Under the pieces are notes generated by a model. It was given only the letters and a program-made list of their open reading frames with translations. It had not been told where the DNA came from and did no database searches. A DNA stretch of 64,000 bases from Telopea speciosissima. Taxonomy: Eukaryota; Streptophyta; Magnoliopsida; Proteales; Proteaceae. This document shows positions 1-64,000 of the stretch, in pieces (position 1 is the first letter of the stretch; the number at the start of each line of letters is the position of its first letter). The stretch is from the NCBI RefSeq assembly GCF_018873765.1, contig NC_057926.1, positions 56,371,378-56,435,377 on the forward strand, read 5' to 3'. Position numbers and translations under genes: made by a program.

Positions 1-130
1 TCCTCTGCAATATCGTCGGGTGTGCGGTGCACATCCTGCGGCACAACAGAGGCCATTTGTGCCATGTGTGCCACGTGGCCTCTGTTGTGCCGTGGGGTGT
101 GCACCGCACACCCGGCAGTACTGCAGAGGA
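1..130. repeat. Foldback (palindromic) repeat, possibly cut by the window edge
   Basis: The first 130 bases are a long imperfect inverted repeat. The left arm starts TCCTCTGCA and contains GGGTGTGCGGTGCACA and GGCACAACAGAGGCCA. The right arm holds their complements and ends TGCAGAGGA, with a short loop near 55-75. It looks like a foldback MITE. No target duplication can be checked because the left end touches the window edge. An open frame at 22-234 runs through it and is not a gene. Confidence 0.75.
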
Positions 131-1289
131 TCCTGGTCCTAGACCCCAAGATCCTTTGCTCACAAGTCAAATTTCAGCCTAGATTTTGTTCTCTCGATCC
201 ATTGAAAAATTATGAGAGATCTAATAGTGGTTGAAGTACCAATAGTCATGTATGAACAAAGGGTATTTGAAATTTGAATGACTTAGGCTATAAAATTTGA
301 CATGTGGCTAATCTTGATTTTGTCCTCTCTATCCATTGGCTAGAATTGTTGCATCACTATTTCATATGACCCAAATAAGTACACTTGACTAATATATATG
401 TTTACCAAGGCGATATATTTGGTTTTTTTATTATTTTTTATTAAAGGTTAGAGACAGGCCACAATTAGAAAGGAATTTTTAGCAATGAAACCATTTGAGA
501 CTCGAATGGCTGGAAAATGTAAGAGAATTGTAAATAAGAAACCAAGTATAGAATAATAAGGGCAAAGAGGAACACTAAACTTTGAGATCTACTAGAGACT
601 CACTCACCCAATTGTGAGACTCACTCGCTACTAAAGGACCTCACACACTTAAATGAAGATTCACTTACCCAAGAATGAGACTCTTTAATCACAAGAAGTT
701 ACATTGGAAATATACTCTTTTTAAACTTTACTTTGCGATAACAAATATGGGAAAAGAAAACTCATGACACCAGTGTGTAGATTCTTACGCCTACGCTCTC
801 ACATCCTACTTGCTGACCTCACACTCTCCTCTTATTAAATATCTTTCTACTAGATGATTTGATCACCCACCCCTTCAGTTGTGGAAAACTATATTCTGAC
901 GTTAGAATGATCCCTTTCCCAACAAATATTTAAAAGAAGAAAAAACCAGAGGGAGACATAACGTGTTTTATGACACAAGATAAAGACAAGAACGCATGAC
1001 CTCCCTGCACTCGGTTGGCAAGGGAGTGAGGCACCAACCAACTAGTTGTCTTCATGTTGGGAAGTTAGTAATTGTGGTATCATGCCTTACTTCATCATAC
1101 ACCCCTTGGCTATTCCCAACCGTTTGTGAACTGTCTTGATTTGCCATTTTATGGGACCTTGATTGCCACTATTCATTATTCAATATCCATTAAAAAAAAT
1201 AATGAGAGTACCATTGTTGGTTGCTATTTCTAGGTGAGTTACGTCGGATGCAGATGGAGAGATCGATATAGTCGTTCTGCTATTAAATG
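131..1289. other. Non-coding stretch, nothing recognised
   Basis: AT-rich sequence without a credible reading frame, RNA gene or complete element. It is probably intergenic. Confidence 0.6.
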
Positions 1290-1815
1290 TTCACCAAAAT
1301 AGTGCTGTTTATGCGAGGGAATCAATCAGTTCGGCTCAAATTTTTATGGGGGTTTGATTGTAATCGGTTTAGAATGCATTTTGAAGCTAAATTGAAATCG
1401 AATAATTTTATAAATCGCAAACCGAAATCGAATTTGGTTTCGGTTTCTTTTGGTTCAGATACAGTTTTGATAATTTGGTTCACATTCAAAAAGAAATTAC
1501 AACTTAGTGAAGATATAGTTCCACAATGTCAAATGTGGTACGTTTCAACCATTTTTACACAACTCAACAAAGAAACTCATAGTAAGTAACTTGATACAAC
1601 TCAACAAAGACACATGATTATAGGGTTTAGAATAATTTAGGTTCAATTTAGGTTCGGTTTATACAGTTTACAATTCATTCTATTGGGTTCAATTCAAATC
1701 AACGGTTTTAGTCCAAAATAAAACCAAATCGAACTGAATAAAATTCTACTTTCCCAAAACCAAAATCGGATCGATGCCGGCTTCAGTTCAGATTCTAAAT
1801 TGACACCATTATCCT
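1290..1815. repeat. Degenerate GGTT/CGGTTT-rich repeat, hAT-MITE-like
   Basis: The segment is rich in variants of TCGGTTT and their complements. Its right end reads AAATTGACACCATTA, the complement of TAATGGTGTCAATTT, which resembles the hAT-like terminus of the element at 46736-47277 (TAAGGGTGTCAATT). No clean left terminus or 8-bp duplication was found, so the left boundary is approximate. The open frame at 1287-1589 lies inside the repeat. Confidence 0.4.
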
Positions 1816-2826
1816 AGGGCCTGGGGCTGAACCAGATTTTAAGACATGGGAAACTTGGAACGGAGTGGTTGAGGCCATGGCGGCATGGCCCATGGGTTTG
1901 GGGATGGGCCAAAAAAAGCCGCTTTAAAGTAAACAAAGCCAACCCAAAACCGAATTCCGTAAGTTTTGCCGAAACCCACCAGAGCCCAACCTAGAAAAGG
2001 CCCAATTTAGATTGCATAGTCGTTTGGTTGAGCTTGATCTTGGGCTTGGGCTTGGGCTTGGGCTGAGAAAGAAACTGGATATTGACTCAGGCTCAGGTCG
2101 ATGCACATGTTGACCCAAAACAAGACCAAACCTGAGTCATAGAATGGTTACAACAAGTATTGTAACTTTATTTTTTTGCCCCTTGTCTTATAAATTGTGA
2201 TATAATAGAGAATGAACGACCAAACAGATCCAATTGATGCTAGTACCCCGAGCTCCTAAAAAAAAAAACAAACAATTGGTGCACTTGTGTATCTAATAAC
2301 AAAAGAGAGCATGCTATGTCTCTCCCCACCTATAATAAATGCACTTATGATGGAATCACTATATTATGGATCTCCTACTATATATGCATCATTTTTTTAG
2401 ATCTAACAATTTCATTGACCTGCCTGGTTTAATTGTTGCAGAAATTTTTGAACCCGCTTCTAAATTAATCAAGTGGCAATTTAACATTTTGATAGATGGT
2501 CAAAACTTTTTAACAGACGCAGGTTACTTAAGTGTTCAGGACCCCATGGAGGTGGAATTTTTTGAGCTTCTTCAAGGATGGGAAAGAGCTACAAAGGAGC
2601 AGATTCCCATTGGCCATATCTGGTTATGCAACAAGAAACTTTTTCAGCTTTTTATTTCCACAGACTCTTTACTATTCCTTGGAACCTGATACAAGCTTCT
2701 TTATTTTGGCTGAAAAAACTAACAACTTTAAGAACATTACTTTTCACTTTTGTAAGTACCCAACTAGGATATATCTTATACTCATAAAAAATAAAAAAAG
2801 AAAAAAAAGAAAAAAAAGAGAGCATG
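1816..2826. other. Intergenic, with a short hexamer repeat
   Basis: No gene recognised. A (CTTGGG)n run of about four units lies near 2038-2063. The 3' part, up to 2826, is the downstream flank of the minus-strand gene that follows. Small open frames here have no recognisable motif. Confidence 0.55.
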
Positions 2827-3315
2827 TCAATTGAGATGAATTCCACATATTATCCCCTTTAGTATTTGCATCAAATGATAAGCAGTGATAAGCATCGATG
2901 TAGGAACAGTAAGTGCAAGTAGGGCCACCATCCCAAACACCAAGCTTGGCCTTGTCTTCATCAGTTGAGTTTGTAATAGCCCTATGGCTTCAAAGATATC
3001 AGAGTCATAATCATGGTAATACCTCTTCTCCCACTCCATCCAGTGCAATGGTGGCTCATCCTTCCTTTGATCAGCCTTTATTTTCATGTCTTGAATCCGC
3101 ATCCGTAGAACAATCATGTTCTCATCAACTCGCCGCCCATCAAAATCCCTATCATATCCATCTTTTCTTGCAACAAACACCTTCATAGGTGATTGTTGCT
3201 TGCATGGCTGCTCAAGGCTAGTTTTCCACTGCCGCAGCCGCCACCGCCGGAGTATCAATGAAGATGGGCGTTGGGGAAGTAGAAGAGGACGATGAAGAAG
3301 GGAAATGGATTTCAT
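2827..3315 (-). CDS. Conserved plant small membrane protein, copy 1 of 4
   Basis: This is a 162-residue single-exon frame. I do not recognise a named function. It is clearly a paralogue of the frames at 7560-8033, 11146-11613 and 26053-26520. The shared core is VDENMIVLR, a helix ending RIQDMK, then EPPLHWMEWEKRYY, YDSDIFEA.GLLQTQLM, TRPSLVFGM and a hydrophobic segment of about 25 residues near the C-terminus (VALLALTVPTSMLITAYHLM). The N-terminal 60 residues are variable and rich in Ser, Arg and Leu, as in an organelle transit peptide (inference). A TATA-like box lies about 60 bp upstream. The conserved core against diverged ends argues for selection on the protein. A single C-terminal membrane helix is likely; the plastid or mitochondrial location is a guess. 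Confidence 0.75.
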   Translation of the reverse strand: MKSISLLHRPLLLPQRPSSLILRRWRLRQWKTSLEQPCKQQSPMKVFVARKDGYDRDFDGRRVDENMIVLRMRIQDMKIKADQRKDEPPLHWMEWEKRYYHDYDSDIFEAIGLLQTQLMKTRPSLVFGMVALLALTVPTSMLITAYHLMQILKGIICGIHLN

Positions 3316-3375
3316 CTTTGGAAGAATTAATATGAATGGGGAAGGTCATCATGTGTGAGGTTACGTAAACATACC

Positions 3376-3383
3376 TATTTATA
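3376..3383 (-). promoter_or_regulatory. TATA box of copy 1
   Basis: On the minus strand the sequence reads TATAAATA, about 60 bp upstream of the ATG at 3315. The surrounding 250 bp is also similar to the upstream region of copy 2 (8034-8480), so promoter and gene were duplicated together. Confidence 0.55.
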
Positions 3384-4029
3384 GAAGTGATTGATATATA
3401 TGAAGAATACAAAACCTAGGAATTGATGGCGAAGGTGGCGAAATGTCAAGAATTACACAGTTGAGATGACACCATTTATTGACTTACTTTAGTTCACATG
3501 TTGAGTCAATCTGTCCACCAATGGAATTTTACAAATTTTATAACTAATTTATCTTGATAACCACCATTGCCTAACTTAAATTAGGCCCAACTAATTAAAA
3601 CTTAAAATAAGTCTCTCGATCAGCTCATTGCCATTGCCAAGACTTTCACATCTAATCATTATACTTTAGAGTTTATCTTGTGTTAAGTCAATTGGACAAA
3701 ATTGGGTGTCTACACCAAGTTGTCTCCAACTAAACTTTTCATTATATGATTGGATATTTTTTTTTTAGGTGAGGGGGAGAAGAAGGGGGTTGTAAAACCC
3801 CTAGTGGGGGAATTTCTATTAGGCCTCACCATGCAAAAGAGGAAATACAAGCTTGAGGAAATCCTCCAGGTTTCCTACAGTTCCTTAACCAGGTAATTCA
3901 CATTACATGATTTGGAAAACAAGTTTAGCCTCTTAGGGAATCACTCAACCCAAGTGTAAGACACATTCACTATATGTGTGAGGGAGAGAGCCGGACATTG
4001 GGAAAGAGAACATAAACAAGGGGTTTCCA
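3384..4029. other. Upstream flank and intergenic DNA
   Basis: The first 100-200 bp is shared with the upstream region of copy 2 (both contain versions of AAAACCTAGGAATTGATGG and a later TGTCAAGAATTACACA). The remainder has no recognised gene. Confidence 0.5.
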
Positions 4030-4300
4030 CTCAAACATTTCGATTCTCGCTGAGATGAGTTTGTTCACTTACGTAGGCAATATGATCTGTGGTTCCGGAA
4101 TCAAAGGAAATTACCTACGAGAATTGCAAGAGGGTGAATATTACCAGTGGGAGGAAGCAATGCCAAGAGTGGTTGCACCTGATCAGTTGTCAAAGCCGTA
4201 GAAGAATGAATGTAGTATGGAGAAGAAACAGGTTATGGCGCACCAGCACCATCAACATCAGCCAATAGCTAGGATCGAGTAAAATTCCTAAACTAATACC
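4030..4300 (-). mobile_element. Fossil fragment of a Ty1/copia-like LTR retrotransposon
   Basis: Reading the minus strand near 4050-4110 gives a retropepsin-type motif (DSGTTDHI followed by a downstream segment typical of copia gag-protease regions). Only a short piece is present. It is broken and looks old. LTR-like AT-rich sequence may continue to about 4740, but its end was not defined. Confidence 0.55.
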
Positions 4301-5221
4301 ATGATAAGAAGAAGATAGACTGCAGAATTCTGCAGTTGTGTGTATTTTTCATTATAATTGTATATGGAAATATACATAAAGAGGATGAATGATGGAAGAA
4401 AATATTCCTAAGATTACTCTTACAATCAATTAAGATAAACATTGATTGACAATTGGCAAGATTGTTGTTGCTAATTGGGAGGAATAAATTAGGAAAGATT
4501 TGATGAAGAATCACATTCTAATACAGAGGAAATGAGGCATCTACTGTATTCGCTGGAGTGAAGTGAGGAAGATGGTCGCCGGTTGACACCGGATTGCTTT
4601 ATTGCCAGAGAAGGTCTCTTCTTCAGAAGTAGGGTTTGTGGGTATTTTAATCGAAAGGGTAGAATAGGTATTTTACCCACTAAGAAGGGCAGAATTGTCA
4701 TTTAAAAAATATTGAACTGCTGACGCTCGAGTTTTTTTTTGTTTTGGTTCCCAACAATTAAGGGGCACTTAACGTCATCTTCTCATACCATTATCTCTCA
4801 GAGGGACAATTGTAAGATAAAATCGGAGATTATCCAGCTCAGCAGTCTTACCTACCGGATAGGATAAGTGAGTTTGGGGCAAAGTTTATTAACAAGAAAA
4901 CATAAACCCGAAGGTAACTTAACAAATTAAATCCCTTTCACTAGGAAACTCTACTACCACGTCTCTCCTTCCGTCCCACGTCTCTCTCCCATTTTCCATC
5001 TCACCTTGAAGAGCAAAAGGAAAAACAAAAAATCCCCCTTCATCTTTGTGGCAGCAAACTTATCTCTTCCTATTTTTCTCTCCTCTCAATTAATTCTTTA
5101 TATATTTTAGGGAAATCGATTCTTTCTATATGTAAAAGATCCTAGCTCATTGCATTAATCTATCTTTTGGGTTTGCGAAACATTAATATATATAGGTATT
5201 ACAGATCGACTACTTGAGAAG
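4301..5221. other. Intergenic, upstream of the F-box pseudogene
   Basis: This stretch holds possible LTR-derived sequence up to about 4740, then pyrimidine-rich leader-like sequence (CTCTC runs at 4960-5090) that may be the old 5' UTR of the F-box gene. No intact gene is visible. Confidence 0.45.
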
Positions 5222-6181
5222 ATGAAGAAGATTAATACCAGAGGTAGTCCTCTTCCTCTTCCTCTTCCGCTGAGGAGGAGGAGGAGGATTAATAGGGGTA
5301 ATGATGATGATGATGAAGATGAAGATGATCTATTAATATCATCATTAGTGGTAACTGAAGATGTGTTGTTCAAAGTGTTTTCATGGCTCCCCGTGAAGGC
5401 CCTGATGAGGTTCAAGTGCCTAAATAAACGATGGTTTGATGTTATATCCAGTGATCCTCTTTTCATTAGCCTCCACCATTCTCAACACCAATCAGCAACT
5501 CTTCTTCTTCACTTTTGTGTATCACATCCAACTACACATGAACTCATAACATTACCACAATTTTACCAATATGATATGGGTCACTTGGGTTTTGGATATG
5601 TGGAGTCTACTAATGAATATAAAATAGTACATTTGGTTCGTCCTTTCTCTGATTCCCCAACAGGAAGAAAAGGAGAATCTAATAGGTTTTACCCAAGTGA
5701 ATATACAGAATGTAGGGTTTTCACCTTGGGGATGACAAAGGATTCTCCATCTTCTTATGCTTCTCCTTGGGCTTGGAAAATAGTAGCTAGGAAATTCTCC
5801 ATACCGAGTTTGGTATGATCAATATCCGGCTTTCGTAGAGGGATCTATCTCTTCACTGGCTCATCAATCACGAATACCACCCCGAAGTTATGATCGACAT
5901 CGAAAAGTCAATCTTGTCCTTCGACATGGAGAGTGAAGAATTTAGAGTCCTCCCACGTCCTAGTGAGTGTCCCGATCTCAAAACCATTCGTAACCGAAAG
6001 GGTCTTCAATTGATAGAGCTCAGAGGGTTACTCTGCCTTTCATGTGTTACACATAACAAAATGGAGATATGGAGTCTCAAAGACTACCACCACTGTAAGG
6101 GAAAAGACTTAGTTGAATTTAGTTGGGAAAAGACTTAGTTGAATTTAATGTACTTTACAAGAATCCTTATGTTCACGTTTC
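5222..6181 (+). pseudogene. F-box protein with F-box-associated region, broken
   Basis: The first frame (5222-5818, 198 residues) carries an F-box at about residues 38-80 (VTEDVLFKVFSWLPVKALMR, then FKCLNKRWFDVISSDPLFI). The F-box would bind SKP1 in an SCF ubiquitin ligase. The downstream F-box-associated region has a GFGYVESTNEYKIVHLVR-type segment. Its coding then moves to another frame at about 5814 (YDQYPAFVEGSI) and again by about 5854 (HWLINHEYHPEVMIDIEKS, running to 6138). A 26-bp tandem duplication at 6099-6149 causes a further frame change. Without these shifts it would resemble an ordinary F-box/FBA protein of about 300 residues or more. An intron could in principle hide one shift, but no convincing splice pair was seen, so a pseudogene is preferred. 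Confidence 0.75.
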
Positions 6182-7559
6182 ATATAAGCTTTTGGTTGAT
6201 AATCATAACCTATTGTATTCTGAAGTTTTTAAGATTGTTAAGATTATAAATCAACTTTTTTTTTTTTTTTTTCCTAACATATTTCTGTTCATGATATGCG
6301 TCTCTCTACACTCGGTCATTAAAGTTTTTGGTTTTTCAAACCTTCAATAAATGCTTTATGATTTCTACAATAGAGGAAGTAGAAAGATCAAATTAATGAT
6401 CCGCTTCCGACCTTTTTTCTACCAAATTTTTAACACAAAAAAACTTGTAAACCCTGGACGAACTTTTCATCCGAAAATTTTCAAACGTACAAAACCTAAA
6501 ATCTTGCATTCTGCTCCTCTTAAAACAGAACTGTATGAACGAACCTCTGACTCGCCATTCTCTTCATGGGTTTGGCTGGCTCGAGATTTAGGGCGGGAGA
6601 AGGGTGTTTCTTTGGGCGACCCAAAAAACCTCAGGAGGGTCTTCTTCTGTTACCATGGCTAGCTGCCTAAAAAGAACTTCAGCCTCGCTCATCAACTTCT
6701 GTTAAATCAGGTATTTATTTAATGTATTTGATTTGCTATATCTCTTGCAATAATTCTGGTTTTCCGCCATGGGGATTATTGACGCAAGGAAGAAGACGAC
6801 TCTTTCCCATCCCCACGATTCCTTCTTTTTCTTTCTCTTAGTTTCCATATATGCCCTTTCCTTTCTAGTTTAACTCTACCACTCCTTTTACTCCTTCTAT
6901 TACTTAGGCTTTGTTTCAATCAAATAGGGTATTGTGAGTTTGTGACCCGATTTCTGCATTAGAGAGGTTAGTATTAATGGACTGGAATGGGTTGAGTGGA
7001 GCAGGTAGCGTTGGATGTGGGTAATCCCAATTGAACTTATTTCATTTTGAATGGAGAAGATTACATGAATGTTTTAATATGATACCAAAAGAAAAAGAAA
7101 AAGAAAAAGAAATGTGACGTTGGAATAATATGTATTCCAACATGCACCCTGAGCTGTGGGAATCACACTAACACACTCTTTCATTATTCTGACCCATGCG
7201 GATGATACCATTACCTACATTGTCATTGGTGTGATATGCAATTCCTCCCCAAACTGGCGTTGTAGGGAATCTTCTTCTTATAAAAAATTGATTTAATAAA
7301 CAATACATTATATATTACGTAGAAAAAAAAACCCTGAAAGGCCGCGTGGCTCCTGTGCTTAGACACAGATAGGCACAAAAATGATTGCACCGCCTTGGCT
7401 TCAATGAAATGCATAAATCTCACCCATGTTGATGCTTCCATGCATACCTCAAAACTGATAGAAGACCAGATCTGCTGGTATAAACGCAAAGACTTAAAAT
7501 TTGACCATCTCTCCATGAAAACAAGAGTCTCTTACTCAATTTTATTTAATTTTAGGTAA
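6182..7559. other. Intergenic DNA with possible relic of a first exon
   Basis: No intact gene. Around 6590-6720 there is GC-richer, leader-like sequence with an ATG at 6655 (MASCLKRTSASLINFC then stop), followed by CAG|GTATTT, which resembles a relic first exon coding for a targeting peptide. This is weak. An AGAAAA short tandem run lies at about 7080-7110. Confidence 0.4.
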
Positions 7560-8033
7560 TCAATAACCTAGATGAAACCCACATAATATTCCCTTTAGTA
7601 TTTGCATCAAATGATAAGCAGTCATAAACAGCGATGTAGGAACACTAAACCCAACTAAGGCCATCATCCCAAACACCAAGCTTGGCCTTGTATTCATAAG
7701 TTGAGTTTGTAACAGTCCCATGGCTTCACAGATATCAGAATCATAATTAGGGTAATATCGCTTCTCCCAATCCATCCAATGCGATGGTGGTTCTTGCTTC
7801 CTTTGATCAGCCATGTTCATGTCTTGGATTCGCATCCGTAGAACAATCATGTTCTCATCAACTCGGCGCCCACTAATATAGTCCCTCTCCCTATCATCAT
7901 CATCATATCCATCTCTTCTTCTTGCAGCAAACACCTTCATAGGCGATGCTTGCTTAAATGGATGCTCAACGCTAATTTTCCGGCGTTGGCGGACAAGCAG
8001 ATGAGGAAGACAAATAAGGGAAATTGATTCCAT
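7560..8033 (-). CDS. Conserved plant small membrane protein, copy 2 of 4
   Basis: This is a 157-residue single-exon frame, most similar to copy 1 at 2827-3315. It shares VDENMIVLRMRIQDMN, EPPSHWMDWEKRYY, YDSDICEAMGLLQTQLMNTRPSLVFGM and a final hydrophobic segment (VGFSVPTSLFMTAYHLMQIL). The N-terminal region contains an acidic DDDDRERD stretch absent from copies 3 and 4. Copies 1 and 2 also share MKVFAAR- and SPMKVF-type sequence and their upstream flank, so this pair arose by the latest local duplication. Function is unknown to me. A C-terminal membrane helix is likely. Confidence 0.75.
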   Translation of the reverse strand: MESISLICLPHLLVRQRRKISVEHPFKQASPMKVFAARRRDGYDDDDRERDYISGRRVDENMIVLRMRIQDMNMADQRKQEPPSHWMDWEKRYYPNYDSDICEAMGLLQTQLMNTRPSLVFGMMALVGFSVPTSLFMTAYHLMQILKGILCGFHLGY

Positions 8034-8565
8034 CGTTGGAAGAGAAAGACTGAAAGAGGAAGAAGGCTGTGTGTGAGGAGTTACCTACTCTTCTTACCTA
8101 TTTATTGATAGACGTGAAGTGATTGATACAAAAAGGATCTAAAACTTAGGAATTTGATGGAGAAGGGGGCGAAACCGAGTGAGAAAAAGACACCATTGGT
8201 GACTAATTGATTATCTTTAATTATCTTTACTGTTTCTTTGAAATGGAATTTGCGGCTTAATTACGCATTAAAATCCTCTGCAATTTCTTTGTCTTGAGAG
8301 CTCGATTAATTTAGTTATTTTTGTTTTTCTTTTCTTGAGTTTGATACCACTGAATGTCGCATTTTCTATGTCGACACTGGAAAGGATTTTTTTTTCTTAA
8401 TTACATGTATGAAGTGCCAATCAATGTCAAGAAATACACAAATTGACATGACACCACTTGGTTTAATTACCGGCGTGAAGTGCCTTCCTAGGGAAAGATT
8501 CTATATCCCATCTTTGCAACTCGTTAATTCATGAAACCAATTAGACTTTAGATTTATGTGATCTT
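8034..8565. other. Upstream flank of copy 2
   Basis: The first 180 bp resembles the flank of copy 1. A similar block (GTCAAGAAATACACAAATTGACATGACACCA, in two overlapping pieces) resumes near 8427 after about 200 bp of unrelated sequence. This suggests an insertion in the copy 2 flank after duplication. A TATA-like AATAAATA is seen on the minus strand at about 8098. Confidence 0.5.
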
Positions 8566-8616
8566 GCACCGCCCATGTGTGCATGGTGAGACCCACTGTG
8601 CACACATGGGCGGTGC
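8566..8616. repeat. Perfect 18-bp hairpin
   Basis: The arms GCACCGCCCATGTGTGCA (8566-8583) and TGCACACATGGGCGGTGC (8599-8616) are exact reverse complements around a 15-base spacer. It probably belongs to a small foldback element; related GTGTGCAC sequence occurs in the repeat at 1-130. Confidence 0.75.
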
Positions 8617-9309
8617 TACGCTGCACAATGCGCACAGCACCCCCAATACTACTAAGATAATAATTTTTTAGATTTATGGAGACGTGTTGGGTTTTTGTTA
8701 TTGTTTACCAAAAAAATTAAAAAGTTGAGCTTTTGTTATTAATTTAGGGCTTCTTTTGGTTGAGAAAGAGAAACCAATCCATCGATTAGACTCTTAGTAG
8801 TATATCTGCGGTACTTCTGTTGGTATTTTCCTGATGGTTAGAATAGTTTTGACGCGTCGATGGCTTAATAAGAATATTACTTTATCTTTTATTTTTTTGG
8901 TAAAAAATATTACTTTATCAATATACATCAAATCACCTTTTTTTCGAAATAATTAAGATGCTTTTATTGAATGAAACGAATGGTAGTCGGTGGAAGAATG
9001 AAAAAAAAAACACTGAAAAGAGAATTATCCAAAACAAGCGTGAATTGATCACCGTACCATATGCCAAAATTAAATTCGATATAACTAATTTAATTTGCTG
9101 CCCCTTGTTTTCTTCGCAATTGGAAAATCTGATGTATTTTTCTTTATGAGAAAATAAAATATATTAAAACTAGTAAGAATATACATAAATGTAATTTCTT
9201 GTTTGAGCATTTTTAACTAGATTATAAATCATCGCAAAACAAAAAAGGTCACTCTTAGTATTAAACGTAATGTCTTGTTCTATCGTATTTATATACACAA
9301 TTTTCTTGA
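8617..9309. other. AT-rich intergenic DNA
   Basis: No gene or complete element seen. Long A and T runs are present. Confidence 0.6.
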
Positions 9310-10040
9310 GAAGAGGCCAAGGCCAATGAGTATGCGTTGGAGTTGGAAGAAACTAGGCAATTCATTGATTGGAGAATCACACTTCTTTCACCTTCAACCC
9401 AAGACTGGATGCATGCTCGAGACCTGTACGGATACTAACTAATTTTGGTTCCATATGATGGGACGAATTAAAGCTCCCTGCAGCAAAGAAAACAAACTTG
9501 TCATCTAGCAAAAATATATAAGACCATCCTGCTGAATTCACTCCTGGTATCTGATATTCTGCATGCACAGATTAAAACAAGATAATTGAATTTCGGCAAA
9601 TGGGAAAAAATAGATAATATTAACTTCTCCTCATTATGAGAATAAACATCATGGGATGAAAATGAGGGAGGAGATAAGTTTAAATCAACTATCCATTTTT
9701 CAATACTCTTCATTATCCAGATTGGATCCTCCTGCTCTAGACCAAGCATGACCTTGTTTCTAACAGATCAAATAAAATAACAAGTGATAATAAAAACCCC
9801 AAAAAACCATATCAAGGATTTTTTGTTGAGCTTATAATTAAACAAGGTAGCAAGGCAGAAATTCTTAAGGGAGGAATAAGACAAGAATTCAGATGTCAAA
9901 CCCAACGGCCCAAATATGTTTAACCCAATCATATGAAAGGAATTAATGGCAGTATGATTCGACACAGTTTCCACATAAAGCACAAGAGGGGTCAATCTGA
10001 AGCCATCTTGATAAAGTTGCCTTGATAGAAAGTCCTGCAT
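9310..10040 (-). mobile_element. Decayed LINE 3' region (zinc-binding and RNase H parts)
   Basis: Three separate minus-strand frames appear in the order expected of a plant L1-type LINE. At 10040-9768 there is sequence like the zinc-binding domain after reverse transcriptase (ETVSNHTAINSF, LNIFGPLGL). At 9749-9501 there is a linker (IWIMKSIEKWIVDLNLSPPS). At 9568-9377 there is RNase H-like sequence (GWSYIFL, FVFFAAGSFNSSHHMEPKLV). The pieces lie in different frames separated by stops, so the copy is dead. The 5' part was not found. The match is by motif only. Confidence 0.5.
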
Positions 10041-10344
10041 TTAACATATGCCAGAAAAAAAATGTTTAAACTTGGGATGTATTTTAAGCTTCCAAAAGAA
10101 TTTTCATCAAGTGGAAAGATAAGAATTATGACCAGGGGGTGGTAAATATAGAGAACTAGCATCTAATAATTTTCTACTAATTCTACCATTCTTGGCCAAA
10201 GTGCACACCACCCGCTATTATCATAAACAAATAAATTAAGGCAATTTTTTGAATAAAAGGAGAAATATCTAGAGGAATTGAAACATCGAGTAAAGCTGAA
10301 TTCCACCAACTCAACCCAAATGCACAATTTTAAGTTGTGTTTGT

Positions 10345-10432
10345 TATGCATTCTAGGTTGATTTTCCATTTTTGGACGATAAAAACAACTACTTTTATCA
10401 TTTGAGAATGCAAAATCGACTTAGAATGCATA
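10345..10432. repeat. Small foldback element
   Basis: TATGCATTCTAGGTTGATTTT on the left is mirrored by AAAATCGACTTAGAATGCATA on the right with few mismatches, around a short centre containing GATAAAAACAACTACTTTTATC. The arms are about 30 bp. Flanking GTTTGT and CCAAAC suggest the inverted repeat extends slightly further with lower identity. Confidence 0.65.
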
Positions 10433-11145
10433 CCAAACAGTATTGCCTTGCAATATGGGCAGGCTATGGTTGCCATGTGGCAAAATATTTATTAGTTCAA
10501 TTTTTAGCCTCAGTTAAGGTCCATCAATCCCATTCATACGTAAAATTTCAGTTTAAAAAGGGCTAGGTCTTACATGTGGCAAAAATCATTGTTAAAGCTT
10601 GGTATTAAAATATAAATTGAATGAAAAGAAGCACAACATTTCAAGGCTTCAAAATACACAAGAATATTTTAGAGGAAAGCTCTCTGAACTTGGCCGCATG
10701 ATGTGTCCAAACACATGGGTGGTGGGCGAAATGACCACTCTGGCTCCCTGAATGATCAAAATGACCACAACGCCCCGCCTTATGTGTGTAGGGCAGTCAG
10801 TGCCCCGTGTGCTCCCGGACAAAGAACAATGCCCCAATATTTTAATACAAGGTGGAGTATATGATTGAATTGTTCAGTGAAATTTAACATGTGATCAATT
10901 TAAATTCTCCACAGAAACCCCTCCATGTGGTTTAAATTACAAACAACCTCTGTCATCTGTCTTAGTTGATGAACAAGAATTTTGTGATACTTTTTGCCTT
11001 TAATCTATAAGCTAGAGAGGATGAGAAAAGTAAACAATTTGTTGTGATATTTCAAAATTCTGATTAATATACATACAGAGTCTCACCTATATACCCAATT
11101 GGTATAAAAACAAGAACAATAATAATAATATTAATTATCTACAAG
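10433..11145. other. Intergenic DNA with a repeat-like block
   Basis: Sequence at about 10670-10840 (with GGCAAAATGA-type and ACACATGGGTGGTGGG-type motifs) resembles a block near 33340-33490 and is probably a dispersed repeat. The rest is the 3' flank of the minus-strand gene at 11146. Confidence 0.4.
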
Positions 11146-11613
11146 CTAGAGGTGAATCTCAGCTAAGATCCAATTGGCCATCTCCATCAAATGCAAGGCC
11201 ACCATGAACGTCGACGTTGGAACGCTAATCGCAACAAGAGCTACCATCCCCAAAGCCACACTTGGCCTCGTTTCCATAAGTTGTGTCTGTAGCAAACCCA
11301 CTGCCTCACATACGTCGGAGTCGTAATCTGTATAATACTTCTTCTCCCACTCCATCCAATTCTCAGGCGGCTCTTGATTTCTCTCCACCATCTTCATCTC
11401 CTGAATACGCTTCCTCAACACTATCATGTTTTCGTCCACCAGCTTTCCTCTCCCACTCCCATCTCCCTTCGCCGCAGCTAACGTCGTCGGATATCGATTG
11501 CAGCGGTGCCGGAATCCTATTTTCCGTCGATTGGATTTGCTTGAAGAGGGTTGTGGAGGATTGGGAAGAAACAGAGAGGACCCATTATTAATGGAGGACA
11601 TGCTTTGTACCAT
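11146..11613 (-). CDS. Conserved plant small membrane protein, copy 3 of 4
   Basis: The family core is intact: KLVDENMIVLRKRIQEMKM, EPPENWMEWEKKYY, YDSDVCEAVGLLQTQLMETR and a hydrophobic tail (VALVAISVPTSTFMVALHLM). The frame stays open upstream to 11688, but I place the start at 11613 (MVQSMSSINNGSS, 155 residues). A Met at 11601 gives MSSINNGSS, and copies 1, 2 and 4 are 155-162 residues long. The further upstream codons overlap a TTTAAATA-type box at about 11667 and look like leader. This copy is closer to copy 4 than to copies 1 and 2 (shared EMKMVERNQEPP-like segment). The N-terminal 60 residues are rich in Ser, Arg and Pro, as in a transit peptide (inference). Function unknown. Confidence 0.75.
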   Translation of the reverse strand: MVQSMSSINNGSSLFLPNPPQPSSSKSNRRKIGFRHRCNRYPTTLAAAKGDGSGRGKLVDENMIVLRKRIQEMKMVERNQEPPENWMEWEKKYYTDYDSDVCEAVGLLQTQLMETRPSVALGMVALVAISVPTSTFMVALHLMEMANWILAEIHL

Positions 11614-12919
11614 GGCTAGCTTTCTTCTTCTTAAGTTTGAAAGGAGGGAGAGTGTCACTTGGGTATTTAAAAGCCGATTTGGTCCCACGTGGCTAAACCG
11701 TGTTTTAGGAACAGAAGCTATCCCTTATCCATGCGCGTTTTTTGTTGAGATAATTCCGGAAGTTGACAGTTGGCAAATTTTGACAGTGACATGTGGTTTA
11801 CTCTGTACTTAGCCGAGAAAAGATCTTTCCTCATTCGTCGTCGCTTTCGTTGCTGTTTTATTTTCTTTCGTAGCCCTTAAGTTTCAGTACGGTGTCAAAG
11901 CTCAGCTCGAACCGATCTGATCAGACCATACTGTTTGGTCCAATCCAGACAAAATGGAATAGAACGAACCCTTATTGACTGAATACATTCATTCTTGTGT
12001 CTGATAGTAAATCAATTACAAAACCGATACAAAATTGGAATGAAATTAAAACCGATCAAAGCCAAAATTTCTCGATCGATTTAGTTTTGGGTTGCTAACA
12101 ATAAAACCGAAACCAATTTAACCCGAACAAACCGAACCAAACCAATCGATTGATACCTTTTTGTCTTCAAGCAATAAAGCGTGCCCCAGTGTCTACGTCG
12201 GTATCTATTCGCTTAATAAAATGGATTTGATATATAGATAACTCTGCATCAAAAGGTCAAAAAAGGGACAAATTAAGAAGGTTCCAATCACACACAGCTC
12301 CATGTGGAAACTGGTAAATGAAGGAATTAAGGACGGTGAAGGCGGTAAGGAACGTCTTTCGTCACTTCATGGCACAGTTGCACGCGTAATGACCACGAAA
12401 CTTAAGAGCAACTCCAAACGGCTTTTCTCATTTTCTACACAAAAAAAAAAAAAAAAAAAAAAAATTCCCAAACGGCCATAACGGTGTGGTCAAAGTAATG
12501 GTGGAATTGCTGGCGCATTGGTGACGAAAGTTGAGAATAAATCCAAACAGATACTCTCCAGCGCACCGGTGAGTTTAGCGCACTTCGGACGAAAGGAGTT
12601 GTTCGATTATGGCATGCGCCGCAAGCGCTGTACTCACTGACGCTTTGGAGAGGATTTTTTTCGCATGTTTTACTCTAATACTTAAAATTCTAGATTTGGA
12701 TAGGTGTTGAGCTTAATAATGTAATTTAATTTGAATTGAAATTAGTCTAAATAGTTGAAACATTAGGTGATGGAATTGAGAAGAAGTAAAGATTTTCATA
12801 GATCTTCAAATTTTGGAATTTTTTATTTAAAAGTCTAGTAAATATTGTTATTAGTTGTAAATTTCATTGGTTCTCTACTATTTTATTATATTTATTAAAA
12901 AAAGAAATGATAAAATAAA
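11614..12919. other. Intergenic DNA with a GGTT-rich repeat and AT-rich sequence
   Basis: At about 11890-12165 there is a repeat rich in AACCGA and GGTTTGG words, bounded by GGTGTCAAAG and TTGATACC, again hAT-MITE-like but with no clear duplication. A poly-A run lies at 12440-12464. The last 9 bases, 12911-12919 (TAAAATAAA), are the target duplication of the next element. Confidence 0.5.
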
Positions 12920-14710
12920 GAAAAAATTACTTGGACACCCCCTAGACTATGGCCATTTTGCTTACTATCCCCAACTTTTCAAACAGTTACTTGACACCCC
13001 TTGAAAGTTGACGATGTTAGTTTGTTGTTAGTGGTTGAATGGAAAAGTTCATTTTCCCCTTATCACATATTCAATAGAAAAACAGTGAAATTGACAGATT
13101 TACCACTTCTTCCTCTTCTTCTTCTCCTGCAACCAAAAAAAAACCAGCAGCCATGGCTGTACGTGAAGATACTACGAGAGATTGAGACCTGAACTCTGCG
13201 GTTCCCTGATTTTTTATTCAATCTGAACCCAGAATAAATTGCACCAAATCCTGCGGTCCCTTCCCACTTGGCTTCCTGAACAACTGAGTGGTCAGCCGGA
13301 CTTGTAGAGAACTCAGAATAAACAACTCCCCCCATTTGAAGCAAGAAATCTGTTAAAATAGTCAAATAGTTAAAGATGGAGCGAGGCAGTGGGGGTATAC
13401 ATGATGTCTGAATAGACTACAATGGTGTATTCGTCGTTCGCCGGTGACGTGGATTCGTCAATCCGTGGTCAAACTAGAGCTTTAGAAAGAAGAGAAGAGA
13501 AGAGAGTAGGAAACAAAGGGGACTGATTTACAATTCTAGTGGATTTGGAGATTTTGATTTCGGTGTCTCATTAGATTTCTGTTTTGAATTGGGGGAGGGG
13601 AGGCCGAGGTCGAGGGGCACAGGTGCAAGAGGCAGAGGTCTGAGGGTTCACGGTGCAGAGCAGTAGGGGGTGTGAGTGGGCTTTCCGACTAGGGTGCTCA
13701 TAGCAGGGAGGGAGCACAGTAGGTGGCGGGGAGGGGGTGCTGCAGGGAGGAGGGGAGGGAGACAGCGAGAACCCCCTAATCGTTGACTATGGATCACACT
13801 TTTAAAGAGTAAAGAAATCCATTTTAATCCATCTATGACATCTTATTCCCTACCACCGACTCTATAAGACTGTAACCATATAAAACCCCAAGCATTCATT
13901 AGATGTCGAAGCTACGTACAGTAGAACCAGATGGTGTACTTCACGAAAGATCGATATCAACAAGTCAACATTCTCCGATCCACAGTAGATGAACGATTCA
14001 AAAATTGCAGCAAGGAAGAAAAATAAATTTACCTACTAAAATACTTGAAAATAGTCGAAGTACAAGGAATCGAATGGTATAAATCTCAAACTAAAAAAAG
14101 AAAATCCGTTAGTCTCTGAGTAGTTTAGATGGAATAGTAGAAAATAGATTCAGAGACGTACGAGATCTTCAAATCATTTATTGGTAGAACGATCTAAGCA
14201 TGAATGCGAGGAAAGAGACAAGGAAAGCAGCGGCGACTGATGCGGATACGGCACCGAGTCCGGCACCAGAAGTAGGACTTGGAGCTGGAGCATCAACAGC
14301 GATAGCATCTCCAATGAAGGAGAAGACGGCGAGGACAACCGCCATAAGAGCCACGAACGAAGCTTTTCTCTTTGATTCCGATTCGACCTTTTGGGCTTAA
14401 TCTTCGAAGATGCCCTAATAGTTTTTGAAACAGCAGCTATGGTTGCTGGTTTTTTTTTTTGATTGCAGGAGGAAGAAGGAGAAGCAGAATAAGAAGAAGA
14501 AAGAGAAGGGGGGCACATATATCACTTCACTACACCTTAAGGGTAGTTTAGGCTTTACAAAATATTTAACCCATGGTAACGGTGACTGACTAACGGACAG
14601 GGCTACTTGAAAGAAATGGCAAACTGTAGGGGGTGTTCAAGTAATTGTTTTAAACGTTGGGGAGACTAAGTAATTAGGCCATAGTATAGGGGGTGTCAAG
14701 TAATTTTCTC
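12920..14710. mobile_element. Mutator-like element (Pack-MULE) carrying an arabinogalactan-peptide gene
   Basis: The element is 1791 bp and is flanked by a perfect 9-bp duplication, TAAAATAAA, at 12911-12919 and 14711-14719. The left end reads GAAAAAATTACTTGG and then ACACCCCCTAGACTATGGCC. The complement of the right end reads GAGAAAATTACTTGACA and then CCCCCTATACTATGGCC. The inverted repeats stay similar for about 100 bp and weaker similarity reaches about 13160 and 14440 (both have CCTGCAA.C followed by a poly-A and CCAGCA.CCAT). Nine-base duplications and long inverted repeats are hallmarks of Mutator-like elements. No transposase was seen, so it would be non-autonomous. It contains the small gene at 14178-14345. 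Confidence 0.88.
14178..14345 (-). CDS. Arabinogalactan peptide (AG-peptide), inside the Mutator-like element
   Basis: Too short for usual ORF cut-offs: 55 residues from the ATG at 14345. AG-peptides are small, heavily O-glycosylated cell-surface proteins. Visible parts, in order: a hydrophobic signal segment (MAVVLAVFSFIGDAIA), the family core VDAPAPSPTSGAG, whose prolines would be hydroxylated and glycosylated, and a hydrophobic C-terminal segment (SASVAAAFLVSFLAF) of the kind replaced by a GPI anchor. Known AG-peptides are about 58-75 residues. The N-terminus seems short: codons upstream (ESESKRKASFVAL) continue the frame but meet a stop 20 codons above the Met and have no ATG. The start may therefore have been lost on capture, or lie in a separate exon. 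The tail MLRSFYQ after the hydrophobic stretch is unusual for a GPI signal. The gene may be a captured, partly damaged copy. Confidence 0.7.
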   Translation of the reverse strand: MAVVLAVFSFIGDAIAVDAPAPSPTSGAGLGAVSASVAAAFLVSFLAFMLRSFYQ

Positions 14711-14719
14711 TAAAATAAA

Positions 14720-15133
14720 TAAAGGGAATATGCTTTCAAAGGCTAAGGTGTACACTGTTTCTACTTATATCCTATTTTTTATTATTTTTTCTCTCTCATC
14801 CAATAAATGAATAAACAATGTTTAGGTGAGAGGGTGGAGAGTACCCTGTTTGCTCAGAGAACTCTTCCAAAAATAAATATCTAAATGTATTCATGGTTGA
14901 TTTAAAAGTGTGGTTTGAGAATCGGGCATAGTCAGAATCTAAGTCAATCAATTTCGTTGATTCTTTTAATCATGCTTTAATCCCATAAATTATTAGTACA
15001 CCCCCATCCCATTTAACAATTAAAAAAAAAAAACGAAAAAAGGTATGGTAGCTTGCATTGTTAGAAAATTAGGTCTACTTGGGGGAGTCACCCGAGCCAA
15101 GTAAAAAAAAATTGAAACATAATCAAGAGTTTT

Positions 15134-15167
<34 letters not shown>

Positions 15168-15776
15168 AACCACCAACATGTGGGTCTCACTGCACTTATT
15201 CCTCTCTCTCCCACTAAATTTTATCTCACCTTCATTTTACTTTTCCAAACATGTTGGTCAACTCCCCCCCACCCCCCACCCATCCCCCCACATATGTTCG
15301 CACCACTATAACAATCCTACCCCACAAGTCCCCTCTACGAATGAGGCCTATGAGAATTCCATGAATAGTATTCAAATTCCTACAAAATTTGTTGGACTTT
15401 GAACACGTTTAGGATGGGAATATGTGGGATGCCTTGTCAATAGACAACCCAAAAAGAAAATACTAGTTCAAAAGTTGTCTAATCAGATTCCCACCCCAAC
15501 ATAAACAAACTTTCCTAATAGTGGTAAGGGAAGAGTTTCCCACTAGATAATTTTCACACCCCACAACTTTCCCTCTAAACAAATGAGACTTTCTAGTTTG
15601 ATGATAGAGTTTTTGTATGTATATTTCTATATCTATAAGTTGCTCATCTTTTCAGGTTTCGTTAATATCCCCCATGAAGCTTTAGCTAAGCGTTGTTATA
15701 TGAGAAGACCATTCATCCTTCGCCTCCAAAGAGTGAAGTTCTTCTTTTCATTGAACTTCTTAATTTTGTATTTAAC
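14720..15776. other. Intergenic DNA with a GA microsatellite
   Basis: A (GA)n run occupies about 15137-15164. The reading frame at 15020-15214 on the minus strand is an artefact of this run. Nothing else recognised. Confidence 0.55.
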
Positions 15777-17115
15777 GCTTGAACATGTCATCATGATAGC
15801 AAACACCAAAAATGAAATAATTTAGAATCTCTGATACCAAATTGTAGGAATGAAATTTTATACATGATGCAAAAAATAAAAAGAAAGAGTAATCAAACAA
15901 CCACAACACAAAGATATACGTGGTTCAACAAAGTGTCTATGTCCACAGAGAGATGCGAGCGACTTCACTAGCAATGAAAAAAAGAATTAGAAGTTTTCTT
16001 CTTCTTGTCTCTTTATGTTTATAAACAATTTCCTAAAAACACGCATTGCTAACAATTTAAAGGTAATACAATGGAATACAAATTTTCATAATTACCCCAT
16101 GTAAAACATATAATACAAGACATCAACCCTCAATAAACAAATACCTCTATGGGTTATAATAGGTCTCTAAGTTTCTTTAGTCAGCATGACCAGAGTCCTG
16201 TACTTAACGTTCGAGCCTTCATGATGTCATCATGATAGCAAACATCAGAAACAAAATAACCTAGAATCTCTGATACCAATTGATAAAAATGAAAACATAT
16301 ACATGACGTAGAAAATAAATCAAAAGATCAACCAAACAACCAAAACATAAAGATATACATGGTCCGACAAGGTGTCAACATCCACGAAGAGATGAGAGCA
16401 GCCTCACTAGCAATGAAAAAAAGGGTTACAATCTCTCTTTCTCATGCCTCTCTGTGTTTATAAAGAATTCCCCATAAGCCTAATAACCCCGCATCACTAC
16501 CAATTTAAAAGGATAAAAATTTTCATAAATACTCTATGTGTAGAAAAAAAAAATACACATTAACTCTTACTTTTGAGGGGGGTGATAGGGCCCTTAATTC
16601 CTTTACTCAGCATGATCACGTTATTGTGTTGCTTACCTAATCAATAACCTCTCAATGTCCTACTTGACACTTGAACCCTCTTGTGTCATCATAAAAGCAA
16701 GCATTAGAAACAAAATAGCCTAGAATCTTTGATACCAATTCTTAGAAACAAAAAACTTATACATAACTCATAAAATAGACCAAAAGAGCAATCAAACAAC
16801 CACAACATAAATATATATGTGGTTCAATAAAATGTCTGCATTGATAGAGAGATGAGAACAATTTCACTACCAATGAAATAAAGGATACAAGCTGTCATCC
16901 TCATGTCTCTCTGTGTTTACAAAGAATTCCCCATAACTCTAATAACCTTGCATCACTAACAATTTAAAGGAAAAACAAAGGGATACAAATTTTCAGAACT
17001 ACCTCATGTAAAATACAGAAAACAAGACATCAACCTTCAATAAATTGATACCTTTGTGGATTATGATGGGCCCTAAGTTCTTTTAGTCAGCATGATCAGG
17101 TTCTTGTATTACTTA
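15777..17115 (-). mobile_element. Fossil array of three LTR units with primer-binding sites
   Basis: Three similar units of about 440-460 bp follow one another. On the minus strand each has an LTR-like body ending near CCTACA or equivalent, then TTGGTATCAGAG (the initiator-tRNA primer-binding site common in plant LTR elements), then a short leader. The LTR bodies begin (plus-strand coordinates) near 15843, 16281 and 16740. No gag or pol sequence was recognised. Family undetermined, with copia plausible. The element is broken and the units have diverged, which suggests moderate age. Confidence 0.55.
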
Positions 17116-17880
17116 CCTAGTCGAATGGAAGGACGTTGCCCCTTGATTCTCATTATGCCTCTTGTCTTCCCTTGTGGTGGTGTGAGGTGGCTTTGAATGC
17201 GATACATATGCCACTATGTCATGTCCATTGCTTCGTGGTTCTGGCTTGTCTGTGTTGTATGTTCTCTAAGATGCGGGACATGTTGTGTGAGATAGTATTA
17301 AAAATAATGAACCTTAAAGTGGATAGGAGGTATGGAGTCCAATTACTCAAGGACAATGCATCTATGCAAATGGAAAAATTGTAAGATCTTCCCAAAGGGA
17401 AGTCATTGGATCTGGCCCACTAAACCACAAGACACATTTATGGGCCCATCAAACACTATAGCTTGCTTAAAAGTTGTTTTATTCAAACTACACCTCAATT
17501 GAAAATATGTCATCAAGCACTCATAAAAGACTAAACATATAATTTAAAAAGAAAAGGCACAACAAAAGTTGTGATATGTTTGGTTCATCGTTTTAGTAAC
17601 CATGGGTAGATCTGGATCCGATACCAATCTAGATTGGTCCGTATCGGTTATATTTTTACTCTATCCATACAGATCCAACGATACAGGATCATCCAAGAAT
17701 CGGCCAATTCGATACTGATTCCTTAAATTGAGGTATCAAATTCAAGGTTTAAACAAATATAGACCCAAGGCCATAAATGAGAGCTTATGGCCTATTGTCA
17801 CTTGGTCCTTTGTGTCGAGATGAGTCAATTTATTGACTGACCAAAGAGAAGTTTGAAGTCTCCTTCAATTTCCAATGAGG
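17116..17880. other. Intergenic DNA
   Basis: Contains a short ATCGGTATC/GATACCGAT-type degenerate repeat near 17600-17730. The open frame at 17136-17384 shows no recognisable motif. No gene assigned. Confidence 0.45.
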
Positions 17881-17885
17881 TCACC

Positions 17886-20649
17886 TGTTATACCCGCACC
17901 CTAGGATGCAATTAAATATTATTTCTTCTCGTGACGTGTAGATACCACTGCCATGTATGCTGGTGACATGTTCTCCATGATGGTCAAACCCAGCTACAAA
18001 ATCGTTGACCACAGTACGGGCTTGCCTGTGGAGGAAATATTCCTCAATCGGCAGTGGGGAAAGTTCGTCGATGGCAACTTTGTCGACTATCCTTCAAGTA
18101 CCAGCCCGGGAAGCGAGGAGTTTAGGAAAGAGCACCTGGACCGTCGCCTCAGTTGGACACTTCGTTCAGTGATGAACTTGGCATTGCTGTGGCGAAGCTA
18201 TTCGGGGTCATGGGTGATAAACCGTGACAAGAGAAATGTATGTTCTAACCTTTAATTTAATTACTTACCCCTCCCTTCGGTGTCCTCGAAGTGCGGGTTG
18301 GGGTTTGAACCACCCAAGCTAGTATGGTTGAATAGGAAATATTTCCAATTGTGGGTCCCATTTATTTAAGGGAGCGTGTGATGGGCTTATAATCCCATGG
18401 TGGGTGGATCCATCCTTAAGTGGATTCTTTTCTATTTGAAACCAATGGGTCGGCCCATTTAGCCCATTAGGCCCATTTGACTTAATGAACTAAAAATGGA
18501 TTTCTATTCTAGTGTTACCCAACCAAACTGGTCCTAAGGTCTTTTTTTGCCTATTTAGAGCTAAAGACATTTACTTCTCATTACTATTCTCACCTAACCT
18601 TAAACGTGGAGGAGAGAAAGGAGAAGAGGTGTGGAGGAGCTTGTTAGGGAGGCTTGAGGATCTTACTTCTTGTAGCTTCAACGTGGGTGCTACTTCCTTG
18701 AGGTAGGTAAGCCTTTAAGGCCCTCCCTTTCTTTTTTATTTTGGATTTTTTGGATTGGGAGATGATGGAGAATCGGTCTAGGGTTTGTCTTGAGACCCAA
18801 AAATCGATGGGAACTCATGGCCTTGATTTTGTGGAGCTATTTGACTCCATTGGCTAACCCCAAAGCTCCCAATTCCATCCCCATCGATAGACATAGGGTT
18901 TCTATCCTATTATGCCCTAAATGAAGTTCTCCTTGCTTTCCTTTATTGAATCCATGGATTGCATAGGCTTAATGGGGTCTTAGGACCCTAATGTGCCAAG
19001 GAGAAAGCCCTCTTGGTGATTCCTTTGCTCCAATCTACTTGAAAATGGAAGCTTTGATGAAGAATCCTTTAATTTTGGGGTTTGGAGACACGCGGTTTTA
19101 CTTGCGGTTTCAAGACCTATGAGAAACCGCCCCTGTAACCACCCTGAGACCATCCTCTTAAGAAGCCCTCTGTTAAAGTCGATTTTACCTACGGTTTCAT
19201 ATACCCTGAGAAACCACACGTAAAACCGCACCTAGCAGAACCCTTCCTAAGCCCCTGTTAAGGTTGGATTTACAGGTGGTTTTAAGTTTGGGCATGAAAT
19301 CACCCATAAAACCACCCTATCTTTAAAGTCTACAGCTTAGGTAATTTGTGGGGGACCTTTTTGGGGATCCTCCCCTTTGACATAATTAACCCTAGTCTCA
19401 CTCTTTCACTAGGTTAAATCTCTCATTTTTGCAACGTGTTACTTAATCGCGGCGACATCTTCTAGCTTCGGGATATAACACCTAGGGTGAGTGGGTTTGG
19501 TTTGTTTGCATAATTTTACCATGCTATTAGTATAATTAATTTGGCATGATTTGTGCATTTGCATATTTTATTAAATGATGAACATGATTATGATTGTGGT
19601 TGTTATTACATTTTAATGGGTCACGGTGCCAGTGAGTGTCGGTGCCGGTGCCGGTGCCGAAACCCTGAATATTATATATTTATGAAGTAATTTTGTTGAA
19701 TGTCATATTGAACTGTATGCGCCGTGCCGTGCTGGTAACCGGGCACTAAACCAGATGAAAAGTTGATGCGCCCGGATTGCCTCTCGGGACGATAGGACTT
19801 GCATGTAGTATATCTGCGGCTAGGATTTTTGCACCCTTATGCTACGACCCTTACCAACAAGGGTTTAGGTGTTGGGTAATCAGTACACCGGATTCTGTGA
19901 AGGGGAGAGAGGCCACTCATGGTAGTATTGGTTGTCGGGGTCTGCCACTGAGTGGTCTTGGAGGCTTCGATCGGCGTAAGCCCCCTGGAGACAATTGAGA
20001 ATTTATTGTGGTGATAAGATAAGTGACCCACAGTGTCTTCCGAGTTGTCACAGTTGCATATACCTGACTTAGTTGTGTGTTAGGTGAAAAATGGAATTAA
20101 CATGTGCATGCATCATTGGACTATGTGAATTGCGTGTTTGTGTATCCCCATCCCCTCACTGGCTCAGTGGAGCTAACCCCCTCGTGCGCACACTTTTTAG
20201 AATATGGTGCAGGTACGAAAGAGCCGGAAGCTGTGTTTGAGGAACATGGCGACGGGTGTCCTTGTGACGATTGCGCCTAAGGCGTGAGGATACTTGGGAC
20301 TTGTTCCCCTTTTGTTATTTTAGGGCTTAAAGCCCATGTATAAATATTTACTGTTATACCCTTGTTGATAGTTATTAGATGGTCTTGGAAAATGTATTAA
20401 TTATAGTATTAATCATTTACCTTTGAACATCTTGTAACTATTTGATTTTATACGCTTCCGCAAAACTATTGATCTTTTGGAATGTAATATTCCCTTTCCG
20501 CACTCTGATATTATATGGCTTTAATATTGGTTATGACTGTGCGTTGGGACACTGTGTCAGTGATCCTGGTAGCTTAATGGGATGACACGCGTCGTCCTAG
20601 TCACTCCTTATATTATATTATATCCCTTGTCTGGGATAGGGGTGTGACA
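17886..20649. mobile_element. Solo LTR fossil, probably Ty3/gypsy
   Basis: The element begins TGTTATACCC and ends GGGGTGTGACA, with the 5-bp direct duplication TCACC immediately outside at 17881-17885 and 20650-20654. Its length of 2764 bp fits the long LTRs of Del/Tekay-type gypsy elements. No internal region remains, as expected after LTR-LTR recombination. The intact duplication and ends suggest a fairly recent insertion. A coding-looking stretch lies at 17953-18255. Confidence 0.8.
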
Positions 20650-20654
20650 TCACC

Positions 20655-21511
20655 TCTAACTATAATTACAAAAAAAAATCCTATCTCATGCATGGATTTA
20701 AAAATCAATTTAGCCGATCCAATTCATGCGGATTGAAATCAGCCGATTTGAACAGGAATCATCTTACAGATCAAAAGCGACAAAAATAATTCAATGGTAA
20801 GAACTCCTCCACTGTAGACATATTTTTTGTTTTGAGTGAGATTGAACCAATTCATATGGATAAAAACCCTTCAACAAATTAAAGGGAGTAAAATTCATCG
20901 TAGGTTTCTTTGCTCCAAACCATGTGGTTGGGTGTCTCAAAAGTGATAGAACTCTCTTAAGAGGCATTAGAAGCAATTAGAATGAGGTTAGGATGACAAA
21001 AGTCCAAATCAATCATTCCTTCTCGTAGTATGAAACCCAAGAGTCGACGCTTAATGAGCTTAGGTAGACATTGGATCGATAAAGATCCATCGACCGACTA
21101 TTGGCCAACTCCAGTTGTTGTCAACAGATATTTAAGCATCTAACACATGAGCTTTGACATCGAGCAAGTGCCAAATAAGGATCGTTCAACATCGATACAG
21201 GTTTGTTCAATGCCAAATAGAGCACAATGTATGTTGATGTTCTCAAGAAAGTCTTGAAAATCAAGATCAACAAATTATAGAAATGCTTTGACGACATTTC
21301 TCACCACTACGAATTTAGTTTTAGGGTTATTTTCAATTGTTAGCAATTATTTTTCGGTTCAATGTTTTGCTTTTAGAACAATCATTACTTTCAATTTTTT
21401 TTTGTTTATTTTGACTGAACTTAATTGTCACTTCACTAAGCTGCTTATGTACCCTTAGACATTTCAAGGGATCATGTCATAAAGTAGTTCAAATATACTA
21501 AGTCTTCTATA
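20655..21511. other. Intergenic DNA, nothing recognised
   Basis: No gene, RNA or complete element seen. Some sequence (for example around 20700-20760) resembles dispersed repeats containing GCCGAT words. Confidence 0.5.
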
Positions 21512-22015
21512 GACATAACTAGGGTTGCAACATGGTCGGGTTGGGTCGGGCTTTTTAAAACCCTAGCCCAACCCTGAATCCCCTTAGCTAGGCCCAGACC
21601 CGCCCTGACCCTGACTCAGGGCCTAAAAACCTTGACCCTAACCCTGACCCTGACGGGCCAAGCTAAGCCCAAGCCCCCCCTGATTGACTCTGATTGGGCC
21701 GGGCCAGGCGGGCTGGCCCTGATTGACCCTGACCCTGACCTCATCTTTCCTTCTAATAAAATCACTTTACTAAATATTAAAAAAAAAACAAAAAAAAAAC
21801 AGAGCATAGTGATCATTTTAAAGGGAATTCAATTCAGAGGGAAGGGAGAAAGAAGGGCGCTTAGCCCAAAATTACAGAAATCACAAGCACTACAAGCCTA
21901 TAACAGAACCTTATTGAATCACAAAACAGGAGCTTCTAGTTAAATCTTGGTGAACAACTGGAAAAAAAAAAGAAGAAAGAACTATCATTGAGCCTTTAAA
22001 ATCACCCTACTCTAA

Positions 22016-22123
22016 TCAATAAAGCAAACTTTGAGCCAAAACCATTCTTTGGAAAGGTACAGAGGCAAATTCCCATATCTTCATCGTTCCATCATCGCTT
22101 GCTGAAGCTAACAGACGGGTTTC
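22016..22123 (-). pseudogene. Captured last exon of a CIA1/CIAO1-like WD40 gene
   Basis: On the minus strand a splice-acceptor-like tract (TTTTGATTTTCTGTAG) precedes a 36-codon frame ending in TGA. It encodes TRLLASASDDGTMKIWEF and then ASVPFQRMVLAQSLLY. The first part matches the final WD40 repeat of CIA1/CIAO1, the scaffold of the cytosolic iron-sulfur assembly targeting complex, whose plant members end in an ASASDDG..KIW blade plus a short tail. The remaining six WD repeats are absent from the window, so this is a fragment. Its position within a hAT-like element bounded by a target duplication implies capture. Another WD40 parent cannot be excluded. Confidence 0.65.
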
Positions 22124-22298
22124 CTACAGAAAATCAAAAAGCCAAGGACATGAGTGCTAAATACTCTAAACCAACATTGGAAAGGCACCAATTTGTAGAT
22201 AAATATGAGCTGTGGTGTTTAACAGTAGAGATGGGGCACTCTTCCCGTTACCATGATAGTGGTAAGGTGAATGAGTGAAGGAAAGGAAATCTGGAAGA

Positions 22299-22436
22299 AA
22301 TATTTAGCCCTATGAAATACTAATCAGATGGAATCTTGAACCTAAAAATAATATACAAGGCGTAACAGATTGTAGCTATGCAAGATTGTTGCAATATTTA
22401 GCCCTATGAAATACTAATAAGATGGAATCTTGACCA
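22299..22436. repeat. Direct repeat of about 40 bp inside element A
   Basis: The phrase ATATTTAGCCCTATGAAATA followed by CTAAT.AGATGGAATCTTGA occurs at about 22299 and again at about 22393, roughly 94 bp apart. Confidence 0.75.
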
Positions 22437-22499
22437 TATATATTCTGCCATTAAATAGCAATGAACAATGCGCAATGAGCAATAGACCCACATACATAT

Positions 22500-23438
22500 A
22501 GAGACATAAAGAGAATGAGAAATGCATAGATCTAATAAGGGTTAGATTCCATCTCTTTCTTCATCATCACCAGAGAATTTTAAACGACTCTTTACCTTGT
22601 TTTAGAAACAGAACCTTCGATCGTTCAGCAAGTGAGAACCTTCGTTTCTCCAGCGAGTTAGAGAGAGAGGTGATAAAGAGAATCACTCCATGAGAGAGAC
22701 GAGTTTGTCTGTTTTAAGTTACAAGCAAAGGGGTAGGGGCTTGGCATTCTCTGAGAAAAAAACTTACAGACAGAGAGGAAGAAATGAGAGATTCGCCACT
22801 GAAATCGCTGGCTGAACGAAGACAGAGAAGAAGAAGAGGAACAAAGTGTGTCCACACTCCACCGCTACAGTCACCTTGGAAATAGATACTATATTTCAAC
22901 CGCTGCAACTAATCGGAGACGGAGAAGAGGAAGGGAGCAGGATATTGAGGTTTTGAAGATGACTCGCCGGCTGCAGTCAACCTAAAACGAGAACGGCAAC
23001 AAAGCAGAAGGAGGCAGCAACTAGGGTTCCAAGCATTTGGGTTTTGTTCGCAAGAGGAGATAAGAAACACTTGACTGGGAGTGTGGGAAAGTGGGAATCG
23101 GGTAGGGCGAGGGTTTGTGAGTTGTGAGTTTTATTTCATTTAAAAAAAAAAATAATATTAAAAACTTAGAAGCGAGCGTATTATATCTTTTTTTTCCTGG
23201 TAGGAAGCGTATTATACGTTCGTTATGAAAAAATCGAAAAAGAAATCAAACCAAACAACATCCCAATTCATAAATATAAATCACCCTATAAAATTGAAAT
23301 AGAAATCATACCAAATCATCGCTTAGGCCATATTTGGTATTATTTTTATTTCAATTTTGCATTGATTTCATGAAATAGTCAACAAATGGATTTTTGGTCA
23401 AGAATTTGAAATTGTATTTCATTGAAAATAGGTGTAAT
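22500..23438 (-). other. Leader-like GC-richer DNA within element A
   Basis: Read on the minus strand, 23120-22540 has CT-rich, exon-like sequence with AG|GT and donor-like sites (for example ACAAG|GTAAAG near 22600), resembling the 5' UTR and first intron of a plant gene. It may be the 5' part of the same captured gene as the exon at 22016-22123. No convincing long coding frame was found. The Harbinger-like TTAGGCCATATTTGGTAT near 23325 marks a small repeat. Confidence 0.4.
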
Positions 23439-24672
23439 TAGGGCTGCAACAAAGTCGGGTTGGGCCGGGCTTTTTAAAACCCTAGTCCAACCCTGAGTCC
23501 CCTTAGCTAGGCCCAGACCCGCCCTGACCCTGACTCAGCCTTGTCAAACTCGGTCAAGATGAGTCACATTTTTTTATTATGCTATAAATATCATTATATT
23601 TATATCATTATATGATTTGGACAATTTATGACCTTCCTCGTCGTTGGTCTTTTGCCGAGTTTATCATGACTTAGGTAAAATATCGAGTCTTATTTGACTC
23701 GGACAATTGATGACCCAGTCTCGTCATTTTTACAGTCTCGTCATTTTTACCCTGACCTAGTCTACAGAGTACCAAGTCTACAAACTCTGCACTTCTACAG
23801 TCTACCCGACTCTTGACCAAGTTTTCCAAAATTTGACTCGACTCGGGTGACTCGCCGCCCCAAGTCAAAACCCGGTTTTCCAACTATGCTTTAAATAACT
23901 ACTATGTTTTTTTAAGGTTTATGCCTATTTGATGAAGTGCCGTCGTGTAGGTTTTATGTGTGTGAGATTCTTGGGATCTTCAATTATTTAATTGATTAAA
24001 AAAAAATTTCTTGAAACAAAAAGGGGAAATGTAAACAAAATACAAAAGTTGGAATCAAATATAGTTAGTAAATCAAACGCTTAATTGAAAAAGATGGTTT
24101 TACCCATATAAAACGTTAGATATGGATCTATTATTTATACGTGTATTTTATGTTGCTTTGCATATGTACTTAGAGGTCAAATTTTTTTCTTTTATGTCCC
24201 CCTCTGGCCCCCAATACCTAAATTTGGCATTTTTTAGTTTTATTTGTTTAATGAATTTGTACATTAATCCTTCGCAAGTTGGTTATAATAAATAAATAAA
24301 TATATATATATAATGTACTTAGAGGTCAAATTTATGAACCCTATTTTTTATTTTAAGAAAATCAAAATAATAGAAAAAGATTCAGGACAGTAGTTGGTGA
24401 CTTGGTGTCATATTATCATATTTTGTAATATAATATCCCATATAATATAATATCATATTATCATTAATTCATTATATATAATCAGGGTCAAAATCAGGGC
24501 CAAAATCAGGGTCGGGCCGACCCTAGGTCTCAACCCTGACCCGACCCGACCTGACCCTAACTCAAGGTGAGGAATTTTTTACCCTAACCCGCCCTCAGGG
24601 CCAGAAATCTTAGCCCAGGCCCTGTTCGGGCTCAGGGCGAGCCAGGGCCAAACTTGCACCCCTAGACATAAC

Positions 24673-25484
24673 ATATTCTTTAGCTAATTCATAGTAGTTA
24701 AATATGGTAATTTGATCCCGTCAAAATCTTGTTCTCGATATTTGATCATCTACTCCTGGACATTCTTAAAATCATATTCCAGCTTCTCCATGTTTTTTGC
24801 CTTAATAATCAGGTCTTAATTGACTCAATTGTCAATGACGGTGCCAGATTTGAGGTGATGAAAATATCATCCTCTCCGATGACCATGTTTAGATTCTCAT
24901 GGAGGCCTTCACGCGGACAACATGTTTGGCTATGGTCCACAGTGTCTTGTTGAGGAATTGGCTTATTCTGGTTTTAAACCAAACTCAGTAACCGACTTAA
25001 TTAGGTGTTGCATTTGAGCTTGAATATACTCTTTGGCTAACAATTGGTTCTCACCATCACTCATCTCTGGTTCTTAACTGGGATAAGGAATGTGTTCAGA
25101 CAACATAAAATGGGTACTTTGGGTCAATTTGGATTCAAACCTAGCCCATGAGGAAGGCGGTTCGGGTAGGTCTTGTTCCGTCTCCGTGGAATTGCCTATT
25201 AAATGGAATCCTGATTAGGCTAACTTTTCTTCATTAATTACCTCACTAATCTTAGATGGTTTAGTACCTTCAAATGTCACACTTCGAAAGATGAAATATG
25301 CAAGCACATACCAACCAGACAAAACACGCATCAAACAAGTGTTAGTGAGTGTCGATATTAAGGATCATATAGTTTGATTGGGCTTTCAAGAGTTTGATAA
25401 GTGGTTCTAACTCTTGTTCACTTTTAAAGGGCAATACCTTATTTTGACCTCTCTAGGTATTTCTTAGATATTACATTAATAAGG
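24673..25484. other. Intergenic DNA, nothing recognised
   Basis: The open frame at 24729-24953 has no recognisable motif. The region may be decayed transposon sequence. Confidence 0.45.
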
Positions 25485-25492
25485 GTAAATTA

Positions 25493-25789
25493 CACATTGC
25501 CTCTTGGTTTTTAAACGAAACTCAAATCACCTTGTGGTTTTTGAAAATACTCATCTTTTCTGTTGTTAGTTATTTGTATGAAAGAACTATTTTACCCTTG
25601 TATTAAAATATTAGAATTAAATTTACAATAATACTATCCTTCAAAATCTATGTTTAGATGTCAAAGGTAGTTTAGGAATATAAATTTATTATAAAACTAA
25701 CGATAAGGACTAATTTGTCATATTAGGGTCTAATACATGAAGTGATTTGAGTATTTTCAAAAACTAGGGGATGACGTGTAATTTACCCT
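25493..25789. mobile_element. MITE with about 50-bp terminal inverted repeats
   Basis: The left end reads GGGTAAATTACACATTGCC and later TTTTTAAACGAAACTCAAATCA. The complement of the right end reads AGGGTAAATTACACGTCATC and later ATACTCAAATCA. ATTAATAA flanks both sides (25485-25492 and 25790-25797), and a ninth base differs. At about 300 bp it is a small non-autonomous element, probably Mutator-like given the near-9-bp duplication. Confidence 0.75.
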
Positions 25790-25797
25790 ATTAATAA

Positions 25798-26052
25798 TCT
25801 TAGATTCTTCCATGATTTCAAGACCTCTAATCACAGGCGCTAAAATGAAATCCCAAGTAAAACAGGGGAAATTTGCAAACACATAGGAGAAGGGGAGGCA
25901 GCAGGAATTCCTCCAGAGCTGCATTTTGAGAAATTAAAGAAGAGAAAGACACTCAATAATGGTAATTGGATGAAAGAATTAAGAGATCTCCATTATATAA
26001 TTGTTATACTACTTGTATACAAAATAGCATCATCAGAGAGAGTCACAGTTAC
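25798..26052. other. 3' flank of copy 4
   Basis: Short intergenic sequence and likely 3' UTR of the minus-strand gene at 26053. No other feature seen. Confidence 0.5.
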
Positions 26053-26520
26053 TCAGTTGATGAGATGAATCCCAGACAAGATTCCATTAGCTACATTCAT
26101 CAACTGTAACATGATCATCACTGTGGATGTGGGAACACTTAATGCAACGAGTGCAAGCATTCCAAGAGCCAAACTGGGTCTTGTGTTCATCAATTGAGAT
26201 TGCAAAACCCCAACTGCTCTGCAAATACTGGCATCATAGGTTGTATAGTACTTCTTCTCCCACTCCATCCAATCCTCCGGTGGTTCGTAATTCCTCTCCA
26301 CCATCTTCGTCTCATGAATCCTCCTTCTCAGCACTATCATACTCTCATCCACAAGCCGTCCGCCATAACCCCAATCGCACTCGCCTCTTCTCACGGCGGA
26401 AATGGGTACCTTCTGTTGCCGGAAACCCAATCTCCGATTCCGTGAACCTGCAAACGAAGAAGATGGTTGTGGAGGAAGAAGAACAGGGGATGATGAACAC
26501 AGAGAAGAAGTCGCTTCCAT
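26053..26520 (-). CDS. Conserved plant small membrane protein, copy 4 of 4
   Basis: This is a 155-residue single-exon frame starting MEATSSLCSSS. It has the family core (RLVDESMIVLRRRIHETKM, EPPEDWMEWEKKYY, YDASICRAVGVLQSQLMNTR) and a C-terminal hydrophobic segment (MLALVALSVPTSTVMIMLQLM). The core differs from the others by VDES for VDEN and by Ala in YDAS. The N-terminus is Ser-rich, with a basic stretch (GSRNRRLGFRQQKVPISAVRRG) resembling a plastid transit peptide (inference). A TATA box lies about 125 bp upstream. It sits 14.4 kb from copy 3, separated by large transposon insertions, so the four may once have been a tighter array. Function unknown. Confidence 0.78.
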   Translation of the reverse strand: MEATSSLCSSSPVLLPPQPSSSFAGSRNRRLGFRQQKVPISAVRRGECDWGYGGRLVDESMIVLRRRIHETKMVERNYEPPEDWMEWEKKYYTTYDASICRAVGVLQSQLMNTRPSLALGMLALVALSVPTSTVMIMLQLMNVANGILSGIHLIN

Positions 26521-26643
26521 AGGGCTGCTTATAGGCTTTAAATGAGGAAAGATCAGATCTTTGAAAACCGTAAAGATCTACAGATATGTTTGTGTTGGCT
26601 GTTGTGTGTGATTTGATTTGGGATTTGGTGATTTCATTCTCTC

Positions 26644-26651
26644 TATTTATA
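26644..26651 (-). promoter_or_regulatory. TATA box of copy 4
   Basis: The minus strand reads CTATAAATAG about 125 bp upstream of the ATG at 26520, a normal distance for a plant core promoter with a leader of about 90 bases. Confidence 0.55.
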
Positions 26652-27065
26652 GATAGAATTGGGAATTGGAGAAGTTGCAGAGGACCGTGGGTCATGTGCA
26701 GCGAATCTTAGGGTAAAAGTTAACTTCGTAACGGAGGAAACGCCGGGTGGGGTGTAACGACCATTGGCATCTTCCGCGTTGTCTTCAGGAGATTCCACAT
26801 CTAGAGATCTAACCACCGCCCACCGCAGATAACTGTTTTTTAAAAGAGAAATTATTAAATTAATTGAAATTGCCAATAAAGGAATAATAATAGTTAGCGG
26901 TCCTAGAATGGATGCCACGTGGCTATGTATTGGAGGCTCTTATGAATTGTGATTGACTTTTTATAGCAATTATTGGGGTTAGGTCGGCGGATTTAATTAC
27001 GTCAAGCATTTTGTAAAAGAATAAATTAAATTAATCAGTTAATTTCGGAAAATAGTGCTTTAATA
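26652..27065. other. Upstream flank of copy 4
   Basis: AT-rich DNA with no recognised element before the target duplication at 27066-27074. Confidence 0.5.
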
Positions 27066-27074
27066 TTATAATTA

Positions 27075-28858
27075 GGTTAAAAGTTTTATGCACGGTTGTG
27101 TATAAGAAGAATCTTTGACATTGATTTTTAGTAATCGTTAAATTAAATTGTTTTAATCTGAACCGTCCAAGAATAAAATAATTGTAGATAACTCCAATAT
27201 AGTTACGGTTACATTTCAATACCTTTTCAAATACTTGTAAAAGATTTTCGTATTTATCAATAATGATTAAAAAATACAATAATTAAAAAATAAATAAAAA
27301 TCGAAACAACTTCTTTCTTCCATTGTTTCGTTCTCTGCAACTATTTTTTCAAATATGTTAGTCTCTTCAAACAACTTCCTTTTGTTTCTTCTGCAACTCC
27401 TTTTTTCAAATATGTGGAAGATGCAAGCTAAGAAGGTGAGGAAGGTTGAAGCAGCGGAACCCACACACAAAGAAGAACCAGCAGGGTTTGACGATGCCCA
27501 CCACATTGACGAACCCCATGTCCGTTGCTGTTGTTTCTGATGTTTGGTGCTCTCCGGGAATAGCTTTCGTCGCCGATGCTGACCCTGTTGACTGCGTTGA
27601 AGCGAGGAAACCTGTGGCAGGAAGAGGGAGAACCAATAGGAAAGGATAAATCACAGAGAGGTTTGCCTCTCCCCCCTGTGGAGAGGATTCACAAAAAAAA
27701 ACAAAGGGAAAATCGGATACAAGAAGAGAAAAAAAATAACAGAGTGAGATAAAACAAAAAGAGAAAGGAAAAAAGAGAAAAAAGGAACAGAATGAGAGAG
27801 AAAACAAAAAAGAGAAAGGAAAAGAGAGAGAGAGAGAGAGAGAGTTTGGTCTGAGACAATTCATCGCAGGCCCTTTCTGAGCCGGGGAAGAACCAAGCTT
27901 GTTGCCGCTGCCGCTGACGCTGACCAATGCTGCTGCCTCCTTTTCATCCTCTCTTATTTTTCCTTTTGAACTAAACCCCACGAATCTCTTCTTGTTCTTC
28001 TTCCATTCAACTGAAACCCACATTCCATTAGTCTATCACCAAAACCATCCATTAATCCCACTTCTACCATTTTTGTTTTACCCCACCAACATCAATCACC
28101 GATCCATTTCTCCATTCATTTTCTAATCTTCTTTCATCTTTCCTATCTTCTAAAATCCCGACCCAAATCCACCGAGCCACTTTCTCTTCCATTTCTGTAT
28201 TTGATTTCTTGTCTTTGGAATCGAAAATACCCCCACTTCTCCACTTCCATTTCCGGTTCTTGTCATTCCATTTGGGAGGTATCTGCAACATTTGTGAAGA
28301 AGGCAATGGGACAGTTCGTGAAGTTTGCTGTTGTTTAAGCGGTTCTCCTAGTATCACTTGAAGTCTCAGTTTCCATTTTTGTTTGGTTTTTATTTGTTCA
28401 AATCAGTTTGTAATAATCCTTTCCCCATTTTGATTCCCTGGCTTGTAATAAATCCCTATCCCTGCTTCCAAAGTTCATTGATCGATTGCATCGTGGAGCT
28501 ACAAGTACCTTTCGTGTGGTCGATTGAGAGTTGAGATGGAGATGAAAGAAACCGGTGTTTGAACAAGAGTGGCAGAAAACGAAAAGGAGTTGCAGGCCAA
28601 AAATTAAGTATTTGAAAAAAAAGAGTTGTAAAGAACGAAACAACTTTCCCTTTTTTTTTTTTCTCTAATTGTTCTAGTTCTCTTTTTTTATTTATTGTTG
28701 ATATACACAAACGTATTTGAAAGAGTAACCGTACAGGAGAAGTATATATCATTACTTTATTCTTGGACGGTTCCTATTAAAACAATTCAATCTGACGGTT
28801 ACTAAAATCCAGTGTAAAAGATTCCTATTATACACGACCGTGCATGAAAACCGCCCCC
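27075..28858. mobile_element. Mutator-like element 2 (possible Pack-MULE)
   Basis: The 1784-bp element is flanked by a perfect 9-bp duplication, TTATAATTA (27066-27074 and 28859-28867). The left end reads GGTTAAAAGTTTTATGCACG. The complement of the right end reads GGGGGCGGTTTTCATGCACG. Both continue with similar sequence (GTGTATAA, ATTCTT or ATTCCTAT, TTAAA..AATTGTTTTAAT, GAACCGTCCAAGAATAAA) for about 135 bp, and weaker similarity (GTTTCGTTCTCTGCAACT against GTTTCGTTCTTTACAACTC) reaches about 27400 and 28560. No transposase was found. The interior holds GA-rich and leader-like DNA plus the coding-looking segment at 27494-27649. Confidence 0.85.
27494..27649 (+). pseudogene. Coding-looking segment captured in Mutator-like element 2
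   Basis: A GC-richer stretch encodes MPTTLTNPMSVAVVSDV and then WCSPGIAFVADADPVDCVEA before ending at a stop at 27647-27649. Its composition differs from the flanking GA-rich and AT-rich DNA, and it reads like the N-terminal exon of a plant protein, with a possible internal start at the second Met. I do not recognise the family. The wider frame starting at 27446 adds low-quality N-terminal sequence. Confidence 0.4.
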
Positions 28859-28867
28859 TTATAATTA

Positions 28868-29134
28868 ATTTCTTATAATATTGAAATTCAAAGTATATAA
28901 CGGGGAAACACCCAATCATAGTCGATGGAACTGATCCAACGGTCAATGACACATCTTCTGAGTTAGTTCGATTGGTGGACCCTAGCACACTTCGAGGAAG
29001 GCATCCGGACAACTGAACCAAGTACTCCGGAGTCTGGAGACCCTGGACAAGCTGGCCGAAATCGACAGGAAACGACTCTGATCTTGATCCAACCAGAATT
29101 GAAATCGGCAGGTAACGAAACCGTTAATATATAT
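28868..29134. other. Spacer between two Mutator-like elements
   Basis: About 270 bp between the target duplications of two neighbouring elements. No gene seen. Confidence 0.5.
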
Positions 29135-29143
29135 AATTATGAA

Positions 29144-30996
29144 GGGTGGGTGGTAGCAGGACGTACGTCCTGCAAACTTATTTCTATGTACTTTAATATT
29201 AACCGTTGATTAACCATGAGATTAATCTTAACCATTCAACAAATGTACATCTTGTCACCTATTACTAATTGTGACAGTTTCTAGATTAAGCGGTCTGTGC
29301 TCTTCCCGTCGGAAATTAACACCAAGATTGAACTCATTCAAGAAGAAGAAAAGGTAGAAATGAAGGTAAGAGAGACTCCAAGACGACAGTTGGTGCGAGG
29401 ACCAGAATGATGATGAAGGGATACGGGAACTTAACACCAAGATTGAACTCATTCAAGGTGGTATATTCCGGAGAGGGGAAGGTGAAGGTGAAGGCGGGAA
29501 TAGTCGTGAAAGAGTTGGCTAATTCTTTTGCTGCCTTTTTTTTTTTTTTTTTCTCTTGGCGGTGAAAGTTTTGCAGCTCACTTCACACAGCCCAATCGAA
29601 TCCATTACTAAGTCCCTTTGTTTGAACTTTGAATGATGTGTGTGTGGGAGTTTGCATTTCTTTTGGACTCCAGAAAGACGAGAATTTGAAGGGTTCGTTC
29701 CTTAGATATCTAGGCAGGTAGAAGAGGAATGGGTTTTCGAGGCCCTTTGAGAGAATTTTGAAAACTTTTCTCATATAAATGTTCAGATATACAATTTAAA
29801 TTTATTTTATAATTACTACAATTAGTGGATGATCCTGTTTTCTTTTTCATTGGTTTACTTCTTTTTCGTGTTTTTCCTTCTTCCCTTACCTAAAGCTTCT
29901 GTCCCATAGTTATGTTTAGAAATTTGGGCTCTGATTATCATGAACAACGATTTGCTAATTTTTCAATGTTCGAAAACCATACTTGATTTGTGGAGTTATC
30001 CGCCATGGGTTGTCTCTCGCTCTCTATGCTCCTCAATCCTCTAAGAGATCCGAATCCTTGTACGTCACTTACATTATTATTTCAAAGACTTTGATTACAA
30101 GAGAAACCCGCTAAAAATTAAGAAACAAAGTTTGATTGGAACTTTGGCTTTTTTCTTGGAGAAGATCCCAGAGAAGATAGGGATCTTTCCGGACTCAAAC
30201 ATTTTTAGTAGAGAGTCAGAGTTTCAGTCTGATGTTTCCACCGCCGCCCCTTAACAGTGATAAAGATGGTTGAAGATTTACTGAAAGTCTATAACTTTGA
30301 ACTTCTCCATCACTTCCACTTTAGAATTATATTACCACAAAGATTCAAGAATCATTTGGATTTGAAGATCAACTACAAAAGATACAGTGCGTTTGAACTT
30401 TAAACCCGCAATCTGAATTGGTTAGTTGGCTTCTCTATTTTGTAGCCAAATTGCACCCCTGTATTTTTAAGGTTGTGAAATTTTTGAACGATCTGATGGG
30501 GAAGAAGCTCAAGCTCAATAAATTCCGTCAAGGATATCATAGTAACTCATAGTAAGTGGGATCTCTCTCTTTGTGGTACACTGGTGCAGATGGATGGTAA
30601 ACGTAGGCAACGAGAGCTAGATCCATTTGTACGATGAGTTGCAAGTTGCAAGTTGCAAGTTGTAGAAAGGAGCATAGCGAGAGAGAGAGAGAGAGAGAGA
30701 GAGAGGACAAACCCAAGGAGGTGGGAGCAGAGGGCGGATGTAGGGCCGAGGACGAGAGTATCGTGAGAAGGGAGGGAGGTAATAGGTGGATCAAAGAGTC
30801 CCAATAAGGATGTCGCATGGTAAGATATAGGAGTTGTAAAGGATGGATGACTTTAAGATAAAAACGGTAATAGATTGTTTTGGTTAATTGATAGAAAAAA
30901 GTTTAGTGACTCAGATTTAATTTAAAAACATCGACGGTTGAATTTGATCAACGTCCTATGAACTAATTTTTACCCACGTCCAGCAACCTTTTAGCC
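29144..30996. mobile_element. Mutator-like element 3
   Basis: The 1853-bp element is flanked by a perfect 9-bp duplication, AATTATGAA (29135-29143 and 30997-31005). The left end reads GGGTGGGTGGTAGCAGGACG. The complement of the right end reads GGCTAAAAGGTTGCTGGACG. Terminal similarity is lower than in the other elements, but both sides share GG(A)CGT and an ACCGT.GAT segment further in. The interior has a 27-bp direct repeat, an 18-bp palindrome next to the left end, a (GA)n run at 30679-30704 and no transposase. A captured gene is possible but not identified. Confidence 0.72.
29316..29457. repeat. 27-bp direct repeat in Mutator-like element 3
   Basis: TTAACACCAAGATTGAACTC plus ATTCAAG is present identically at 29316-29342 and 29431-29457, a spacing of 115 bp. 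It may reflect a partial duplication of a captured exon. Confidence 0.85.
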
Positions 30997-31005
30997 AATT
31001 ATGAA

Positions 31006-31953
31006 ATATCGAAAGTTAAACTTAAGAATATTGAATTTATTTTTTCAATTAATGCTTTTGGCAGCTTTAGGCATTCAAAAGATAAGACTCACCGGAAAAA
31101 AAAAAAAGGGAAACAAGGAGAATAATTTCACTATCCAAAAAAAATAAAATAAAATAATAATTCCAGGTTTTCTTCAAAACAGATCGGTCAAGGTAGTATC
31201 GATCTCCACCGATATTGATATAAATTGACTGAATCGACTGATCCAATGCCAATACCTCAAACCATGGATCCAATAGGCAACTGGGTTCCAAGACAATACA
31301 TACATCACCAATAGAGTATACATTGACAACATCTATTGAATGAGGAAAGAAAGAGAGTCTTGGAGACTTGAAGATGAAGTGATGTCCATCAGTAATGGTG
31401 TCTTTTCAGCGAAGAGAGAGAGAGAGCCTTTTGAACGAAGAAAGAGATAGATTCCTGTTTGGCATGCTGAAGGCAATGATCCGCCACACTACTGGAGAAC
31501 AGCCTGTAACCAGTTACCAGCCAGTCATGGGTTTGAAAACTAGGAATCGGCATCTGAATTGGTCAAAATCAAGAATTAATCCTTTAATCGGAGTAAATGG
31601 GGTCAGATCAATCGGTGTGGATTCTGACTCAGCCGATTCCCAATTCGTCACCGATTTTTGAAACCCTTGCCATTATACAAACAAAGAATGAGCACAACTA
31701 CCACTCAACCGCGCTCTCTCTCTCTCTCCCTCAAAACGAGAGCATCTGATTTGGATCATTCCCACTGTTCAAGAATCCAGGGAGCTTTGGGAATTAGGGC
31801 ATATGGCTAATTACACTGAACTCAGGTTTGCCCTATTTTATCCATGTTAGGTATTCCATGTAAAATAAAGGGAACTGTATATGGGTAACCATTCCTATAT
31901 GAATCTTATATATTGTTTTTTTTTTTTTTTGGTGCAATAGACTTCAAACCCCT
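31006..31953. other. Intergenic DNA with repeats
   Basis: Contains ATCGGTATC-like degenerate sequence near 31190-31260 and 31540-31660. The frame at 31395-31661 is repeat-derived. No gene assigned. Confidence 0.45.
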
Positions 31954-31956
31954 TTA

Positions 31957-33295
31957 GGCTATCTTTGGTATAGTTTTTATTTTTGATTTTTGTCTATTTA
32001 ACAAAAATCATTAATGAAAATTATTTTTGATCAAAAATTAAAAATTGTTTGATAAACATTAGACATAATAGAATACAGAATGAAAATGGTTTGGTTTGGT
32101 CATGTGTAGAATAGTTTTTGAAAAAATGGTGTGTGAAGATATTCTTTCGTCACCCGTCTTCCTTCCTGGAAAACATAAAGGGATGAGAAGAAGCTCATAT
32201 TAATCAAATTGATACGGTAAATTCGATTAATAAAAGAAGAGAAAAGAGGGAGAGAAAGAGAGAGAGGGTTAGTGGAAGCCGATAGAGTGAAAAGGAGAGG
32301 GAATAGAGCCCAAAGAGAAGAGGAGAGGGAGATCGTGGAACAAAGGGGAAGAACCAGAGGGACAGCAGCTTGGATTCCAAGTTTATGTAAAAAAGGAACT
32401 GGGTTTGGACTGAAATTTGAAGAAAATCAAAGCAAGAGGGCTATGATTCTTCAAGAGAAAACTTCGAATTTGTGTATTCCGGGGACTGAAGGGTATCAAA
32501 AGGGTGGGCTGAGCACCGCGGAGGAGTGTGGAGGGTAACGTGTGGTCCGGGACTCCGGGAGGGGATTGAGATCGATGAGTCCAAGTTTAGGAAAAATACT
32601 TAATTAGCTCTTTAGTTCCCTGTTTTTTTGGCACTTTGCTTCTGTGTTTTGATGGTCAGTTAGATTAGATTAGGTTAGATTTAGGGTTTTAGTTGCAGTA
32701 GTAATGCAACAAAAGGAGTGGTGTTACAGTATGCTTTGTAAGTTTCAGTTCTCCGTGTGTGTTTGTATTTTGTTGTTAGTTCGTTAGGATTATGGAAGCA
32801 GCAAAATCCAACGTCTTTTGAGAACTTGTTTTGTTCCAAATCGTTGGGGGCTCTTATGTTTGTTTCTGTAGTATAATGGTTCCTTTCAGACATTAACTAG
32901 TAGACTAACGTTTGAGTATCTCTCTCTCTCTCTCTCTCTCTCTCTGTGGTATGTGTTTGGCGTTTTCATCGTTGAAGCAGAACTTTAACAGCAAAACCCC
33001 ATTCTCGCTTTTGATCGAGGAAGAAGGACAGTCGGTGCTTCTTTTGAAAAAAAAAGTAATTTACTAATTTATCCATCAATTTCAGGGTTTATGAGCACAT
33101 GTTCATTAATGTGTCCGCACAAATAGAGATAAACAGTTTTCAACGAAAAATCATAAATGACTTTTCATATGTTATTTATTTTTTATTTTTTTCAATCTTT
33201 TTAAAATAGAAATAGGCTCCATAAACAATACCAACCAAAATCAAAAATATTTTTAAAGGCAAAAATCAAAAACAAAAACTATATCAAAGATGGCC
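31957..33295. mobile_element. PIF/Harbinger-like non-autonomous element
   Basis: The left end GGCTATCTTTGGTATAGTTT pairs with the complement of the right end, GGCCATCTTTGATATAGTTT, and both continue with TTTTGATTTTTG. TTA flanks both ends (31954-31956 and 33296-33298). A 3-bp TTA duplication with GGC...TTTGGT ends is typical of PIF/Harbinger. At 1339 bp with no transposase it is non-autonomous. The interior includes purine-rich sequence at 32220-32560 that could come from a host gene, and a (TC)n run at about 32920-32946. Confidence 0.75.
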
Positions 33296-33298
33296 TTA

Positions 33299-33599
33299 GG
33301 TAAGGGAGAAGGGGGAATTTATTTTATAAGAAAAATGCCTCTATCCAGAAGCATGGCTCTTGCGTTCAGACACATGATGGGGCAAAATGATCGCTCTATT
33401 CCCTATAAATGATGGAAACTCTGCCTTTCTTGATGTATCTTCACATGTTCCCATTGGATTTTGCGTTGGCGTAGGGGCCATATTCCCCAAAAAAAAAACT
33501 CTTCCCCTTATTTTATTCTATTTCTAACAAAAGTAATTATATACTATATAAGAAAGAAGTTTCCCAAATCCCTTGTTGAGGATAAATGATAGCCAATTG
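33299..33599. other. Intergenic DNA
   Basis: Includes a block near 33340-33490 related to the one at about 10670-10840. No gene seen. Confidence 0.4.
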
Positions 33600-33745
33600 C
33601 CCGGCCAACTTAAGTTCACATGCGTGAACGTACGAGAATGGCTCACAGCCATTCAGATGGAATCCATTCTGTGAAACCCACATGGAGTTGATTCCATCTG
33701 AATGATTATGAGTCGTTCTCGTACATGAACGTGAGTCCAACTCGA
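33600..33745. repeat. Foldback MITE
   Basis: The left arm (CCAACTTAAGTTCACATGCG, then GAACGTACGAGAATGGCTC and CATTCAGATGGAATCC) is mirrored by the right arm (GATTCCATCTGAATGATTAT, then GAGTCGTTCTCGTACATG and CCAACTCGAT in the expected order). The arms are about 60 bp. The open frame at 33537-33752 is a by-product of the palindrome. Confidence 0.75.
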
Positions 33746-34001
33746 TAGGCAACTTAAAAATAGAGTGAACTAAAACATTTGAAGATCCATTTAAATGTCT
33801 AACACATTATTAACCAAAATCAGCCTTCAACCTCAATATATAAGTAAGGTGAAGGGGTTGAAAAGAAAGGCACATACCAAGCAATCAGTGAACACGTACA
33901 CTCACCTCTGTCAATCCAGCAAAATAGATAGGCAGATATCAAGGCCAATCAATCTGATAGCAAGGGCCCACCCAGCAATAGTGGACATGACATCTACATG
34001 A
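33746..34001. other. Intergenic DNA
   Basis: Short stretch with no recognisable gene. The small plus-strand frame at 33795-34001 has no motif. Confidence 0.45.
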
Positions 34002-34448
34002 TCACTGGCAATCAATCTGAAACTTGTCGATGGAGCAAGTAGAGGAAACCCAGGAAATGCGGGCATTGGAAGAGTCTGTCACAACAATTCATCATCTTTT
34101 ATTTGTGGTTTTTCGGAGGGTATTGGATGGAACTTTGTACTGGTGGTTGAAGCTCATCTTGCAGTTAGAAAGGCTATGACATTGGCAATTTCTCTCAATT
34201 TTTGGAATATAATTATTGAGAGTGACAATCTTCTTCTGATCCGACTATTGAAAGGTCCCTCGATTGTTGTTCTTTGGAGGATTTCTTCTATTCTATCTGA
34301 TTGTTTTTGTCTTGTTCCTCGCTTTGAGGATGTCCAGTTCTATCATGCGTTCAAGGAAGCAAATTTTGTTGCTGACTCTCTTGCAACGTTGGCTGCGGAT
34401 TCCCCCCCCCCCCCGGTCTCCTTCTGTCTCTCCATTCTTGTATGCTGA
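34002..34448 (+). mobile_element. LINE-type RNase H domain fragment
   Basis: The frame is open from 34002 to the stop at 34446-34448, without an ATG until 34143. It reads as a plant LINE (RVT_3-type) RNase H: LVDGASRGNPGNAGIG, VVEAHLAVRKAMTLAI, NIIIESDNLLLIRLL and ANFVADSLATLA. The expected acidic residues (D in DGAS, E in VEAHLA, D in ESDN, D in VADS) are all present. A poly-C run follows the domain. There is no reverse transcriptase upstream, so the copy is 5'-truncated. A host RNase H-like gene of this family is an alternative. Confidence 0.7.
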
Positions 34449-35387
34449 TGCTTTTGGAACTTTGTTCGCTCGTTAATAAAAATCGATTAATTTGACACAT
34501 CTCATCAGATCGAAAATACAACATCTGATCCCCATGGCTTTTTGGCATGATGAAACTGCCGAATTGATGAAGATAATGAAGGACACACCAAAAGCTACAC
34601 AAGGGCCCCCATATGGGATCAAGGAATCCCGAGTAGAAGAAGAGACTGAAATCAAAGAAGGGGCATCATCCACTGTCCTCACCTCTGTCAATGATTGAGA
34701 TCAATACTGTGAAGGGTGGAACGGTGGTTCTGAAGTTTATAGCTTTTCTCATCTTTCAGATTTCTCAAGTGAATACTCTCTGTTGCTCATTCTTTGTAAT
34801 ACCATGTACCCTACCCCATTTGATGATCCATCCAAAGAACGACAATATTTTATCTGATCATGATCTCATAGAAACTCATGATACAAAACCAAGCATGCTG
34901 AGCCAATGAGTAATAAAAAATTGCAAGAGTTCCATTAATTAAAGACCTTAATTAACCACAACCATGACAAGTATCAGTTGGAACAATATGCATATGTTGT
35001 AGGTTGGCAAAAACCCTAGAGCACCAAAACATGTTTTCCGAAGAAAAGACTTCACCTTGGGTGGGGTCTTAGAATTCCACAAAATTTTCCAATTTACTTT
35101 TGCAATAGAAGAGGTACCAGTAGCCGACTGGGAGATTGGGGGATCTATGCAATGAAATTTTAAAGTGTTAAATAAAATTAGGGGAAAATATCTCTAATTG
35201 GTAGTGTTTTCTATGTCTTTTCACAGGGTACCGTGAGATGACACCTCTGTCTTTGGATAGATACCCATGTGTACTTATTCATTGACCCAAACACTTGTAT
35301 AAAAACCATGCAACTAAATAGAGATCTCTTATCCAATTTTTTAAATACTTAATTCCCCGGCCAACGAAGGCCATCTTCATACAACCC
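34449..35387. other. Intergenic DNA
   Basis: Two small plus-strand frames (34492-34698 and 34691-34909) show no recognisable motif. No convincing gene. Confidence 0.4.
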
Positions 35388-35404
35388 AAACATTTATGAC
35401 ATGA

Positions 35405-35632
35405 TCAGACATCAAGTTCCTGTCTTCTATTGTGCTTGATTGCACTTTTGCTTGGATTTCTAGGGAAGCCAATGGTTTGGTAGATAACCTAGCTCGGAAG
35501 GCCTTGTTGGTGCCGTGTTCGATAGCTTGGCCTCTTTTCATTCCATGATTGAATGAAAATTGTAATTCATCTTCCACGTGCTTTTCGCGTGCTTATCAAT
35601 AGATTTCTCATTACCCAAAAAAAAAAAAAAAA
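35405..35632 (+). mobile_element. 5'-truncated LINE with poly-A tail and target duplication
   Basis: This short insert ends in a poly-A tail (about 35617-35632) and is bounded by a 17-bp direct repeat, AAACATTTATGACATGA, at 35388-35404 and 35633-35649. Inside, the plus strand reads FAWISREANGLVDNLARKAL, the C-terminal RNase H segment of a plant LINE, followed by a short 3' UTR. All signs point to a recent, heavily 5'-truncated insertion. Confidence 0.88.
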
Positions 35633-35649
35633 AAACATTTATGACATGA

Positions 35650-35995
35650 CAAGTATAAAAGGTTAAAATTTTATGGATAAGTAATGCCCCAAAGTCCTAT
35701 ACTCAGTTGTTGAGTTATAGGTTAAAAGAACTTGGCCGGGATGGCGAAGTAAAGCTTTAAAATTACCAACAAAGTTCACATTCATGGACCACCGATATGG
35801 TATTAAATATTGGTATTGTATCGATGTATCGGTTTTTACATCTCAATATCGTCGGAGATTGCCAATTACAATTGATATCTATTAAGGGTAAATGGTTGAA
35901 AAATCTATTATTTTTATCCAAATTTGAAGGTGAATTGATCTGACACATCTGATACGATTGATTCCATGATTTAAATCCATGCGATCGAGATGTGC
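35650..35995. other. Intergenic DNA
   Basis: Holds ATCGGT/ACCGAT-type degenerate repeat sequence near 35790-35900. No gene. Confidence 0.4.
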
Positions 35996-36180
35996 ATGGC
36001 AATTAGGGTTGCAACAGGGTTGGATTGGGTCGGGTTTTTTAAAATCCCAACCCAACCTTAAGTCCTCTTAGCTGGGCCTAGGCCCAGCCCGGCCTGGCCC
36101 GACTTTAACTCAAGACAAGAAAAATTCAACCCTAACCCGCCCTCAGGGCTGGGCCAGTCTGACCTTGACTGACCCTAAGT

Positions 36181-38050
36181 ATGGTGCCACAAGTGATGGT
36201 GGAAGTGGCTTTAGTGGTGGAAATGTTGTTGGGTAGGGGTGCAAGTTTGGCCCTGTTGGCCCGAACCCGCCCTGGCCCGTCCTGAGCCCGAATATGGCCT
36301 GGGCTAAAGATTTCTGGCCCTGAGGGAGGGTTAGGGCCAAAGTGCTTGGCCCTGAGTCAGGGTCGAGTCGGGTCCGGGGTGAGGCCTCGGGTCAACCCGA
36401 CCCTAATTTTAGCCCTGATTTTGACCCTGATTTTGACCCTGATTATATATAATGAAGTCAGAATCATGATATTCCGGTGTCCCTCCCCCTCTCCCCTCCC
36501 CCCCCACCCAAATTTTACAATTTAATCAAATCAGAGTTTTGGTCACACTATCAATTATATACTCTGTAGGATTTCACAATTTCAGAGTTCTAACCATAAT
36601 AAAGTTCCTGATATAGGATGGAAAGAAAATCTCACTCTAATGCATTTCCACAAACATGACATAGGTGCTAGTGTGCTACATTTGTAAATGGAAAGCAAGG
36701 GGAATAATGGAGTGCATCTAAAACCTGTTGCATCCAAGTTCAATATCTTCATTTTAAAGGAAATCAAATCTGCAACTGTTACTCATGCAGGAACAATCCT
36801 ATATATTATCCTAATTCTGCAAAGATGTATTTATCCTTATAAATATTTAATGTTTAATCTGGTATAAGAGCTTGATCAAAACCTCATTTTGGATTCTCTA
36901 TCTTCTCCAAGTTCTTAAAAAACTGATTCACATTTTTTTTTCTTTCTTTTTTTCCTGTTTCCTAAACTCTTGTCCTCACCATTAATCTGAACCCAAATAT
37001 CTCACTGGCTTATTCATACCCCAAGGTAAAGGCCTACAATTTTCACCTCTCTCTAAAACACCCTAATTAGAAAACTCTCGATCTTAATGAAGAAATCCCA
37101 TATGTCCCAACAGCATCCCTTGTTTGCCATTCTTTTTCATCCTTCCAACTTTCGAGTTGAATACAAATCTGAAAACCCTCCACCTAGCATCTCCAGTTTC
37201 TCTAATAAGACCTGTCTCAAAATCTTTCAATTTTCAAATTGAATACAAATCTGAAAAACCTCCACCAAGCATCTCCAAATTCAAAATAAAAAGCAAGATA
37301 GATTTTCATGGAAAATATTAGAATAACCACTTTACTGTGAAGAGCATAGGAAGAAGAGGGAAAAATCCACTGTTACAAGAATCCATGGTATTGCTATGTA
37401 GTTGTTGTTGCTGCTGCTCTCACTTTCTCCAACTTCTGAAAGGTTGGTGAAGAAGTGAGATCAATCAATTAAAGGCAAAGAAAAGATAGAGAAATGAAAA
37501 GGACAGAACGTTTAATTTAAAGGTAAGAGTATTCTCAGAGCTGCAGAAAGATTTTCATACTTACACCCAATCAGAGTCAATCAGGGCGGGCTTGGGCTGG
37601 GCTTGGTTCGTCAGGGTCAAGGTTTTTAGGCCCTGAGTCAGGGTCAGGGCGGATCTGGGCCGAGCTAAGGGGATTCAGGGTTGGGCTAAGGTTTTAAAAA
37701 GCCCGGTCCAACCTGATCCTGTTGCAGCCCTATTGTTGGGTTTGGAGGCAACGCCAATGGTGGAAGCTATGATGTTTTAAGCAGTGACGGTGGTAGTGAT
37801 AATTTTGTTTTTTAATTTTTTTTATATGAGATTATTTTTTTAGTGGTGCTTCCTCTATGAGTGGAGATGTGGCACTTATGATGGTTAGTATGGTTATGAA
37901 TTTTGGTTGTGATCAGTATGGTCTCAATCAAAGCAACAAATTCAGGTGCTGCCAACCAGGACGATCCCGAATAAAATAACATGGATAACGAAGAGCCCTA
38001 TCGCTATACTAACAAGAAGAAGAAAAACACGAAGAAGAAGATAAAGTTGA
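36181..38050 (+). pseudogene. Glycine-rich (possibly RNA-binding) protein fragment captured in element B, split by element C
   Basis: The two pieces of element B on either side of element C read, before the insertion, SDGGSGFSGGNVVG, and after it, FGGNANGGSYDVLSSDGG. Later sequence at about 37910-38030 contains YGLNQSNKF and, in another frame, NQDDP and MDNEEPYRYTNKKKK. Gly/Ser/Asn/Tyr-rich tails followed by an acidic DDP segment occur in plant glycine-rich RNA-binding proteins, but no RRM is present, so the assignment is tentative. Several frame changes show it is non-functional. Confidence 0.4.
36234..37732 (-). mobile_element. hAT-like element C, nested in B in reverse orientation
   Basis: The element starts TAGGGGTGCAAGTTTGGCCC and ends GTTGCAGCCCTA, the reverse arrangement of element B. 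The exact 8-bp duplication TTGTTGGG flanks it at 36226-36233 and 37733-37740. At 1499 bp it carries about 1.1 kb of AT-rich internal sequence at 36450-37560. That interior includes a direct repeat of about 39 bp (37157-37195 and 37239-37277, TTGAATACAAATCTGAAAA then CCTCCACC.AGCATCTCCA). No transposase or recognised gene was found. Confidence 0.88.
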
Positions 38051-38262
38051 GTTCAACCCGAGGCCTCAACCTTGGCCCAGCCTGACCCTGACTCAGAGTT
38101 AGAAATTCTCAACCCTGACCCGCCCCCAAAGACCAAGGTATCTCAGCCTAGGCCCTATTCTGGCTTAGCATGACCAGGCCGAGTTGGGGCTATCAAGGCC
38201 AAACTTACAACCCTAATGGCATTTTAATGGTGAATGGGCTATAATTGACTGATCCAGAGTCG

Positions 38263-38500
38263 TCGATCCAGGGCTTGCCCTGAGGGTTCGCTACTCCCTT
38301 GGGAGAACTGTGTCAGGTGCTTGATCGATGGTTCAAGTCTTCTTAGCGACACCTAGTCCACATTTAATTGCTTTCCAAGAAGTGGAGCCTTTGGGTACCA
38401 TATTTGACCCCTTGTGGGTCTCCTCATTGCCTCCTTGCGGGGTCTTGTTAACGTTGATGGGCGGTGGGCCCTTGAATTGGACCCAAAAAAAAAAAAAAAA
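38263..38500 (+). mobile_element. Short retroposon (LINE 3' end or SINE) with poly-A tail
   Basis: The insert ends in a 16-base poly-A (about 38485-38500) and is bounded by an imperfect direct repeat, ACTGATCCAGAGTC at 38249-38262 and ACTGATCCAGGGTC at 38500-38513. The 3' half reads like a non-coding or LINE tail (GTTGATGGGCGGTGGGCC). Family not identified. It lies about 475 bp upstream of the RACK1 start. Confidence 0.7.
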
Positions 38501-38513
38501 CTGATCCAGGGTC

Positions 38514-38800
38514 CAGACCATGGATTGTTATACTTGGAATTATCACAATCACCCGATTCACATCATCACCCCTTAACGCGCGGCAAAAATAAGCAAGCCA
38601 TTAAAAAAGGCTAAGTTTTTTCTTCACCATTTAAGAAAGTTGAATTGACGTTTTGATTGGACTCTTTACAATTGTAAATATCATCATTAAGTCCTCTATT
38701 GTACGTGAAAGGTCTAAAATATCCTTTCTAAGTTCATCAAGGGTCATATAAATATGGTTGGCTGAGCCTGAGATCTGGACCGCAAGCCTCGTGCACTCCC
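38514..38800. other. Upstream region of RACK1
   Basis: Distal promoter DNA between the retroposon and the telo-box motif. No other element is visible. Confidence 0.5.
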
Positions 38801-38870
38801 AAACCCTAGCTTTCGTAGACAATTGGACTCTCCTCTGTACTATAAAATGCTTCTCTGGTAATTAGGGTTT
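38801..38870 (+). promoter_or_regulatory. RACK1 core promoter: two telo-boxes and a TATA box
   Basis: AAACCCTAGC lies at 38801-38810, TATAAAA at 38841-38847 and ATTAGGGTTT (the reverse telo-box) at 38861-38870, upstream of the ATG at 38975. Telo-boxes (AAACCCTA) are typical of plant ribosomal-protein and translation genes, which fits RACK1 as a component of the 40S ribosome. Coordinated growth-linked expression is an inference. Confidence 0.65.
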
Positions 38871-38974
38871 CTCTGCATCTTACTCTGTTCTACCCCTTTC
38901 TCCAAGCACAAGCAGCAGCAATAGTCGTAGGCTCGAAGCCAGTAAAGAGCGAACAAAGAGAGAAGAAACAAACC

Positions 38975-41900
38975 ATGGCGGAATCTCTGATGTTTAGGGG
39001 GTTGATGAAGGGTCACTCTGACATGGTGACAGCGATCGCTACTCCCATCGACAACTCGGACATGATCGTCTCTTCGTCTCGTGACAAATCAGTCCTTGTC
39101 TGGAACCTCACGAAGGACGAAAACCTCACGAAGGAGGAAAACACATACGGTGTCCCTCGTCGCCGTCTCACTGGCCACTCTCACTTCGTCCAAGACGTCG
39201 TTCTCTCTTCCGACGGTCAGTTCGCTCTATCTGGTTCCTGGGACGGTGAGCTCCGACTCTGGGACCTGAACACTGGTGTCACCACTCGCCGATTTGTCGG
39301 ACACACCAAGGATGTCCTCTCCGTTGCATTCTCCATCGACAACCGGCAGATCGTCTCTGCTTCCCGTGACCGATCGATCAAGCTTTGGAATACACTCGGC
39401 GAATGCAAGTATACCATTCAAGATGATAACAGCAGCCACACCAACTGGGTTAGCTGTGTGAGATTCAGCCCTAACACTTTTCAGCCTACCATCGTTTCTG
39501 GTTCTTGGGATCGCACCGTGAAGGTCTGGAATCTCACCAATTGTAAGCTCCGCTGCACATTGTCCGGTCATGGTGGGTACGTGAACACAGTTGCCGTTTC
39601 GCCTGATGGGTCTCTGTGTGCCAGTGGAGGGAAGGATTGTGTGACGCTGCTATGGGACTTGGCTGAGGGCAAGAGGCTTTATTCGCTCGATGCTGGGGCT
39701 ATTATTCATTCTCTATGCTTCAGCCCGAATAGGTATTGGCTTTGCGCTGCAACTCAGGAGAGTGTTAAGATTTGGGATCTGGAGAGCAAGAGCATCGTTC
39801 AGGACTTAAAACCAGAGCCAACCGCTAACAAGAATCAGGTATATTTGGTTTTAGAGTTGACAATTATTTGTTTGACCATTTACTCTGTTGGGATTACATA
39901 TTTGACTTTCTTTACTTTTAACTTTGGGTTCTTTTACTGGTAGGCCAATCAAAGGCATACTAATAGATAGTTTCAGCCATAGATTTAAATTATTTTTTTA
40001 ATGTCCGACAATCTGCACCTAGGAAACACATACTAATCTGCACCTAATTTACTCTAGTTTCTTTCTTGTGATTTTATTGTCACTTTGTCAGATGAAAGAA
40101 TCACTGAAATTAGATGGGGGGGAAATTCTAATTACTTCATAGCAGTGTAGTTGATTTATTGAACAAAGGTTAAAATGTCAATTCACAATCTCTTTTTATT
40201 AAGCCATGAAAGAATGGATTTCATGTATCTGTTTATGATTGAATAGGTCATGAATTCTAGATTAGAATACCCATCAGGAGATTTCCCATGATCATAAAAG
40301 CTAAATCAGTATATTTCCCATAATCATTCTTATGAAAAATAATTGTGTTTCTTATGAGATTTTTTTTCTTGATGTCCCCATTTTGGGTTGTACTTCTATT
40401 AATTCGCCAATACTCTATCTTTGATAATTAAGCTGTAATCATTTTTTTCTGACCCCTAGTATCTGTATCTAGTATCATGACACTTTCATTTGAACCATCT
40501 CAATTGGACTCCGCATTATACATACACTCCATTGTTTCTACTGAAGCATGATTTTCTGATTTAGTACTCTAACTCATCCTTCTTAACCTTTATCTCTGTT
40601 CTATATTCTTTTTATGTTGGTGGATTTATGTAGGCCCCGTTTGGTAACATTTCAAAGAAGTATTTCTAGTATTTTTTGTTCTTCGATTACAGAAAAACAC
40701 TGAAAAGGCATTTGTATGCCTGGGCATATTGAACTCAAAAAACACAGAAGAAAAAAATTTCCCTTTTTATTTCAGTAACAGATTGGAAGAAACATAAAAC
40801 TCAAAAAAAAAAAAAAAAAACCCTGACCATCTTCTCTCTTCCTAAACCTTAGAGCCTCTTTCTCAACTCAACCTCACAGTGCATGCCATTGGTGGTGCGC
40901 TGGGATGCATCACCATGGACTGGCTTCAAATACCATTGCTGGGACTGTTGCAATGCCAAATACATGGCTGCCACATAATCGGCAAAAGCTCGGGGTAGTT
41001 TGCATAGTTCACCAAGGCAGTATCCTTTGATACCGTAAAGAGAGCTAGTTGGATCAGCGAAAAAGCGTTTTCTCTTTCCCCTTCCTGACATATACGGTAG
41101 TGGTTGTGTCAGTGGATACAACTACAGCCACAATTTGAGGAGCTCGAGTTTTAACAGCATTCATGGAGGTCGCTTTGGGCTGGAGCAACAGTATATATAT
41201 GTTTTCTTGTTGCATGGACAACCTTGGTAGTGAAATTTTTTCCCTGTCGACCAGTGGCCTCAGGAGGTGGTTGCACTGAATTTAATCATTTTAAATGTTA
41301 CTGGCAGAAATGCCTAAAAGTTGTGCGCTGAAAGTTTTGATTGATTGAAGGTGATTAATGATGTTCAATTTAATGTTGTTCTAGATTGTTAGGAGACCAA
41401 CTAGAAGCCAGACAACCAGGATCTTACTTGAATGGTAGTTTGGCTAGGTAAAAAATAGGTAAAAGTGCCAAATTAGGATTAGGGTTTGAAAGGACCCAGG
41501 GTTTGATGGTAGTAGGTAGTTCCTCTATTAGGGAAGATTACAATAAGTTTTAATTGTTGGAAGTGTGCTGGAATGTAAGAGCAGCTGGTTAGGTTTAGGA
41601 TTTTTGTTTTTTGAAAGGATGAAAATTGGGCATTTCTAGGGTTTGAATTGGTGGAATGGGTCCAAGTTTGGATAGAGTGTTCCTAATGGGGAATGGAGCA
41701 CTCGGTCAGGTTTTGGTGGATTTTTGATTGGCAGGAGGGTCTTGGGAGGATTTAGGTGAAGGGAATATTGAAACAAAAGGGGGAATTGTTAGGGTTTGGC
41801 TGTGAGAATGTTAGAAGAATTGTGGGGATGGGGATTCTTTAAACTTACAATTGCAGAGGATACTTGGCAGCAGCAGCTTATTTGAATGCGAAAACTTGAA

Positions 41901-44411
41901 TAAAAACAAAAACATGATCTTGAACTTGAAGAGTGCTTCGAAGAACCATCTAGGCTTCACACCACAAGGTGTCAATTGGATCAAACACTAATCCCACCAG
42001 CCTTTATCAGACGCACGACCTATACTCCAATGGAGAAAACAAAGTTGCAGAGCAACTTCAAGGAGTTTTAAATTTCAGAGGTAATTTGCCCTCTCCCACG
42101 ATTTTATTTGCTTATATAATGGCCATAGGCCTTACTCCTTACCAGCCTAGGAGAAGGAATAGGCCCCCCTAGCTGAGCTATACTCACCTCTTTTCAATTC
42201 TTGATTGATTCGGTCATGGATGTATGGAACCCAACAAAGACTAACAGAAAAGAAAATTCAATACAGTAGCATGGTAAATTTTGTTCTAACTTGATCATCC
42301 AAAGCATTAGTTGTTTAGCTAAACCTCATCAGGGTCGTTGGGCCCTTCTCCCTCCGCACTGTTTCAGGGTATGCAAAGAGAAACAGAAACAAAGAAGATG
42401 AGGTGGAGATTGAATAATTAGAAGGGGGGGGGGGGGCGAGGGGCTGGGATAGAAGAGGTTATGGAGAAATAGTAAAGCCTCATAACTGGTAAAAGATTTT
42501 AAGACTTGCTGATCATCCAAATTGTCAAGTTCCTCTTGTGCTCGAGTAATTCTTTAAGTTCCCCCCCCCCCCGGCAGATTTCTTCGGTACTGTGTCTTTT
42601 CCAATTTCCCATTAGCCCAACCTGAGTTTTTAATGGGATGGAGTGATGAACGACTTTGTTTTCATGACCGAAGGAAATATTTGATCTGCTGTGATTCCCT
42701 CATTTCAAATGTGGATGAGTGCCATATGGGTTGCTCCATTGCAGGAAAGACACTGCATAGAAAAATCTGAGTTATGGTGGTGGGAGTTGCAATGTCATGA
42801 GCTGAAGTTGAAGGCTTCGGAAGGACTCTTTTACTCCAAAAATTTAATAATAATTTAACTTATAATTTGGTATTATAGAAGTGCTTTCAATATGTTGTTA
42901 AAGTGCCTTCCAAACACATTTCAGCTTCTTTTGTGAGCCATAAGCATTTCTTAGACTCCATTGCTCTCTGAGGGTAGAAATAAAAAAAAAACAGTTTCAA
43001 CATAAATACATTTCCACAGAATAGAAGTGTTGCCAAATGGAGTATATGTCTTAATTCTATATTCTCTTAATGTTGTTGGATTAATATATAATATTCTGCT
43101 GGTTGGAACATTTATGTTTTTATGTTTCAGTTTCAAAAGTTTAATTTCACTCTTTGCATCAATCTTTAGATACTCTATGAGCTCCTCTTCCGACCTTATT
43201 TATTAATTAACATCTTCATGGAAAAACGTGTCTTGGTATTTTTGATTGTCAATCTTGACTCCCAAGTCTTAACTGTTCATATCAAATTATCAATGTCTTT
43301 TCGACGTAAGTTTCACTTGTTCTTCTTGTCTTATTCCGACTTTATGTTTGAACCATCTGATTCTAAAATATCCAATCTAACCGACTTTATGCTCTGTTGT
43401 CTGTCAATGCTATGTCAGTGGAATTAACTATTTCTTCCAAGTATAAAGTATTTGTATCTTGTTGAAACACATTATGTTGTTTTCAGTTGCATGTTCTGGC
43501 AAACTTACAATCCTCCGACTTTTTCTACTGATTAGTGGGAAGCAGTTATATAAATTAGTTCTTTCGGTTTCTTTTTTGCCGAGATTTTTTCTAATAAAAC
43601 CTCACGATTGGTTTCATATTGCTGGGCATTATGTTTTTTATTTTACGAGGTAATAAAAGCCTTTGCATTCGCTGTTTCTTCATGACTTGAAAACACGATG
43701 TATGGGCATTATGATAGATCCCCTAAGAACATGAGTCTAATGATTATTTACGTAAGTGCTCTGTGTTGGACTTAAAAACCATCTGAAACTCTAGATGTCT
43801 GCTTGAATAAAAAGAATAAGCCAGTAACTGAGACATGAGGTGCTCTGCTTGGATTAAAAGATGTAGAGCCTCTGCCTGCCATCCCTTTTTGTTAAGTATT
43901 GCTAGTTTCACTCACTGTCACTGTTCTCTGCAGTAATAATGTTGAAACTTGTTGAATTTGTATGATGTTGAAGCACATGCCAAGATTGTAAGCTTGTGAT
44001 ATGATTCAGGAGTGTTTTTTGCTACAAGCTCAATGTGCTGTTTTACAATATTTGCTGAATGAGTAGTTTTAATGACATGCATCAGTGGCCCAATGTAGTG
44101 AGCTCCACACTCTTTTATGTCATGGGATGAACTGTGTAGGGCAGCTCAGAGCCCCACTAGCCCCTTGTGGTTCATGGCATTTAGCATTTCTGTGTTAAAT
44201 ATGTCACATATTCTGCAGTATGGTATAAGTTAAAGCACAGCTTTCATTTACCCAAAAAATAAGAGCAAAGCTTTCGTTTTTTTTAGTCCTCATTTGTTGT
44301 GTTATGCAGATGTTGTATTGCACCAGCTTGAGTTGGAGCGCAGATGGAAGCACTTTGTTCACTGGTTACACAGATGGTACAATCAGGGTCTGGGGAATCG
44401 GTCGCTTTTAG
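38975..44411 (+). CDS. RACK1: RACK1, seven-bladed WD40 scaffold of the 40S ribosome
   Basis: Two exons, 38975-39838 and 44310-44411, give 321 residues (plant RACK1 is about 325). RACK1 binds the 40S subunit near the mRNA exit and acts as a signalling scaffold. Exon 1 begins [20 protein letters not shown] and holds six WD repeats, ending at [29 protein letters not shown] and VKIWDL. Exon 2 (after TTATGCAG) supplies the seventh, [20 protein letters not shown] to IRVWGIGRF. Donor CAG|GTATAT and acceptor keep phase 0, and the single intron near the end matches known plant RACK1 genes. The frame running past 39838 to 39943 is intron. Odd points: an 18-bp tandem duplication (39107-39124 and 39125-39142) gives [12 protein letters not shown] between blades 1 and 2. 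The loop before blade 7 ([11 protein letters not shown]) is short. The intron is unusually long at 4471 bp. Confidence 0.93.
39839..44309 (+). other. RACK1 intron, 4471 bp, transposon-bearing
   Basis: The intron starts GTATATTTGG and ends TTATGCAG. Near 40634 it contains GGCCCCGTTTGGTAAC, typical of a Harbinger- or hAT-type terminus, but no partner end was found. A minus-strand frame at 40849-41121 encodes a 90-residue unknown sequence (with [20 protein letters not shown]), perhaps a transposon-carried gene piece. Poly-C/poly-G runs lie at about 34-bp intervals of no clear meaning (42426-42436, 42560-42572). No other gene is supported. Confidence 0.7.
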
Positions 44412-45579
44412 GATCTCTCATCAGTGGTTAGGCTTATGAAAATTCCTTTTTTTGTTTTGTTTTTAAGTTTCAGTCAAAATTTTGGTTGGACATTGAACAT
44501 TTAGGAAGATTATGAATCTTTTTTTGGTTGAATCTCTCGGCTTTATACTGGTACATTGGGATGATCATATTTAGAGAATTTTGTTATCTAGAGAATTTAA
44601 GAGATACAATTGTTCATGCAATGTATTCCTCCAATAATTGATATTTTGCTCACGGTGGTTTGAAAATGTTCCAACCTCAGGCAGAATTGGTTTGTCTATT
44701 TCATTTATCTTGCCAAATTGAGGGCAGCAGCAGAGTGAATGTTTGTATGAACTTGCATCATTAAGGTTATTACTCAAATGAAAGTAAGTTTTGCTTCAAT
44801 GGGGAAATGAAGCTGAGAGTTTGGCAATTGAATAGAACAATGGAATTTTCAGTATCAGTAGCATCCTGATATGTTTTTCTTTAAAGCATCCTGTCTATCA
44901 GCTGAATGAAGGATTCAAGATGATTCCCCTGTAGGGATTCGAAGAATGGGAGCAGAAGCCTCGCACCCTTTTCTTGTTTTTTTGGTCATTCAGTTTCTGT
45001 ATTGTTGCAAGAGAAATTTCTTGGTTGGAAATTGATTCGCTTCATGCCTTAAATCTTCTACTTGCACGCCATCTCTAAAATTATCACACGTCACCCAAAC
45101 ATATTAGAGATCATCCTATCTTGATCTATTCAGATTATTTGATATCAATTTTGAGTTTGGAAACCTTTTAACTCATTTATTCCTCATCATGCTTGAAATG
45201 TTCTTATTTTCTTCATTTGAATTTAATCTATAAATTGCTTTTGCTGTGATCGATTGAGAATACAGAATTTAGTTTCATGGCAGAGATGGTTTCTTGTCAT
45301 TACGTTTTGAAGGGCAAACCTTGACCTACGGTTGATGAGGAACAGGTCATGGTGAATTGAGTTCCTTCTTAAATCTTCTTTTTTTTTTTTTTTAGAAAGA
45401 AAAATCTTCTTTCAAATCTTTAGAAGGAATCTCTTCTCGTGACTCTAGCTTTTGTTTCAGTTTTTATTTTTGATACTTTGTCTAGGTGGTAGTCTGGATT
45501 GAAGGAGGTGGAGCTTAAACCATCTCTTCCCTGGCTCTTGCTGTTTTGAGTTTGTTTTTAGGCAATGTCCCAATCCATA
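44412..45579. other. RACK1 3' flank and intergenic DNA
   Basis: The first few hundred bases probably include the RACK1 3' UTR; AT-rich sequence with several AATAAA-like words follows. No gene recognised. Confidence 0.5.
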
Positions 45580-45747
45580 GGGCAAGCGTAAAGGGAATAC
45601 CTTGTGCATGAGCCTCCCGCTACTGTGAGGTCTTGGGAGGTTCATAATGTACTTCGCTTTTCGCAGAGAGGAAACAGTATTCAGCCTTACTGCTTAGCAG
45701 AGAGGCTGTTTCGACCCAACAACCATTAGGTCATAATGGAGCAACCA
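45580..45747 (-). mobile_element. Au-type SINE
   Basis: On the minus strand the sequence begins GGTTGCTCCATTATGACC and runs through AACAGCCTCTCTGC, AAGCAGTAAGGCTG, TACATTATGAACCTCCC and GCGGGAGGCTCATGCACAAG. This is the plant Au SINE, a tRNA-derived retroposon, recognised from its consensus. Between GTAAGGCTG and GTACATTATG there is an extra segment of about 28 bases (with TTTCCTCTCTGCG) that resembles the neighbouring CCTCTCTGC block, probably a small internal duplication. A target duplication was not found. Confidence 0.85.
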
Positions 45748-46051
45748 TATCAAGTTTCTTATCTATTCCTAGTGCTCTCATAGTATTAATTTTCAAACCT
45801 TTATTTTCTATCCAAAAAAAATATAAAAAAAAATGAAATCAAACCTTTATGTTGCTCCTTGGCAAATTCTATTTGAATTAAGATTTTAAATCGATCCACA
45901 AAACTTAGGCCCACATCTAATGTTAAAATATTGTTTGTAATACATTACAGATTAGCTAATTCTTTTTCCATCTTTACCCGTTTAACAACTCTAGTGATAC
46001 GAAGCCAAGCAACTCTATGAAAGGGAATATGATCATGCATGTATGTTGGCA
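45748..46051. other. Intergenic DNA
   Basis: AT-rich DNA with no recognised feature. Confidence 0.5.
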
Positions 46052-46059
46052 GTTGGCAC

Positions 46060-46329
46060 TAGTGATGTAAATGAATAGTCGAAATCAGTTTTCGTATTCG
46101 TGTTCGTATCTGTTTAGCATTATTCGAATCCGTCCGAAAGCTAAACGGATGCGGATACGGATAGTGTGTAGCTATCCAAAAAACTATATTTACATGTAAA
46201 CGGATAAAATATTCGATTCGTATCCGTGTCTGTATCCGTTTAACACTATCAGAATCCGTTTGATAGCTAATCAGATGCGGATACGGATATAGCACTATCC
46301 GAGCCAAATCCGTTCCATTTACAACCCTA
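46060..46329. mobile_element. hAT-like MITE
   Basis: This 270-bp element begins TAGTGATGTAAATG and ends CATTTACAACCCTA. An exact 8-bp duplication, GTTGGCAC, lies at 46052-46059 and 46330-46337. The interior is rich in CGGATACGGATA-type words. The 8-bp duplication and TA-G-like ends fit hAT. Confidence 0.9.
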
Positions 46330-46337
46330 GTTGGCAC

Positions 46338-46727
46338 TACCATTGGGTCTCGTAGAACCAAGGATAGCAACCCGGAACAACCAAGCTACCCAAATCTGGA
46401 TATCCTAGCAGTCGATGAGCAAATCCTATTAGGGGTGCTGGGCTAGGATTGGGATTTCCAAAAAGAAAATCACGAATTTTACGCAACCCGACCCTGTATT
46501 TGGAAAAATCACGAATCAAGGACAACCTTCTACCCAATGGGACCAACTTTCGTATGGACCACTACAAATTGGGGCAAGAACAGTATAGAAAATGCTTAAA
46601 TCCACCCTACCAGAGCCCGAAATATCCAAGACAGAAAGAATCCCCTCATTGATAGCTTTGACAGCTCCTTGTAAGGTCTCGTGCTTCAAGAAATTTAACA
46701 ATTTATGGAAACTTTCCTCCATGGTAG
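46338..46727. other. Intergenic DNA
   Basis: Minus-strand frames at 46337-46546 and 46516-46722 have no recognisable motif. The region may be old LINE sequence, but nothing firm was seen. Confidence 0.4.
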
Positions 46728-46735
46728 TTCCTTGT

Positions 46736-47277
46736 TAAGGGTGTCAATTGGGACAGTTCTCGGTATTTAGGATGGGTCTACACTGGTATTGGTATCAAAG
46801 GTATCAATCTCAGTACCGTTTCATTTAGTAAACGAGACTAGGTACCGGTTCCTAAATGGTTCTAAGCCCGACAAAAAAGGGAGAAGAACTTTAATGATTC
46901 CGAGATAGTTCCATTATTAGAAAGTTACTTCAAGTACAAACCCAAGATGAATTTTATGATTTTATTTCTTCAAATTCCCTAAGAACACATGTAAGTTTCT
47001 CAAAACGAAGTCTAAGAATTAGTGAGGACAACCTACCGCCATATACCTTCAATACAATAACATGAAATATACCCTTTGAAAGAATACAAATGGTTTCGGT
47101 ACCTAATCTGTATTTTGGTACTGACACCATTGGGAATCCCGTCCCAGAACCGTTCAGTCCCACTTATTATTCGGTACCAAAATCAGATTCCAATACCGTC
47201 TCGTTTATTAATGGAACGGTCCGATACTGGGTTTTAACGGGACGGTTCCCGGTTCTAATCCCAAATTGACACCCTTA
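46736..47277. mobile_element. hAT-like MITE, GGTACC/GGTTCC-rich type
   Basis: The left end TAAGGGTGTCAATTGGGACA matches the complement of the right end, TAAGGGTGTCAATTTGGGAT. The flanking octamers TTCCTTGT (46728-46735) and CTCCTTGT (47278-47285) agree in seven of eight positions. The interior is rich in GGTACC- and GGAACGG-like words. It is related to the poorer copies near 1800 and 11890. Confidence 0.85.
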
Positions 47278-47285
47278 CTCCTTGT

Positions 47286-48265
47286 AAGGTCTCTTAATCT
47301 CAACAACACCAGAAATTCTGTTTCACTTATTTCCTTCTTCATAAGTGATTCTGAAACTCATGAATTACCCTTTCTTCCTTGCTGGAAAAAACGATGTCAT
47401 GGTTTCCCAGTTCCCACCTCTTCTAAGTAACCGGAGGAAATAGAACACAATATGATGTGAATAGTACACCCTACGAATAGTAATTATGAAAAGTACATTG
47501 TGATGTTTAGGAAAAAAATTTACGGCTACATTTATTATAAGAATGTTCCTGTTACAAGACTAGCAACCAAAGAAATGGAATAATTAACTTTTTTTTTGGG
47601 GTCATAAATACCCTCCTAGGTTTTTGTATTTTCTAAAATACCCTTTAAGATCCCATTTCCTTGGCCTTATAGTAAGTGCCACACAAGGAAAAACCATGGG
47701 ACTTTGTCTAGGTAAAACTCCAAATATCAATCAATGAGGTTACAACTTCTCTACAAATAACTAGAGGGTTACAAACTCAAGAAGATACCTTCTCCTAATG
47801 AAGAGAATGCTAGTACCAGCGCCATGCCACAACGTATACAAGAACCCTATTGAAGAACTTCTCTTGTTCTCTTGTTCTTATTCTCTATACTTTGGCTAAA
47901 GCTCTCTTCCCATCTCCTCTGAGAACGGAGGAAAAAGGGGGTTTTGGGGGGGGGGGGGACCTTGAATTCCATGTGTAACCCCCATTTTTTATTTTGATGG
48001 ATAGTAGTAGGTAGGTGGGAAGGCCGCCGGCAGCCTCCCCTTTTTCTTTTCCTTGTTCAGTAGACACAAAAGAAGCGAAGAAGAAAGAGAGAGTTTGTCT
48101 TTATTTTTGTCTTCTGTACAGTACTCCAACCATTTTTTTTTTCTAATTTGAACTTCTTTTGAATTTTCTTTATTCACACACAGTTGATGCATGCTATGGA
48201 GACACGATGTCTCTTTCATGGGTCCCTCCTCGTGAGAGGACCCCAATACTCTTCATTGGGACCTA
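47286..48265. other. Intergenic DNA
   Basis: A poly-G run lies near 47947-47958. No gene or complete element recognised; minus-strand frames at 47885-48246 carry no family motif. Confidence 0.45.
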
Positions 48266-48413
48266 GCTCTCCTCTAATCGTGGAGGAGGACCAGCCCAGC
48301 AAAAATATGGGGGTTTTTGGTCATTTCATAGGGGGGTGGCGTCTGTGAAATGACCCATACACCTCTGTTTTGCTGGGCTGGATCCTGTAGCTCCCACCAC
48401 GGCTAGAGGAGAG
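48266..48413. repeat. Foldback MITE
   Basis: The left arm (CTCTCCTCTAATCGTGGAGG, ACCAGCCCAGCAAAA, GGTCATTTCA) is mirrored by the right arm (TGAAATGACC, TTTTGCTGGGCTGGA, CCACGGCTAGAGGAGAG). The arms are about 65 bp with a short centre. Confidence 0.8.
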
Positions 48414-49565
48414 CCGAATACCTTCCCCTATAGCCTGAAGCAAGATCGCAATGTGCATCTACGTAGTCTAGTTTCAAAAAAATATCCTCTTCCATTACCT
48501 TCTCTACAGCCCTATATATGTATACTGTCACCCCAAACAGAGCACTGCCAAGAAGCTTCTAAGCAAATGGGTGTGGCAAAATATCGCAGCTTCTCTGTAA
48601 TGCTCGCAAGAACTTAATGTTTCCTCCAAATTTCCTCGTCGGTCTAGTGACCATTACAGACTGAGGAAACTATTATAATTGCGCTCCAGGCGAAGATGGA
48701 TTCTATCAGTGCCTCGGTAATCCAAGGACTTTTCAAAAAAAAAATGCAAAGATTGCTATGCTAAGAACAAGAAAAAGAAGCAACCAAATTAATTTTCTCT
48801 CCAGATATATCTTTGGTAAAATAAAGGACTGTAGAGATCTTTAATTTGATTTGGAATGATGCATCAGTGCATCTGATAGTACTATTGGAGAATAAGCCCA
48901 ACAGGTTCTTTTAAGGAAAAGAACAGAAACCATTTACAATTACACTACTCCTAAAACGAAAAATAAAAGAAAAATGTAAAGACGTGTTTGATTTGATTTT
49001 TTTTTATTTCTCATCAAACGAATGACATCTTCTTTTGGAAATCCTAGCTATTCTTAGCATGATATTGGGGAATCTCATTGCTATTAATAGAAAAGTTTAA
49101 AATTTTAATTTACTGTATAATTAATTAAAATAAAATATAAAATTATAATAGTGTTATTATGTGATTATGTAAGATTGTATCAATTTCTATGATATTATAG
49201 GTAATTTGTATGGAATTGAATATATAATTTTTTGATGGCACACACCTTGTTCCATTTGATCTATTTCTTTGTTTCGTCATAAATCGTATGGATCTCTTCT
49301 TCATCGTCAGCATCAGTTGTATTGTTGTTGCTGACAATCTCTTGTAATTATTAGGTGGTTAAGTAACCTTCCATCTTCATCAGTTCTCATTTTCAATTTA
49401 AATTTGGACACCCTAAAGTAGTTATGTAACTGCTCATAGCCTATTCCATCATCTTCCCACTCTGTTTTTCAAATTTCATATAGGAACAAATTTCATGACA
49501 CGATTGCACGGCCTTGAAGTATGCATGGTCTTTCGGTCAATGACCGAAAATGGAGTGTAAAAACA
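48414..49565. other. Intergenic AT-rich DNA
   Basis: No gene seen. The minus-strand frame at 49143-49337 has no motif. Confidence 0.5.
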
Positions 49566-49573
49566 CTTAAAAC

Positions 49574-50129
49574 TAGGGCTGCAACAGGGTCGGGTTGGGC
49601 CGAGCTTTGTAGTACCCTAGCCCAACCCTAAGTCCCCTTAGCTAGGCCCAGGCCCGACCCTACCCTGACTCAGGGCCAGAAAAATCCAACCCTGACCCGT
49701 CCTCAGGGTCGGGCCGGGCCAACCCTGATTGGCCCTGGTCATGGGGAGGGGAAAAGAAATGCATGGGTAGGAATGGGCTGGGAAGAACATTATTAATTTT
49801 ATATAAAATAATAATATAATAAATTATATTATAACACTTATTATCTTCATATATAGTATATTATATAAAAAAATGTGGGTGAAATTTAAAGTTTATAATG
49901 TATAAATTATATCAACATATATTTTATAGTATAACTTAAATCAGGGTAGGGCCGGGCCGGGCCAAGCTTAGCTCGAGACCTCAACCCTAATCCGACCCGA
50001 CCCTAACTCAAGGCCAGAAATTTCCAGCCCTGACCCATCCTCAGGGCCAAATATCTCAGCCCAGACCCTGTTCGGGCTCAGGGCGGGCCAGGGCGGGTTC
50101 GGGCCGACAAGGCCAAACTTGCACCCCTA
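49574..50129 (+). mobile_element. hAT-like element D, the compact form of the family
   Basis: At 556 bp this is the shortest copy. It starts TAGGGCTGCAACAGGGTCGG and ends GGCCAAACTTGCACCCCTA. An exact 8-bp duplication, CTTAAAAC, lies at 49566-49573 and 50130-50137. Two GGGCC/CCCTGA-rich tips of about 190 bp enclose an AT-rich centre (49780-49935) with no payload, so it shows the basic form to which copies A, B and C have added sequence. Confidence 0.92.
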
Positions 50130-50137
50130 CTTAAAAC

Positions 50138-50678
50138 CCCATACCTTTTCCCGCAAAGGAAATCCCAAGATTGAAATGAATTCACACCGGAGGGTTTCAA
50201 GGATGTTGCAGTGTATTGAAGTATTACAACAATGCAGAAGTAATCGGAGAGGGGACCATTGCAGAGGTGGTGGCGGATCAAACAAGGGAGAGAAAGTCAA
50301 CAGAATTTGATAGAGATCATTCGGAACAATTATTATATCAAACTCCATTTGGTATTATAATTGAGAAAATCAAAGTCCATATTGAACAGTTGAAAGGAGG
50401 TAATGTTTAATCTAAGCTTGCGAATTTTTTAATGGAACTGATAATATTTCCTATGAATCCTAAGTACTATAATCTCTCCTTAAAAGTATTGAAAATGGCA
50501 TATGGGGTTTGAAGATATCAGATTCCACAAAGGATAGAATTATTGCTCAAGTCATGCATCCAACTAATGGTAGATACATTGCAGCCAACAACTGGTGCAG
50601 GGCTTATTGGTTGGGTCTTTGATTCTCTAAGTGTTTGAGATTTTATTTTTTTGTTTAATTGTTATTACTTTTTAAACC
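50138..50678. other. Upstream region of HAK transporter 1
   Basis: An open plus-strand frame at 50216-50410 (NNAEVIGEGTIAEVVADQ and onward) has no recognisable family and no clear start context. It may be a decayed gene piece. The rest is promoter-proximal DNA. Confidence 0.4.
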
Positions 50679-50684
50679 TATAAA
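50679..50684 (+). promoter_or_regulatory. TATA box of HAK transporter 1
   Basis: CCTATAAAGG lies about 62 bp upstream of the ATG at 50746, implying a short leader of about 30 bases unless a further upstream start is used. Confidence 0.45.
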
Positions 50685-50745
50685 GGAAGCGATGGAAAAG
50701 AATTGCTGAAAAGATCAGGAAAGATAGAAGTAGTGTTAAGGATCG

Positions 50746-53700
50746 ATGGCAGATTCAGTGAAGGTAATTCCAGAAAGCATGGATGAGAAAAGGTTTAGCC
50801 GTGTAGATTCCCTTCAATTGGAGGCTGGAAAAGTCTCCAACCTAAGCCACAAAGAAAAGGTATCATAATCTCTGTCTTGCTCTGTTTTATTTCCATGAAA
50901 TTTGGTTTCAATCTCTCTCTCTCTCTCATTGTTGTTGTTGGTTTCTGGTTTCAAGTCATCATGATTTCTCATTAAGCTTGTTTGTATCATGGACGACGAG
51001 CAGAAAGCGAGTTGGGGAACGACATTGAGCTTAGCATTCCAGTGCATTGGAGTTGTGTATGGAGATATCGGCACATCTCCACTGTATGTGTATTCTAGCA
51101 CATTCACAAACGGAATCAATAACAAACAGGACTTACTTGGGGTCTTGTCTCTCATCATTTACACTCTCACACTTCTAACCTTGATTAAATATGTTTTTAT
51201 TGTCTTAAGGGCCAATGACAATGGTGATGGTAAGCTTCACTTTGTTTCATCATTACATCCATTCTTTCTTCTTGTACTAATTTTGTGAATTAAAAGATGA
51301 TTCTTGAAGATACCCAGTAACAATTAAATTTTATATGTTGTAGGGGGAACTTTTGCGGTCTATTCCAAGATATGCCGCCATGTTAAGGTGAGCTTAATTC
51401 CAAATTATCAGCAAGAGGATGCAGAGCTGTCCAACTATAGCATAGAAGTCCCTACTAAGAATATGAAGATAGCTGAGTTTGTTAAAGAGATTATGGAGAA
51501 CAGTCGAGTACTTCATGTCCTGCTGTTCCTGTGTGCTATCATTGGTACTTCTATGGTGATGGGAGATGGGGTTCTCACTCCAGCAATTTCAGGTTTGTCA
51601 TGTTGTCGATCTTATGTTGACTAGTTATATGATGGAGGCACAATCAATATCTATAACTATCAAAACTAAAATGATAATACTCAGACTATTATTCTCTGCA
51701 TCTTTGGCAGAATTATGTGACCTATCCTCCACCACATTCACAAATTAGTTTTGTTTTGTTTTTTTTTTGTTTTTTCCAGTGCTTTCTGCAGTGGGTGGAA
51801 TCACAATAGCAGTGCCAACACTTAGTCAAGGTACTCACTCGATCATCTTGCTTATAATTATGACACATTCAATTAATTGTCTAACAGATCTTGATCCAAA
51901 AAAGTCCAATCTGAATTCAATTCTATATTAATATTAAAATCTGAAATGATAATCTTCATAAAACAGTATTGAAACTACATGTGTTAATCTTTCCCCAAAT
52001 TAATCTTAATGAATTCATAGTATGGCCGGGTCAGCTGGAATATTATTCGATGATCTATTCTTCATAACTAATTCATTATTCTGTCAATGTTGTTGATTTT
52101 CCAGGTGCCGTCGTTGGAATTTCTATAGTGATCTTGGTCCTTCTCTTTGTATTTCAACGATATGGAACAGACAAAGTTGGTTTTACATTTGCCCCTATGA
52201 TTTGCTTATGGTTTGTTTTCATTGGTGGCATCGGCCTCTATAACTTAATTAAGTATGATATTGGTATCTTACGTGCGTTCAATCCAAAATACATCATTGA
52301 TTATTTCAGAAGAAATGGCAAAGATGGATATATATCCCTTGGAGGGGTTCTTTTGTGCATCACAGGTGAGTAAACCTAAAACTTTTGATTTCCACTCTCA
52401 CTATTTCACAAGAGAATAAAATGTTACCAAATTAACTACCATCTCTGTTGATGTGAAACAGGAACGGAAGCAATGTTTGCAGACTTGGGTCACTTCAATG
52501 TCCGAGCCGTTCAAGTATGTAGAGACTGCATAAACTCCTACCTAACTTAGCATCATCATATTGCAGAAAATCTTGCTAATTCAATTTTCAGAGCAATGAC
52601 AAATTCAGTTGTTTAATTACTTTTTCACAGATTAGTTTTGGTGGATTTGTGTATCCTGCATTACTATTCGCTTACAGTGGGCAAGCTGCATATCTCAGTA
52701 AATTCCCCGAAAATGTTGCAAATACTTTCTATAAGAGTATTCCTGGTAAGTGGATCTCAGTTCGGTAGGCATGGAATAAATTGGAATTGATGGCCTGGAT
52801 GAGTACATATATACCTCAAAAGTCTTTCCTGTACGTTTTTAACTTTCCTAGGGATGCTTTCTTTCAATTGATGTCATCAGGTCCTTTATACTGGCCACAA
52901 TTTGTTATAGCTGTTATCGCATCTGTTATTGCAAGCCAAGCTATGATCTCTGGAGCATTCTCAATCATAGCTCAATCCCAAAGTCTTGGATGCTTCCCAA
53001 GGGTTAAGGTGATTCACACTTCAAAGAAGTATGCAGGTCAGGTTTATATCCCTGAAGTTAACTATGCACTCATGATCGGCTGCATCATTGTCACAGCTGC
53101 CTTCCAGAGTACAACAAACATCGGCAATGCATATGGTAAGCTCTAAATTAATGCTCCATACTAGATGTCTCGCACGTACAAAGTATGATTAGATTCCCTT
53201 CATATTTATCACCCGCAAAGAAGGGGATGCAAAAGAATATATATGTAACATCTGTCTGTAACTTTGATGCATGCAGGTATTTGTGTTGTTACTGTAATGG
53301 TGATCACAACATCTTTGGTTAGTCTCATAATGCTAGTCATATGGAAAATATCCATTCTGTGGATTGGCCTCTTCTTTGCGATTTTTGCTGCAATAGAGGT
53401 AATATATCTATCCTCTGTGGTATATAAGTTTGTACAAGGCGGATGGCTTCCACTGGCGTTTGCTGCAGTTCTTGTGACCATTATGTGGACATGGCATTAT
53501 GTTCACAAAGAGAGATATATGTTCGAGCTGGAAAACAAGGTCTCTAGTGATTTTATAAGAGATTTGGCCATGAACCCAAATATAAACAGGGTACCAGGAA
53601 TTGGACTTCTGTATTCTGAGCTTGTTCAAGGCATCCCGCCAATATTTCCTCACTTCATTTCAAACATACCATCCATCCATTCAGTTCTAGTGTTTGTCTC

Positions 53701-54202
53701 TATAAAGCACATCCCAGTCCGTACAGTGGAAATGGAGGAACGTTTTCTATTCCGTCAGGTTGAGCCCCGTGAGTACCGGATGTTTCGCTGTGTTGTTCGA
53801 TATGGCTATAAGGATGTCTTTGATAAACGAGAGGAGTTTGAGCAACAGCTAGTCCAACACTTGAAAGAATTTATTCGTCATGAAAACTTAATGCACAACG
53901 AGGATTTAATAGAACAGCAATCAACGAACTCTTCAGGCAGAATTGTCAGTTCCGGCTTCGTTAGCGGACCAATCCTTGGAGCGGAGGATGAGACACAGTT
54001 CATCGAAAAAGCAATGGAGAAAGGAGTGGTGTATCTCTTGGGCGAACCAGAAGTGATGGCAAAACCAGAATCCTCATTCTTGAAAAAGATCATTGTCAAT
54101 TATTTCTATAACTTCTTGAGGAGGAACTTTAGGCAAGGACAAGACATAATGTCCATTCCACGGACAAAGGTTCTCAAAGTCGGAATGATATATGAGATTT
54201 GA
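50746..54202 (+). CDS. HAK/KUP/KT potassium transporter, HAK5-like, gene 1
   Basis: HAK/KUP proteins move K+ across the plasma membrane, usually with H+. Nine exons: 50746-50859, 51004-51229, 51344-51592, 51780-51830, 52105-52365, 52462-52514, 52631-52745, 52881-53135 and 53277-54202. All have GT-AG borders and consistent phase, giving 749 residues (family usual is 750-800). The signature [15 protein letters not shown] lies in exon 2. [18 protein letters not shown] spans exons 2-3, [10 protein letters not shown] ends exon 3, [14 protein letters not shown] is in exon 5, [17 protein letters not shown] in exon 6 and GMIYEI at the very end. The sequence most resembles cluster I high-affinity HAK5 proteins (VLSAVGGIT and LCITGTEA context). 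Exon 1 encodes an N-terminal [13 protein letters not shown] typical of the family. Gene 2, 3.3 kb downstream, is a convergent paralogue with the same exon plan. No damage was seen. Induction by low K+ would be expected for HAK5 but cannot be read from the promoter. Confidence 0.92.
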
Positions 54203-55017
54203 GATTTTCCATGATCTTCCCTGAACTGCAAATGATATATTAGTCTAGTGTTGATCACTAAAAGAGATGAAGCGAATAAGATCATGCATGGATTAATCCA
54301 AGTATAGTAGTCTCATTCTTTTGTGAAGTTACTTCAAATATGTTGAGAGCTTAACGTGGATAATGTGATGTATCTACCATATTGTAAAATGGATTCTTCT
54401 CCATTAGTTTATGAAGTTTTTTTTTTCTTTGTGGTGCAACCCTCCTTCCAGAAAGGGAGAAATTTATTTAGCCTCAAAAAGCAAAAAGAGATTTACAATC
54501 TTGAGAAACTGTGTTGTGAGAGAGAGGTCAAACATTTACCATCAGTTAACAAGATTCTATTCATAAGTAGAGAAATTACCTGAGACCTTAACTGGCGACC
54601 CTTGAAGTCGAGATCGACGTGATCCCCCACCTCCATTCCGCCTCTTCAACAAATCCGCAAATCACCATATTTTGAGACAACCATAGCACCTCGATCCACC
54701 ACTTCTCGGCCTAACCACCACCATCACCAATGAAGACATACCTTAAACCCTCCCTGAATGACCAAAGAGCTCGAAAGATTCTGATAGTCCTCTCTCTCTT
54801 TCAAAGGAGAGGTTTGCCGTAGTTGGAAAACGTTGGAAAACCGGGTTTTGAATGGGGCTAATCACTCAAGTCAAGTTAAAATTTTGGAAAACCTGGTCAA
54901 GAGTCTTGTAAACTAGATCAGAGTAAAAAATGACAATACTGGGTTATAAATCATCCAAGTCAAATAAGACTTGGTATTTTTATCCGAGTCATCACAAACT
55001 TGCAAGTTTAGTCGTAT
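54203..55017. other. 3' flank of HAK transporter 1
   Basis: Likely 3' UTR in the first few hundred bases, then repeat-like sequence. The region around 54835-55015 (GGAAAACC..GTTTTG, ACTCAAGTCAAG) resembles sequence at 23700-23880 and 56990-57060 and is probably a dispersed repeat. No gene. Confidence 0.5.
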
Positions 55018-55026
55018 TTTAAAAAA

Positions 55027-56759
55027 GAGTAAATTACAAAGACCTCCGTTGACCTTTCTGACAATTCAGGGAATCTTCCCTGCGTTTCTAACAATTACTC
55101 AAACCTTCCCTACTTTTCAAACTTAGCTTCACTTTAGCCCCAGTCCGTTAGTATTTTAACCCTAATTAACGGATAAATTGGAAAAACCTAAGAAACCTGA
55201 CAATTATACCTATTTTCCCTTTACAAAGTTTCCCTATTGCCCTTACACCCTTTCCCTTTTTTTCTTCTTCTACCTCCTGCAAACCCACCTGCTCCCACCC
55301 CTCTGCAACCCCAACCACGCAGGCCGCAACCCCCACTCTCCACCTGAGAAACATATTAAATCTCTCTCTCTCTCTCTCTCTTATTACAGTCTTACTCTGC
55401 TTCTGAAATTTCCAACGGTTGCAGAATGGAATGTTCTTAGTCATTTTCAAATAGCTGTGGTGACAGCTCTGATCTTCGCCAACTCTTTGTAAGCAAGGGC
55501 ATTTTGCAGGAGGAAGAAGAAGAAGAAGAAAGGATCGAATGATTCATTAGATACTTTTATGAATATCATCAAGTATCGTAAATAAATGGATCGTATTGTT
55601 CTATCACTTGATGACCATATTCACTCTTTGATAAAGTATCACCATGGGTCAGATTCAATAGAATCTAATCCATGGATTAAGGGGTAAAAAACAAAACAAA
55701 CAAACAAATCCAAACCAACTTGTAAGATAAGGAAATCAAGAGGCAAGTGCAAATCTGCTGCTGTCCAAGCTGAAGCCTAACCAATTCTTCATGGGTTTCT
55801 CTTAGTTCTTAGTCTGAATTCTGAAACTTATATGTGTGAAATTTTATGGATCAGATGAAGCACCTTCATGGGAAATTCTTTATCCGCGATTCAAGATATT
55901 GAAGACACAGCAAGAATAACTTTCTCTTGCAAGTTGCAAGTTCTTCCTCTGCACTAAAAATCTCATCATTGCCAGCTTATATTTTAGCTAGAGGTACTTC
56001 AAGATTTCACAATTAACAGTCCTATTCATTCATTTGTAGCAAAGAAAAGAAGATGGATATGAAAGGACTCACATGAAGCAAGAAATGATTTTCCATCTCT
56101 TACCCTCTTTAAGATACTACTCAGAATAAGCTTATCAGTGCTCTGTATTTGGAAAAACTTGGGCGTACAACAGAGAATCAATCACCTCTTCAAATTCTCA
56201 TCTTATCTCTATTATTTAAAACCCTAGAGGTTTCAGAAGCTCTCTTCCTCAAAGGATAACGAAGAGTAGGAATGAACTCAACCCCTTAAGACAGCAGCTG
56301 CTGATATGTAGAACCTTGATCGGTTCTAACCATTCTACAACCGTTCTATATGTAACCGTTCTACCCTACCTAGGAGGAGTACTAGATCCTTCTGCACAGT
56401 CATGAAAACCAAAGAAAGCATACACGCGAGTGAATGAATGAAAAGAAAGCATCTCGATCTCTAATGGCAACACAACCCTCATCTTCTTCGTCGGAGCTTC
56501 GAATTCAGGAGTAACGAGAACAAAAACAGCTCCCTATCGATCGGAAAACTCAATCGGATCAAATGAAGCGGCTCGTAGCAATGGATCAGCACTGTGGAGG
56601 AAACGGTTATACGATTAGTTTGTAATTCAAATTCAAAAGTCCGATTGACTAGTTCACTATATACCTTATCTAGCTGTTGTAAGGTAGGAAGGTCTGAGTA
56701 ATGCGAGGGAGGTTCCCTGAATTGTCAGAAAGGTCATGGGAGGTCCGAGTAATTTACTA
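55027..56759. mobile_element. Mutator-like element 4, between the two HAK genes
   Basis: The 1733-bp element is flanked by a 9-bp duplication, TTTAAAAAA (55018-55026 and 56760-56768). The left end reads GAGTAAATTACAAAGACCTC, then GACCTTTCTGACAATTCAGG. The complement of the right end reads TAGTAAATTACTCGGACCTC, then GACCTTTCTGACAATTCAGG. The repeats run about 75 bp. The duplication is A-rich, so it is a little less decisive than in the other elements. No transposase. The interior includes a (TC)n run at about 55361-55382 and a plus-strand ATG at 56464 (MATQPSSSSSELRIQE then stop) that could be the start of a captured gene. Confidence 0.82.
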
Positions 56760-56768
56760 TTTAAAAAA

Positions 56769-57512
56769 CCCATAAAATTGGTTCACTTAGAAACTGAGTT
56801 GAGTAAAATCGTAAACAATAAGAAAACACTCAACTCCTTGACTCCCTTCTCTTGTTTAATGGTATAGACTCAAAATACATTAATATGTGATTTCTTGATT
56901 TTTTTTTTCTTTAATTTTTCCCATAGTTTTCTGTATTTTACAAATTTATTACATTAACAAAAAAGAAGAAACATGACTCACCTTCACTGGGTTTAACAAG
57001 ACCGAGTCACAAAGTTTTTCTAGACGACGAGTCGAGTTAGAAAACCAGATTTTCCAACTATGGAACATTGCAAGTAGGGCCAACCCCACGCGTCAACTAG
57101 CCAGCGTACAAGGATGGCTATTGCAGTCCTTGTACAAGGACCTGATCCGGCCTCGAATATCCTAGGGTATATGGGGAGGTTAAAGTGTTCAACACTAAAA
57201 TAATATTTCTTAGGAAGACAAAAAAATAAGAAATCAATTAATTATTCCTTCTCATTTGAAATGGATCCTTTTATAAATTCTGTTAATGGAGAAGCATTGA
57301 TCCATTTTACATATAACAAATACCGCTCATCATTTATCGACCACACATTGCACTCTCAACATATTTCAAACCAATTTACAAAAGAAGGAGAAGACACTCC
57401 TTTATTTTGATTAATCCACATACAAGATCTTATTCGTCTAATCTCTTTTAGGGCTCAACAATATTAGACCAATATATCAATTGCAGTTCAGGGGAAGAGC
57501 ATCTGGGAAATC
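56769..57512. other. 3' flank of HAK transporter 2
   Basis: Repeat-like AT-rich DNA and the likely 3' UTR of the minus-strand gene. At 57300-57440 it resembles, in inverted orientation, the 3' flank of gene 1 (ACATATTTCAAA and GAATAAGATC words), so the duplication extends past the stop codons. Confidence 0.5.
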
Positions 57513-60500
57513 TCAAATCTCATATATCATTCCGACCTTGAGAACCCTTGTCCGTGGAATGGACATCATGTCCTGTCCTTGCCTAAAGTTTTTCTTCAAG
57601 AAGCTATAGATGTAATTGACAATGATCTTTTTGAAGAAAGAGGAATTCGGCTTTGCCCTCACTTCTGGTTCGCCCAAGAGATACACAACCCCATTCTTCA
57701 TTGCTTCATCAATGAATTGTGTCTCACCTTCTTCGGCTTCAACGATTTGTCCGCTGACCAATCGGGTACTGACAATTCGGCCAGAAGAGTTGGTTGATTG
57801 AGTATGATGATGTTTGAATGGTAGGATGTTCTGTTCTATTAATTCCTCATTGTGCATGTAGTTTTCATGACGAACGAATTCTTTCAAGCGTTGGACAAGC
57901 TGTTGTTCAAACTCCTCTGGTTGATTGAAGGCATCTTTATAGCCATACCGAACAACACAACGGAACATCCGGGACTCTCGTGGTTCAACCTGACGGAATA
58001 GAAAACGCTCCTCCATATCCACTGTAGGGATTGGGATTTGCTTTATAGAGACAAACACTAGAACTGAATGGATGGATGGTATGTTTGAAATGAAGTGAGG
58101 AAATATGGGTGGGATGCCTTGAACAAGCTCAGAATATAGAAGTCCGATTCCGGGCACCCTGTTTATATTTGGGTTCATCACTACTTCTCTTATAAAATCA
58201 TTGGAGACCTTGTTTTCGAGCTCGAACATGTATTTCTCTTTGTAAACATAATGCCATACCCACATAATGGAAACAAGAACTGCAGCAAACGCGAGTGGAA
58301 GCCATCCGCCTTGTACAAACTTAGTTATTGTTGCGGATAGATATATTAACTCTATTGAAGCGAAAATCACGAAGAAGAGGCTGATCCACAGAATGGATAT
58401 CTTCCAAATGACAAGCATTATGAGGCTAACCAAAGTAGTAGTGATTACCATGACAGTAACCACACAAATACCTGCATGCATGGAATGCATCAAAATTAGA
58501 GACCAATACAATTAATTACCATGTTTGTTATACATAATTGTAATTAATTAAGGAGCATTAATTACCATATGCAAAACTGATGGCTATTGTATTCTGGAAG
58601 ACAGCTGTGATAATGACAGTGCCGAGCATGAGTGCATAGTTAACTTCAGGGATGTAAACCTGGCCTTCATACTTCTTTGAAGTGTGAATGATCTTAACCT
58701 TTGGGAAGCATCCAAGAGCTTGGGATTGAGCTACGATTGAGAATGATCCAGATATCATAGCTTGGCTTGCAATAGCAGCCGCGATAATAGCTATAACAAA
58801 TTGTGGCCAGTATAATGGACCTGTATGTGTCGTCGTCGATCATTTGAAGGAAAAACAGAAAAACATCCTTAATTAATTAAGAAGTTATTAAAAACATGAA
58901 AGACAAGTAATAATGTATGTAGCTAGGCATTGCATTGGGCCATCAATTCCATATATGCATCATTTTATTGCATGACTACTACTAATGCAGAACAAAGATC
59001 GATACACTTACCAGGGATACTGGAATAGAAACTAGTTTGGACTGTGTTTGGGTATTTGGTTAGGTATGCAGCTTGCCCACTGTAAGCCAATATTAATGCA
59101 GGATACACAAATCCGCCGAAACTAATCTGCAAAGAAATTGAATTTTAGCAAGATATTTTGTGATCTGAATTGGGTAGGAGGAGTTTAATTATGATCGAAT
59201 TGTACATACTTGAATGGCTGGAATATTGAAGTGACCCAAGTCAGCAAACATTGCTTCCGTTCCTGTTTCATATCAGCAGATGGAGATGGTAAAGGTTTTA
59301 GTAACATTTAGATTTCATGCGAAATAATGATCAGAGGGAATTAAAAGAGGTTTTAATTAAGTTTTACTCACTACCTGTGATGCACAAAACAACCCCTCCA
59401 AGAGACATATATCCATTGGTGCCATTTCTTTTGAAATAATCAATGATGTACGCTGGATTGAAAGCACGTAAAACAGTAATATCATACTTGATCAAGTTGT
59501 AGAGACCGATGCCAGCAATGAATAGAAACCATAGGCTGATGAGAGGGGCAAATGCGAAACCAACTTTGTCGGTTCCGTATCGTTGAAATACAAAGAGAAG
59601 GATCAAGATCACTATGGAAATTCCAACGATGGCACCTGCAAAATCATCAACAACAATATTGACAGAATTAGTTATGAAGACAATTGACAGTGTCATAATT
59701 ATAAGCAAGATGATCGAGTGAGTACCTGGACTAAGTGTTGGCACTGCTACTGTGATTCCTCCCACTGCAGAAAGCACTGGAGAGAAAAACAAAACAAAAC
59801 AAAACAAAAGTTGTTCAATAGTGGAAGATAGTTCACAAAATTTTGCCAGAGATATAATAGAGAATAATTGATTGGGGGTACCATTTAATTTTGACAAACC
59901 TGAAATTGCTGGAGTGAGAACCCCATCTCCCATCACCATGGAAGTACCAACAATAGCACACATGAAGAGCATGACACGAATTGCTGGACTGTTCTCCATC
60001 GTCTCTTTTACCTTCTGAGCTCTCTTCACATTCGTGGAAGGGACTTCTACGCTGTAGTTGGAGAGCGTTGCATCCTCTTTCTGATAATTTGGAATTAAGC
60101 TCACCTTAACATGACGGCATATCTTAGAATAAATTGCGAACGTTCCCCCTACACGACCCCCATATGAAATTAAATGTTTATTAGTCTGAGATGTTTCTTC
60201 TTCCATCTGATCTTGCTTGACGAATATTGCTCCCATGCATGCATCATGCATGAACAACAAAAGAATGAATGAAATGAAATGAAATGAAATGAAACGAAAT
60301 GAAGCTTACCATCACCATTGTCGTTGGCCCATAAGACAATGAAACAATATTTGATCAAGGTTACAAGTGTGAGGGTGTAGATGATGAGTGACAATACCCC
60401 AATTAAGTCATTTGGGTCACCGATGCCGTTTGCGAACACAGTGGAATATGTATACAGTGGAGAAGTCCCGACGTCTCCATACACAACTCCAATGCATTGG

Positions 60501-60847
60501 AATGCTAAGCTCAATGTCGTTCCCCAACTCCCTTGCTGCTCTCGTCGTCCATCATTTTGCATTAATTATTCAATTCCCATCAATTAATTCAAACATATAT
60601 ATGTTAATTTGTACAATAATATATAAAAGCAGAAACTAACAACAAACAAAGAAATTAAGACTGAAAATTAATGTACGGAATTAATACTAGATTGTGATTG
60701 ATTGATCCATCGATCCATCCAGACCTTTTGGTTGCTTTTGATCGGCTGGCCGGAGACTTTTCCAGCCTCCAAGTGAAGGGAATCTACACGGTTAAACAAT
60801 TTCTGCTGATTCTTCCTTGGTGGACTTCCCTCATTTGATTCTGCCAT
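57513..60847 (-). CDS. HAK/KUP/KT potassium transporter, HAK5-like, gene 2
   Basis: Paralogue of gene 1 on the opposite strand. Nine exons, read from 60847 downward: 60725-60847, 60310-60535, 59900-60148, 59726-59776, 59375-59635, 59210-59262, 59012-59126, 58566-58820 and 57513-58471, giving 763 residues. The seven internal exons (226, 249, 51, 261, 53, 115 and 255 bp) are identical in length to those of gene 1; only exons 1 and 9 are longer. The N-terminus ([15 protein letters not shown], then [14 protein letters not shown]), [39 protein letters not shown] and the C-terminal GMIYEI are intact. It differs at HFNIPAIQ (HFNVRAVQ in gene 1), and its C-terminal domain has an extra [10 protein letters not shown] segment. 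A GAAAT pentamer repeat lies in intron 2. Long frames reading through introns (59364-60260) are not the true product. The function is probably high-affinity K+ uptake, by family similarity. Confidence 0.92.
60267..60300. repeat. GAAAT pentanucleotide microsatellite
   Basis: Six or so GAAAT/GAATG units lie in intron 2 of the minus-strand HAK gene, close to the exon 2 donor. Confidence 0.8.
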
Positions 60848-60930
60848 CGGATGTCCCCCCTTAACAGTACTATTTCTCCTTTTTTTTTTGTACTCTCCTG
60901 ATCTTCTCAGCCTCTCTTCCCTCTCCTCTT

Positions 60931-60936
60931 TTTATA
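60931..60936 (-). promoter_or_regulatory. TATA box of HAK transporter 2
   Basis: The minus strand reads ACTATAAAAAG about 85 bp upstream of the ATG at 60847, followed by a pyrimidine-rich leader (on the gene strand, GAGAGGGAAGAGAGG and TCTCC words). Confidence 0.55.
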
Positions 60937-63500
60937 GTTTGAAGTAAAAAAAAAAGTCCCATTAAAACATGATGAAACATGATATCCCTGCAAGAATAGC
61001 CCTGCACCAGATGGGTGCAATGTAGCTACACCATTAAAATTGAAGGATGCATGACTTGAGCAAGCATTGTGTCCTTTCTCTTTTGTCCTTTCAACCTATG
61101 ACTGAAGATGGTCTTAAAATCAACTGCTATCTAATAATAATCTTCCACCCTAAATGCCCTTTTCGATCATTTTAATGTGAAATTACTTCGGACCCATAGC
61201 AAATTTCATCAATTCCATTAAAAATGAGTTGCTTCAGCTCTTCAATTTTGACTTTGACCTTGTCCTTGACAATAATAGAGTTTCATACAATTAAAAAAAA
61301 TTCTATTATTTCAATAAAAAAAATTTTATTATTAAAAAAAGAGAAAAAGATCTCTACTTGGTGGTGTTTCCTACGCTCTCTTAGATTTTGTTAATGGGTT
61401 CATTATTGAAGGCTTCCATCCAAATGGATGCCTCTTCATCGCCGTGTATCTCTCCTCGAGAAGTGATGCATGGAATCTGCCTATATATTTTTAGTTGACA
61501 ATGTATAGCGTACACACAATAATATTCTGTTAGACTTTCTCTTTCAATCCATAAAACATGATTCAATCAAGATCGGTATCACAATATCTAATTGAACCAG
61601 ATTTGTGAGGAAAGAATATTGCAGTTATTCTATAATAAAAAGGATTGTTTGAGTGGCACCTCTATAGGTGAATTTAGAAATATATAATATTCTTTTGATT
61701 CTTTATTGTCTCATTCTTAAAAGTTTTTTAACTTATGGGTAAAAGATATTGAAAGTGACTTACCATTATTTATTTTCAAGAACTATCATATATTGTCCTG
61801 CGTTTTTCGAATATAAATGTGAACTGATAGATTTTGCCCTTACTAAATTAATCGAAAAGATATTTTAAACTAAGAGAGCATAAATATAATATTAATTATT
61901 TAACACCTATAACTCTGAGGGTGTCAATAAGAAAATCCCATAATGAAATAAGGTAACATATAAAAGGAGAGAAGAAAAAAAAATCTCTTTGAACCAATAG
62001 ATTATTCTACACTGAGAGATGACATTAAGTTTTTTTATTCATTTTTTCTTTTAAAAGAAAAAAAAAATAATTAATGTCTCTAAACGTAGGATACGCTATT
62101 GATTTAGAAAACCCTCGCCCATAAAATAATAATTGATTGTCTAAAAATCAAGGTGCCTAGTAACTGTATGAAATAGATTTGGTCAAAGTCTAATTCAATG
62201 ATATATCATTTTTTTTGATAAAGAAAGTTTTTTTGATATTCCTTTCTCCCATGTATTCTATGCATATATTGGTAGTCCAAGCCATTGTTTTTAAATCTGT
62301 ACTTGGAATCATATCGAGAAGGTTCTTTTTTCGAGTTCAAATCCCCTCCCTTGTGAATGATCACGCATTCCATTTCACACCGTCCATGGGGTGTGGAGAG
62401 TACCGTTGGGGTGTGGATATCATACCCATAGATGGTATGAGATGAGAGGTATGATATGAGATGGGGTGGTTACTCGCAGGGGAGAGGAACCTGATTCTCT
62501 ATTTTTGGCCAAGTTTGACGGAGTAGAACACATTACAACAATTAAAAAAGTAAGATAAACTGAAAAAGAAAGAGAATAAGGGGGGGGAGGGGAATTGGTA
62601 ACATTTCTTGATTTCAAGCTTGGTTGTGGGTTTAAATCATTGTACACAATAACGTTCTCAAAAACTGCTGTGGTTTGATTCCAATTTCAGTGAAAAACAG
62701 TTCTACATCCACACTGAAAAGAAAGCCTGTTCTGATTTAATCAGGTTTGACCGCTTGTGATCAGTTCCACTTTTAAAACTATGGTCCATCCATCGTCTTG
62801 GACGTCTCAGATTTTTACAACATCATATGCATGTAATTTCCCTGTTCTTGATATAAGGACGTTGAGGGCTACCTTTGTGTCCACTAGATATGGCTCCATT
62901 CTACAAGTCTCGCCGCATATTTGGCCTTTGTAGAAAGGAGGGATTTTATTCGCTTAAGTGTGCAATGCGGCAGTTTGGGGTGGAGATGTCCAACGTTCCG
63001 AGTCATTAATTAACTTTCGTTTTATTTTTGTTGAGCTCAGCACCGTTGGATGTTTGACCTGTCAGGTGTCCATATCTCCTTTCTGAAGAGAATTATTTTC
63101 CAGAAAGGAGCTTCTATGTGGGCCATCCAACTGCGATAAAAATCCTCTGCGGTACAAGATTTGGCGGTGTAGCCTCAATAGAGCACCACGTAGCAACTAC
63201 AAATCGTGCAGTTGAGGATTTTTGCACATAGTTTCAAATGTGCAGACCCATTTGACAACTGATTCACATCCTCTATTTCCATTATTTGTACTTCCATCCT
63301 ACTTCCAAGTCCTATGAGAGCGCCACCTGTCTTTATGAGCATCCAATGGTTGACATCGGTCAAATTCAAATATTTTTGAATTTCACCCATGTCATGATTG
63401 AACCACCTTAACCCCTACTCAAATCGGTTAATCCTTACTCAAACCGAACCCAACCCAACTTGTGCTTAAACCAAACTAGGGTTTAAACAATTCAAACAAA
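60937..63500. other. Long AT-rich intergenic region
   Basis: No gene recognised. Small frames (61381-61566, 62215-62445, 62420-62647 and 63175-63390) have no family motif. A poly-G tract lies at 62581-62592. The block near 62880-63200, with hairpin-like AAGGAG/CTCCTT arms, could be a dispersed repeat. Confidence 0.5.
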
Positions 63501-64000
63501 AATCCCCAAATAGATTTGATTGGTTCTTCTCTTCTTCCCAAAAACGCAGAGTAACAAAAGATCCATCCATCGTCTTCTTCCCAAAAAACGGGGAGCAGAG
63601 CAAGCTCGCTTCTTCTTCCATCCATCATTCTTCTCTTCTTCTTCCCAAAAGTGCTATCAAACTAAACCTAAAAACGCAGAGGTTCACGAGCAGAGCAAAG
63701 CCCTAAAACGAATTGCAGAACCGAGACCGTGAGAGGGAAGTGGCCGGCGGAGGGAACTGGACGAGGAAGAGGAGCGGAGCAGAAGAAGGATTTCACTGAG
63801 GTGTTCTTTATCCATCGTCTTCTTCCCAAAAAACCGCAGAGGTTCAGCTTGAGCACTTCTGTAAGTATTTTTTTTTTCTTTAGGAACGTTTCGGCCGAAT
63901 CCCAATGAGGTGTTCTTCATCCATGATGTTTTATTATTTTTATTTGATGCCATGTTTTCGGCCTTGAAATATGAATTTTGCTGCTATTTCATTAGGGTTC
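63501..64000 (+). other. Possible leader of a gene continuing beyond the window
   Basis: CT-rich, leader-like sequence with several imperfect copies of TCCATCGTCTTCTTCCCAAA (near 63565, 63615, 63810 and, less well, 63910) and of AACGCAGAGGTTCA. It could be the 5' UTR and first intron of a plus-strand gene starting to the right. No coding exon can be assigned. Confidence 0.35.

Follow-up and report, generated by a model that had tools for sequence, protein, structure and literature searches.

The locus at positions 12920-14710 of the window, by which we mean the whole 64-kb stretch of DNA that was analysed, raises two linked questions: is the 1,791-bp Mutator-like element found there the carrier of an arabinogalactan (AG)-peptide gene, and, if so, is the copy that it carries a working gene? 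Pack-MULEs, which are non-autonomous Mutator-like elements with pieces of host genes, have been described in rice, maize, tomato, and Arabidopsis, and a transposon carrying a gene copy is an ordinary kind of event. On the evidence set out below, we consider it quite likely that the element is non-autonomous and of the Pack-MULE type, that its cargo, placed just inside one repeat, is a 5′-truncated AG-peptide gene, and that it has the history proposed here. As for the second question, the cargo is most likely a gene copy that lacks an established function, and a working new peptide is a possibility that we do not favour. The coordinates of the features are collected in Table 1.

Table 1. Features of the element and its borders, in window positions.
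Feature	Positions	Strand	Description	Basis
Target-site duplication, left copy	12911-12919	.	9 bp, TAAAATAAA	
Left terminal inverted repeat	12920-13159	+	Outer block ~12920-13009, unlike middle, inner block 13107-13159 ending CCATGGCTG	BLAST, MAFFT, shuffles
Open frame, possible second cargo piece	13162-13416	-	85 codons, exon-like by eye	No family found
AG-peptide-like frame	14178-14345	-	55 codons, TAA stop	Signal-like hydrophobic stretch with AIA at its end, then VDAPAPSPTSGAG core and hydrophobic tail
In-frame upstream stretch	14346-14396	-	17 codons without ATG, AQKVESESKRKASFVAL	Resembles lysine-containing signal-peptide N-terminus
Right terminal inverted repeat	14434-14710	- (reading inward)	Outer block ~14710-14622, inner block 14489-14434 ending CCATAGCTG	BLAST, MAFFT, shuffles
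TATA-like string ATATATG, putative promoter	14516-14522	-	In right repeat; a pyrimidine-rich stretch lies on its inward side	String match only
Target-site duplication, right copy	14711-14719	.	9 bp, TAAAATAAA	

The argument for a Mutator-like element begins at its edges. As the preliminary description had claimed, the inverted repeats are bracketed by two perfect copies of TAAAATAAA, which immediately adjoin both repeat ends; with the base composition of the region, nine bases would agree exactly at both outer edges by chance with a probability of ~2e-5. The 9 bp found here lie within the 8-11 bp usual for MULE target duplications (PMC4858842), and a second description (PMC10741241) gives 7-12 bp; the element fits both published descriptions. 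Its anatomy shows that the whole element inserted as one unit into AT-rich DNA, an event that produced the 9-bp target duplication. With the flanks (10500-12919 and 14711-18000) run by BLASTN against the rest of the window at E up to 1e-4, no match spanned the insertion point, and hence no empty insertion site was found in the window; flank matches elsewhere fell only within 11149-11443, where there are paralogous gene copies, and within a tandem repeat at 15.75-17.1 kb. The latter, about 1 kb to the right of the element, is a direct tandem duplication (15754-17122) of ~900 bp with 70-75% identity. Neither a further copy of the element nor a donor gene for its cargo was seen in the window; outside the element BLAST gave short matches only, the best being a pyrimidine-rich 27 bp at 55504-55530.

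The terminal repeats are longer and more complicated than they had first seemed. They had been put at about 100 bp, which holds for the outer block (~90 bp) and falls well short of the full length, ~240 bp on the left and 277 bp on the right when each repeat is counted through an inner block of ~55 bp. In the BLAST alignments, the outer blocks (12920-13000 against 14710-14630) share 84% identity over 82 columns (11 mismatches, 2 gap openings; E = 2e-18 within the window), and the inner blocks (13107-13159 against 14489-14434) share 84% over 56 columns (6 mismatches, 2 gap openings; E = 3e-10). The repeat middles, 93 versus 111 bases, have no similarity beyond chance, with 446 of 500 shuffles scoring at least as high as the real pair. 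Because the alignable blocks are only 84% alike and the middles are unlike, the element is either old or assembled from unlike ends. MULE terminal inverted repeats are usually 100-500 bp (PMC4858842), and the repeats here lie in that range by way of the inner block, with the unlike middle counted in, the outer block alone being shorter. Read inward, the outermost bases are GAAAAAATTACTTGGACACCCCCTAGACTATGGCC on the left and GAGAAAATTACTTGACACCCCCTATACTATGGCC on the right, and a TTACTTG-ACACCCC motif occurs twice in each outer block, with a third, weaker copy in the right one. Tandemly repeated MULE ends have been described in tomato and Arabidopsis, where the units have 100 bp or more in common (PMC3310237); the repetition seen here is therefore not the same thing. 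Six short forms of the terminal motif were printed in no paper text searched, a 22-base end pattern was absent from the viral contigs searched, and the DNA folding of the left outer repeat was unremarkable (z = -1.47; 18 of 200 shuffles fold as well).

Inside the repeats, none of the 29 stop-to-stop frames of at least 28 aa matched a transposase in Pfam, two of them (13416-13523 and 14188-14397) having been scanned minus a few residues. Since no interior frame resembles a transposase, the element is taken to be non-autonomous, and, none having been found inside, it would depend on transposase made elsewhere. The assignment to the Mutator-like elements, proposed from the outset, is thus well supported by the anatomy: 9-bp duplication, long terminal repeats, and no transposase found inside. 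Membership among the Pack-MULEs asks for more, since the definition in PMC4858842 includes a fragment of an identifiable, non-hypothetical host (parental) gene. The Pfam scan of the 29 frames is what a Pack-MULE would give with respect to transposase; with respect to cargo, an AG-peptide architecture is present, as judged from the cargo itself. The likeness to known Pack-MULEs extends to the long terminal inverted repeats, the 9-bp target duplication, the gene-like cargo, and the higher GC content of the cargo beside the right repeat than of its surroundings, in addition to the lack of a detected transposase; the difference is that the cargo here resembles a nearly complete small secreted-peptide gene. 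We infer that this gene was captured by the element, which is probably a Pack-MULE, of a kind already known, with a 5′-truncated AG-peptide gene copy. Such elements are reported to hold further captured pieces (PMC8903248), and the remaining interior frames, which match no Pfam family above cut-off, may be either further captured pieces or filler. A second cargo gene at 13162-13416 was considered and rejected, as Pfam, PDB, and bacterial/archaeal contigs gave nothing usable; its two PDB matches (E = 0.04 and 0.16), to transferrin-binding proteins, were taken as chance. Readings of a 114-codon frame as MALT1_Ig or Prenylcys_lyase and of 13365-13457 as TMEM240 were also rejected, the Pfam matches being below cut-off.

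The cargo beside the right repeat is the 55-codon minus-strand frame that had prompted interest in the locus, and its reported signal-like segment, core, and hydrophobic tail are all there; from 14345 to 14178 it translates as MAVVLAVFSFIGDAIAVDAPAPSPTSGAGLGAVSASVAAAFLVSFLAFMLRSFYQ. Kyte-Doolittle analysis places hydrophobic segments at both ends of the frame, the expected N-terminus being without a start codon. Compared with AG peptides of the AGP12/13/14/21 type, the frame shares a short precursor, a signal-like segment ending in AxA, a P/A/S/T content above 35%, an acidic residue followed by the APAPSPTS core, and a hydrophobic C-terminal tail. It differs in having GAG after the core, in place of the DA of peptides of this type, in the RSFYQ that follows the hydrophobic tail, and in an N-terminus that has lost its start codon. 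Published screens for AG peptides (PMC11941891 and PMC5372829) use 50-90 aa and at least 35% P/A/S/T, and the frame, with 55 aa and 43.6% P/A/S/T, falls inside both cut-offs; the AGP12/13/14/21-type peptides constitute clade I in PMC5372829. Translation would yield a precursor of 55 residues, with a signal-like segment cut down to 16 residues and a short core, APAPSPTS, that has three prolines; the tail of this precursor could direct GPI addition.

The front of this precursor is where the gene copy appears to be damaged. The preliminary description was right to doubt the N-terminal start, because the upstream extension, open until a stop with its first base at 14399, contains no ATG. Translation could begin only at an internal Met, inside the signal-peptide region, which leaves a signal-like segment without a basic residue; to call the gene "almost whole" was fair, with the proviso that no start codon precedes this Met in the frame. 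Since the upstream stretch reads like the front of a lysine-containing signal peptide, the original start of the gene was apparently lost, either because the piece was truncated when captured or through a change afterwards, and the copy would accordingly be one that was cut or has decayed at its 5′ end.

Could a gene so shortened still work? The alternative that survives best, unlikely as we think it is, supposes a new gene driven by the transposon, in which transcription would come from the right repeat, translation would begin at 14345, and selection would keep the frame open. MULE ends are known to carry promoters (PMC3310237), and the right repeat could supply a promoter and leader to the AG-peptide cargo, judging from the sequence. 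The frame starts 88 bp inside the inner end of that repeat and points away from it; a transcript of it, if there is one, would take its promoter and 5′ leader from the repeat. From the right end, the minus-strand ATGs lie at 14682, 14574, 14518, and then 14345. The TATA-like string begins at 14522 and overlaps the ATG at 14518, the start of another frame that is 114 codons long. A transcript beginning ~30 bp beyond the string would meet the ATG of the AG frame first, and one beginning farther out would meet 14518 first. That the first AUG after the string would be that of the AG frame speaks for a working gene, as does a detail of the inner ends: the left repeat has an ATG there (13153), and the matching triplet of the right repeat (14440-14438), which is out of frame relative to the AG frame, reads ATA, so that an out-of-frame start is absent. 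On the other side, a string match finds no TATA-like string in the left repeat, and the promoter reading is therefore unsupported by the partner repeat; moreover, the signal-like segment has no basic n-region.

The intact state of the frame might be offered as a further argument for a working gene. If the divergence between the repeats arose after insertion, it gives a decay rate of ~6.7% substitutions and 1.45 gap openings per 100 bases, and at that rate a neutral 55-codon frame stayed intact in ~5% of simulations; the figure rises to 22% at half the rate, 48% at a quarter, and 56% with substitutions but no gaps. However, the rate derives from 17 mismatches and 4 gap openings in 138 columns, part of this difference between the repeats may predate the insertion, and the locus was chosen because its frame is open. 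The argument for selection is weak, and nothing here demonstrates that the frame is a working peptide gene. We would call decidedly improbable the fuller scenario in which a mobile AG-peptide gene has gained its promoter and leader from a Mutator-like repeat; the right repeat having no ATG at its inner end, the truncated frame would be read first and give a new, shorter cell-surface peptide that transposition could duplicate. If expressed, the locus would show, in compact form, a transposon copying a secreted-peptide gene almost in full along with its own promoter, and thus a simple route to new cell-wall peptides. For annotation, the frame should be counted among ordinary AG-peptide genes only once transcripts support it.

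A copy without established function is still a copy of something, and the next alternative denies even that: the interior would be unrelated to host genes, and the AG-like frame would be open by chance, in filler DNA that is richer in GC. We regard this as very unlikely, despite several results in its favour. Openness alone means little, because the complementary strand and a second minus-strand frame are open across the same stretch. No database family matches the frame: it has no confirmed relative in the viral or bacterial/archaeal contig collections scanned, the Pfam model for AG peptides (PF06376, AGP) does not match it, and identification of the cargo through Pfam was rejected, as the frame gave only sub-cut-off matches to DUF6234, Vut_1, and DUF347. 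The missing Pfam match says little, since in a control with three Arabidopsis AG peptides PF06376 finds AGP16 (5e-19) and misses AGP14 and AGP23, and thus does not define the whole AG-peptide class. Local alignment to these sequences gave a score of 70 each for AtAGP16 and AtAGP14, above all 500 segment-wise shuffles, which argues against a chance frame; the score of 53 for AtAGP23, reached by 29 of 500 shuffles, is what a chance frame might also give. Against chance, too, is the fact that signal-like segment, AxA, APAPSPTS, and hydrophobic tail stand in one frame in the expected order and at the expected spacing. A filter for this architecture, devised once the frame was known, asks for a hydrophobic segment, a proline-dense core, and a hydrophobic tail close to the stop, in that order. 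It has a single match in the six frames of the window, the AG-like frame itself, and none in 100 first-order Markov sequences of equal length. By this test, with its post hoc filter, the frame is real and not a chance frame. What places it, putatively, among the AG peptides is its motif and architecture rather than a match to a database family. Finally, that an AG-peptide gene was present first, with the flanking repeats added around it by separate insertions or rearrangement, is extremely improbable, given that one duplicated 9-mer brackets the outermost bases of matching inverted ends, the signature of a single 1,791-bp insertion.

In the literature searched, which leaves most subscription journals outside, no paper deals with Pack-MULEs and arabinogalactan jointly, and this is no proof of a first sight; among the matches listed, none combined an arabinogalactan peptide with "Mutator-like" or "captured". 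The strings APAPSPTSGAG, APAPSPTSGA, APAPSPTSDA, and DAPAPSPTS are nowhere printed as text in that literature. The absence of the peptide from papers means little, as known AG-peptide forms are likewise not printed.

The surroundings of the element merit a short account of their own. The window has the look of plant DNA: it is 38.5% G+C and contains RACK1-like WD40, F-box, and potassium-transporter genes. The first of these is likened to PDB 3dm0, which holds the Arabidopsis protein, and the gene (38846-39943) has an 18-bp tandem repeat in its coding frame at 39104-39142. The potassium-transporter (K_trans) genes lie in an inverted pair, 50986-54406 (+) and 57284-60555 (-), with matching pieces 77-85% alike. 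Four related minus-strand frames of 172-192 aa (2827-3345, 7560-8084, 11146-11724, and 26053-26577) have in common the core MIVLRxRI ... WMxWEKxYY and, close to the C-terminus, a hydrophobic segment; their DNA is 67-74% alike in the matching parts, and none of the four has a Pfam family. A dispersed repeat of ~90-180 bp with 74-93% identity occurs in at least five places in the window (21516-21698, 23435-23538, 36001-36176, 37566-37732, and 49571-49736). Three other stretches (1-130, 10338-10439, and 23290-23358) match their own reverse complement at 76-86%, in the manner of foldback or MITE elements, and a frame at 34002-34448 with an RVT_3 reverse-transcriptase-like domain (E = 4e-16) is probably the remnant of a retroelement.
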